This document shows positions 1 through 64,000 of a DNA stretch of 64,000 bases, piece by piece (the first letter of the stretch is position 1; every line of letters begins with the position of its first letter). This stretch comes from Solanum dulcamara (lineage: Eukaryota > Streptophyta > Magnoliopsida > Solanales > Solanaceae): NCBI RefSeq assembly GCF_947179165.1, contig NC_077240.1, positions 53,034,001 to 53,098,000 on the forward strand, given 5' to 3'. The notes beneath the pieces are model-generated. The model saw nothing but the letters and a program-made list of their open reading frames with translations, was not told the origin of the DNA and searched no databases. A program made the translations under genes and the position numbers.

Positions 1-1735
1 AGACATCCCCAAAAAAAGGAGCACTAGGCTCTACTTATATTACCTTTTATCCTATAGAAACCTTAAGAAGGAAATAGCTCAACTATTATAGGAGTTCTAC
101 CATCAAGGAGTGGATAAGAATTATGAACTGTACTCGGAGATTTACTAATGGAATTATCCCCATATTTCATATACAAACCATTTATAACTTATATCTGAGA
201 CATGCCAAACCTATTTAACATGGATGTAATACAAGTATCAACAACCCTTAACTTTTCAGCACCTTAAGTTATACACGAGTGTTCACATAACCCATTTCCT
301 CGCTCGTCTTCTCGACTAGTTCCTTAACTAGTTAATGAGTTAACAGAAATTGGGCAGTATCTCCTCTATAATGTGCCCTATCCGAATTTCCAATTACACT
401 CCTAATACCTATAGCAAACCAAAAACAATGACCTGCATCATATGTTTAAGCAATTCACATCAATAATATACAACATAAACTCCAAACGACTCGCTCAAAA
501 TACGATACCAAAAGAGGGTTTTTAAATCTTTATTTCATAAAACCTTTAACCATACGAAGCGGAGAGTCATATGGCTGAAACCAGAAGCTCCTACACCTCT
601 TTTAAAACATTTTTCAACACCTTAACACACCATCACACGACCAGCAGCATCCCCCACACGCACAACGCCTCATTTCGACTACAATTTAACTATAACGATT
701 CCAATTTAGTTAATTTCGAACGTCGAGCATTTCCATGACTTTATTACACTTATAGTAGCATAAAAGGTGTGTAATACATCCTATAACAACACCATAAACT
801 TCAAATTGGAAGGAAAGACCTTACCTTACCCGAAATTGGCCAAAATTTGCCAAAATTGCGCCTCGGAACTTCTCTAGCGCGGTTTACACGCCGTGGCTGC
901 TTGCTGTCCATTTTGTTCTGCACCAAGACATGATTTTATACTAATAATACCTCCATATCATCGTGGTATTCTCTAGATAATTAATTGACGGAATAAAATT
1001 GGGACTTACCCCTTTTTTCTCTCCTAGCTATCACTCTTTTCTCTCTAAGCTTTAGGGTTTGTTTTCTCTTTGTTGCTGCTATAGTTTTTGGATAAGAACT
1101 AAATTAGGAGTCATATATTACATATATATAGGTGCCCTTAGGAGGTGACACGTGTCATTCCCTAAGGGTGACACGTGTCCAGCCTCTATTGGGCCACCGT
1201 ATCCATGCATCCATTGAGGGGCTGCCACATGGCAGTGGGGTCCACCCCCCAAGCAGGTGGGTCACCTATTTGACCCCAAGAAGGTGGGTCACCTTCTTGC
1301 TTGAGGTGATGCAACGTGTCCTTCTCTTCTCTTCCTCGTGGGATCGTAATCTCATCTTATTTTAAGAGCCTATGTAATTCGTACTTCTTAAGCTTGGTAT
1401 ATCTTTAAGTAGCTTAGGTATGTAAGACTTCTAAGTTAGTAGCTTCCGTAGGTAAATCGAGTCCTACGACTCATTAGTTGGCCTCCAATTCCTTCCGGAT
1501 TCTTATGACTCTATTTCCAACCTTCTCTACTATGGGGTATCCCATTCTCCCTTCCTTAGAGTCGTTTAATAGTATCGTAGATTATCCGGCTCACATGCTA
1601 ACTTCTAAGAAGCTTAAGAAATATTCTGAGCTCAAGAGTGTGGGGTGTAACATCGTGTCGTAGATTATTCGTCCCATATGATAACTTCTAAGAAGCTTAA
1701 GAAACATTCCAAACTCAAGAGTGTGGGGTGTAACA
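1..1735 (-). mobile_element. Partial LTR of a long-LTR Ty3/gypsy-like element, minus-strand sense
   Basis: The left part is cut off by the window edge. The segment follows the same order as the complete minus-sense LTRs further right: a stretch near 290-370 with a GACTAGTTCCTTAACTAG block, a TTACCTTACCCGAAATTGGC block near 820, a TATA-like run near 1125, two CACGTG palindromes at 1149 and 1172, and the terminal GGGGTGTAACA. In element sense this end is the LTR start, TGTTACACCCC. The terminal 83 bp is present twice, with ends at 1652 and 1735. No purine tract follows either end, so the neighbouring internal region has been lost. Confidence 0.7.
1570..1735. repeat. 83-bp direct duplication of the LTR terminus
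   Basis: Two adjacent blocks both run from TCGTAGATTAT through CTTCTAAGAAGCTTAAGAAA to AAGAGTGTGGGGTGTAACA, ending at 1652 and 1735. They differ at a handful of positions, so the duplication is not very recent. The result is an LTR with two consecutive canonical termini. Confidence 0.75.
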
Positions 1736-4725
1736 AGGAGAGAGTGCCATGTGGAAGAATGAGAGAGTGACATATGGAAGCAGCTGGAGCAAGGGTGGTG
1801 GACCCCCACATGCCATGCGGCAGCCTGTAATTGGAGGAAAGGGGTGTGTTGGCCCAATAAGGGTATGACACATGTCACTACTTAGGACTTGACGTATGTC
1901 ACCACTTAGGGGTTGACACATGTCAACCCCTTAGGTGGCCTATATATATGTCTTATGACTTATTAAAGTTCCATACTTATCTAGAAAATTCAAGAATAAG
2001 AAAGAAGAGAAGAGAAGAAACTAGAGAGGGAGAGAGCCACATTTTTGGAAGGAAAGAATAGGTGAGTTCTTCGATTTCGCTCTATGAATTAATTATCTAG
2101 GGTGTATCATGATGTTATGAAGGTGTTAGTAATGAAAATATATGGTTTGGAGCATCCCTAAACATTAGCAAACAGCCACGAAGTTTTAGGCGCACTAAAG
2201 GAACTTCTAAAGTAAGTTTCGATGAGTTTGATGGGTTTCGGGAAAGGTAAGGGCTTCCCTTTCAAATAGGAGTTTATGATGTTGTTATGAGGTATATTAC
2301 ATGTATTAAATAAGGTTGGAAGTATAAAAATTGCATAAGAATGCTTGACGTTAGAAACAAACTAAATTGAAGTGGTTGTAGCTAAATCGAAGTCGAGTAG
2401 TGGGTTGTCGTTGTGGTGCTGTGGATGAAGCTGGTTGGGTTGCTTGTTTCAGGGATTTAAAGTGTTTTAAAAAGGGTGTGGGTTCTACTTTTTTCATCCA
2501 CACGACCCTCCGTTTGGTATGGTTAAAGATTTTGTGAAATAAAGATTAAAAACTCTATTTTCGTATCGTAGTTTTGAGCTAGTTGTTTGGAGTTGTATTG
2601 TGTAATGTTGAGGTGGTTTACTTGTATATATGCTGCTGGTTTTTGTTGTTGGTATGGTTGTTGACACTGTGTCCGAGTTGAAATCTCGGGGATATTGAAG
2701 TTATAGGAGAACTGCCCAATTTTTGGTAGCATCGGAACTAGTAACAAACTAGTCGAGGGTAATGGATAAGGAAATGATTCCTATTAATACTTTGTTGTAG
2801 AGTGGGATATTAGAAAGTGAAAGGCTATTAATCTTAGTATTAATTTCATTTCAAATAGGTTAAGGAGGTAATAAGGCAAGCTGAATTTCAATTAATCTTG
2901 AAAAAGGTATGTGATGCTTTCTCTTGGCATGTCTTTGGCATAAGTATGTGAAGCTATCCTTCTTTTCTTTTGTCATATCTTAGCCTTAAGTGATTGATAT
3001 AGAAAATGTGGGGATAATTCCATTCATAGAACCCCAAGTATGACTCATAAGTCTTATTCACTTCTCGATGGTAGAATTTCTATACTAGTTGAGTTATTGC
3101 CTCTCAAGGCTTCTATATGATGAAGAGTAGTAAGTATGTGAAGTTATCTCCTTTCTCTTGGCATGTTTTGGCATAAGTACGTAGAGCTACCCTTCTTTCC
3201 TCTTGATATTTCTTTGACATAAGTATGGTGCTATGATGGTAAGGTAGTGCAATAATAAGGTTATGATACCGAGCCCATGATGGGCCGGGTATGATATATG
3301 TAAATGATGACTCCTTGAGGAAAAGTAGAGGCTAGGTAAAGTTTATTCTTTCTCTTCCTTTGGTATGTCCTAATTGTAAGTAAAATGTGATACGAGCTCT
3401 GGGGTAACTCCATATTTAAGTCCTAAATCTCATCCGTATCTCTTATTCACTTCTGAATGTCAAACTCTTGTAGTAAGTTGAACTACTTTCCTTGAACTCC
3501 ATAGGTTGAGAAGTACTGGATGCACAGGCTCCTAGTCCTAAGGACTATGTGACGATGGGTATCCCTGATTTTATGAACTATTAGTATTACTTTAGTACAT
3601 GTCTAGGGTTCCCGAGGTCCTAAGTGATATAGTCCTCAATGGCATTTAGAAGGCACTCGAGATGGCTACACTACTATTCTAGTCCTCGGATGATAGCTTA
3701 ATCTTCTTACATTGTCGAGTCTATGATAATGATTTAGATTGTATATGGTTACTCACATCTTTCACTGAGTCCTGGGCCGGCTATAATATAATTATTATTA
3801 TATAGTATATGGATCATGCCGATCATTACTCAGCATTATTATATGATATGTGGACCGGACCGAACATTCCTCGATATTACTATATGATATGTGGATCAGA
3901 CCGAACTTTCCTCGGCATTACTATATGATACGTGGATCGGACCGAATATTCCTTGGCATTACTATATGATATATTGATCGGGCCATCATTCTTCGGCATT
4001 ATTATATGATGTGTGGATCGGGCCATACGTTCCTCAGCATGTACTTACTATATACATGGATCAGGCTATACGTTCCACAATGCTAATAACATATATGTGC
4101 TTATGATGACAGAATGATGTAGATGGTATACCAAGTCTCCTAACAGGCCGGGCACAGTATGTTATGGTAATATGTATGACTTTCTTTTATATGATGCGAG
4201 TACGGTAAATGGTTAAATGTTATACTTTCCCCCTGCATCCCTACGCCAACTGTAATTTTCTTATGATGTTTATGCCTTACATACTTAGTACATATGTCGT
4301 ACTGACCCCCTTTCTCAGGGGGGCTGCGTTCATGCCCACAGATACAGATACACACCTTGGGGATCCGTCAGTATAGGAGTTCCACTCAGCAGTTCAGAAG
4401 CTCTCCATTGTGCCGGAGCCTAGTTTTGGTATTAACCCTCGATGTATATATATTTATTTGTTTACGGGTATGGCGGGGCACCTGTCCCGCCTTATGTTAC
4501 TGTTCTTACTCTTAGAGGTCTGTGGACATGTATGTGGGTTATGTATGGGTTGTATATGCATGTATGTACAGTGGTGCCTATGATAAGCCTTGCCGACTTA
4601 TATGTTATCCTGCCTGTTGATGTGCTATAACTTAAACAGGGGACAGATTTACTTACAAATAGTAGGGATATATGCGAGTGCCCTGTTTGGGCACCCGTCA
4701 TGGCCTACGGGGTTGGGTCGTGACA
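1736..4725 (+). mobile_element. 5'-truncated LTR, plus-strand sense
   Basis: This is the same LTR family in the opposite orientation. It starts inside U3 at a GGAGAGAGTGCCATGTGG block, so the TGTTACACC start is missing. It continues with CATGTG/ACATGT boxes and a TATA-like run near 1940, a 41-bp minisatellite (about 3800-4060) and the paired hairpins at 4285-4330. It ends with the canonical GGTTGGGTCGTGACA at 4725. Its left side abuts the complete terminus of a minus-sense LTR, giving a head-to-head LTR pair. The right side abuts a minus-sense LTR fragment, so no PBS or leader follows it. Confidence 0.7.
3800..4060. repeat. 41-bp minisatellite inside an LTR
   Basis: The core TATATGATATGTGGATCGG recurs with starts near 3840, 3881, 3922, 3963 and 4003, a period of 41 bp with one 40-bp step. 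Each unit also carries a CATTCCTCGGCATTA-like part. Units are diverged from one another. Confidence 0.75.
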
Positions 4726-5862
4726 TTATGGAATCAGAGACATTTGTCATCGTAAAGTCCTTAGGAGTATAAGCTTATACATCCAAATACTATTCAACAT
4801 ATAGAAGGCTCGAGGGTAGTAGCTTAACTACTTTAAGAGTTTTCACATCAAGAAGTGAATAAGAATCATAGCTCATACTCGGAGCTTATGAATGGAATTA
4901 TCCCCAAAGATCATATCACATATCACTTATAGCTAAGACATGCCGAAAGAAAAGAGGGATAGCTTTACATACTTACTACTTTCTATCATATAAAAGACTT
5001 GAGAGACAATAACTTAATTATTGTAGGAGTTCTAACATCAAGAAGTGGATAAGAGTCATGAATCATACTCGGAGCTTTATGAATGTAATTACCCCCACAA
5101 CTCGTATCATATATTACTTATGTTTAAGACATGCCAAGAGAAAAGAAAGATAGCTTTACATACCTTTAATGAATCAACCGTATCTAAGCTTGCCTCATTA
5201 CCCCTTGAACCTATTTAACGAAAGTAACATTATTATGAATAAACTATAACTTTCTAACTCATAAATCTACAACCAACGACCCATAGGAATCCTTTCATTG
5301 TTCACACTTCTTGACTAGTATATCAGTTGGTTAAGAAGTTATCGGAAATTGGGAAGCATGTCCCCATATAACTTGCCCAATCCGAACTTCCATTTCACCT
5401 CCAATTAATGCAGCCACACCAAAAACAATAACCACAATCCATATACAATAAAACTACTTCAACATTATTCAATACAAGTTCCAAACAGCCCACCCAAAAC
5501 TATGACATCAAAATACGGTTTTAAGTCTTTATTTCATAAAATTACAACCACCCGAAAATGAGCACAACATGGCTACGACCAGCAGCACCTATACTCATCC
5601 ATAGCTATATTTTCAGCCCTTCAACATGTACAAACCACCTTCAAATACAACACCACAATAACAACAATATTAACCAAACTTTAATTTGCTACAATAACTT
5701 CAAAATAACCCTTACACGATTTCCAATACCCTTCAACCGTAACGTACATAGTTTCATGGTTTCAGTCCATATTTACACATCCATAACATGTCTAAGCTCT
5801 TACTCAAACATGTGAAAAGGGAATCAAGCCATACCTTAACGAACAAGCTTCCGAAACTTGCT
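4726..5862 (-). mobile_element. LTR fragment, minus-strand sense
   Basis: The fragment aligns in order with the middle of the complete minus-sense LTRs. It starts at TTATGGAATCAGAGACATTT, which matches TTATGGAAGTAAAGACATTT of element L, then runs through a CTCGAGGGTAGT block and the CTAACTAG-like and TTCATAAAATTACAACCA blocks. It stops near the CCGAAACTTGC block, where a plus-strand element leader begins. Both LTR termini are missing. Confidence 0.65.
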
Positions 5863-8555
5863 GTGACAAAAGTGGCATCAGAGCAGTTCATCCTCGGAGT
5901 GCTTACAGACCGTGTCTAGTAAAGTCTTTTTTATCGGTGAATTGTGCACCACATCTATAAATAAGAGGCTACAGGACAATTAGGATGTTACCTTTCTTTC
6001 ATATCTAAGATTGTGCGATAGAGCTGAGATATAGGAAATGAGATTCCTTATACTAACCTTTGATTGCAGCGGAAAAATGACACCGATAGAAGAAAGTGAT
6101 TGATTATGTTGGAAGTTGCAAAGTACGCAGGTAAGCAATAGTACGAAAGATATATGTCGGGTAAGGTATGGAAGTATGATTGAAATGTAAGGTTGAAAAT
6201 CGAAAGGAAAGTAAATAGGAAGATGTAACAGGTGCAGTTTGAGTTGACTATACGAGGTAAGTTCATTATTTTCATACCATTATTGATATTAGGAGCCCTA
6301 TGTGGCTGTTATATGATATGGTACATATATATATATATATATGTCAGCCCTGTGAGGCACTGTTGGTATTTCCTGCGTGGAGGTTTTGAGATAGTAAGAA
6401 ATATAGAGGAAACTCTGTCCAAATTTTCTCAGAAAAAAAGAGAATGAGATATAAGTTCATAATACGTCTTAGAAGTTGATATTAATAGGGTAAACTTATT
6501 ATGTTGGACTAAAGCTGTAAGAGGTACCCTCTATGTCGTCGTAAGGGGCACCATTTTTACTTGGGAAGTTTTATGTTGGAAAAAGCCTATATGAGCAGCA
6601 AAGTTTAGAATTCATTCGAACGGACCAAGATATTTTCCATCGATTGAGTTTCACTTTTGTGGAAAAGTGCAAAATCCTCAACCATTAGTTGTGAACTAGA
6701 TAATCTGTTCATGACTCAAGAATAAACTTAGAGGGAAATCATGTAAGTCAAGCACTAAGAAGTACTGTGGTGCTTATTGGATTTTAGTTCCATTCTAGTG
6801 GTGGTTGAAGAATGCTTCATGGTAACATTTTATTAGTTCTTCACCAACTAATTGGAGAGGGAATTTATGGAAGGGAAACAAACTTATGGCTATTTAGGAT
6901 TGTGTATTTCATATGTGGTTGATAAAATGCTACGATGATTCGGAAGGGCTTGTAATACTAAGAGATGATTTAGAAGAGGCTGGCAAATCTTGATAGGGTG
7001 TCATAGTAAGGTATTGACTGAATTGATAAGTAGGGATAACAGCCTGTGAGATATGAAGGATAAAACTGACTAGGAAGGGTAAAAGGTTAAGTATGCTTAC
7101 TTCGCCGAGTGCAATTAACCCATAGTAGAAATTGTAAAAAAGGTTAAGAAGTGTTATACTATGGGATTGAATGCGAATAGGATATAATATGAATATAATG
7201 AGGATCGTTATGGAAATAAGAAAAGCCCAGTGAGAAAGTGGCCAAAAATATGACATAATCCGTGGGACAAGAATATAAAGGTAAGTGTGAAATAGAAAAA
7301 CGAGCTATAGAACAAATAAGAAAGACTTGTTAAGTTTTGTAGGGAAAGCTTTGAATAAAGGTTATATGATGATGGAAATGATACCAAGCATAAGGAAAGA
7401 AAGAGTAACTAAAAGGAGGAGATAGGAAGAAAGTGAGATAACAGTGTAGAAATAAGTCATGACATTTGTAGCTAAGGATACGAATGCTGGGAGTGATGGA
7501 ACTGCGAAAGACCAAGCTGTAGAAAGATGAGCAACAAGGTAGAATGGGTGCTAGGAAATGACTGGTATGATACGAATAAATATGGATGAACAGAATATGG
7601 TTTGGAACTGAGGAAAAGGATTACGCAAAAGTAATGTGTTTCGAATGAATAGAGATAACATAAGATTCCTCGTGTGCAGAATAAAAGACAGACATAGACG
7701 GGAGAAATGATAAGGGAATCCTAACAAAAGCACCTAAGATAGATGTAATTAATTAAATATGAGTATGTAACGAAAGGGGAATATATAGTTATGAACTTAA
7801 AGGTGTAGTACGACTACATGGTGATAAGGTAAGGCCATGATTGAGGTGAACTTGGTATGTTGTTGAGAAAGTTAGAAGTCTGTGTTGGGTACGCAATAAG
7901 GGTAGAAAGGCATAAGGCATAAAGGGGTACTGCGTGCACATGACTTCACCTCGAGAATAGTAAAATCCTTAAAGGACAAAGACGGTAGGCTTGAGGAACT
8001 AATGGTGCAATATATGTTCATCAAAAGAAACAGATGATATAGGTTGGGATAAAGATACTATTTCAAGAGAGCTTTGAACACTTATCGTCAAAAAATAAGT
8101 GTTGCCTAAGTGAGATTGGGATGACTACAAGTACTAATTAACTATTGATGGGAATGAGTGGAGTGTGACCTTGGATAAGTTATTACACTAGTCGCATTAC
8201 TCGAGTACGGATTATCAGATGAAATTTTGCACTATATATGGAAAGGGTCCCATCGCTTCGTGATTTAGTCAAGGTTTTATACGTGGATAATCAAGTTAAA
8301 AATTATAAAGAAAGATATGAATATAGTACAGTACCCAATGGATTGAGAAAAAAGGTTGGATGAATTTTAGATTAGAAATAAGGACATAGAGCAAGGTGTA
8401 AACGGGTAATGGTATAAGTACATCCTTAAGGGGGGGAAGTGGGTACGAGAAATGCAAATGCAAGATGAAAACAATTGACACTACAACATATTTGGTATAT
8501 ATGCTTAAACTTCAGATAAGATCCCTTATTGAGGCAAGTTAGTAAGAAAGGTTAT
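5863..8555 (+). mobile_element. Internal region of a plus-strand element with PBS and leader, mostly non-coding
   Basis: The segment opens with the last six bases of an LTR (GTGACA), a 4-bp spacer and the PBS-like TGGCATCAGAGC. A leader follows (GTTCATCCTCGGAGTG...) that is the reverse complement of the leaders of elements L and A. From about 6230 it carries a conserved non-coding stretch (TCAGCCCTGTGAGGCACTGTTGG, ATAGTAAGAAATATAGAGGAAACTC) also found at 11490-11720 and, inverted, in L and A. I see no conserved gypsy protein motif; stop codons are frequent in all frames and the short ORFs look fortuitous. The body ends at 8555, where a plus-sense LTR begins. Confidence 0.65.
5873..5884 (+). 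promoter_or_regulatory. Primer binding site for initiator tRNA-Met (one mismatch)
   Basis: TGGCATCAGAGC differs at one position from TGGTATCAGAGC, the usual plant LTR-element PBS complementary to the 3' end of initiator tRNA-Met. It lies four bases after the LTR terminus GTGACA, and the following leader matches those of L and A. Confidence 0.75.
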
Positions 8556-8852
8556 TGTTATACCCCGCACTGTTGTACATTGGAAAATGTTTTTTTCAAA
8601 AAGATTGCCATGTGACCCATGTAATATATGAAGTTCTATGTGAGTAGTAATGGTTGGAAATAGGTTTAGAGAGATTGGAAAGGAGTTGGAGGCCAAGTAG
8701 TGAGTTGTGGTAATCAATCTACTTACGTAAGCTACCGACTGGGATGCCTTACATACTTAAGCTACTTGAGTACATACTGAGCTTATGTAGAAAGGATTAC
8801 ATAGGGTCTTAAAGTAAGATGCAATTACAAACCTATGAAAAGGAGAAGAGGA

Positions 8853-9078
8853 CACGTGGCAGCAATAGAAAATGACATGTGGCAGCAGGAGGAGAGGCCA
8901 CGTGGCAGCAAGTGATACACCTACTTTGACCAAGTAGGTGATGCACCTGCTTGGGGTGGACCCCACCCTGCCACGTGGCAGCCAGGTAGAGGACGCATGG
9001 ATGTAGTGGCCCAATAAGGGCTGGACACGTGTCACCCTTAGGGTATGACACTTGTCACCCTCTAAAAAAGGGTATATA
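8853..9078 (+). promoter_or_regulatory. LTR promoter: CACGTG cluster and TATA box
   Basis: CACGTG occurs at 8853, 8899, 8972 and 9025, mostly in GCCACGTGGC or GACACGTGTC context, both palindromes. The TATA-like TATATA at 9073-9078 lies about 45 bp after the last box, in the same order as in the other LTRs. CACGTG is the plant G-box/ABRE core bound by bZIP and bHLH factors; promoter activity is inferred from layout only. Confidence 0.6.
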
Positions 9079-10257
9079 TGCTTATATTGATGACTAAGGA
9101 GTCATTTCTTCATCAATTTAGACTTGGAAAATTTAAGAGAAAACTAGAGAATAAGAGAGAGTAGCTACGGCAGCAGCTAGGGCTAAGGTAAGCCCTCTAG
9201 TTTTTCTCCGTAAATTAATTATCTAATGTGTTATTCAATAAAATGAAGGTGTTTAACAACGTAACTTACTTGTTGGGGAAGCAAGAACATGAAGCGAGCA
9301 GCCCATCAAATTTTCAGCCGCGTTAAGGAGCTCTCAGGGTCAATTTTCAGCAAGGTAAGGTTCTTCCTTTCGAATTGAAGTTAATAATCTTATAACAGAA
9401 AGATTATGTGTGTTAAATGAAGTTGGAAGTAAGAAAATTGCATAATTATGATTGACGTTGAAAACGAACGGAATTGGAGTTGTTCTAGTTGGATTAAAGT
9501 TGAGTAGTGTTGTTATTAACATGGTGTTGTGTTCAAAGTTAGTTTGTGTGAGTTAAAGGGCTGAAAACGTGGCTATGAATGAATATACATGCTGCTGGTT
9601 GCAGCCACGTGATACTCCATTCCGTGTGGTTAAGATTTTGCGAAATAAAGAATGAAAACCCTCTTTTGGTGTCATGGTTTTGGGCGGGCTGTTTGGAGCT
9701 TGTGTTGCGTAATATTGAAGTGGTTTAATTGTACATAGCTGCTGGTTGTTGTTATTGATATGGATGTACTAATCGGAGGTGTAGTTGGAAGTTCGGATAG
9801 GGCGAGTTATAGGGGAGATGATGCCTGATTTCCGTTAACTTCTTAACTAACTAATTGACTAGTCGAGAAAAGAGAATAAGGAAATGATTCCTATGGATGA
9901 TTGGTTGTAAATACGGAAGCTGGAAAGTCGAGGATTATTAATATTGGCATTACTTTCATTTTAAATAGGTTTAGAAGGCGACGAAGCAAGCGTGGTTACG
10001 ATTAATCCATAAGAGGTATGTAAAACTATCCTTCTTTTCTCTTGGCATGTCTTAGACATAAGTGGTTCGTATATGAAATGGGGATAATTTCATTCATAAA
10101 ACTCCAAGTATGATTCATAATTCTTGTCCACTTCTTGATGTTAGAACTCCTGCAATAGTTGGGTTATTGCCTTTAAGTCTTCTATATGACAAAAAGTAGT
10201 ATACGTAAAGCCTATCTCTTCTTTGTTTTGGAATATCCTAAATGTAAGTGAAGTGGC

Positions 10258-10690
10258 GGGCGCTGCTTTACTATATCTTCACCGAGTCCCATAATGGGCC
10301 AAGAATGACATCGGGCGCTGCTTTACTACATCTTCACCGAGTCCCGAGCTGGGTATGATGTATGTGTATGATGGTATGATGATATAATATGATGATATAA
10401 TTATTCACCGAGTCCCGAGCCAGGTATAATATATGTATACGATGATATGATGATGGTACCGAGTCACTCACTAGAGGGCTGGGTATGATATGATAGATAT
10501 GATGATAAGATATGATGACATAAGGATATGATGATGGAACCGAGTCTCATGATGGGCCGGGTATGATATAAATGTACAATACTCTCTTCACCGAGTTCCT
10601 CACTAAAGGATCGGATATAGTATATAGACATGCATATGAAAATATAGTGGTACAATTGCAACACCGAGTCCCACAACAGGCCGGGTACGG
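10258..10690. repeat. Imperfect ACCGAGTCC-containing repeats in the LTR
   Basis: The phrase (C)ACCGAGTCCC, often followed by GGGCCGGGTATGATA, recurs at least seven times with irregular spacing of about 45-90 bp, separated by TATGATGATA-rich DNA. The reverse complement (GGGACTCGGTGAA) recurs in the minus-sense LTRs, so this is a shared, degenerate repeat zone of the family. Confidence 0.65.
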
Positions 10691-10912
10691 TAAGTGATAA
10701 TGATGTACATGACTCCATTTTATAAGATGTAGGTACAGTGATTTGTTAATTGTTATACTTGTCCCCTGCATCCCTATGTCAGCTGTAATCTCCTTATGAT
10801 GTTTTATGCTTTACATACTCAGTACATATGTCGTACTGACCCCCTCTCTTCGAGGGGCTGTATTTTATGTCCGCAGGTACAAACACACAGTTTGGGGATC
10901 CGTCAGCTTAGG

Positions 10913-11489
10913 ACTATTATGTGTACGACGATGCCTCTAATGGAAGATTGTATTATATGTACGGCTATGCCTCTAAGGGAAGATTGTTCCTAACCTCTTT
11001 TCCCTGTAGGTAGGTACAGATTGGTTTGGGAAATGAAGAAGTCAGCTTCAGATAGTGGAGGGGGTGTAGACAAGGCCCCTAGGGTATATTCAGGACCTTA
11101 GGCTCCAGGATCGAGTAGGAGGAGCCCCAGTTATTCTATTGAGACCGATCCCTCAGAGGACCCAATGACAATTCCCCAGAGTGTTTGATATCTAGGAAAG
11201 TGGTCCCGGAAGACATACTAGTTGCTCTTGTAACAGAACACCACGTTAGGCCGGTTACCTCGGTAAGTGTTATAGAATATTCAAGCCCCCTATCTTGGTC
11301 ATTGGTAAATCAGGAGTTACCTGGTTATATTTGCTCTCCGGGTTCAAGTGAGGAAGTTGACGAAGGAAAAATGAGTAGACGGCAGACAGACAAAGATGGG
11401 GAGCACACTTCACTTCCTATATCACCGGATCAGGCAAGGGACTTATCGACTACAGGTATAGAAAAGTGATGGGTATAGTTGTGTGTGGA
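10913..11489 (+). other. Unassigned island between LTR and element body, with decayed coding-like sequence
   Basis: This stretch matches neither the family's LTR nor its leader. It starts with two copies of a roughly 38-bp unit containing TACGACGATGCCTCTAA. CTAACCTCTTTTCCCTGTAG at 10990-11009 looks like an intron 3' end (branch-point-like CTAAC, pyrimidine tract, AG). A reading frame from ATG at 11034 begins MKKSASDSGGGVDK and runs through one stop to about 11188, with SYSIETDPSEDP; a second frame at 11185-11469 is open for 94 codons and polar (GSSEEVDEGKMSRRQTDKDGEH). I do not recognise the protein. It could be a captured host exon or a decayed gag-type region. Confidence 0.4.
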
Positions 11490-13854
11490 TGTATAAGGCA
11501 ATGCCGTTATTTCATCTTGTTATTAATATAGGGAGCCTTGTATGGCTACGATACGATATTATATATGTGTGTGTTAGCCCTGTGAGGCATTGTTGGTATT
11601 TCCTATGAACAAGTTTTGAGATGATATAAATATATATATGTTGCCCCTGTGAGGCATTGTTGGCATCTTCTGCGTGTAGGTTTGAGATAGTAAGAAATAC
11701 AGAGGAAACTCTACCTAAATTTTCCAGGAAAACAAAAGAGAGAACGAGATAAAAGTTTATAATATGCCTTGGAAGTTGATACCGAGAGGGTGAACTTATT
11801 ATGTTAAACTAAAGCTGAAAGAGGTACCCTCCATGTTATTGGTGAGGGACACTACTTTTACTTAGGAAGTTTTATTGCGAAAGAAAACTCTTGTTGGAGG
11901 GAAAAGAGCCCAGCGAGGGAGTTTTAGTTTTGTTGAAAAGTACAAATCCCTCAACCCTTAGTTGTGGAGTAGATACTTTGTTCGTGACTCAAGAATGAAC
12001 CTAGAGGAAAACCATGTGAGTCAAGCACTAAAAAGTACTGTGGTAGTTGAAAAGTATTGTATGGTGATATTTTAATAGGTCTTAATCGACTAACTAGAGA
12101 TATAACTTGTGAATGGAAAACATAAATTTGTGGGAAATAGAAAAGCAATTAGAGAACGAATAAGAAAGACTTACGCAGGTTTATAGGGAAAGTTCAGACT
12201 AAAACGTCAAGTGGTAACAAAAGTAAAGGTGAGCAAAAAGACAAGATGAATGCCAGGAATGACTGGTATAATAGGAACAAATAGAGGTGCATGGAATATG
12301 TTTTGAAAACGATAAAGGGGGTTATGTAAAAAAATAGTGTTTTCCGAAGGATATAGGAGTAACATGAAACTCCTCGTGCAAAAAAAAGTGGCCATGGACT
12401 GGGGAAATGAAAGGACTACTAAAGGAAGCACTCAAGATAAGCGTGATGAATTAAGTATGAGTGTCGGACAAATAGGGAAATAGATAGCTACGAACTGAAG
12501 GTGTAGTACGCCGAAAAGGTGAAAAAAACAAGACCGCTATTAAAGTGAATTTGATGTGATTTTGAGTAAGATTATAAGTTGGCATCAGGTATACGACAAG
12601 GGTAAAAGCTCATGGGGCATAAAGAAGTATTGTGTATATGTGACTCCACCTTGGAAAATAGGGAGATCCTTCAAGGATAGGGAATGTAGATTTGTAAAAC
12701 AACTGATGCATTATGAATTTATTAAAGAAATAAGTGGTATCCATTGGGATAAAGATAGTGTTATGAAAAAGCGTGAAACATGTGTCATTAGAGTATAAGT
12801 CTCCCGAATGGAGAATTTGAAACGATTATAAGCACTAGCTAATTATTGATTGGGATGAATAGAATGTGACTTTAAAGTTCTACATTAATTATATGACTCG
12901 AGTACCAATACCTAGACTAGATTTTGTACTATATATCGAGAATTCTAAGCACCTCATAATTATGTTAAGGTGTCGTATATGGGTAACCTAAAGTATAGAT
13001 GATATAAAAGAAGATATGGATATGGTGCAGTTAACAGAGAATGACATGGGTACACTCTAAAGGGGGGAAAGTAGATAAGAGAAATACAAGCGTGAAATGA
13101 AATCAACCAGCACTACTACATGCTATTGGGAAATCTTAAATTACAAGTGAGATCTCATGCTGGTATGAGTTAGTAAGATCTAAAAGCCAGCAATAAATGG
13201 ATAGAAGCCAAGATGATATCTGAGATAGTGCTGAGAATTATTGGTAAAGACCTCGAACAGTATGACATCAAAGGATGGGTGCATAAAAAAGGATGAATAC
13301 GACAAGAGAATAATAATGAGTAGCTTAAAGATAATTATAAAGGATAGCAGGGCTATCTTGACTAAAGGTTAAGATGTTGGCAACCGAGTTATTAGCTACT
13401 GATGTTGTGATATACAAGTAGAAAAAGAGAAAGAATAAGAAGTCTCTCCTATAGTAGAGTATGAGAAGACTTAAGGGTAAGTAAAAGAAGCAAAACAAGT
13501 GTGACAAAATAGATCGTGAGTGCGTGTCAATACAATGAAATATGTAAAGCAGAATTAGCCAAGAGAAGGAAAGACTATGATTCGAATTGAACACACTCTG
13601 TACAAAGTGTACCAGAATAATTATGCAACCTACGAATAATGGTATACTAAGAGTAAGACCAAGTGATTCCTCAATAAAAAGAAATCGGTAATAGCAATGT
13701 GATTGCTATATTCGAATACATTAAGGAAAAGTATAAGAAGGTTTGAGGCAAAACCATTAGGATATAATAAGTATTAAAGACAAAAGTCATAGTGGAGCCT
13801 TGACATCAACTGAAAAAGGTAAGAGACGATACAAGTTTACATCAAGACTAGTAT
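11490..13854 (+). mobile_element. Internal region of a second plus-strand element, non-coding
   Basis: Aligned by eye with 6270-8555: both share TTAGCCCTGTGAGGCATTGTTGG, AGTAAGAAATACAGAGGAAACTC, GAGGTACCCTC, AGTGATTCC-type blocks and CAACCCTTAGTTGTGGA. The GTGAGGCATTGTTGG phrase occurs twice here (about 11580 and 11652), a local duplication. No conserved protein domain is visible. The body is cut at 13854 by the LTR of element C. Confidence 0.6.
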
Positions 13855-16822
13855 TATCACGACCCAACCCCGTAGGCCGCGACTGGGATCCAATCTGAAC
13901 CCCCTTATACGTGTTTATCAGCTGTGGTTAAGTCGAACTGTAATTAACGTAATACCGTGAAACAAAACCCTATTGAGAGATAACATTTTTTAAAAATCGG
14001 TAACCTCTTTCATTTAGATCATATCATGGAAGGGCACGTAAGCTAACGAGGCTACCATACATATAAACCTTTACAACATTTTATGTAGACCCAATTGAAC
14101 AAAACTTACACATATAACCCACATATACATGTCTGTAGACCTCTAAAAATATTAATGACAACATATGGTAGGACAGGGCCCTCGCCATACCCCTGGATAG
14201 ACAATTTTTTTTATACATCGGTGGTCAGTACCAAAAACTAGGCTCCGATACAATGGATCCTCTTCTAGCTGAGCTGAGCGGGATCCTATGCTGATGGACT
14301 CCCAGAACCTGTATCTGTACCTGCGGGCATGAAATGCATCCCCCCGAGAAAAGGGTGTCACTACGACATATGTACTGAGTATGTAAAATATAACATAATA
14401 CAACTAGAAGTATATCTGAAATAGAGAAGCAGGGGGTAAATCATCAAATCAGTAACCTATACCTGGGAAAGTAAAATCATGCATGCTCAAATTTTTCAAT
14501 ATAGCCGGCCCTATTAGGGATTCGATGAATCATATCTATAAAACCATCACCTCCTTATTACAACACATCACCACATCATCACATATATACATACGTACCC
14601 GGCTCTCTAGTGAGGGCGCGATGGATAATGCAGAAGAATTATGCACGAATCCAATAACCGACTTGGGACTCAGAGAAGAAGTGTTACAGTATACACGAGT
14701 AGAGTAGTGGGAAACAAAACACAGTTTAAATCATTATCTGAGACTCAATGAAGTCATCAAGCGAACCATCACTTGGAGATCAGGGTAGGAAGTATCTGAC
14801 GTATACCCTCTAAATGTCACTAAGGACTAAGTAAAAAGGAGTTTTGGAAATCTTAGACATATACAAGCGTGAAATATCTTATAGAAGTCCGAGCATTAAT
14901 TATCTCAGAGTCTTTGGGAAAAAGAAGGGCTTTATCTAATCAATCACTATACAATCACAGAGAAGACTCGAGGAATAGGAGTTTAGCTACTTTAAGAGTC
15001 TTAACATCCAGAAGTGATCAAGAGTCCTGAAGTCACATTCAGAACCTAAGAATGAAATTTCCCCAAAGCTTACATCATCCTTAGTCTATATCTAAGACAT
15101 GCCAAAAGAAAAAGAGATAGTTTAACATACCTGTTACAGGTTACTTCTTATCCCGTTCATCTGATCGTTCTTTGCACCTAAGTAACATAAAACCAATACG
15201 AGTATTAACAAACCTTGGATTTCCAGCACCTTAGGTTACACATGAGTATTCATAGAACTCAACCCCTCGTTCGCCTTCTCGATTAGTTCCTTAATTAGCT
15301 AAGGCGTTAACGAAAATCAGGCAACACCTCCCCTATAACGTGCCCTATCCAAATTTTCAATTAGATCGCTAAACAATACAGCCAACCAACAACAACAACC
15401 TGCAGCATATGTTTAAGCAATTCACACCAAAAATATTCAACATTAACTGGAATAGACTCGCTCAAAACTACGATACCAAAATAGGGTGTCTAGCCTTTAT
15501 TTTGCAGAACCTTTAATTATACAAAATGAGGGGTCGTGTGGATGAAACCAGAAGAACCCACACAACTTTTAGAACATATTTAATCCCTGCAACAAACCCC
15601 TACACACCTGCAACAGCACACCACAAGCACAACACTTTACTTCGACGATAATTTAACTATAACGACTCCAATTTAGATTGTCTTCGACGTCAAGCAATTC
15701 TATGAGATTTTCACATTTACAGCCACCTATAGGGAGTGTAACACACTCAATAACAACACCATAAAGTCCAAAGTGAAAGGAGAAACCTTACCTTACCCGA
15801 AATTGGCCAAAACTGCTAAATTGCGATTCGAAACTTCTCCAAACGTGCTGAAATTGCGCGGATTGTTTGTATCACTTCCTTTCTGCCCCGAATTGGAGAT
15901 TTATATTATAAAACACCATTATATAACCATGGAACACCTCAAATAATTAATTCACGGAACGAAACTTGAAGTCTTACCTTGGCAGCCCCAAACCCGTAGC
16001 TCCTCTTCTTGCCCTCCAACATTTTTCTCTTCTTTTTTCTTACTTTCTTCCAAGTTTCCAAGTGTATAGCTGAAGATATGGTTCCGTAGGCATCGTAGGA
16101 TATATATATACACATACATGTGGTTTAACACCGTAGATAATTAATTTGTGGAGAAAAAGTCGAGGAAGTCACCTTTAATCCTTCAAAACCGTGGCTGCCT
16201 TGTTCCTTTTGTTCTTCACGTTTCTTTCCTCTTCTTTGGCTGAACATTTTGGATGAAAAATGAATTAAGAGTCAGCCAACATGTATATATACACCTCCTT
16301 AGGATGTGACACATGGCAGCCCCCTAGGGGTGACACGTGGCAGCCACCTAGGGTGCCACTTCATCCAAGCTTCCAACCCAAAGCTACCACGTGGCAGCGT
16401 GGGGTAAAACCCAAGTAGGTGAGTCACCTTCTTGCTTGTCACCTGCTTGCTTTTCATCTGCTTGCTTCACTTTCGTAAGTTCGAAAACTAGTGTTTGCTC
16501 CCTTTTGTAGGTTCATCATCTCGTCTCCTTTTAAACGCCTATGTAATCCGTGCTTTGCAAGCTTGGTATATCCTCAAGTAGCTTAAGTATGTAAGACTTC
16601 TAAGTTAGTATCTTCCGTAGGTAAATCGAGTCCTACGACTCATTACTTGGCCTCCAATTCCTTCCGGATTCTTATGACTCTATTTCCAACCTTCTCTACT
16701 ATGGGGTATCACATTCTCCCTTCCTTAGAGTCATTTGATAGTGTCTGGACAGTAGGGGTCACCTGGCCACTTTCAAGAAGGTTAGGAACATGTATCAAGG
16801 TTCAAAAGTGCGGGGTGTAACA
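13855..16822 (-). mobile_element. Element C, 3' LTR
   Basis: It starts with TATCACGACCCAACCCCG (TG changed to TA) and ends with GCGGGGTGTAACA, directly followed by TCCTTCCCCTCTTTAG, in minus sense a purine tract next to TGTTACACC. Length is 2968 bp. It holds the hairpin pair near 14340-14378 with one stem mismatch, TATA-like runs near 16105 and 16285, and CACGTG boxes at about 16336 and 16390. The five bases before it are AGTAT; the matching right-hand duplication would lie outside the window. Confidence 0.75.
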
Positions 16823-16959
16823 TCCTTCCCCTCTTTAGAACATTCATCCTCGAATGTTAACTCGACTTATAGGGTTTTATGAGGGTTTCAGGGGTGCTGT
16901 ATAATTGTCATCTCTCAATTCAGTTAGGAGGTTATATTACCTTTATATATGGTGAACAA

Positions 16960-17340
16960 GTGCGGATATTTTCTCTCTATCTCCTTTTTGACTTCTCATG
17001 TCATCCTCTTTCTGGTTTTTGGTTTTGCCACAGTATCTTGACGGGAGTCACGTCCTAGTCCATGATCTTCTAATCTGTCGATCCAGGATGGCGATAGGTT
17101 TCTCTTCGCAGGATAACTCCTTTATTACATTGACTTTATCCATGGAGAATATTTTGGAAGGGTTCACTTATACATTTGCGGAGTGTTGATCCGCGAAAAC
17201 TTGGATGTTGCTTCCAAATCCGACAGTAGGTCCAACTCTTAGGCAACTTTGCCTATGCCACAAATAACTTGATAAGAACCAACGTATCTCGAGCCAAGTT
17301 TTCATTTCTTGTTGAGTTCTTATTACCCTTCTTCTTGGGT
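16960..17340 (-). pseudogene. Element C pol remnant, integrase C-terminal/chromodomain-like end
   Basis: Minus-strand translation, across frameshifts and stops, gives KLGSRYVGSYQV, then a leucine-rich stretch and IAILDRQIRRSWT followed by a VKILWQNQ-like stretch. This is the recognisable end of plant gypsy pol (usual pattern KL.P.Y.GPYQV ... ILDRQVR ... VKVLWRN ... TWE.E.DM). The position just inside the 3' LTR is where this domain belongs. Stops and frameshifts make it non-functional. Confidence 0.65.
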
Positions 17341-18130
17341 GAAGCTTTCAAGAACTCCTAATCCTGAACCTCAAACTTAATGTGTCGATGTCAGTTATCT
17401 GTGTATGACTTCTATTGACTTTGGACTATGTATAGTGCAGCTTCATCCACTATAAATCAACTAGTAGGGGTTCTGCACCCTTTGCCATACGAAGCTGTCT
17501 ATGGTGCCCTTCGGACACTATTATACGTAATTTTAGTAAGGGACATGTGATCACTCTAACTATTTCTTAAGTTAATAATGCAGGTCCGCAACATATTTTC
17601 TGGCGTTTGCATGGTGCATTTGTCCTGTCCATTAGTCTGAGGATAAAGTAATGTACGAAGACTTATCTGTCTTCCCAATTTTTTTTGTGTCTGATCTTCG
17701 GTAGTTAACCGTAACTTAGGCTCCTTTATCTGGGATAGTATCTATAGGGACTTCGTAAGGTCCTACCACTCTTTTACTCTATAATTTTACACCTTCTCGG
17801 CTGAGTAGGTAATCATTATTTGACGGGGTATGGGCTAATATCATTAATCCATAGGTAACATTCATCTGTCGATAGAGTGCGAAGTGAGTCTTGTTGCCCC
17901 GGTCATATAGTGGAATCTTCGACCTCGCGTATTACTTCCTGCCTTCAGTAAATGAAATTAACTGGTACCATGTTGAAGAACTGTGGCATTTAAGTGCACC
18001 ATTAGTTAGTAATGAGCTAATCCTGCTTATTTTGCTTAAGTCTTTTTTTCAATTCCCTCAACGTAATTTATCGTACTTTAGGTACATAATCTCATGTCGC
18101 TTCTCCGCTGCTAGTTTAGATTCTTACATC

Positions 18131-18250
18131 TCGCGCGATCATACCAGCACTAACGCACTAAATTCCATCAGAATTTCAAAGTTAAGCGTGCTTGGGAGAG
18201 AGTAATACTGGGATGGGTGACCTCCCTGGGAAGTCTTCATGTCGCGTTTC
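18131..18250 (+). pseudogene. 5S rRNA-derived sequence inside element C, antisense to the element
   Basis: The order GCGATCATACCAGCACTAA, CCATCAGAATT, GTTAAGCGTGCTTGGG, GAGAGTAATACTGGGATGGG, TGACCTCCCTGGGAAGTC follows nuclear plant 5S rRNA over nearly its whole ~120 bp. The box A-like (GTTAAGCGTGCTTGG) and box C-like (GGATGGGTGACCTCC) parts of the internal Pol III promoter are well kept. Substitutions and an extra C in CTCCCTGGG argue against a functional rRNA gene. The same flanks surround the copy in element A, so capture predates the split of C and A. Confidence 0.85.
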
Positions 18251-20392
18251 ACTGTAATCCTTGCAATAATAAGTGGGGCACTCAACTTAGCCCAAGATTT
18301 ACCTTAGCATGGTCTCGCTAGTCTTTATGTTTTGCCTTGCCCTCTCCTCTGTTATCTTGCAACTGGTATAGGGGTAGATATTTAGTTCCACTATGACCAT
18401 GTCACTAGTCCCCTACTATATTCACTCCTTTTTGTACGCACCCATTCATTAGGGTTGTCTACTGAGTAGAGCTAAAGTTCGTTCATATAGTGACCTTTAT
18501 AGCCGCTTTGAGTTCTGTCTGTCATTAGCTGGCATAATCCCGAAGAAGTTTGGTATATGAGCTCGCCATCCTGTAGTAACTAGCTAGTTCTACCCGTCTT
18601 ACTTAAACCATTTTACACTTTCCTTAACCCAGCTGGTAACACTTTAGATTTGTTATCTCGTGTCTTCCTTTACCTTTACGAGAATGTGAGAAGGTGCTCA
18701 ACTTAACCTGAGAAATATCCTAGCATCGTTTCGCTAGGTCTTATGTGTTACCCTGCCATTTCCTCCCTTATCCTACCATGGGTGTTGGGGTATATCTTTG
18801 GTCCAATCGTGGTCATGTTTTACTTTGTCCGTAGTTCTAATTCCATCCCTATAGTTCGGCTTAACCTATCCTCATATCTCTCGGTAGGGTATCTAAAATA
18901 TCATAACAGTATTGTCATTATTGGACCCCTATTCCTTTTGTTTTCCGTACTTACTCACTTAACCTGATGTCTATATATACATATCCGTAGGTCTTACAAC
19001 CATTCGGATGCAGCTTGTAGGAGGTAGACGTAGTCTTTCCGTCTCCTGGTTCATTCTACTGTACACATCTTACTCATATTAAAACTTGCTTGTCCCATCT
19101 TATTATACTTCTTTCTTTTCCTTTATTCACTCTTTGCTCTTCTCATCCCCTATCATAGGAGGTTTCATGTTCCTTTTTTCTTGATTACTCATCTGTCGCA
19201 ACATCCTTTACGACCAACTCTATAGCCATCAATTTGGCTTTTGGTCTAGCATGATGTCATTATCTTCCATAGTATCTCTTGGGTTATTCGATATCTTTTC
19301 ATTGCTATGCCCTTTTCTTTTTATACGCACCAATCTTCTAGCGTCATGTCATTCAAGGTCTTGTTAAAACTTCTTAATGCTGTCTTACATACCATTCTAA
19401 CTTCTATCCAGTTACTGGTTGCTTCCAGACCTTTCTAACTTGGTTCAACAAGGGATCTTGTTGAAGTTTAAACATCCATCTTAAATATGTTGTCACACCA
19501 TTTGCGTCCACCTTACCCTTGCAATTTTCTCATTAGCTTCCTCCCTTTAGAGGATACCTATATTTTTATTCGCTTATGCCTTGCTCTATGTCTCTATGTC
19601 CAGTCTCAATTTTGTCCAATTTCCTTCCCCAATCTACTTGGTATTGCATTATGTCCTCGCCTTGCTGTATATTGTATAACCTGATTTTTCGCGTACGGAA
19701 CCTTGGTTAAATCACAAGACGAAGAGAACCTTTCCATACATAGTGCGACACCTCATTTATTAATCTGTACTTGAGTAATGGGACTCATGGAACAACTTGC
19801 CCAAGGCCACCTTCTACTTGTCTTCATGAAAGGTTAATACACACTTGTAGTCATTCCAGTTTTTAACTAGGCAACACTTATATTCCAGCGATGATTGTCC
19901 AAGGTTCTCTCGGAGTAGTAGCTTTATCCCAACCTATACCCTTTGTTTCTTGGGGCGAATGGAAGGTACGCCATTTATTCCTTAAGTTTGTCGTCTTTGT
20001 CTTTTAAGGGTTCCATTATTTTCGGGGCAACATTGTGTACACGTATCATTCCTTGATACCTTATGCCCCTTGCCCTTACTGTGTACCCAACAACGGCTTT
20101 TGATTTAGTCAACACATACCAAGTGCGCCTTACTAGCGGTCTTACTTTATCCTAGTTTTATTATACCACACCATTACATTTGTACACATATTCAGTTCAT
20201 AACATCCCTCTAGGGTGCTTCTGTTAGCATTTCTTCCTCCAGTGAGTTGGTGGAGAACTATAAACTGTTATCATAACCCCTTTTCCAACCATTGTGGGAA
20301 GAAACTAGAATCTCTTAAACATCACAGTACTACTTTTAATACTTGACCTACCTGGTCTCCTTCTGAATTTATCCTCGAGTTATGAACAACTT

Positions 20393-23300
20393 TGTCATGA
20401 CCCAACCTCGTAGGCCACGACTGGGGTCTGACCTGGACCCCCCGTATACATATCTATCAGCTGTGGTCACATTGAACTGTAAATAAACAATATCATGTAA
20501 CAAATCCCTACTGGTCGATAACATTTTCATAAACTTATAGCCCTTTTCGTTTGTATCACAATATGACAGGGCACGCAAGCCGACAAGGCTGCCATAACAT
20601 AATAACATATATCACATATCATGTAGACCTAGCTTAATCAAACTGACATACACAACCAATATATACATGTCTGCAGACCTCTAAAAATATTAACGACAAC
20701 ATATGGCGGGACAGGGCCCCCGCTGTACCCCTGAATAGACAAAATAATTCTTATATATCAATGGACAGTATCAAAAACTAGGCCCCGATACAATGGAGCC
20801 TCTTCCAGCTGAGCCGCATGGAATCCTAAGCTGACGGACTCCCAAAACCTGTATCTGTACCTACGGGCATGAATGCAGCCCCCCCGAGAAAGGGGGTCAG
20901 TACGACATATGTACTGAGTATGTAAAACGTAACATAGTACAGCCAAAGATATACCCAAAATAGAGAAGCAGGGGAACCAATTATCAAATCAGAAACATGT
21001 ACCAGTACTTTGTGAATCACAAAAACATGCATGCTCAAATTTTCAATATAGCCGGCCCCGTCAGGGGTCCGGTGAATCATATATATAGTATCAGTATCAG
21101 GCCCCATGCCATCGCCACCTTATTACAACACATCATCATAGTATCAGTATCAGGCCCCAGGCCATCATCACCTTATTACAACACTTTAACATAGCATCAG
21201 CATCAGGCCCCAGGCCATCATCATATATTTACATACGGATGCCGGCCCCCTAGTGAGGGACTCGGTGAATAATGCAGTGAATTGCACGAATCTGATAACC
21301 AGCTCGGGACTCGGAGAAGAAGTGTTACAGTAAACACGAGTAGAGTAGTGAGAAACAAAACACAGTTTAAATCATTATCTGAGACTCAGCTCTATAAGAG
21401 GACTAAGTTATTGTTCAAGAATTCGAGTAACAGTATAGTCATTCTGGCTGCCCTCTAAATGCCATTAGGGGCTACATTGATTATATCTCGAGGTTCCTAG
21501 ACATATACCAAAGTAAGACTATTCACTTAAGAATTCCAGAGTATTTGTCTTCGAATAGTTTTATGACTATGAGTTTGTACATTCATACCTTTTAAACATA
21601 TAAGAGTTTCCAAGGAAATAGTTTAACTACCATAGAGTTCAATATCCAGTAGTAAATAAGAGATACTTAAGAATGGAATTACCCCGGAGCTCGTATCACA
21701 TTCAGCTTACAACTAGGACATGCCAACAGAAGAAAGAGAATGAGCTTTACTTACCTATGCCAAAACATGTCAAGAGAAAGCTTTACATACCTCTTGGGAG
21801 TTACTCTTTATCCTGCTCGTATCGTCGTCCTCTGAACCTATTCAATATGAAAGTAATACGAATATCAACTATTCTTAGCTTTCCAGCATCTTAGGTTACA
21901 CCTTAGTATTAATGGAATCAATTTCCTTAGTCGTTTCCTCGACTAGTTCTTTAGTTTGTTAAGGCGTTAACGAAAATTGGGCAGCACCTCCCCTATAATG
22001 TGCCCTATCCAAATTTCCAATTAGGTCCCTAAGACCTACAGCCAACCAAAAACAACAACCTATAGCAATTCACACCAACAATATACAACATAAACTCCAA
22101 ATGACTTATTCAAAAATACGATATCACAATAGGGCGTCTAGCCTTTATTTTGTAACGCCTTTAATTATACGCAACGGGGGGTCATGTGGCTTAGACCAGA
22201 AGCACCCTAACCCAAATTAGGACATATTTAGTCCCTGTAACAACAAGACACACCCCTGCAGAAGCACCTCACTAGAGCAATACTTTATTTCGACGACAAT
22301 TCAACTATAGCGACTCCAATTTCGCTTATTTCGAACGCCAAACTTTTCAAACCTTTTACCTAACTTCCATCAGCCCATAAGGTGTGTACTACACCCTAAT
22401 TTAACATCATAAACTTCAAATTAGTGTGGAAGAACTTACCTTTCCCGAAATTGGCTAAAACTTGCCGAAATTGTGCCTCAGAACTTCTTCAAACGTGCTG
22501 AAATTGAGCGGGCTGTTTGTATGACTTCCTCGCTGCCCCAAGCAGAAAATTTATATTATTAGCATCCTAAATTCATCATAGTATACCTTAGATAATTGAT
22601 TTATGAAGCGAAGCTCAGAGGCGTACCTTGGCAGCCCCAAGGCCGTAGCCCTCCTCTCTTCTTTCTCTCACGTTTCTGTCCAACTTTTCCAAGTGTACAG
22701 CTGAAGAAATGACTTCTTAGTCATCATAATATACATATATATACATATATACATCTCCACGTTCTTGAGGAACACCTTAGATAATTATTTCACGGAAGAA
22801 AAGCGAAAAACTCACCCTTAATTCTTCCAAACCAAAGCTGTCGTAGGTACTCTCTTTTTCTCACGTTTCCTCTCCATGTTTTGGCTGATTTTTTTGGCTA
22901 AGTATGCTGTACTTAGTCATTACATATATATCCACCCTTTTTAGAAGGTGCCACATGGCAGCCCCTTGGGGTGACACGTGGCAGCCCCCTAGGACGCCAC
23001 CTAGTTCATGCTGCCTATCACACGTCGCCATGTGGCAGCGGGGTCCACCCCCCAAAGCAGGCAGGTGAGTCACCTGCTTGCTTGAGGTGCTTGCTTGTCA
23101 CCTGCTTGCTTCACTTTCGTAAGTTCGGAAACTAGTTTTTTGCTTCCTCTCGTAGGTTCGTCATCTCACTTTATTTTAAGAGCCTATGTAATCCGTCTAC
23201 GCAGGCTTGGCATGTCCTCTAGTAGCTCAAGTATATAAAACTTTTACATTAACAACTTACATAGGTAAATCGAGCTCTACGACTCGTTACTTAGCCTCCA

Positions 23301-23466
23301 ATTCCTTCTGGATTCTTATAATTACACTTCCAACCTTCTCTACTATGGGGTATCACATCCTCCCCTCCTTGGAGTCATTTGATAGCGTCGCAGCATATCC
23401 GGATCACATGATAATTTCCAAGGAACTTATGAGACATTCCGAGTTTTAAAAGCATGAGGTGTAACA
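20393..23466 (-). mobile_element. Element A, 3' LTR
   Basis: It runs from TGTCATGACCC to GAGGTGTAACA, 3074 bp, followed by the purine tract complement TCCTTCCCCTCTTTAG. It closely matches the LTR at 61978 onward, which also carries a PBS on its left, so the two are paired as ends of one element. It holds a 53-bp minisatellite (21085-21245), the hairpin pair at 20879-20917 and CACGTG boxes near 22976. The five bases before it, AACTT (20388-20392), are the candidate target-site duplication; the partner would lie beyond the window. Confidence 0.8.
21085..21245. repeat. 53-bp minisatellite in the element A 3' LTR
   Basis: GTATCAGTATCAGGCCCC-type starts occur at 21088, 21141 and 21194, an exact 53-bp step, with CATCACCTTATTACAACAC between. 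The 5' LTR holds the same three-unit array at 62670, 62723 and 62776, so the array predates insertion of A. Confidence 0.8.
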
Positions 23467-23639
23467 TCCTTCCCCTCTTTAGAACATTCATCCCCGAATG
23501 TTGGACAAAACTTCTCTTAGCACCTTATACAAATCGTAGGGAGATCTATTTCCCTAACACATACTTCCATACAAGTACTTAATATACGTGTTTCAAGAGT
23601 TGGGGTTACTTGTAGACATCAGGAAATAGGTACGAATAC

Positions 23640-24008
23640 TTGTGTTTCCTGTCCTCTTCTATTTCTCAGGTCATCCCCTTTTCCGGTTTTGATTTTTGCC
23701 ACAGTATCTTGGCGGAAGGCACATCTTTAGACTACAATCTTCTAGTTTGCCGATCTAAGATGGCGATAGGTTTTTTTTTCCTTGCATGATTCCATCTCCT
23801 AGACCTCATCTATGGAATATACCCTAGGTGGCTCGTCAGTATCTTTGCGAAGTATTTCTATCTGATGGACTGGGCGTATAGTTTCCAAATGAGGTGGTAA
23901 GCTCAATTTACCAGCCACATTGCCCACCTTATGAGTAACTTGATACAGTCTAATATATTTTGGGTCAAGTTTCCTTTCTTTTTTGGAGGGGGACTTCGTT
24001 ATGAACAT
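23640..24008 (-). pseudogene. Element A pol remnant, integrase C-terminal end
   Basis: The minus-strand frame reads KLDPKYIRLYQVTHKVGNVA, then KLSLPPHLETIRPVHQIEIL and RKDTDEPPRVYSIDEV, the typical end of plant Ty3/gypsy integrase leading to a chromodomain-like tail. Further downstream (lower coordinates) a frame reads PIAILDRQTRRL and a KILWQ-type stretch, broken by a stop. It lies next to the 3' LTR, as expected. The first 69 residues are open; the remainder is disrupted. Confidence 0.75.
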
Positions 24009-25684
24009 CTAATCATCAATTTGAACTCTGAATGTCGACGTCGATTATCTGTATATCATTTCTGTCGATTCTGGGTCATTAGTTAATAGTTTGCGTAATC
24101 TTGTTTAGCCTACCAGCTTAGTCTTTTCCCCAATAGGGGGACTTATACGCTCTGCCTTACAACATCTTGTAGGGGTCATCTGGATACTGGAACGGTAGCC
24201 CTTCTTGTTGGCAAACTCAATAAGTGGGGGACGATCGTCTCAGTTACTCTTAAAGCCAACCATATTAGTCCGTAATATATCTTCTAACGTTTGATAGTAT
24301 GCTCAGTCTATTCAGCAGCTCAAGGAAAAATACGGTACGAAGACCTATCTGTGCTCCCGAGCTTTTCTTGGACTGATCTTTAGATGTTAATCATAATTGA
24401 AGTCCCTTTATCTGAGATATTAGCAGGGGAAACCTCACAGAACCTTATTACCTCCTTGTCCTATAACTTCACCTAGTTCCAACTACATAGGTGGTTTTGT
24501 TTGAAAGCAAATGAGCTGATTTGTTAGCCTACTCGCAATAACCCATATAGCACCCTACTCTTACAGAGTATAAAATAGGTTCATAATGATTTTGATAATT
24601 TGGGAACCGTTAGCCTCGTATAGTCCTTCTCGACACTTTTCAGAACTTTAACTGGCATTCGATCTTTTGGGTCCTTCTTCCCCTCTTTTTTTCCAATCCT
24701 TAGGTTGGCTACCGAATAATGTTTCATTCCCCTCATATAATGGATCTCGTAGTCATTCTGTGCTTTGTCTAACATGATATGGTATAATTCTGAAGGAATT
24801 TTGGCATATAAGCTCGTCATCCTGTAGTAACCAGTTAGTTCTGCCAGTTTTACTTAGACCCTTTCACCATTTCCCCTACCCCCGCTTGTAATCCTCTAGA
24901 TCCATTATCCTGTGTCATTTTCTTCCTTACAAAATGATGAGAGGGTACAAAAAGAGTATCCTAGCGTTATCTCGCTAGTCCTCATGTTTTACCCTGCCTT
25001 TTTTCCCCTTATCCTACACCCGATGTCGGGGTAGATCTTTGATCCACTCGTGGCCATGTCTTACTCCACCCGTAGCATTATTCCATCTCGGTAATTTGTC
25101 TTAACCTATCTTTGTGTCTCTCGATAGTTAATTACAACTTGGGCTCCCTTGCCTAGAAAAATAGCTGTGGGGACTCCATAAGGTCCTACCACTCTTTTAC
25201 TCTACAATTTTACACCTTCTCGGCGGAGTAGGTAACCTTTGATCGAAGGAGAAGGGACTAATATCGTTAATCCACAAGTAATCTCCCCTCTAGAGTCATC
25301 TGGCGCTGGAGTGCGAAATGAGTCTTGTAGTCCTGGTCATATTGTGAAATTTTCGACCTTGGGTATTGCTTCCTGTCATTCGTAAATTACATCAGCTGGT
25401 ACCCTTACCTTTTGGGTTTTGCCTTTTTTTTCCGCCCTCAGAGTTGGCTGCCAAGTGGTGTCGAAATTCTCTAGCCCACTGGCCCATATAGTCATTCTGT
25501 GGTTTTCCTTTCATTAACTGGTTCTATGTTGAAGATTTGTGGCATTTGAGTGCGTCTTCAGTTAGCAGTTAGCTAATCCTTCTTGTCTTGCTTAATCCTT
25601 TTTACAATACTCTTAACGTAACATATAGTATTCCACGAACATAATCTCATGTCGTTCCTCCGCTGCTAGTTCCGATTTTTCCAT

Positions 25685-25805
25685 CTCGCGTGATCATACC
25701 AGCACTAACACATTAAGTTCCATCAGAATTTCGAGGTTAAGCGTGCTAGGGCGAGAGTAATATTGGGATGAGTGACCTCCCTGGGAAGTCTTCATGTTGC
25801 ATTTC
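25685..25805 (+). pseudogene. 5S rRNA-derived sequence inside element A, antisense to the element
   Basis: It shares GATCATACCAGCACTAACA, CCATCAGAATTTCGAGGTTAAG, GTGCTAGGGCGAGAGTAA and GTGACCTCCCTGGGAAGTC with plant 5S rRNA and with the copy in element C, with the same flanks on both sides. The box C-like region reads GGATGAGTGACC, one change from the usual GGATGGGTGACC. It is a decayed 5S sequence in the retrotransposon interior, about 95 bp from the later insertion point of L. Confidence 0.85.
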
Positions 25806-25895
25806 ATTGTAATCCTTGCCATAATGTGTGGGGCACTCAACTTAGCTCCAGAGTTACCTCAGCGTTTTCTCGCAAGTCTTTATGTTTCGCTTGGT

Positions 25896-25900
25896 CCTTT
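25896..25900. repeat. Target-site duplication of element L, left side
   Basis: CCTTT immediately precedes the LTR start TGTCACC and is repeated right after the other LTR end at 38129-38133. Five bases is the usual duplication length for Ty3/gypsy integration. Confidence 0.85.
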
Positions 25901-26382
25901 TGTCACCACCCAACCCCGTAGGCCGCGACTGGGGTCCGACCTGGACCCCCGTATACCTACTTGTCAGTTGCAGTCACATCGGACTATGAACAAGGTGATA
26001 CTACCCACAAAAACCCCAATGAGTTAAAACTTCTTCGTGTTCGTTTGGCCTCTTTCATTCATGTCATAACATATAAGGACATGCAAGCCGACAAGGCTGC
26101 TATAAAGAAAATATTCACAACGTGTCATCTAGGCACAATCGAAACGAACTCACAAACAACCCACATCCATATGTGTACAGACCTCTAGGAATAGTAATAG
26201 CAATATATGGCGGGACAGGGCCCCCGCCGTACCCCTGAATGCACAAATATAAACACATTAAGTGACAGTATAAAAATTTAGGCTCCAAAACAGTGAAGCA
26301 CTTCCGACATAGCCGAGAGAAACTCCTAAGCTGACGGATCTCCAGAATGAATATCTGTACCTGCGGGCATGAAACGCACCCG

Positions 26383-26425
26383 CACCCCCCCGAAGAAAGG
26401 GGGGTCAGTACGACATATGTACTGA
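26383..26425 (-). promoter_or_regulatory. Conserved LTR hairpin pair with palindromic core
   Basis: On the minus strand TCAGTAC-ATATGTC-GTACTGA forms a 7-bp stem with a 7-nt loop; it contains the self-complementary ACATATGT. Immediately after it, CCCCCC-TTTCTT-C-GGGGGG forms a second, GC-only stem. The same arrangement occurs at the corresponding place in every LTR of the family in this window. The function is unknown; it lies about 2.35 kb downstream of the LTR TATA box, in the transcribed R/U5 part if that TATA is used. Confidence 0.6.
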
Positions 26426-27025
26426 GTATATAAAGCATAACATATCATAACTGAGACAACAACTGAAATGGGGATACAGAAGACATATATAACAATTAAC
26501 ATATTACTGTACCTGCAGCTTAGGACATGTAGTCATATACCTTATCATACCCTCTACCCGACCCTCTAGTGAACTCGGTATCATAATCGTTTCATCATAA
26601 TCATAAGTCGTCATATCATTATGTATATCATTTTATCATGTCATCAAATACGACATCATATCATCGTATACGGCTAACCTCGTATGTCATCACAGTATAT
26701 CCGGTCCATTCTGGGGCTCGGGGTCACAAATGTATCCCTATAGTTTCATATGCATGGCTACATAAAGTATCCGGCCCTTTAGTGAGGGACTCGGTGAAAG
26801 AGTAGTGTACGTCTATAGCGTACCATCATCATACAGTAAAATACGCCGAGGAACGTTCGGCCCGATCCGTAATTTAAAACAATGCCGAAGAACATACGGC
26901 TCAATCCACATTTTCCATTATATCATCATATGTATATATCCGGCCCGAGACGCGGTGACGAGCATCATCACATACGGCGTCATCGTATGCTTCACTTCAT
27001 CGTATACGGCATTTCATCCTCGTAT

Positions 27026-27028
<3 letters not shown>

Positions 27029-27056
<28 letters not shown>

Positions 27057-27057
27057 A
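27029..27057. repeat. TA dinucleotide microsatellite
   Basis: An uninterrupted TA run lies in the 3' LTR of L. The copy in the second duplication (about 46515-46543) is one repeat unit shorter, which accounts for the 2-bp change in offset between the copies. Confidence 0.9.
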
Positions 27058-28774
27058 GCCGGCTCGGGACTCGGTGAATGAATAGTAAAACTAGGCACGA
27101 CCGCATTCCCGACCCTCTTATGGGACTCAGAGGAAGATGGGTTACAGGGTGCTCGGATAGAGTAGTGAGAAACTATATGCAACTAAGTCATCATTTGAGA
27201 CTCAATGAAACAGTCAAGTGAATCGTCACCTGAAGATCAGAGTAGTAATCGTCTTAAGTATCTTCTAAACATCGTTACGGAGCATATCAACTGGAGTTTC
27301 AGGAATCGTAGACGTGTATCGAGACAAGGTGAAACAGCTTATGGAAGTAAAGACATTTTTCATCGCAGAGACTTTAGGAATAGGATCTGACACATTCAAG
27401 TATTATTCAGCAGATAGGAGACTCGAGGGTAGTTCAACTATTTTAAGAATTCTAATACCAAGTAGTAAATAAAAGTTACAATCATACCTGGAGCTTATAA
27501 CTAGAACTACCTCCACCTCATATCATATGCTATTACATTTATACTTAAGACCTTCCAAAAGGAAGAACAGACAGGCTTTACATATACTACCATTCATGAT
27601 CTAGTAGCCTGGAAAGGCAATAACTCAACTATTACAGGAGTCTTAACATTACAAAGTGAATACAGTTATGAATTACATTTGGAGTTTCACGAGTGGAATT
27701 ATCCCCACATTTCGTATACAAAGAATTCATAACTTATACCTAAGACATGCCAAAAGAAAAGAAGAATAGCTCTACATATTTATTCCAAAACACGCCAAAA
27801 GAAAGCTTCACATACCTCGTATGGACTTCTCTTAATCACGTCCACGTCGTTGTCCTCGAAACCTATTCAACATGGAAGTAATGCAAGTATTAACAACCTT
27901 AGACTTCTTAGCAACTTAGACTACCCACGAGTATTCATAACATTCATCCCTTCGCTCGCCTTCTCGACTAGTTCCTTAACTAGTTAAGGCGTTAACGAAA
28001 ATCGGGCAGCACCTCCCCTATAATGTGCCCTATCCGAATTCCCAACCATATCCTTAACACCTGCAGCCAACCAAAAATACAACCAGCAGCTAATATATAC
28101 ATAATCATGGCAACATTACACAATATATAAACCCCCAACAATTCACTCGAAACTAGGATACCAAAACTAGAGTTTTTAATCTTTCTTTCGTGAATCCTTT
28201 AATTGCAAAGCGGAGGGTCATGTGGATGCAACCAGCAGATCCCCCACATAATTTAGAGAACTTTTAGACCCTGATACACGCCACAACACATCCAGCAGCA
28301 GCCCCCACGCGCACAACACCTTATTTCGACAACAATTTAACTATAGTGATTCCAAATTTGTTTATTTCCAACGCCAAACTTTTCAAACCTTTTACCCAAT
28401 TTCCAGCAGCCCTTAAGGTGTGTAATACACCCTAATTTAACATAATAAACTTCAAATTAGAGGGGAAGAACTTACCTTTCCCGAAATTGGCTAGAACTCG
28501 CCCAAATTGAGCTTCGGAACTTTTTTTCAGCGTGCTGTAACGTCGTGGCAGCTTGCTGTCCGTTTTTTGGCTGCACCAAACTCTAATATTTCTCTACTAA
28601 TACTTCCATATAATCGTGGTATACGCTATATAATTAATTTACGGAACGAAATCGGAACTTACCTTATTTTTCTCCCAAGCCGTCACCCTTTTCTCTCTTA
28701 GCTTAGGGTTTGTTTTTAACTTCCTTTGCTGATGATTTTCTGATAAGGAACTGAAACTATGAGTCATTTAGCAT

Positions 28775-28970
28775 GTATATAAGTTCAGCCTTGGAGGTGA
28801 CACGTGTCATCCCCTTAGGGTGACACGTGTCAAGCCATGATTGGCCACAGTGTCATGCTGCCAAATAGGGGCTGCCACGTGTCAGCGGGGTCCACCTCCC
28901 CCAAGCAGCTGCATCACCTACTTGACCCTAAGTAGGTGCATCACCTGCTTGCTTGAGGTTCTGCCACGTG
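28775..28970 (-). promoter_or_regulatory. LTR promoter of element L: TATA box and CACGTG cluster
   Basis: In element sense, CACGTG boxes (28965, 28876, 28824, 28801 on plus coordinates) precede a CTTATATAC TATA box at about 28775-28782. Two of the boxes are perfect GACACGTGTC palindromes. The TATA box lies about 20 bp beyond the nearest G-box. The layout is kept in all LTRs of the family here, in both orientations, which argues for selection on the element promoter. G-box factors are the obvious candidate binders (inference). Confidence 0.6.
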
Positions 28971-29330
28971 TCGCTCCTCCATTGGCTGCCACGCGTCATC
29001 TTTTTCCCTTCCTCGCGGGTTCGTAATCTCGTCTCACTTTAAGAGCCTATGTAATCCGCACTACATAAGCTTGATATATCCTTAAGCAACTTAAGTGTAT
29101 AAGACTCTTAACTTAGTGGCTTACGTAGGTAAATCGAGTTCTACGACTCATTTCTTAGCCTCCAACTCTTTCCGGATTCTTATGAATCTATCTCCAACCT
29201 CCCTTCTCGCGAGGTATCACAATCTTCTTTCCTTAGAGTTGTTTGATAGTGTCGTAGCTTATCCGGCTCACATGATAGTGTCTAAGGAAATTAAGAAGAC
29301 GTTCTGAGCTCAAGAGTGCGGGGTGTAACA

Positions 29331-29346
29331 TCCTTCTCCCCTTTAA
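29331..29346 (-). promoter_or_regulatory. Polypurine tract of element L
   Basis: The minus strand reads TTAAAGGGGAGAAGGA directly before the LTR start TGTTACACC. This is the expected plus-strand primer site for reverse transcription. C and A have CTAAAGAGGGGAAGGA at the same place. Confidence 0.85.
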
Positions 29347-29349
29347 CAT

Positions 29350-29721
29350 TCATCCCCGAATGTTGAATAAAACTTCCCTTAAGACTTTATACGGATCATT
29401 GGGAGATTCCTTTCTACTGGAATAACATACATTTTCATCCAAGTAATTAATATACGAGTTCCAGGAATGGGGGCTATCTGTAGACATCGGGAATAAGTAC
29501 GGACACCTGTGTTTCATGTCCTTTTCAACCTCCCAGTTTATGTCTTCACGATTCTTATTCCGCCACAGTACTTTGACGGAAGCTATGTCCTTAGTTCGCA
29601 ACCCATTTAATCTGCTGATCCCGGATGGAGATAGATTGCCCCTCGTAGGATAACTCCCTGTTACGTAGACCTCCTCCATGGGAAATATTCTGGGAGCATC
29701 ATTCACATTCTTGCGGAGCAT
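29350..29721 (-). pseudogene. Element L pol remnant, integrase C-terminal/chromodomain-like tail
   Basis: A 123-codon open frame begins MLRKNVNDAPRIFPMEEV and continues with RLNGLRTKDIASVKVLWRNK, NWEVEKDMKHRCPYLFP and a 40-residue non-conserved tail. The VKVLWRN...WEVE.DM...P.LFP signature is the end of plant Ty3/gypsy pol, where Del/Tekay-like chromoviruses carry a degenerate chromodomain. The upstream integrase core is missing and the frame breaks near 29740, where a second frame gives YEWDLPSDL. It is a leftover fragment rather than a gene. The copy at 48835-49206 appears identical in translation. Confidence 0.85.
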
Positions 29722-30805
29722 TGATCTGTGAAAACTGAATGTATTGTTTCAAATCGGACGGTAGGTCCCACTCATAGGCAACTTTATCTATTCTAAAAAT
29801 GCCCTACGAAGGATCAATGTATCCCCTTCTTGCCGACTCTAGGCTGCTAATCGATATCTTGTCCCGGAATAAGCTTTACTTCATCAATAATTTACTGGAT
29901 CCCTTCTGGGCCTATCCATTAATCGAAGGGCAAAATGTCATACTAAGATTCATCTGTGTTCCTCAATCCCTTCTGGAATGATTTGCAGCGGTTAGCTATA
30001 AATTAAAATTTCCTGTCTGAGATAATAGATGTGGAAACTCCATGAAATCTTATTGTTTCCCCTACTATGTCATTTCGCATAACCCTCAGCTAAATATGCC
30101 TTCCTAACAGGAGGGGAACAGGTTGATTCTGTCAGCCCATCTACTATAGCCCGTATGAACTCCCAGTTCCTTAGAATGCGAGGTCAGCTCGTACTATAAT
30201 ACCTACTAACTGCTTTCCACTTCCGAGTCGGCATTTCCATCCCCTATAACAGGCTATCAAGTCTCTGATGCTCCTCCTCGTTTTAGCCATTATACAACTC
30301 CTCTTAATTCAACTTGTAACACCTTAGGTATGCTATCTTGTTCTTTTACTCAGATCTTCCTTCCAGTTTTATTACCGCACATTATACTGTAACTCTTACA
30401 CAACCGTGTGTAGGTACGTAGAGCTATTCAGAAAATGCTTTAGTGTCTCTATACTATCGGCTACCTCCTTCGGTCTAGGTTAGGGCTCCGCTAGGGCTTT
30501 TGTCCTTGATATCGATTATATCTTAACTGTTCTGTCTCGAACCAACCTACACTTTTCTTTAATAGATTCTAAGTATGGCAATCACATTGTTATTACTGAC
30601 TTCCTTTTATCGAATAATCATTTGACCTCGCTCTTAGTATGCCAATGTTCATAAGCTGCACAACTATTCTTGTGCCATTTTCCCGAAGTGCGTTGTATTT
30701 CAGTCATAATCTTTTCTGTTTTTGGCTTACTCTGTTCTATATGTGTCGTTGTACTAACACGCCTTTATAATATCTTTTTGTCATACTTGCTTCGTTCCCT
30801 TTTTC

Positions 30806-30905
30806 ACTTCCCAAGGGGTCACCCATCCCAGTGCTACCCTCGTCCCAGCACACTTAACTTCGGAGTCTTGACGAAATCCGGTGCATTAGTGCGGGTATAA
30901 TTACG
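30806..30905 (-). pseudogene. 5S rRNA-derived sequence inside element L, same sense as the element
   Basis: The minus strand contains GCACTAATGCACCGGAT, CCGAAGTTAAGTGTGCTGGG, CGAGGGTAGCACTGGGATGGG and GTGACCCCTTGGGAAGTG, following plant 5S rRNA from about its 15th base to near its end. Box A-like and box C-like parts are recognisable; the 5' end has decayed and the extreme 3' end is lost. Flanks and orientation differ from the copies in C and A, which suggests a separate capture. A second copy is at 50291-50390. Confidence 0.8.
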
Positions 30906-31986
30906 TTCATCCCTTATGGGGTCTCGTTTAAAGTTTAAGAGTTCCTATTTACATACGATAGCGTCAGTCGATTTTCTTTTATGCTCGTACTTCTCTTGTC
31001 CACTTCCCCCCTTTTTGGGTGTACCCATGTCATCCTCCATTTATTTTCAGCCATTCACACGCGAATGATTCTACTCCAACATATTTAACGTGCTGCGCCA
31101 TATCTATATGTTCTGTTAAATCTCCCATACGTTAGGTTGCCTTTCTAGGAAACCTTAGCATACCCATAGGGTGCTTTAGTATTCGCAGTGTATCGTATAA
31201 CATCTCATCTAACGATTAATACTCGAGTAATATCCGTAATGTAGCAGTGCATTCAAAGCCACATTCCATTCATCCCAATCAGTAATTAGCGAGGGCTCAT
31301 AATTGGTGCAAATTCCCCACTCGAGTGTACTTATACTTTAATGACTCATGTTTCGAGCTTCGTCATTATACTAACTTTATTCCAGTGGATACCACTAATC
31401 ATTAGAGTGGAGTCACGTGTACACCATACTTCTTTACGCCTCCTGAGCTTGCATCTTTGTTGGGTGCTTAAGACTCATTTCTAATCCTGCTTAACACCAT
31501 ATCAACTTCGTGGTAGTAGTGGCCTTGTCTTAATACTTTTTCATCGTACTATACCTTTAGTTCGTAACTGTCTATTTCTCTTTTTGTTCGATACTTATAC
31601 TTAATTAATCGCATCTATCTTGAGTGCCTTTATTAGAACTTCTGTATTATTCCTTCAACTCATTTCCATTTTTGGTTGGGCGTAAGGAATTCCATATTTT
31701 CCTTTACTTATTCTCATAACGGTGTTTGTTATATTCACCTGGTACCCCGTTCATAACCAGTCCTATAGTATAACACCGCTTGACTTTCTTCACAATTCTT
31801 ACTATGGGCTACTTACCCTTCTTAGTTAGTATTATCCTTAATGTTTCGCAAGCTGTCTTATTAACATTTCATATCCATCACAATGCTTTATAACTCATAC
31901 TCTTGTCTTAATCATACTGTTACTTCCTTTAACCATAACTTGTCATAGTTTATCCCTATGTATCAATTCAGGAGATGCCTCGCCAT

Positions 31987-33880
31987 ATCATTTTATCCCG
32001 ATCTATCAGTCTTCTCTAAGTCATCTTCCTCGGCTTATAGCTCTTTTCCAACTTCGTTCTACTATATCAATATCGACCTTCTAGTTTCTATTGCCATTAA
32101 CCTAGCAATTAACTTATTTCTTGAGGTCAGCCATACTTTGTTAGTCAAATCTCATCATTGTTGTGAGCACAACCTTCCCAGACATACTATAGCCTTATAT
32201 CTCATTCTCTTTTTATTTCTATGAAAATTTGGGCAGAGTTTCCTCTGTATTTCTCACTATCTCAATACCTGCACGCAGAAAATACCAACAATGCCTCACA
32301 GGGCACACATATATATATTCATATTGTATAACATCTCAACCACATAGGGCACACATATATTGTCATATCATCTCATCTCGCAGCCACGCAGGGCACCCAT
32401 AATTAACAGTATGGAAATGGACTTACTTGTTATGTCCACTCGAGCTGCACCTGTTACACTTTCATGTTTACCTTTCCTTTCACTTTTCAATTATATATGT
32501 CAATCGCATTTCAATACCTTACCTGACATAGGTCCTTCGTGCCTTTGCTTACCTGCGTGCTTCGTAATATCCAATATTGTCAGTTACTTTCTTCTATCGG
32601 CGTTGTCTTCCTACTAAAATCATAGGTTAGTATGAGGAATTTCATTTCCTATGACTCGTCTCTATCGCACAATCTTAGATATGAAAGAAAGTAACATCTT
32701 AAATGTCTTGTAGCCTTCTGTCTATAGATGTGGTTCAAAACACACCGATAGACAAGACTCTACTAGACACGATCTGTAGACATTCCAAGGACGAACTGCT
32801 CTGATACCACTTCTATCACGACCCAACCCCGTAGGCCGCAACTGGGATCCAACCTAGACACCCGCATACCTACCTGTCAGTTGTAGTCACATCGGACTAT
32901 GAACAAGGTGATACTACCCACAAAAACCCCAATGGGTTAAAACTTCTTCGTGTTCGTTTGGCCTCTTTCATTCGTGTCATAACATATAAGGACATGCAAG
33001 CCGACAAGGCTGCTATAACGAAAACATTCACAACGTGTCGTATAGGCATAATCAAAACAAACTCACAAACAACCCACATCCATATGTCTACAGACCTCTA
33101 GGAATAGTAACATCAACATATGGCAGGATAGGGCCCCCGCCGTACCCCTGAATGCACAAATATAAACACATTAGGTGACCAGTATCAAAATTTAGGCTCC
33201 AGAACAGTGAAGCACTTCCGACATAGCTGAGAGGAACTCCTAAGCTGACGGATCTCCAGAATGAACATCTGTACCTGCGGGCATGAAACGCAGTCCCCCC
33301 TCCCCCCCCGAAGAAAGGGGGGTCAGTACGACATATGTACTGAGTATATAAAGCATAACATATCATAACTGAGACAACAACTTAAATGGGGATACAAAAG
33401 ATATGTATAACAGTTAACATATTACTGTACCTGCAGCTTAGGACATGCAGTCATATACCTTATCATACCCTGTACCCGGCCCTCTAGTGAACTCGGTATC
33501 ATAATCGTTTCATCATAATCATAAGTCGTCATATCATCATGTATATCATTTTATCATGTCATCGTATACGGCCTCATATCATCGTATACGGCTAACCTTG
33601 TATGTCATCACAGTATATTCGGTCCATTCTGGGGCTCGGGGTCACAAATGTATCCCTATACTTTCATATGCATACCTACATAAAGTACCAGCCCTTTAGT
33701 GAGGGACTCGGTGAAAGAGTAGTATACATCTATAGCGTACCATCATCATACAGTAAAATACGCCGAGGAACGTTCGGCCCGATCCGTAATTTAAAACAAT
33801 GCCGAAGAACATACGGCTCAATCCACATTTTCCATTATATCATCATATTTATATATCCGGCCCGGGACGCGGTGACGAGC
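31987..33880. repeat. 1.89-kb tandem unit, copy 1 of duplication copy 1
   Basis: The unit starts at ATCATTTTATCCCG and includes 0.83 kb of L's interior with the PBS plus the first 1.07 kb of the 5' LTR. The next unit starts at 33881 after GACGAGC. The intact LTR at 35774 continues ATCATCACATACGG while the interior at 31987 reads ATCATTTTATCC, so the join lies within a shared ATCAT. Confidence 0.95.
32798..32809 (-). promoter_or_regulatory. Primer binding site of element L
   Basis: The minus strand reads TGGTATCAGAGC, a perfect 12-base match to the initiator tRNA-Met PBS, four bases from the LTR edge at 32814. Because of the 1.89-kb tandem units it recurs at 34692-34703. Confidence 0.9.
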
Positions 33881-36800
33881 ATCATTTTATCCCGATCTAT
33901 CAGTCTTCTCTAAGTCATCTTCCTCGGCTTATAGCTCTTTTCCAACTTCGTTCTACTATATCAATATCGACCTTCTAGTTTCTATTTCCATTAACCTAGC
34001 AATTAACTTATTTCTTGAGGTCAGCCATACTTTGTTAGTCAAATCTCATCATTGTTGTGAGCACAACCTTCCCAGACATACTATAGCCTTATATCTCATT
34101 CTCTTTTTATTTCTATGAAAATTTGGGCAGAGTTTCCTCTGTATTTCTCACTATCTCAATACCTGCACGCAGAAAATACCAACAATGCCTCACAGGGCAC
34201 ACATATATATATTCATATTGTATAACATCTCAACCACATAGGGCACACATATATTGTCATATCATCTCATCTCGCAGCCACGCAGGGCACCCATAATTAA
34301 CAGTATGGAAATGGACTTACTTGTTATGTCCACTCGAGCTGCACCTGTTACACTTTCATGTTTACCTTTCCTTTCACTTTTCAATTATATATGTCAATCG
34401 CATTTCAATACCTTACCTGACATAGGTCCTTCGTGCCTTTGCTTACCTGCGTGCTTCGTAATATCCAATATTGTCAGTTACTTTCTTCTATCGGCGTTGT
34501 CTTCCTACTAAAATCATAGGTTAGTATGAGGAATTTCATTTCCTATGACTCGTCTCTATCGCACAATCTTAGATATGAAAGAAAGTAACATCTTAAATGT
34601 CTTGTAGCCTTCTGTCTATAGATGTGGTTCAAAACACACCGATAGACAAGACTCTACTAGACACGATCTGTAGACATTCCAAGGACGAACTGCTCTGATA
34701 CCACTTCTATCACGACCCAACCCCGTAGGCCGCAACTGGGATCCAACCTAGACACCCGCATACCTACCTGTCAGTTGTAGTCACATCGGACTATGAACAA
34801 GGTGATACTACCCACAAAAACCCCAATGGGTTAAAACTTCTTCGTGTTCGTTTGGCCTCTTTCATTCGTGTCATAACATATAAGGACATGCAAGCCGACA
34901 AGGCTGCTATAACGAAAACATTCACAACGTGTCGTATAGGCATAATCAAAACAAACTCACAAACAACCCACATCCATATGTCTACAGACCTCTAGGAATA
35001 GTAACATCAACATATGGCAGGATAGGGCCCCCGCCGTACCCCTGAATGCACAAATATAAACACATTAAGTGACCAGTATCAAAATTTAGGCTCCAGAACA
35101 GTGAAGCACTTCCGACATAGCCGAGAGGAACTCCTAAGCTGACGGATCTCCAGAATGAACATCTGTACCTGCGGGCATGAAACGCAGTCCCCCCTCCCCC
35201 CCGAAGAAAGGGGGGTCAGTACGACATATGTACTGAGTATATAAAGGATAACATATCATAACTGAGACAACAACTTAAATGGGGATACAAAAGATATGTA
35301 TAATAGTTAACATATTACTGTACCTGCAGCTTAGGACATGCAGTCATATACCTTATCATACCCTGTACCCAGCCCTCTAGTGAACTCGGTATCATAATCG
35401 TTTCATCATAATCATAAGTCGTCATATCATCATGTATATCATTTTATCATGTCATCGTATACGGCCTCATATCATCGTATACGGCTAACCTTGTATGTCA
35501 TCACAGTATATCCGGTCCATTCTGGGGCTCGGGGTCACAAATGTATCCCTATACTTTCATATGCATACCTACATAAAGTACCAGCCCTTTAGTGAGGGAC
35601 TCGGTGAAAGAGTAGTATACATCTATAGCGTACCATCATCATACAGTAAAATACGCCGAGGAACGTTCGGCCCGATCCGTAATTTAAAACAATGCCGAAG
35701 AACATACGGCTCAATCCACATTTTCCATTATATCATCATATTTATATATCCGGCCCGGGACGCGGTGACGAGCATCATCACATACGGCGTCATCGTATGC
35801 TTCACTTCATAGTATACGGCATTTCATCCTCGTATACTTCATATATATATATATAGCCGGCCCGGGACTCGGTGAATAAATAGTAAAACTAGGCACGACT
35901 GCATTCCCGGCTCTCTTGTGGGACTCAGAGGAAGATGGGTTACAGGGTGCTTGAATAGAGTAGTGAGAAACTATATGCAACTAAGTCATCATTTGAGACT
36001 CAATGAAATAGTCAAGTGAATCGTCACCTGAAGATCAGAGTAGTAATCGTCTTAAGTATCTTCTAAACATCGTTACGGAGCATATCAACTGGAGTTTCAG
36101 GAATCGTAGACGTGTATCGAGACAAGGTGAAACAGCTTATGGAAGTAAAGACATTTTTCATCGCAGAGACTTTAGGAATAGGATCTGACACATTCAAGTA
36201 TTATTCAGCAGATAGGAGACTCGAGGGTAGTTCAACTATTTTAAGAATTCTAATACCAAGTAGTAAATAAAAGTTACAATCATACCTGGAGCTTATAACT
36301 AGAACTACCTCCACCTCATATGATATGCTATTACATTTATATTTAAGACCTTCCAAAAGGAAGAACAGACAGGCTTTACATATACTACTATTCATGATCT
36401 AGTAGCCTGGAAAGGCAATAACTCAACTATTATAAGAGTCCTAACATAACAAAGTGAATACAGTTATGAATTACATTTAGAGTTTCACGAGTGGAATTAT
36501 CCCCACATTTTGTATACAAAGAATTCATAACTTATACCTAAGACATGCCAAAAGAAAAGAAGAATAGCTCTACATACTTATTCCAAAACACGCCAAAAGA
36601 AAGCTTCACATACCTCGTATGGACTTCTCTTAATCACGTCCACGTCGTTGTCCTCGAAGCCTATTTAACATGTAAGTAATGCAAGTATTAATAACCTTAG
36701 ACTTTTCAGCAACTTAGACTACCCACGAGTATTCATAACATTCATCCCTTCGCTCGCCTTCTCGACTAGTTCCTTAACTAGTTAAGGCATTAACGAAAAT

Positions 36801-38128
36801 CGGGCAGCACCTCCCCTATAATGTGCCCTATCCGAATTTCCAACCATGTCCTTAACACCTGCAGCCAACCAACAATACAACCAGCATCTAATATATACAT
36901 AATCATGGCAACATTACACAATATATAAACCCCCAACAATTCACTCGAAACTAGGACACCAAAACTAGAGTTTTTAATCTTTCTTTCGCGAATCCTTTAA
37001 TTGCAAAGCGGAGGGTCATGTGGCTGCAACCAGCAGCTCCCCTGACTCATTTAGAGAACTTTTAGACCCTGAAACATGACACAACACAACCAGCAGCAGC
37101 CCCCACGCGCACAATACCTTATTTCGACAACAATTTAACTATAGCGATTCCAAATTCGTTTATTTCGAACGCCGAACTTTTAAAACCTTTTACCCAACTT
37201 CCAGAAGCCCATAAGGCGTGTAATACACCCTAATTTAACATCATAAACTTTAAATTATTGGGGAAGAACTTACCTTTCCCGAAATTGGCTAGAACTCGCC
37301 CAAATCGCGCCTCAGAACTTTTTTTCAGCGTGTTGTAACGTCGTGGCAGCTTGCTGTCCGTTTTTTGGCTGCACCAAACTCTAATATTTATCTACTAATA
37401 CTTCCATATCATCGTGGTATACGCTATATAATTAATTTACGGAACGAAATCGGGACTTACCTTATTTTTCTCCCAAGCCGTCACCCTTTTGTCTCTTAGC
37501 TTAGGGTTTGTTTTTAACTTCCTTTGCTGAAGATTTTCTGATAAGGAACTGAACTTATGAGTCATTTAGCATGTATATAAGGTCAGCCTTGGAGGTGATA
37601 CGTGTCATCCGCTTAGGGTGACACATGTCAAGCCATGATTGGCCACCGTGTCATGCTGCCAAATAGGGGCTGCCACGTGGAAGCGGGGTCCACCTCCCCC
37701 AAGCAGATGCATCACCTACTTGAACCTAAGTAGGTGCATCACCTGCTTGCTTGAGGTGCTGCCACGTGTCGCTCCTCCATTGGCTGCCACGCGTCGTCTT
37801 TTTCCCTTCCTCGCGGGTTCGTAATCTCGTCTCACTTTAAGAGCCTATGTAAGCCGCACTACGTAAGCTTGATATATCCTTAAGCAACTTAAGTGTATAA
37901 AACTCTTAACTTAGTGGCTTACGTAGGTAAATCGAGTCCTACGACTCATTTCTTAGCCTCCAACTCTTTTCGGATTCTTATGACTCTATCTCCAACCTCC
38001 CTTCTCGCGAGGTATCACAATCTTCTTTCCTTAGAGTTGTTTGATAGTGTCGTAGCTTATCCGGCTCATATGATAGTGTCTAAGGAAATTAAGAAGACGT
38101 TCCGAGCTCAAGAGTGCGGGGTGTAACA
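32814..38128 (-). mobile_element. Element L, 5' LTR with internal tandem duplication
   Basis: It runs from TATCACGACCC (TG changed to TA) to GGGGTGTAACA, followed by the CCTTT duplication. A complete LTR of about 3.42 kb (from 34708 to 38128) is preceded by a partial LTR-leader unit created by the tandem duplication. The promoter block (CACGTG at about 37674 and 37782) and hairpins (33305-33343, 35197-35236) are present. Confidence 0.85.
33881..35773. repeat. 1.89-kb tandem unit, copy 2 of duplication copy 1
   Basis: Almost identical to 31987-33880 but one base shorter in a C run. It differs by markers such as CATTAAGTGACC for CATTAGGTGACC, AAAGGATAAC for AAAGCATAAC, and TATCCGG for TATTCGG. 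It carries its own PBS at 34692-34703. Confidence 0.95.
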
Positions 38129-38133
38129 CCTTT
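38129..38133. repeat. Target-site duplication of element L, right side
   Basis: CCTTT directly after the LTR end GTGTAACA, matching 25896-25900. Confidence 0.85.
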
Positions 38134-40210
38134 CTCATGTTATTTTGCAACCAGTATTGGCGTAGACTTTTAGTTCCATTACGGCCATGTCCCTCCCCTT
38201 TTTTTTTGGTCATTTTGATTTAACTTCTCCTATTGTATTCCCCCTTTTCTGTACGCACCCATTCATTAGAGTGGACTACCGAGTAGTGCTAAAGTTCGGT
38301 CATATAATGACCTTTGGAGCCACTTTGATTTTTGGCTATTATTAGCTGGCATAGCTTTAAAGGAATTTGACATATAAGCTTCCCTATCCTCGATTCACTT
38401 TGTGTTTTTCTCATTGTTTTACTACATGAGGCTTTCTATTCCTTTTTCTTTGGTTATTTATCTATTGCAACATCATTTGCGACCAACTCTATAACCAACA
38501 TTTTGGCTTTTGGCCTACCATGCTGTTATTTTCCTTCATAATGTCTCTTGAGTTATTCGGTATCCTTTCATGGTTACACTCTTGTGCTTTTGTACGCAGT
38601 CTCCTTCTAGTGTTATGTTGTTCAGGGCCTCGTCACAAACTTTTTAGCGCTGCCTTATGTAGCATTCTGGCTTCCGCTCAATTATTGATGGCTTCTGGAC
38701 CTTTCTACTTGGTTCGGCAAGATATCTTATTGAAGTTTAGACGTCCGTCCCAAATATATTGCCATATTAATTGCCTTTACCTTACTTTTGCCATTTTCTC
38801 ATTAACTTCCCCCCTTTAGAGGGTGCCTATACTTTCACCCGCTTATGCCTTGCTCTATATCTTTATATCCCATCGTAATTTCATCCAATTTCTTTCCTCA
38901 ATCCACTTGATACTGCATCATATCCCCGTCTATCTGTATATTTTATAACTTGACTATCCGCGTGCGGCGCCTTGATTAAATTACGAAACGACGAGAACCT
39001 TTCCATATCTAATGTGATGTCTTGTCTACTAATTTGTACTTGAATAATGTGACCCAGGGATCAACTCGTCCAAAGCCACCTTCTACTTTTCCTTTTTCAA
39101 GAATTACTTAGCAGTTGTAGTCGTTCCAATTCCAATTAGGCAGTGCTAGTATTCCGATGATAACTATTTAAGGTTTTCTTGAAGTAGTAGCTTTATCCAA
39201 TCTATATCCTTTGCTTCTTGGGGCGAATAGAAGTTGCGCCATTTATTCCTTAAGTTTTCCATCCTCGTCCCTTAAGGGTTCCACCAATTTTGGGGCAACG
39301 TTGTGTACACGCGTCATTATTTTTTTTCTTAAGCTCCCTGCTTTTACAGTGTTCTCAACGTAGGCTTTTAACTTAGTCAGCAAATACTAAGAGCACCTTA
39401 CTAGTGGTCCTACTTTATCCCTCTATAGTTGTATCACACTGTTTAATTCATATTTAAATATCTCCCTTTTAGTTCGTACATATATTCAGTCCTTGACATC
39501 TCTTTGAGGTGCTTCTGTTAGAAGTTCTTTCCTCAATTAGTCGGTGGCAAATTATAAACTATTATCGTAACTCATTTTCCAACCATGGTTGGAAGAAATC
39601 AGAACCTCTTACACATCACAGTACTTCCCTTTTTATACTTGACCTACCTGGTCCCCTTCTGAGTTTATCTCGAGTTATGAACAACTCGTCTAATTTACAA
39701 TAGGAGTTGAAGGCTTGGTATTTTTTTCAAAAAGAGTGAAACTCATTCGTGGGATATCTTATCCTTCATCCTGAGCCCTCTATTTATATTCCTACAGTAC
39801 AAATACAGTTGGAGATACCGTAGTCCGAACTTTCTACTTAAATAAGCTTTTGTTACTCCGAAACAATATTCTTCAAGTGAAAAGGGTGCCCCTTATCGAC
39901 GACCTGAAGGATACCTCTTACAGCTTTAGTTAAACATAGTAGGGATACTTGGTATCAATTTCTCAGACATCTCAAAATTCTATGCTTCATTTCCTTTTCC
40001 CCGTTCTAGGAAAATTTCGGCAGAGTTTCCTCTACACTTCTTACTATCCCATAACCTGCATGCAGAAAATACCAACCATGCCTCACAAGGCCAACAAATA
40101 TATATATTCAGGTCATATCACAGCCGCACAGGGCTTTTAATACCATCTCATATCGCAGCCACATAGGGCTTTCAATATCAATAATAATATAAAAATAATG
40201 GACTCACCTC
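38134..40210 (-). mobile_element. Element A internal region continued after L
   Basis: It continues A's interior (CTCATGTTATTTTGCAACC..., parallel to element C from about 18350). It holds GGCAGAGTTTCCTCT and ATGCCTCACA-type leader-side blocks near 40020-40120 that also occur in L and in the plus-strand bodies. No coding signature is seen; ORFs up to 99 codons here have no recognisable motif. The region breaks off at 40210 inside the leader; the natural continuation is found after 61590. Confidence 0.7.
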
Positions 40211-40213
40211 AGT

Positions 40214-40555
40214 GGTTGCAGCCACATGACCCTCCGCTTTGCAATTAAAGGATTCGCGAAAGAAAGATTAAAAACTCTAGTTTTGGTGTCCTAGTTTCGA
40301 GTGAATTGTTGGGGGTTTATATATTGTGTAATGTTGCCATGATTATGTATATATTAGATGCTGGTTGTATTGTTGGTTGGCTGCAGGTGTTAAGGACATG
40401 GTTGGAAATTCGGATAGGGCACATTATAGGGGAGGTGCTGCCCGATTTTCGTTAATGCCTTAACTAGTTAAGGAACTAGTCGAGAAGGCGAGCGAAGGGA
40501 TGAATGTTATGAATACTCGTGGGTAGTCTAAGTTGCTGAAAAGTCTAAGGTTATT
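40214..40555 (-). repeat. 342-bp inverted copy of part of L's 5' LTR
   Basis: It is the reverse complement of 36690-37031 with no difference found by eye. Private features of the 5' LTR (GATGCTGGTTG, GGCATTAACG in inverse) rather than the 3' LTR are present. It sits at the end of duplication copy 1 and joins the satellite through a shared ATT at 40553-40555. Confidence 0.9.
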
Positions 40556-43500
40556 TTATTGGCGACGAAATAGGAATTAGGAAATTTTGCCACTTTTTCG
40601 TGTGTTAGCCCACGGATATTTTAGGTGCCGGGGGTCCGGGTCAAAGTTTGTTTCATTCTTACATAGTAGCATCCGTAATGACCTGGGGAATGACTTCAGT
40701 AGCCCCGGCGGCGCTATAGAGGGGTTTAGGAGCATTTTATTGGCGACACAATAGGAATTAGGCGATTTTGCTAGTTTTTCATTTGTGTAGCCCACAGATT
40801 TTTTAGGTGCTGGGGGTCCGGGTCAAATTTTCTTGGATTATACAATAGTAGCATCCCTAACGACCTGGGGAACGACTCCATTAGCCCCGGCGGTGCTTTA
40901 GAGGGGTTTAGGAGAATTTTATTGGATACGCAATAGCAATTAGGCAATTTTGCCTGTTTTTCGTGTGTATTAGCCCACGGATTTTTAAGGTGCCGGGGGT
41001 ACGGGTCATATTTTCTTGGATTATTCAATCGTAGTGTCCATAACGACCTGTAGAATGACTCCAGTAGCCCCGGTGGCGCTTTAGAGGGGTTGAGGAGCAT
41101 TTTATTGGCGACGAAATAGAAATTAGGCAATTTTGCCACTTTTTCGTGTGTTAGCCCATGGATATTTAAGGTGTTGGGGGTCCGGGTCAAATTTTCTTAG
41201 ATTATTCAATAGTAGTGTCCGTAACGACCTGGAGAATGACTCCAGTAGCCCCGGTGGCGCTTTAGAGGGGTTTATGAGCATTTTATTAGCGACGAAATAG
41301 AAATTAGGAAATTTTGCCACTTTTTCGTGTGTTAGCTCACGGATATTTTAGGTGCCGGGGGTCCGAGTCAAAGTTTCTTGCATTCTTCCATAGTAGCATC
41401 CGTAACGACCTGGGGAATGACTTCAGTAGCCCCGGCGGCGCTATAGAGGGGTTTAGGAGCATTTTATTGGCGACACAATAGGAATTAGGCGATATTGCCA
41501 GTTTTTCATTTGTGTAGCCCACGGATTTTTTAGGTGCTGGGGGTCCGGGTCAAATTTTCTTGGATTATTCAATAGTAGCATCCATAACGACCTCGGGAAC
41601 GACTCTAGTAGCCCCGACGGTGCTTTAGAGGGGTTTAGGAGAATTTTATTGGATACGCAATAGGAATTAGGCGATTTTGCTAGTTTTTCGTGTGTGTTAG
41701 CCCACGGATATTTTAGGTGCCAGGGGTCCGGGTCGAATTTTCTTGAATTCTTTTATAGTAGCGTCCGTAACAACCAAGGGAACGACTCTAGTAGCCCCGG
41801 CGGCGCTATTGAGGGGTTTAGGAGCATTTTATTAAAAACGCAATAGGAATTAGGCGATTTTGCCAGTTTTTTGAGTGTGTTAGCCTACAGATTTTTTACG
41901 TGCCAGGGGTTCGTTTCGAATTTTCTTGGATTCTTCCAAAGTAGTGTTCGTAACGAGCTGGGGAACGACTCCAGTAGCCCTGGCATCACTATAGAGGGGT
42001 TTAGGAGCATTTGATTGGCGACGTAATAGGAATTAGGCAATTTTGCCAGTTTTTCGTGTGTGTTAGCCCACAAAATTTTTAGGTGCCGGGGGTTCGAGTT
42101 GAATTTTCTTGGATTCATCCATAGTAGCGTCCGTAACGACATGGGGAATGACTCCAGTAGCCCATGAGGCGCTATAAAGGGGTTTAGGAGCATTTTATTG
42201 GCGACGAAATAGGAATTAGGAAATTTTGCCACTTTTTCGTGTGTTAGCCCATGGATATTTTAGGTGCCGGGGGTTCGGGTCAACGTTTCTTGCATTCTTT
42301 CATAGTAGCGTCCGTAACTACCTGGGGAATGACTTCAGTAGCCCCGGCGGCGCTATAGAGGGGTTTAGGAGCATTTTATTGGTGACATAATAGGAATTAG
42401 GCGATTTTGCCAGTTTTTCATTTGTGTAGCCCACGGATTTTTTAGGTGCCGGGGGTTCGGGTCAAATTTTCTTGGATTATTCAATAGTACCATCCGTAAC
42501 GACCTGGGGAACGACTCCAGTAGCCCCGGCGGTGCTTTAGAGGGGTTTAGGAGAATTTTATTGGAGACGCAATAGGAATTAGGCGATTGTGCCAGTTTTT
42601 CGTGTGTGTTAGCCCACGGATGTTTTAGGTGCCAGGGGTCCGGGTTGAATTTTCTTGAATTCTTCCATAGTAGCGTCCGTAACAACCAAGGGAACGACTC
42701 TAGTAGCCCCGGCGGCGCTATAGAGGGGTTTAGGAGCATTTTATTAGAGATGCAATAGGAATTAGGCGATTTTGCCAGTTTTTCATGTGTGTTAGCCCAT
42801 AGATGTTTTAGGTGCTGGGGGTTCGGGTCAAATTTTCATGAATTCTTCCATAGTAGCATCCGTAACGACCTGGGGAACGACTCCAGTAGCCCCGGCGTCG
42901 CTGTAGAGGGGTTTAGGAGCATTTTATTGGAAATGCAATAGAAATTAGTCAATTTTACAAGTTTTTTGTGTGTATTAGCGTAAGGATTTTTAAGGTGTCG
43001 AGAGTCCGGGTCGAATTTTCTTTGATTCTTCCATAGTAGCGTCCGTAACGACTCCAGTTGCCCTGGCGGCGCTATAGAGGGGTTTAGGAGCATTGTATTG
43101 GCGACGCAATAGGAATTAGGCAATTTTGCCAATTTTTCGTGTGTGCTAGTCCGCGGATTTTTAAGGTGTCGGGGGTCCGGGTCAAATTTTCTTGAATTAT
43201 TCCATAGTAACATTCGTAATGGCCTCGGTAACGACTCTGGTAGCCCCGGTGGCGCTTTAGAGGGGTTTTGGAGCATTTCATTGGCAGCGCAATAGAAATT
43301 AAGCAATATTTGCCACTTTTTCGTGTGTGTTAGCCCACGGATTTTTAAGGTGCCGGGGGTTCGGGTCAAAGTTTCTTGCATTCTTCCATAGTAGCATCCG
43401 TAACGACCTGGGGAATGACTTCAGTAGCCCCGACGGCGCTATAGAGGAGTTTAAGAGCATTTTATTGGCGACACAATAGGAATTAGGCGATATTGCTAGT

Positions 43501-43840
43501 TTTTCATTTGTGTAGCCCACGGATTTTTTAGGTGCTGGGGGTCCGGGTCAAATTTTCTTGTATTATTCAATAGTAGCATCCATAACGACCTCGGGAACGA
43601 CTCTAGTAGCCCCGACGGTGCTTTAGAGGGGTTTAGGAGAATTTTATTGGATACGCAATAGGAATTAGGTGATTTTGCCAGTTTTTCGTGTGTGTTAGCC
43701 CATGGATATTTTAGGTGCCAGGGGTACGGGTCGAATTTTCTTGAATTCTTCTATAGTAGCGTCCGTAACAACCAAGGGAACGACTCTAGTAGCCCCGGCG
43801 GCGCTATTGAGGGGTTTAGGAGCATTTTATTAGAAACGCA
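40553..43840. repeat. Satellite array, about 18 monomers of ~182 bp
   Basis: The phrase GAGGGGTTTAGGAGCATTTT recurs with starts at 40721, 40903, 41086, 41267, 41448, 41630, 41813, 41996, 42179, 42360, 42542, 42725, 42908, 43079, 43262, 43446, 43628 and 43811. Steps are 181-184 bp, with one of 171. Other fixed parts are TAGCCCCGGCGGCGCT, GGTGCCGGGGGTCCGGGTC and GTAACGACCTGGGG. Monomers are diverged; variants recur in the same order (see findings). The array is cut off mid-monomer at both ends. Several Solanaceae satellites are near 180 bp, but I cannot assign this one to a named family. Confidence 0.97.
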
Positions 43841-45382
43841 CTCCCGAGCTTTTCTTGGACTGATCTTTAGATGTTAATCATAATTGAAGTCCCTTTATCT
43901 GAGATATTAGCAGGGGAAACCTCACAGAACCTTATTACCTCCTTGTCCTATAACTTCACCTAGTTCCAACTACATAGGTGGTTTTGTTTGAAAGCAAATG
44001 AGCTGATTTGTTAGCCTACTCGCAATAACCCATATAGCACCCTACTCTTACAGAGTATAAAATAGGTTCATAATGATTTTGATAATTTGGGAACCGTTAG
44101 CCTCGTATAGTCCTTCTCGACACTTTTCAGAACTTTAACTGGCATTCGATCTTTTGGGTCCTTCTTCCCCTCTTTTTTTCCAATCCTTAGGTTGGCTACC
44201 GAATAATGTTTCATTCCCCTCATATAATGGATCTCGTAGTCATTCTGTGCTTTGTCTAACATGATATGGTATAATTCTGAAGGAATTTTGGCATATAAGC
44301 TCGTCATCCTGTAGTAACCAGTTAGTTCTGCCAGTTTTACTTAGACCCTTTCACCATTTCCCCTACCCCCGCTTGTAATCCTCTAGATCCATTATCCTAT
44401 GTCATTTTCTTCCTTACAAAATGATGAGAGGGTACAAAAAGAGTATCCTAGCGTTATCTCGCTAGTCCTCATGTTTTACCCTGCCTTTTTTCCCCTTATC
44501 CTACACCCGATGTCGGGGTAGATCTTTGATCCACTCGTGGCCATGTCTTACTCCACCCGTAGCATTATTCCATCTCGGTAATTTGTCTTAACCTATCTTT
44601 GTGTCTCTCGATAGTTAATTACAACTTGGGCTCCCTTGCCTAGAAAAATAGCTGTGGGGACTCCATAAGGTCCTACCACTCTTTTACTCTACAATTTTAC
44701 ACCTTCTCGGCGGAGTAGGTAACCTTTGATCGAAGGAGAAGGGACTAATATCGTTAATCCACAAGTAATCTCCCCTCTAGAGTCATCTAGCGCTGGAGTG
44801 CGAAATGAGTCTTGTAGTCCTGGTCATATTGTGAAATTTTCGACCTTGGGTATTGCTTCCTGTCATTCGTAAATTACATCAGCTGGTACCCTTACCTTTT
44901 GGGTTTTGCCTTTTTTTTCCGCCCTCAGAGTTGGCTGCCAAGTGGTGTCGAAATTCTCTAGCCCACTGGCCCATATAGTCATTCTGTGGTTTTCCTTTCA
45001 TTAACTGGTTCTATGTTGAAGATTTGTGGCATTTGAGTGCGTCTTCAGTTAGCAGTTAGCTAATCCTTCTTGTCTTGCTTAATCCTTTTTACAATACTCT
45101 TAACGTAACATATAGTATTCCACGAACATAATCTCATGTCGTTCCTCCGCTGCTAGTTCCGATTTTTCCATCTCGCGTGATCATACCAGCACTAACACAT
45201 TAAGTTCCATCAGAATTTCGAGGTTAAGCGTGCTAGGGCGAGAGTAATATTGGGATGAGTGACCTCCCTGGGAAGTCTTCATGTTGCATTTCATTGTAAT
45301 CCTTGCCATAATGTGTGGGGCACTCAACTTAGCTCCAGAGTTACCTCAGCGTTTTCTCGCAAGTCTTTATGTTTCGCTTGGT
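43841..45382 (-). mobile_element. Element A interior, duplicate of 24354-25895
   Basis: A second copy of A's interior upstream of the L insertion, with at least two base differences seen (ATCCTATG for ATCCTGTG; CATCTAGCGC for CATCTGGCGC). It includes the 5S-derived segment at 45172-45292. Confidence 0.85.
45172..45292 (+). pseudogene. 5S rRNA-derived sequence, duplicate of 25685-25805
   Basis: It appears identical to the first copy, including GGATGAGTGACC and CTCCCTGGGAAGTC. It was carried along by the large duplication. Confidence 0.85.
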
Positions 45383-45387
45383 CCTTT
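45383..45387. repeat. Target-site duplication of element L copy 2, left side
   Basis: CCTTT before TGTCACC, the same bases as at 25896-25900, as expected if L was duplicated along with its flanks. Confidence 0.85.
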
Positions 45388-48300
45388 TGTCACCACCCAA
45401 CCCCGTAGGCCGCGACTGGGGTCCGACCTGGACCCCCGTATACCTACTTGTCAGTTGCAGTCACATCGGACTATGAACAAGGTGATACTACCCACAAAAA
45501 CCCCAATGAGTTAAAACTTCTTCGTGTTCGTTTGGCCTCTTTCATTCATGTCATAACATATAAGGACATGCAAGCCGACAAGGCTGCTATAAAGAAAATA
45601 TTCACAACGTGTCATCTAGGCACAATCGAAACGAACTCACAAACAACCCACATCCATATGTGTACAGACCTCTAGGAATAGTAATAGCAATATATGGCGG
45701 GACAGGGGCCCCGCCGTACCCCTGAATGCACAAATATAAACACATTAAGTGACAGTATAAAAATTTAGGCTCCAAAACAGTGAAGCACTTCCGACATAGC
45801 CGAGAGAAACTCCTAAGCTGACGGATCTCCAGAATGAATATCTGTACCTGCGGGCATGAAACGCACCCGCACCCCCCCGAAGAAAGGGGGGTCAGTACGA
45901 CATATGTACTGAGTATATAAAGCATAACATATCATAACTGAGACAACAACTGAAATGGGGATACAGAAGACATATATAACAATTAACATATTACTGTACC
46001 TGCAGCTTAGGACATGTAGTCATATACCTTATCATACCCTCTACCCGACCCTCTAGTGAACTCGGTATCATAATCGTTTCATCATAATCATAAGTCGTCA
46101 TATCATTATGTATATCATTTTATCATGTCATCAAATACGACATCATATCATCGTATACGGCTAACCTCGTATGTCATCACAGTATATCCGGTCCATTCTG
46201 GGGCTCGGGGTCACAAATGTATCCCTATAGTTTCATATGCATGGCTACATAAAGTATCCGGCCCTTTAGTGAGGGACTCGGTGAAAGAGTAGTGTACGTC
46301 TATAGCGTACCATCATCATACAGTAAAATACGCCGAGGAACGTTCGGCCCGATCCGTAATTTAAAACAATGCCGAAGAACATACGGCTCAATCCACATTT
46401 TCCATTATATCATCATATGTATATATCCGGCCCGAGACGCGGTGACGAGCATCATCACATACGGCGTCATCGTATGCTTCACTTCATCGTATACGGCATT
46501 TCATCCTCGTATACTACATATATATATATATATATATATATAGCCGGCTCGGGACTCGGTGAATGAATAGTAAAACTAGGCACGACCGCATTCCCGACCC
46601 TCTTATGGGACTCAGAGGAAGATGGGTTACAGGGTGCTCGGATAGAGTAGTGAGAAACTATATGCAACTAAGTCATCATTTGAGACTCAATGAAACAGTC
46701 AAGTGAATCGTCACCTGAAGATCAGAGTAGTAATCGTCTTAAGTATCTTCTAAACATCGTTACGGAGCATATCAACTGGAGTTTCAGGAATCGTAGACGT
46801 GTATCGAGACAAGGTGAAACAGCTTATGGAAGTAAAGACATTTTTCATCGCAGAGACTTTAGGAATAGGATCTGACACATTCAAGTATTATTCAGCAGAT
46901 AGGAGACTCGAGGGTAGTTCAACTATTTTAAGAATTCTAATACCAAGTAGTAAATAAAAGTTACAATCATACCTGGAGCTTATAACTAGAACTACCTCCA
47001 CCTCATATCATATGCTATTACATTTATACTTAAGACCTTCCAAAAGGAAGAACAGACAGGCTTTACATATACTACTATTCATGATCTAGTAGCCTGGAAA
47101 GGCAATAACTCAACTATTACAGGAGTCTTAACATTACAAAGTGAATACAGTTATGAATTACATTTGGAGTTTCACGAGTGGAATTATCCCCACATTTCGT
47201 ATACAAAGAATTCATAACTTATACCTAAGACATGCCAAAAGAAAAGAAGAATAGCTCTACATATTTATTCCAAAACACGCCAAAAGAAAGCTTCACATAC
47301 CTCGTATGGACTTCTCTTAATCACGTCCACGTCGTTGTCCTCGAAACCTATTCAACATGGAAGTAATGCAAGTATTAACAACCTTAGACTTCTTAGCAAC
47401 TTAGACTACCCACGAGTATTCATAACATTCATCCCTTCGCTCGCCTTCTCGACTAGTTCCTTAACTAGTTAAGGCGTTAACGAAAATCGGGCAGCACCTC
47501 CCCTATAATGTGCCCTATCCGAATTCCCAACCATATCCTTAACACCTGCAGCCAACCAAAAATACAACCAGCAGCTAATATATACATAATCATGGCAACA
47601 TTACACAATATATAAACCCCCAACAATTCACTCGAAACTAGGATACCAAAACTAGAGTTTTTAATCTTTCTTTCGTGAATCCTTTAATTGCAAAGCGGAG
47701 GGTCATGTGGATGCAACCAGCAGATCCCCCACATAATTTAGAGAACTTTTAGACCCTGAAACACGCCACAACACATCCAGCAGCAGCCCCCACGCGCACA
47801 ACACCTTATTTCGACAACAATTTAACTATAGTGATTCCAAATTTGTTTATTTCCAACGCCAAACTTTTCAAACCTTTTACCCAATTTCCAGCAGCCCTTA
47901 AGGTGTGTAATACACCCTAATTTAACATAATAAAATTCAAATTAGAGGGGAAGAACTTACCTTTCCCGAAATTGGCTAGAACTCGCCCAAATTGCGCCTC
48001 GGAACTTTTTTTCAGCTTGCTGTAACGTCGTGGCAGCTTGCTGTCCGTTTTTTGGCTGCACCAAACTCTAATATTTCTCTACTAATACTTCCATATAATC
48101 GTGGTATACGCTATATAATTAATTTACGGAACGAAATCGGAACTTACCTTATTTTTCTCCCAAGCCGTCACCCTTTTCTCTCTTAGCTTAGGGTTTGTTT
48201 TTAACTTCCTTTGCTGATGATTTTCTGATAAGGAACTGAAACTATGAGTCATTTAGCATGTATATAAGTTCAGCCTTGGAGGTGACACGTGTCATCCCCT

Positions 48301-48834
48301 TAGGGTGACACGTGTCAAGCCATGATTGGCCACAGTGTCATGCTGCCAAATAGGGGCTGCCACGTGTCAGCGGGGTCCACCTCCCCCAAGCAGCTGCATC
48401 ACCTACTTGACCCTAAGTAGGTGCATCACCTGCTTGCTTGAGGTTCTGCCACGTGTCGCTCCTCCATTGGCTGCCACGCGTCATCTTTTTCCCTTCCTCG
48501 CGGGTTCGTAATCTCGTCTCACTTTAAGAGCCTATGTAATCCGCACTACATAAGCTTGATATATCCTTAAGCAACTTAAGTGTATAAGACTCTTAACTTA
48601 GTGGCTTACGTAGGTAAATCGAGTTCTACGACTCATTTCTTAGCCTCCAACTCTTTCCGGATTCTTATGAATCTATCTCCAACCTCCCTTCTCGCGAGGT
48701 ATCACAATCTTCTTTCCTTAGAGTTGTTTGATAGTGTCGTAGCTTATCCGGCTCACATGATAGTGTCTAAGGAAATTAAGAAGACGTTCTGAGCTCAAGA
48801 GTGCGGGGTGTAACATCCTTCTCCCCTTTAACAT

Positions 48835-49206
48835 TCATCCCCGAATGTTGAATAAAACTTCCCTTAAGACTTTATACGGATCATTGGGAGATTCCTTTCT
48901 ACTGGAATAACATACATTTTCATCCAAGTAATTAATATACGAGTTCCAGGAATGGGGGCTATCTGTAGACATCGGGAATAAGTACGGACACCTGTGTTTC
49001 ATGTCCTTTTCAACCTCCCAGTTTATGTCTTCACGATTCTTATTCCGCCACAGTACTTTGACGGAAGCTATGTCCTTAGTTCGCAACCCATTTAATCTGC
49101 TGATCCCGGATGGAGATAGATTGCCCCTCGTAGGATAACTCCCTGTTACGTAGACCTCCTCCATGGGAAATATTCTGGGAGCATCATTCACATTCTTGCG
49201 GAGCAT
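48835..49206 (-). pseudogene. Element L pol remnant, duplicated copy
   Basis: The same 123-codon frame with VKVLWRNK and NWEVEKDM as at 29350-29721, with no amino-acid change found. It is a leftover of the integrase C-terminal/chromodomain-like end. Confidence 0.85.
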
Positions 49207-50290
49207 TGATCTGTGAAAACTGAATGTATTGTTTCAAATCGGACGGTAGGTCCCACTCATAGGCAACTTTATCTATTCTAAAAATGCCCTACGAAGGATC
49301 AATGTATCCCCTTCTTGCCGACTCTAGGCTGCTAATCGATATCTTGTCCCGGAATAAGCTTTACTTCATCAATAATTTACTGGATCCCTTCTGGGCCTAT
49401 CCATTAATCGAAGGGCAAAATGTCATACTAAGATTCATCTGTGTTCCTCAATCCCTTCTGGAATGATTTGCAGCGGTTAGCTATAAATTAAAATTTCCTG
49501 TCTGAGATAATAGATGTGGAAACTCCATGAAATCTTATTGTTTCCCCTACTATGTCATTTCGCATAACCCTCAGCTAAATATGCCTTCCTAACAGGAGGG
49601 GAACAGGTTGATTCTGTCAGCCCATCTACTATAGCCCGTATGAACTCCCAGTTCCTTAGAATGCGAGGTCAGCTCGTACTATAATACCTACTAACTGCTT
49701 TCCACTTCCGAGTCGGCATTCCCATCCCCTATAACAGGCTATCAAGTCTCTGATGCTCCTCCTCGTTTTAGCCATTATACAACTCCTCTTAATTCAACTT
49801 GTAACACCTTAGGTATGCTATCTTGTTCTTTTACTCAGATCTTCCTTCCAGTTTTATTACCGCACATTATACTGTAACTCTTACACAACCGTGTGTAGGT
49901 ACGTAGAGCTATTCAGAAAATGCTTTAGTGTCTCTATACTATCGGCTACCTCCTTCGGTCTAGGTTAGGGCTCCGCTAGGGCTTTTGTCCTTGATATCGA
50001 TTATATCTTAACTGTTCTGTCTCGAACCAACCTACACTTTTCTTTAATAGATTCTAAGTATGGCAATCACATTGTTATTACTGACTTCCTTTTATCGAAT
50101 AATCATTTGACCTCGCTCTTAGTATGCCAATGTTCATAAGCTGCACAACTATTCTTGTGCCATTTTCCCGAAGTGCGTTGTATTTCAGTCATAATCTTTT
50201 CTGTTTTTGGCTTACTCTGTTCTATATGTGTCGTTGTACTAACACGCCTTTATAATATCTTTTTGTCATACTTGCTTCGTTCCCTTTTTC

Positions 50291-50390
50291 ACTTCCCAAG
50301 GGGTCACCCATCCCAGTGCTACCCTCGTCCCAGCACACTTAACTTCGGAGTCTTGACGAAATCCGGTGCATTAGTGCGGGTATAATTACG
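50291..50390 (-). pseudogene. 5S rRNA-derived sequence in L, duplicated copy
   Basis: Appears identical to 30806-30905, in sense orientation relative to L. Confidence 0.8.
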
Positions 50391-51471
50391 TTCATCCCTT
50401 ATGGGGTCTCGTTTAAAGTTTAAGAGTTCCTATTTACATACGATAGCGTCAGTCGATTTTCTTTTATGCTCGTACTTCTCTTGTCCACTTCCCCCCTTTT
50501 TGGGTGTACCCATGTCATCCTCCATTTATTTTCAGCCATTCACACGCGAATGATTCTACTCCAACATATTTAACGTGCTGCGCCATATCTATATGTTCTG
50601 TTAAATCTCCCATACGTTAGGTTGCCTTTCTAGGAAACCTTAGCATACCCATAGGGTGCTTTAGTATTCGCAGTGTATCGTATAACATCTCATCTAACGA
50701 TTAATACTCGAGTAATATCCGTAATGTAGCAGTGCATTCAAAGCCACATTCCATTCATCCCAATCAGTAATTAGCGAGGGCTCATAATTGGTGCAAATTC
50801 CCCACTCGAGTGTACTTATACTTTAATGACTCATGTTTCGAGCTTCGTCATTATACTAACTTTATTCCAGTGGATACCACTAATCATTAGAGTGGAGTCA
50901 CGTGTACACCATACTTCTTTACGCCTCCTGAGCTTGCATCTTTGTTGGGTGCTTAAGACTCATTTCTAATCCTGCTTAACACCATATCAACTTCGTGGTA
51001 GTAGTGGCCTTGTCTTAATACTTTTTCATCGTACTATACCTTTAGTTCGTAACTGTCTATTTCTCTTTTTGTTCGATACTTATACTTAATTAATCGCATC
51101 TATCTTGAGTGCCTTTATTAGAACTTCTGTATTATTCCTTCAACTCATTTCCATTTTTGGTTGGGCGTAAGGAATTCCATATTTTCCTTTACTTATTCTC
51201 ATAACGGTGTTTGTTATATTCACCTGGTACCCCGTTCATAACCAGTCCTATAGTATAACACCGCTTGACTTTCTTCACAATTCTTACTATGGGCTACTTA
51301 CCCTTCTTAGTTAGTATTATCCTTAATGTTTCGCAAGCTGTCTTATTAACATTTCATATCCATCACAATGCTTTATAACTCATACTCTTGTCTTAATCAT
51401 ACTGTTACTTCCTTTAACCATAACTTGTCATAGTTTATCCCTATGTATCAATTCAGGAGATGCCTCGCCAT

Positions 51472-54400
51472 ATCATTTTATCCCGATCTATCAGTCTTCT
51501 CTAAGTCATCTTCCTCGGCTTATAGCTCTTTTCCAACTTCGTTCTACTATATCAATATCGACCTTCTAGTTTCTATTGCCATTAACCTAGCAATTAACTT
51601 ATTTCTTGAGGTCAGCCATACTTTGTTAGTCAAATCTCATCATTGTTGTGAGCACAACCTTCCCAGACATACTATAGCCTTATATCTCATTCTCTTTTTA
51701 TTTCTATGAAAATTTGGGCAGAGTTTCCTCTGTATTTCTCACTATCTCAATACCTGCACGCAGAAAATACCAACAATGCCTCACAGGGCACACATATATA
51801 TATTCATATTGTATAACATCTCAACCACATAGGGCACACATATATTGTCATATCATCTCATCTCGCAGCCACGCAGGGCACCCATAATTAACAGTATGGA
51901 AATGGACTTACTTGTTATGTCCACTCGAGCTGCACCTGTTACACTTTCATGTTTACCTTTCCTTTCACTTTTCAATTATATATGTCAATCGCATTTCAAT
52001 ACCTTACCTGACATAGGTCCTTCGTGCCTTTGCTTACCTGCGTGCTTCGTAATATCCAATATTGTCAGTTACTTTCTTCTATCGGCGTTGTCTTCCTACT
52101 AAAATCATAGGTTAGTATGAGGAATTTCATTTCCTATGACTCGTCTCTATCGCACAATCTTAGATATGAAAGAAAGTAACATCTTAAATGTCTTGTAGCC
52201 TTCTGTCTATAGATGTGGTTCAAAACACACCGATAGACAAGACTCTACTAGACACGATCTGTAGACATTCCAAGGACGAACTGCTCTGATACCACTTCTA
52301 TCACGACCCAACCCCGTAGGCCGCAACTGGGATCCAACCTAGACACCCGCATACCTACCTGTCAGTTGTAGTCACATCGGACTATGAACAAGGTGATACT
52401 ACCCACAAAAACCCCAATGGGTTAAAACTTCTTCGTGTTCGTTTGGCCTCTTTCATTCGTGTCATAACATATAAGGACATGCAAGCCGACAAGGCTGCTA
52501 TAACGAAAACATTCACAACGTGTCGTATAGGCATAATCAAAACAAACTCACAAACAACCCACATCCATATGTCTACAGACCTCTAGGAATAGTAACATCA
52601 ACATATGGCAGGATAGGGCCCCCGCCGTACCCCTGAATGCACAAATATAAACACATTAGGTGACCAGTATCAAAATTTAGGCTCCAGAACAGTGAAGCAC
52701 TTCCGACATAGCCGAGAGGAACTCCTAAGCTGACGGATCTCCAGAATGAACATCTGTACCTGCGGGCATGAAACGCAGTCCCCCCTCCCCCCCCGAAGAA
52801 AGGGGGGTCAGTACGACATATGTACTGAGTATATAAAGCATAACATATCATAACTGAGACAACAACTTAAATGGGGATACAAAAGATATGTATAACAGTT
52901 AACATATTACTGTACCTGCAGCTTAGGACATGCAGTCATATACCTTATCATACCCTGTACCCGGCCCTCTAGTGAACTCGGTATCATAATCGTTTCATCA
53001 TAATCATAAGTCGTCATATCATCATGTATATCATTTTATCATGTCATCGTATACGGCCTCATATCATCGTATACGGCTAACCTTGTATGTCATCACAGTA
53101 TATTCGGTCCATTCTGGGGCTCGGGGTCACAAATGTATCCCTATACTTTCATATGCATACCTACATAAAGTACCAGCCCTTTAGTGAGGGACTCGGTGAA
53201 AGAGTAGTATACATCTATAGCGTACCATCATCATACAGTAAAATACGCCGAGGAACGTTCGGCCCGATCCGTAATTTAAAACAATGCCGAAGAACATACG
53301 GCTCAATCCACATTTTCCATTATATCATCATATTTATATATCCGGCCCGGGACGCGGTGACGAGCATCATTTTATCCCGATCTATCAGTCTTCTCTAAGT
53401 CATCTTCCTCGGCTTATAGCTCTTTTCCAACTTCGTTCTACTATATCAATATCGACCTTCTAGTTTCTATTGCCATTAACCTAGCAATTAACTTATTTCT
53501 TGAGGTCAGCCATACTTTGTTAGTCAAATCTCATCATTGTTGTGAGCACAACCTTCCCAGACATACTATAGCCTTATATCTCATTCTCTTTTTATTTCTA
53601 TGAAAATTTGGGCAGAGTTTCCTCTGTATTTCTCACTATCTCAATACCTGCACGCAGAAAATACCAACAATGCCTCACAGGGCACACATATATATATTCA
53701 TATTGTATAACATCTCAACCACATAGGGCACACATATATTGTCATATCATCTCATCTCGCAGCCACGCAGGGCACCCATAATTAACAGTATGGAAATGGA
53801 CTTACTTGTTATGTCCACTCGAGCTGCACCTGTTACACTTTCATGTTTACCTTTCCTTTCACTTTTCAATTATATATGTCAATCGCATTTCAATACCTTA
53901 CCTGACATAGGTCCTTCGTGCCTTTGCTTACCTGCGTGCTTCGTAATATCCAATATTGTCAGTTACTTTCTTCTATCGGCGTTGTCTTCCTACTAAAATC
54001 ATAGGTTAGTATGAGGAATTTCATTTCCTATGACTCGTCTCTATCGCACAATCTTAGATATGAAAGAAAGTAACATCTTAAATGTCTTGTAGCCTTCTGT
54101 CTATAGATGTGGTTCAAAACACACCGATAGACAAGACTCTACTAGACACGATCTGTAGACATTCCAAGGACGAACTGCTCTGATACCACTTCTATCACGA
54201 CCCAACCCCGTAGGCCGCAACTGGGATCCAACCTAGACACCCGCATACCTACCTGTCAGTTGTAGTCACATCGGACTATGAACAAGGTGATACTACCCAC
54301 AAAAACCCCAATGGGTTAAAACTTCTTCGTGTTCGTTTGGCCTCTTTCATTCGTGTCATAACATATAAGGACATGCAAGCCGACAAGGCTGCTATAACGA

Positions 54401-57153
54401 AAACATTCACAACGTGTCGTATAGGCATAATCAAAACAAACTCACAAACAACCCACATCCATATGTCTACAGACCTCTAGGAATAGTAACATCAACATAT
54501 GGCAGGATAGGGCCCCCGCCGTACCCCTGAATGCACAAATATAAACACATTAGGTGACCAGTATCAAAATTTAGGCTCCAGAACAGTGAAGCACTTCCGA
54601 CATAGCCGAGAGGAACTCCTAAGCTGACGGATCTCCAGAATGAACATCTGTACCTGCGGGCATGAAACGCAGTCCCCCCTCCCCCCCCGAAGAAAGGGGG
54701 GTCAGTACGACATATGTACTGAGTATATAAAGCATAACATATCATAACTGAGACAACAACTTAAATGGGGATACAAAAGATATGTATAACAGTTAACATA
54801 TTACTGTACCTGCAGCTTAGGACATGCAGTCATATACCTTATCATACCCTGTACCCGGCCCTCTAGTGAACTCAGTATCATAATCGTTTCATCATAATCA
54901 TAAGTCGTCATATCATCATGTATATCATTTTATCATGTCATCGTATACGGCCTCATATCATCGTATACGGCTAACCTTGTATGTCATCACAGTATATTCG
55001 GTCCATTCTGGGGCTCGGGGTCACAAATGTATCCCTATACTTTCATATGCATACCTACATAAAGTACCAGCCCTTTAGTGAGGGACTCGGTGAAAGAGTA
55101 GTATACATCTATAGCGTACCATCATCATACAGTAAAATACGCCGAGGAACGTTCGGCCCGATCCGTAATTTAAAACAATGCCGAAGAACATACGGCTCAA
55201 TCCACATTTTCCATTATATCATCATATTTATATATCCGGCCCGGGACGCGGTGACGAGCATCATTTTATCCCGATCTATCAGTCTTCTCTAAGTCATCTT
55301 CCTCGGCTTATAGCTCTTTTCCAACTTCGTTCTACTATATCAATATCGACCTTCTAGTTTCTATTGCCATTAACCTAGCAATTAACTTATTTCTTGAGGT
55401 CAGCCATACTTTGTTAGTCAAATCTCATCATTGTTGTGAGCACAACCTTCCCAGACATACTATAGCCTTATATCTCATTCTCTTTTTATTTCTATGAAAA
55501 TTTGGGCAGAGTTTCCTCTGTATTTCTCACTATCTCAATACCTGCACGCAGAAAATACCAACAATGCCTCACAGGGCACACATATATATATTCATATTGT
55601 ATAACATCTCAACCACATAGGGCACACATATATTGTCATATCATCTCATCTCGCAGCCACGCAGGGCACCCATAATTAACAGTATGGAAATGGACTTACT
55701 TGTTATGTCCACTCGAGCTGCACCTGTTACACTTTCATGTTTACCTTTCCTTTCACTTTTCAATTATATATGTCAATCGCATTTCAATACCTTACCTGAC
55801 ATAGGTCCTTCGTGCCTTTGCTTACCTGCGTGCTTCGTAATATCCAATATTGTCAGTTACTTTCTTCTATCGGCGTTGTCTTCCTACTAAAATCATAGGT
55901 TAGTATGAGGAATTTCATTTCCTATGACTCGTCTCTATCGCACAATCTTAGATATGAAAGAAAGTAACATCTTAAATGTCTTGTAGCCTTCTGTCTATAG
56001 ATGTGGTTCAAAACACACCGATAGACAAGACTCTACTAGACACGATCTGTAGACATTCCAAGGACGAACTGCTCTGATACCACTTCTATCACGACCCAAC
56101 CCCGTAGGCCGCAACTGGGATCCAACCTAGACACCCGCATACCTACCTGTCAGTTGTAGTCACATCGGACTATGAACAAGGTGATACTACCCACAAAAAC
56201 CCCAATGGGTTAAAACTTCTTCGTGTTCGTTTGGCCTCTTTCATTCGTGTCATAACATATAAGGACATGCAAGCCGACAAGGCTGCTATAACGAAAACAT
56301 TCACAACGTGTCGTATAGGCATAATCAAAACAAACTCACAAACAACCCACATCCATATGTCTACAGACCTCTAGGAATAGTAACATCAACATATGGCAGG
56401 ATAGGGCCCCCGTCGTACCCCTGAATGCACAAATATAAACACATTAAGTGACCAGTATCAAAATTTAGGCTCCAGAACAGTGAAGCACTTCCGACATAGC
56501 CGAGAGGAACTCCTAAGCTGACGGATCTCCAGAATGAACATCTGTACCTGCGGGCATGAAACGCAGTCCCCCCTCCCCCCCCGAAGAAAGGGGGGTCAGT
56601 ACGACATATGTACTGAGTATATAAAGGATAACATATCATAACTGAGACAACAACTTAAATGGGGATACAAAAGATATGTATAATAGTTAACATATTACTG
56701 TACCTGCAGCTTAGGACATGCAGTCATATACCTTATCATACCCTGTACCCGGCCCTCTAGTGAACTCGGTATCATAATCGTTTCATCATAATCATAAGTC
56801 GTCATATCATCATGTATATCATTTTATCATGTCATCGTATACGGCCTCATATCATCGTATACGGCTAACCTTGTATGTCATCACAGTATATCCGGTCCAT
56901 TCTGGGGCTCGGGGTCACAAATGTATCCCTATACTTTCATATGCATACCTACATAAAGTACCAGCCCTTTAGTGAGGGACTCGGTGAAAGAGTAGTATAC
57001 ATCTATAGCGTACCATCATCATACAGTAAAATACGCCGAGGAACGTTCGGCCCGATCCGTAATTTAAAACAATGCCGAAGAACATACGGCTCAATCCACA
57101 TTTTCCATTATATCATCATATTTATATATCCGGCCCGGGACGCGGTGACGAGC
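51472..57153. repeat. Three tandem 1.89-kb units in duplication copy 2
   Basis: Units start at 51472, 53366 and 55260, each at ATCATTTTATCCCG, and each carries a PBS (52283, 54177, 56071). By diagnostic bases (CATTAGGTGACC, AAAGCATAAC, TATTCGG) the first two are alike; the third has CATTAAGTG, AAAGGATAAC and TATCCGG, like the last unit of copy 1. The extra unit therefore arose by re-duplication of the first type. Confidence 0.95.
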
Positions 57154-59508
57154 ATCATCACATACGGCGTCATCGTATGCTTCACTTCATAGTATACGGC
57201 ATTTCATCCTCGTATACTTCATATATATATATATAGCCGGCCCGGGACTCGGTGAATAAATAGTAAAACTAGGCACGACTGCATTCCCGGCTCTCTTGTG
57301 GGACTCAGAGGAAGATGGGTTACAGGGTGCTTGAATAGAGTAGTGAGAAACTATATGCAACTAAGTCATCATTTGAGACTCAATGAAATAGTCAAGTGAA
57401 TCGTCACCTGAAGATCAGAGTAGTAATCGTCTTAAGTATCTTCTAAACATCATTACGGAGCATATCAACTGGAGTTTCAAGAATCGTAGACGTGTATCGA
57501 GACAAGGTTAAACAACTCATTGAAGTAGAGACATTTTTCGTCGTAGAGACTTTAGGAATAGGAGCTGACACATTCAAGTATTATTCAACAGATAGGAGAC
57601 TCGAGGGTAGTTCAACTATTTTAAGAATTCTAATACCAAGTAGTAAATAAAAGTTACAATCATACCTGGAGCTTATAACTAGAACTACCTCCACCTCATA
57701 TGATATGCTATTACATTTATATTTAAGACCTTCCAAAAGGAAGAACAGACAGGCTTTACATATACTACTATTCATGATCTAGTAGCCTGGAAAGGCAATA
57801 ACTCAACTATTATAGGAGTCCTAACATAACAAAGTGAATACAGTTATGAATTACATTTAGAGTTTCACGAGTGGAATTATCCCCACATTTTGTATACAAA
57901 GAATTCATAACTTATACCTAAGACATGCCAAAAGAAAAGAAGAATAGCTCTACATACTTATTCCAAAACACGCCAAAAGAAAGCTTCACATACCTCGTAT
58001 GGACTTCTCTTAATCACGTCCACGTCGTTGTCCTCGAAGCCTATTTAACATGTAAGTAATGCAAGTATTAATAACCTTAGACTTTTCAGCAACTTAGACT
58101 ACCCACGAGTATTCATAACATTCATCCCTTCGCTCGCCTTCTCGACTAGTTCCTTAACTAGTTAAGGCATTAACGAAAATCGGGCAGCACCTCCCCTATA
58201 ATGTGCCCTATCCGAATTTCCAACCATGTCCTTAACACCTGCAGCCAACCAACAATACAACCAGCATCTAATATATACATAATCATGGCAACATTACACA
58301 ATATATAAACCCCCAACAATTCACTCGAAACTAGGACACCAAAACTAGAGTTTTTAATCTTTCTTTCGCGAATCCTTTAATTGCAAAGCGGAGGGTCATG
58401 TGGCTGCAACCAGCAGCTCCCCTGACTCATTTAGAGAACTTTTAGACCCTGCAACATGACACAACACAACCAGCAGCAGCCCCCACGCGCACAATACCTT
58501 ATTTCGACAACAATTTAACTATAGCGATTCCAAATTCGTTTATTTCGAACGCCGAACTTTTAAAACCTTTTACCCAACTTCCAGAAGCCCATAAGGCGTG
58601 TAATACACCCTAATTTAACATCATAAACTTTAAATTATTGGGGAAGAACTTACCTTTCCCGAAATTGGCTAGAACTCGCCCAAATCGCGCCTCAGAACTT
58701 TTTTTCAGCGTGTTGTAACGTCGTGGCAGCTTGCTGTCCGTTTTTTGGCTGCACCAAACTCTAATATTTATCTACTAATACTTCCATATCATCGTGGTAT
58801 ACGCTATATAATTAATTTACGGAACGAAATCGGGACTTACCTTATTTTTCTCCCAAGCCGTCACCCTTTTGTCTCTTAGCTTAGGGTTTGTTTTTAACTT
58901 CCTTTGCTGAAGATTTTCTGATAAGGAACTGAACTTATGAGTCATTTAGCATGTATATAAGGTCAGCCTTGGAGGTGATACGTGTCATCCGCTTAGGGTG
59001 ACACATGTCAAGCCATGATTGGCCACCGTGTCATGCTGCCAAATAGGGGCTGCCACGTGGAAGCGGGGTCCACCTCCCCCAAGCAGATGCATCACCTACT
59101 TGAACCTAAGTAGGTGCATCACCTGCTTGCTTGAGGTGCTGCCACGTGTCGCTCCTCCATTGGCTGCCACGCGTCGTCTTTTTCCCTTCCTCGCGGGTTC
59201 GTAATCTCGTCTCACTTTAAGAGCCTATGTAAGCCGCACTACGTAAGCTTGATATATCCTTAAGCAACTTAAGTGTATAAAACTCTTAACTTAGTGGCTT
59301 ACGTAGGTAAATCGAGTCCTACGACTCATTTCTTAGCCTCCAACTCTTTTCGGATTCTTATGACTCTATCTCCAACCTCCCTTCTCGCGAGGTATCACAA
59401 TCTTCTTTCCTTAGAGTTGTTTGATAGTGTCGTAGCTTATCCGGCTCATATGATAGTGTCTAAGGAAATTAAGAAGACGTTCCGAGCTCAAGAGTGCGGG
59501 GTGTAACA

Positions 59509-59513
59509 CCTTT
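59509..59513. repeat. Target-site duplication of element L copy 2, right side
   Basis: CCTTT following GTGTAACA, matching 45383-45387. Confidence 0.85.
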
Positions 59514-61977
59514 CTCATGTTATTTTGCAACCAGTATTGGCGTAGACTTTTAGTTCCATTACGGCCATGTCCCTCCCCTTTTTTTTTGGTCATTTTGATT
59601 TAACTTCTCCTATTGTATTCCCCCTTTTCTGTACGCACACATTCATTAGAGTGGACTACCGAGTAGTGCTAAAGTTCGGTCATATAATGACCTTTGGAGC
59701 CACTTTGATTTTTGGCTATTATTAGCTGGCATAGCTTTAAAGGAATTTGACATATAAGCTTCCCTATCCTCGATTCACTTTGTGTTTTTCTCATTGTTTT
59801 ACTACATGAGGCTTTCTATTCCTTTTTCTTTGGTTATTTATCTATTGCAACATCATTTGCGACCAACTCTATAACCAACATTTTGGCTTTTGGCCTACCA
59901 TGCTGTTATTTTCCTTCATAATGTCTCTTGAGTTATTCGGTATCCTTTCATGGTTACACTCTTGTGCTTTTGTACGCAGTCTCCTTCTAGTGTTATGTTG
60001 TTCAGGGCCTCGTCACAAACTTTTTAGCGCTGCCTTATGTAGCATTCTGGCTTCCGCTCAATTATTGATGGCTTCTGGACCTTTCTACTTGGTTCGGCAA
60101 GATATCTTATTGAAGTTTAGACGTCCGTCCCAATTATATTGCCATATTAATTGCCTTTACCTTACTTTTGCCATTTTCTCATTAACTTCCCCCCTTTAGA
60201 GGGTGCCTATACTTTCACCCGCTTATGCCTTGCTCTATATCTTTATATCCCATCGTAATTTCATCCAATTTCTTTCCTCAATCCACTTGATACTGCATCA
60301 TATCCCCGTCTATCTGTATATTTTATAACTTGACTATCCGCGTGCGGCGCCTTGATTAAATTACGAAACGACGAGAACCTTTCCATATCTAATGTGATGT
60401 CTTGTCTACTAATTTGTACTTGAATAATGTGACCCAGGGATCAACTCGTCCAAAGCCACCTTCTACTTTTCCTTTTTCAAGAATTACTTAGCAGTTGTAG
60501 TCGTTCCAATTCCAATTAGGCAGTGCTAGTATTCCGATGATAACTATTTAAGGTTTTCTTGAAGTAGTAGCTTTATCCAATCTATATCCTTTGCTTCTTG
60601 GGGCGAATAGAAGTTGCGCCATTTATTCCTTAAGTTTTCCATCCTCGTCCCTTAAGGGTTCCACCAATTTTGGGGCAACGTTGTGTACACGCGTCATTAT
60701 TTTTTTTCTTAAGCTCCCTGCTTTTACAGTGTTCTCAACGTAGGCTTTTAACTTAGTCAGCAAATACTAAGAGCACCTTACTAGTGGTCCTACTTTATCC
60801 CTCTATAGTTGTATCACACTGTTTAATTCATATTTAAATATCTCCCTTTTAGTTCGTACATATATTCAGTCCTTGACATCTCTTTGAGGTGCTTCTGTTA
60901 GAAGTTCTTTCCTCAATTAGTCGGTGGCAAATTATAAACTATTATCGTAACTCATTTTCCAACCATGGTTGGAAGAAATCAGAACCTCTTACACATCACA
61001 GTACTTCCCTTTTTATACTTGACCTACCTGGTCCCCTTCTGAGTTTATCTCGAGTTATGAACAACTCGTCTAATTTACAATAGGAGTTGAAGGCTTGGTA
61101 TTTTTTTCAAAAAGAGTGAAACTCATTCGTGGGATATCTTATCCTTCATCCTGAGCCCTCTATTTATATTCCTACAGTACAAATACAGTTGGAGATACCG
61201 TAGTCCGAACTTTCTACTTAAATAAGCTTTTGTTACTCCGAAACAATATTCTTCAAGTGAAAAGGGTGCCCCTTATCGACGACCTGAAGGATACCTCTTA
61301 CAGCTTTAGTTAAACATAGTAGGGATACTTGGTATCAATTTCTCAGACATCTCAAAATTCTATGCTTCATTTCCTTTTCCCCGTTCTAGGAAAATTTCGG
61401 CAGAGTTTCCTCTACACTTCTTACTATCCCATAACCTGCATGCAGAAAATACCAACCATGCCTCACAAGGCCAACAAATATATATATTCAGGTCATATCA
61501 CAGCCGCACAGGGCTTTTAATACCATCTCATATCGCAGCCACATAGGGCTTTCAATATCAATAATAATATAAAAATAATGGACTCACCTCATACGTCCAA
61601 CTTCAAACTACATTTGTTGCACTTCCTGTCTGCTTTCCTTTCTGGTTTCAACTTTACATCTCAATATTACATCAATACTTTACCTGACGGATATCTTCTA
61701 TGCCTTTACTTTACTTACCTGCATGCTTCGTAACTTTCCATATCGTCAATTACTTCCTTCTGTTGGTGTCGTCCTTCTGCTAAGATCCAAGGTTAGTATA
61801 AGGAATTTTCCTATGACTCGGATCTATAGCACGATCTCAGGATGTAGAAGAAAGGTAACATCCTAAATGTCCTATAGCTTCCTGTTTATAGATATGGCGC
61901 GCAACACATCGATAATCAATACTCTACTAGACACGGTCTGCAGACACTCCAAGGACGAACTGCTCTAATACCACTTT
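59514..61977 (-). mobile_element. Element A interior, leader and PBS side
   Basis: 59514-61590 duplicates 38134-40210. From 61591 it continues with single-copy leader (CATACGTCCAACTTC... to GACACGGTCTGCAGACACTCC), related to the leader of L at 32430-32797. The PBS on the minus strand is TGGTATTAGAGC (61962-61973), one change from the initiator tRNA-Met site. No coding motifs are visible. Confidence 0.75.
61962..61973 (-). promoter_or_regulatory. Primer binding site of element A (one mismatch)
   Basis: The minus strand reads TGGTATTAGAGC, four bases from the LTR edge at 61978. It marks the flanking LTR as A's 5' LTR. Confidence 0.8.
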
Positions 61978-64000
61978 TGTCACGACCCAACCTCGTAGGC
62001 CACGACTGGGGTCCGACCTGGACCCGTATGCATATCTATCAGCTATGGTCACATTGAACTGTAAATAAATAATATCATGTAACAAAGCCCTACTAGGCGA
62101 TAACATTTTCATAAACCTGTAGCCCTTTTTGTTTGTATCACAACATGACAGGGCACACAAGCCGACAAGGCTACCATAACATAATAACATATATCACATA
62201 TCATGTAGACCTAGCTTAATCAAACTGACATACACAACCTACATATACATGTTTGCAGACCTCTAAAAATATTAACGACAACATATGGCGGGACAGGGCC
62301 CCCGCTGTACCCCTGAACAGACAAAATAATTCTTATACATCAATGGATAGTATCAAAAACTAGGCCCCGATAGAATAGAGCCTTTTCCAGCTGAGCTGGA
62401 TGGAATCCTAAGTTGACGGACTTCCAAAACCTGTATCTGTACCTGCGGGCATGAACGCAGCCCCCCCGAGAAAGGGGGTCAGTACGATATATGTACTGAG
62501 TATGTAAAACATAACATAGTACAACTGGAGGTATATCCAAAATAGAGAAGCAGGGGAACCAATTATCAAATCAGAAATATGTACCAGTACTCTGTGAATC
62601 ACAAAAATATGCATGCTCAAATTTTCAATATAGCCGGCCCCGTCAGGGGTCCAGTGAATCATATATGTAGTATCAGTATCAGGCCCCGTGCCATCGCCAC
62701 CTTATTACAACACATCATCATAGTATTAGTATCAGGCCCGAGGCCATCGTCACCTTATTACAACACATCAACATAACATCAGTATCAGGCCCTAGGCCAT
62801 CATCATATATATACATACGGATGCTGGCCCCCTAGCGAGGGACTTGGTGAATAATGCAGTGAATTGCACGAATATGACAACTGGCCCGGGACCCAGAGAA
62901 GAAGTGTTACAGTATACACGAGTAGAGTAGTGAGAAACAAAACACAGTTTAAATCATCATCTGAGACTCAGCTCTATAAGAGGACTAAGTTATTGTTCAA
63001 GAATTCGAGTAACAGTATAGTCATTCTGGCTGCCCTCTAAATTCCATTAGGGGCTACATTGATTACATCTCGAGGTTCCTAGACATATACAAAAGTAAGA
63101 CTATTGACTTAAGAATTCCAGAGTATTTGTCTTCGAATAGTTTTATGACTATGAGTTTGTACATTCATACCTTTTAAACATATAAGAGTTTCCAGGGAAA
63201 TAGTTTAACTACCATAGAGTTCAACATCCAGTAGTAAATAAGAGATACTTAAGAATAGAATTACCCCGGAGCTCATATCACATTCAGCTTACAACTAGGA
63301 CATGCCAACAGAAGAAAGAGAATGAGCTTTACTTACCTATGCCAAAACATGTCAAGAGAAAGCTTTACATACCTCTTGGGAGTTACTCTTTATCCTGCTC
63401 GTCTCGTCGTCCTCTGAACCTATTCAATATTAAAGTAATACGAATATCAACTGCTCTTAGATTTCCAGCATCTTAGGTTACACCTTAGTATTAATGGAAT
63501 CAATTTCCTTAGTCGTTTCCTCGACTAGTTCTTTAGTTTGTTAAGGCGTTAACGAAAATTGGGCAGCACCTCCCCTATAATGTGCCCTATCCAAATTTCC
63601 AATTAGGTTCCTAAGACCTACAAACAACCAACAACAATAACCTGTAGCAATTCACACCAACAATATACAACATAAACTCCAAACGACTTATTCAAAAATA
63701 TGATATCACAATAAGACGTCTAGCCTTTATTTTGTAACGCCTTTAATTATATGCAACGGGGGGTCATGTGGCTTCTATTAGAAGAAACCTAACCCAAATT
63801 AGGACATATTTAAGCCCTGCAACAACAAGCCACACCCCTGCAGCAGCACCTCAAAAGAGCAATACTTTATTTCGACGACAATTCAACTATAGCGACTCCA
63901 ATTTCGCTTATTTCGACGGCCGAACTTTTCAAACCTTTTACCTAACTTCCAGCAGCCCCTAAGGCGTGTACAATACCCTAATTTAACATCATAAACTTCA
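61978..64000 (-). mobile_element. Element A, 5' LTR, cut by the window edge
   Basis: It starts TGTCACGACCC and aligns throughout with 20393 onward, including the hairpin pair (about 62460-62499), the three 53-bp units (62670-62776) and the GTTAAGGCGTTAACG block. By eye the two LTRs differ at several percent of positions, so A is clearly older than the large duplication. The promoter part and the terminus lie beyond the window. Confidence 0.8.

What the first reader, a model, noticed from the sequence alone, without database searches (positions are those of the whole stretch)
40211..43840. Complex duplication junction: inverted local copy plus satellite block between two near-identical 16-18 kb copies
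The seam reads: end of copy 1 (40210), two or three unmatched bases, 342-bp inverted copy of 36690-37031, a shared ATT, 3.28 kb of satellite cut mid-monomer, then copy 2 starting at CTCCCGAGC with no clear overlap. One tandem duplication seam thus joins three distant sources. This is the pattern expected of replication-based template switching (FoSTeS/MMBIR type) and not of simple unequal crossing-over, which would leave a clean seam. The satellite must have come from elsewhere, since no other array lies in this window.
Basis: partly seen in the sequence, partly recalled or inferred. Interest (0 to 1): 0.85.

Follow-up and report, generated by a model that had tools for sequence, protein, structure and literature searches.

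The report
Tandem duplication with patchwork repair seam
A 16 kb stretch of nested plant retrotransposon was recently copied in tandem, and the joint was patched with a flipped local piece and a chromosome-end satellite block from elsewhere, which looks like an example of a known kind of patchwork break repair.

Summary
Copies 24354-40211 and 43841-61591 are near-identical. The seam between them is one unmatched base, a 343-bp inverted copy of 36690-37032, a 3-bp overlap (ATT) and 3.29 kb of satellite that meets copy 2 without overlap. Both outer borders run unbroken through 39 other scored places each, so only the seam is new. The event lies inside one LTR element (20393-65063) that holds a second (25901-38128). 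The satellite is a roughly 182-bp, CL14-like chromosome-end repeat. Its closest relative found is a 3.45-kb higher-order block 0.75 Mb from the end of contig C6; monomer order matches in two halves (98.0%, 98.4%), with 4 monomers missing between them. That block looks like a cousin, not the parent: the insert has 23 private changes where 2-3 are expected since the duplication. No donor was found, but the genome search demonstrably misses close arrays. Best reading: one repair event with template jumps, like 'cycles of templated insertions' in cancer. Microhomology (0, 3, 0 bp) does not separate replication-based switching from end joining. No reads were available, so an assembly artefact is unlikely but not excluded.

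The parts
20393..64000 (-). E2: host LTR retrotransposon, minus strand, runs on to 65063 beyond the window; target-site duplication AACTT. LTRs 20393-~23466 and 61978-65063, 94.2% identical
   Evidence: LTR alignment and TSD; primer-site-like motif at 61973 beside the LTR, one mismatch (motif recalled)
24354..40211 (+). Copy 1 of the duplicated segment (15,858 bp): E2 interior plus inserted element E1
   Evidence: left border spanned in 39 of 39 other scored places (40 of 3015 candidates scored)
25901..38128 (-). E1: second LTR retrotransposon nested in E2 (copy 1), TSD CCTTT at 25896-25900 and 38129-38133; LTRs about 3.4 kb, 95.2% identical
   Evidence: primer-site motifs at 34703 and 32809; E1-free interior in three E2 relatives
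31987..35778 (+). Two tandem units of 1,894 bp inside E1, copy 1
36690..37032 (+). Source of the inverted seam piece (343 bp in an E1 LTR)
   Evidence: 100% match to 40213-40555; three perfect places among the 40 scored of 4786 genome candidates, next best 97%
40212..40212 (.). Single unmatched base (G) at joint 1
40213..40555 (-). Inverted 343-bp copy of 36690-37032 in the seam
40553..40555 (.). ATT shared by inverted piece and satellite (3-bp microhomology, joint 2)
40553..43840 (+). Satellite block: 18 monomers of about 182 bp plus about 17 bp, CL14-like chromosome-end repeat
40553..42191 (+). Satellite half A (monomers 0-8): best fit the first higher-order unit of the C6 block, 79272127-79273764, 98.0%; the preference rests on monomers 0-2, monomers 3-8 fit units 1 and 3 equally
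42192..43836 (+). Satellite half B (monomers 9-17): best fit the last higher-order unit of the C6 block, 79284845-79286488, 98.4%; the preference rests on the last monomer, without it unit 3 fits best (98.6%)
43841..61591 (+). Copy 2 of the duplicated segment (17,751 bp); joint 3 at 43840|43841 has no overlap; right border 61591|61592 is the ancestral one
   Evidence: right border spanned in 39 of 39 other scored places (40 of 5146 candidates scored)
51472..57158 (+). Three tandem units of 1,894 bp inside E1, copy 2; units 1 and 2 are of first-unit type, so one unit was most simply gained after the large duplication (loss from copy 1 not excluded)

Best explanation
A break or stalled fork inside a nested retrotransposon in the interior of a plant chromosome was repaired by copying, with jumps. 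The end at 40211 moved to the opposite strand about 3.2 kb back and copied 343 bp (37032 to 36690). It then moved, over a 3-bp ATT match, into a CL14-like chromosome-end satellite array and took 3.29 kb. It then returned to the sister or homologous locus at 24354 and ran on through the segment and out into the ancestral right flank. The result is a 16-18 kb direct duplication whose seam is a string of copied pieces, a 'cycle of templated insertions'. Shown: the anatomy, the ancestral state of both outer borders, that the local source of the inverted piece is still present, and the satellite's kinship to a C6 chromosome-end block. Inferred: that it was one event, that pieces were copied rather than captured, the order of jumps, and that the donor was a relative of the C6 block, not found here.
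For: Both outer borders are spanned in 39 of 39 other scored places each, and three E2 relatives show the interior once, without E1 and without satellite, though with short gaps of their own; so the seam is the only new joint. The inverted piece is 343/343 identical to both local copies, and the next best scored place is 97%. Satellite monomer order matches the C6 block in two halves, and the listed places of that repeat lie near chromosome ends with one other exception. Age agreement: the copies differ by 25 of 12,064 bases outside the 1.9-kb units, 11 of them in one 137-bp cluster. At that divergence 0 of 343 in the inverted piece has P 0.47-0.66; at 0.7% it has P 0.09 and at 1.46% P 0.007. 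Cycles of templated insertions that re-replicate a host segment are a described class (PMC7025897, section 7).
Against: Microhomology is weak (0 with one extra base, 3, 0) and fits chance or end joining. The satellite differs from its nearest relative by about 1.5-2%, roughly ten times the divergence of the copies, and 23 of the changes are private to the insert; if those arose in place, the satellite is older than the duplication. No donor with the same central monomer order was found (40 of 6240 candidates scored), and the search is leaky: one search did not list the C6 block although it matches that query at 97.9% over its whole length. No reads or second genome were available.
Confidence: 0.6

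Rival explanations
1. End joining with captured DNA: breaks in two sister chromatids at 24354 and 40211 were joined unequally, and two loose fragments (a 343-bp piece of local LTR and a 3.3-kb satellite fragment) were ligated in between by non-homologous or microhomology end joining.
For: Joints of 0 (+1 base), 3 and 0 bp are what end joining leaves; at least one overlap of 3 bp or more in three random joints has a 17% chance. Foreign filler at plant breaks is documented (PMC4423477, PMC3706897, passages). Long fillers that move genes are reported by Wicker 2010 (recalled; seen only as a reference, paper not held).
Against: Fillers at the rice excision sites were short (1-123 bp, mean 13 bp). 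The local source of the inverted piece is intact in both copies, which fits copying better, though a fragment of a sister chromatid would look the same. Needs two breaks plus two captured fragments.
Confidence: 0.22
2. A circular DNA intermediate: the segment was excised or copied as a circle closed by the inverted piece and satellite, then reinserted by homologous recombination at its own locus.
For: Recombination of a circle into its own locus would give exactly copy-seam-copy. Circles derived from plant satellites are described (a survey cited in PMC7004042, passages). The satellite is close to a whole number of monomers, 18 plus about 17 bp.
Against: A near-whole number has a chance of the order of one in ten (own estimate). 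The C6 higher-order unit is 3,450 bp, about 19 monomers, not 18. No independent trace of a circle.
Confidence: 0.07
3. Older, multi-step history: the satellite arrived earlier, about the time of its 1.5-2% divergence from the C6 block, and the flanking copies look young because conversion or unequal exchange keeps them alike.
For: 23 insert-private changes against about 2-3 expected since the duplication. Exchange has acted here: the 1.9-kb unit count differs between copies, and an 11-change cluster lies at 36072-36208.
Against: The inverted piece is not in register with either copy, yet has 0 of 343 differences; at 1.46% that has P 0.007, at 0.7% P 0.09. A pre-existing satellite would need breakpoints exactly at its edge.
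Confidence: 0.06
4. Assembly artefact: a false haplotype duplication or chimeric join.
For: Divergence of 0.1-0.2% is in the range of plant heterozygosity (general knowledge); no reads were available, and the read type behind the assembly is not known.
Against: No N in the window or its fetched flanks; the contig is one of 12 of chromosome size. The seam carries a templated inverted piece, and no scored array equals the satellite, whereas a chimera would usually copy an existing one; that last argument is limited by the leaky search.
Confidence: 0.05

Closest known systems
Cycle of templated insertions (PCAWG structural-variant class, PMC7025897)
   Same: Segments from distinct places strung together in one locus; the string returns to the host chromosome and re-replicates a host segment; one local and one distant template
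   Different: Seen in a plant genome assembly, not in tumours; not detected from copy number or reads; the exact distant template was not found
FoSTeS/MMBIR-type complex duplication of human genomic disorders (recalled; named in PMC3706897)
   Same: Direct duplication with an inverted local piece and a distant piece at the joint
   Different: Only one of three joints has microhomology (3 bp), which chance explains; no replication evidence
Filler DNA at plant double-strand breaks by synthesis-dependent strand annealing (PMC4423477, PMC3706897)
   Same: Copies of unrelated sequence placed at a break during repair
   Different: Insert of 3.6 kb here against 1-123 bp in the rice set; accompanied by a 16-18 kb direct duplication
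CL14 subtelomeric satellite of Solanum (PMC3276127)
   Same: Monomer of about 182 bp, arrays near chromosome ends, primer 14R site recognisable with 2 edits
   Different: Primer 14F site not found within 3 edits; this block lies in a chromosome interior, inside a retrotransposon

Membership tests
Cycle of templated insertions (PMC7025897) | Segments copied from distinct regions strung together in one locus | tested here: met
   343-bp local inverted piece plus 3.29-kb satellite of a kind found elsewhere; that they were copied rather than captured is inferred
Cycle of templated insertions (PMC7025897) | String returns to the host and re-replicates a host segment | tested here: met
   15.9/17.8-kb direct copies on either side; outer borders ancestral
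Cycle of templated insertions (PMC7025897) | Template retained at its source (copy-number gain) | tested here: inconclusive
   Local template intact in both copies; for the satellite only a 98% relative was found
Cycle of templated insertions (PMC7025897) | Pieces acquired concurrently | tested here: inconclusive
   Inverted piece and copies agree in age; the satellite's private changes need a diverged donor
FoSTeS/MMBIR | Microhomology at the joints beyond chance (defining feature recalled) | tested here: not met
   0 (+1 base), 3 and 0 bp; at least one overlap of 3 bp or more in three joints expected 17% of the time; three joints are few
FoSTeS/MMBIR | Dependence on replication restart | not testable with these tools
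   needs genetics
Unequal crossing-over (NAHR) | Homology at the recombining borders and a clean seam | tested here: not met
   Borders 24354 and 40211 share no sequence at the joint and 3.6 kb of other sequence lies between
CL14 satellite | Monomer of about 182 bp in arrays at chromosome ends | tested here: met
   Period 183, monomers 171-184 bp; listed places lie within about 5.2 Mb of a contig end except this block and C8:46.37 Mb (capped lists)
CL14 satellite | Published primer sites 14R and 14F | tested here: inconclusive
   14R: 4 sites within 2 edits, 11 within 3, none in 200 single-base shuffles; 14F: none within 3 edits

The most novel reading that the evidence does not exclude
Break repair by template jumping seeds chromosome-end satellites into the retrotransposon nests of chromosome interiors, so that one event both duplicates a segment and starts a new interstitial satellite array. 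A second interstitial array of the same satellite (C8:46363892-46368842) would then be another such seed. The insert would also preserve a variant of the C6 higher-order block that was not found elsewhere in the assembly.
Probability: 0.3. Interest if true: 0.55.

Novelty: new member of a known kind. Interest (0 to 1): 0.4.

Why it matters
Templated-insertion cycles are described in cancer, and templated insertions also as new variants in people. Three literature searches listed no plant case of this form by title or abstract start. This one is young, nested in datable elements, and points to the class of its distant donor, so it suggests how a chromosome-end satellite can reach a chromosome interior. 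No gene effect is known: of 61 stop-to-stop frames of 85 aa or more, 9 stretches were scanned and none reached a Pfam cut-off; short exons were not sought.

Tried and rejected
Simple unequal crossing-over was rejected: no homology at the borders and 3.6 kb of other sequence in the seam. Satellite from the window itself was rejected: no other array. The C6 block as direct parent was rejected: 23 insert-private against 25 C6-private changes and 1 ambiguous of 3,281 gap-free columns, and a 728-bp difference in the middle. The polarising consensus was first the insert's own (21 insert, 26 C6, 1 ambiguous) and then redone with 63 C6 monomers outside the block; in two of the four parts only one C6 unit was used, so there 'private to C6' may mean private to that unit. 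Coding content: 9 stretches gave only sub-threshold Pfam hits, so the elements look non-autonomous or decayed. The first monomer comparison with C6 lost phase in the block and was replaced. The full 3,288-bp query scored only itself (1 of 1131 candidates), so shorter queries were used: 40 of 4400 scored; 32 of 5502; 36 of 6305; 40 of 6240. One search did not list the C6 block, although it matches that query at 97.9%: the search can miss close arrays.

Not completed: a genome pattern search for the inverted/satellite joint; a search with 40150-40552 (not answered, not repeated); a search with 42100-42290 for the donor's central order (not completed). The C8 flanks were joined in a script but not searched. 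Literature searches for plant cases listed none like this by title or abstract start; that is not proof of absence.

Full report
Setting. The window is bases 53,034,001-53,098,000 of contig C4 in a 942-Mb genome of 32 contigs. Twelve contigs of 63-90 Mb (C1-C11 and C23) hold about 941 Mb of it (lengths), so the plant seems to have 12 chromosomes. With the CL14-like satellite this suggests Solanum or a near relative; that is inference, and the species is not known.

The observation. Self-BLAST and the letters at the joints confirm two direct copies, 24354-40211 and 43841-61591. Between them lie one unmatched base (40212), a 343-bp inverted copy of 36690-37032, a shared ATT, and satellite to 43840. 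The right joint has no overlap. The inverted piece is 343/343 identical to its source in both copies. In a genome search three places are perfect, these among them, and the next is 97% (40 of 4786 candidates scored).

Ancestral state. The window is a nest of LTR elements. E2 runs on the minus strand from 20393 to 65063, with target-site duplication AACTT and LTRs 94.2% identical. E1 (25901-38128) lies inside it, with CCTTT and LTRs 95.2% identical. Primer-site-like motifs of the initiator-Met type lie beside an LTR of each (motif recalled, up to 2 mismatches allowed, four other hits elsewhere). A 400-bp query across the left border of copy 1 is matched across that border in 39 of 39 other scored places (40 of 3015 candidates scored), and likewise the right border of copy 2 (39 of 39; 40 of 5146 scored). 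Three relatives on C8 and C5 show the E2 interior once, with no E1 and no satellite; the two on C8 lack about 0.7 kb and the one on C5 about 0.2 kb of it. So the outer borders are old and the seam is the only new joint. The event lies inside one element.

Relative ages. LTR divergence of about 5-6% makes E2 and E1 the oldest parts. Outside the 1.9-kb units the two copies differ at 10 of 7,631 bases on the left and 15 of 4,433 on the right. Eleven of the latter lie within 36072-36208, which looks like a conversion tract (not tested). The 1,894-bp tandem existed as two kinds of unit before the large duplication, because the same unit-specific bases recur in both copies. The third unit, in copy 2, is of first-unit type and most simply came later; loss of one from copy 1 is not excluded.

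The satellite. It has 18 monomers of 171-184 bp plus about 17 bp. In the capped lists, places on chromosome-size contigs lie within about 5.2 Mb of an end (lengths), except this block and one at C8:46.37 Mb, which proved to be 46363892-46368842, 27 monomers. Primer 14R of the potato satellite CL14 (PMC3276127, passages) has four sites within two edits and 11 within three, against none in 200 shuffles; primer 14F has none within three edits.

Its nearest relative. At C6:79272127-79286488, about 0.75 Mb from the contig end, lies a block with a higher-order period of 3,450 bp, about 19 monomers. Its four units are 98.7-99.9% alike in the two 1.1-kb parts compared. Within the 30 kb of C6 that was fetched, each of the 18 insert monomers has its best or joint best match in that block, at 96.2-99.4%. 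Monomers 0-8 fit its first unit best (98.0%; the other units 96.5-97.0%). Monomers 9-17 fit its last unit best (98.4%; the others 96.6-97.2%). These preferences rest on the outer monomers: monomers 3-8 fit units 1 and 3 equally (98.4%), and without the last monomer the second half fits unit 3 best (98.6%) and the last unit third (98.2%); the last monomer alone fits the last unit at 99.5%. Four monomers (728 bp) that lie between these halves in C6 are absent from the insert. The insert may reflect the same block before its amplification on C6; that is inference.

Cousin, not parent. With 63 C6 monomers outside the block as outgroup, 23 differences are private to the insert, 25 to the C6 block and 1 is ambiguous, of 3,281 columns. 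Since the duplication only about 2-3 changes are expected in the insert. A query across the insert's central order (41826-42554) finds nothing better than 91% elsewhere (40 of 6240 candidates scored). That is weak evidence of absence: one search failed to list the C6 block for a query that it matches at 97.9%. Either the donor was a diverged relative not found here, or the satellite is older than the duplication. The inverted piece leans to the first: 0 of 343 differences has P 0.47-0.66 at the copies' divergence, 0.09 at 0.7% and 0.007 at 1.46%.

Mechanism. A single repair event that copies and jumps explains the whole seam with the fewest steps. The form matches 'cycles of templated insertions', defined as strings of inserted segments that return to the host chromosome and re-replicate a segment of it (PMC7025897, section 7 and passages read). 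Templated insertions and complex duplications with inversions are also reported as new germline variants in people (PMC12583596, passages). In plants, copied filler at breaks is documented, but short in the rice set: 1-123 bp (PMC4423477, passages; also PMC3706897, passages). Longer fillers are recalled from Wicker 2010, which is not held. Microhomology of 0, 3 and 0 bp does not favour replication-based switching over end joining: random joints in this window reach 3 bp 6% of the time, and at least one of three does so 17% of the time.

Limits. No reads, no second individual and no relative's genome were available. Genome searches score only some candidates. Searches for the inverted/satellite joint and for the donor's central order in a short query did not complete.

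Verdict. A well-resolved and young complex tandem duplication with a local inverted template and a distant satellite template: a new member of a known kind, of moderate interest.

Noticed in passing
G000:C8:46363892-46368842 (L029, L041): A second interstitial array of the same chromosome-end satellite, 27 monomers, in the middle of another chromosome, with no near-identical flanking duplication seen within the 28 kb fetched.
   Followed up: partly
G000:C6:79272127-79286488 (L022, L023): A young higher-order block (period 3,450 bp, four units 98.7-99.9% alike in the parts compared) inside a longer satellite array of lower order.
   Followed up: partly
31987-35778 and 51472-57158: A 1,894-bp tandem that spans the LTR end and primer site of E1, two units in copy 1 and three in copy 2; the third unit most simply arose after the large duplication.
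   Followed up: yes
36072-36208 against 57452-57588: Eleven of the 15 substitutions on the right side of the copies fall in 137 bp, as a conversion tract would leave; not tested.
   Followed up: no
13854-20391: Further LTR-element remains of a related kind next to E2 (about 75-79% to parts of E2).
   Followed up: no
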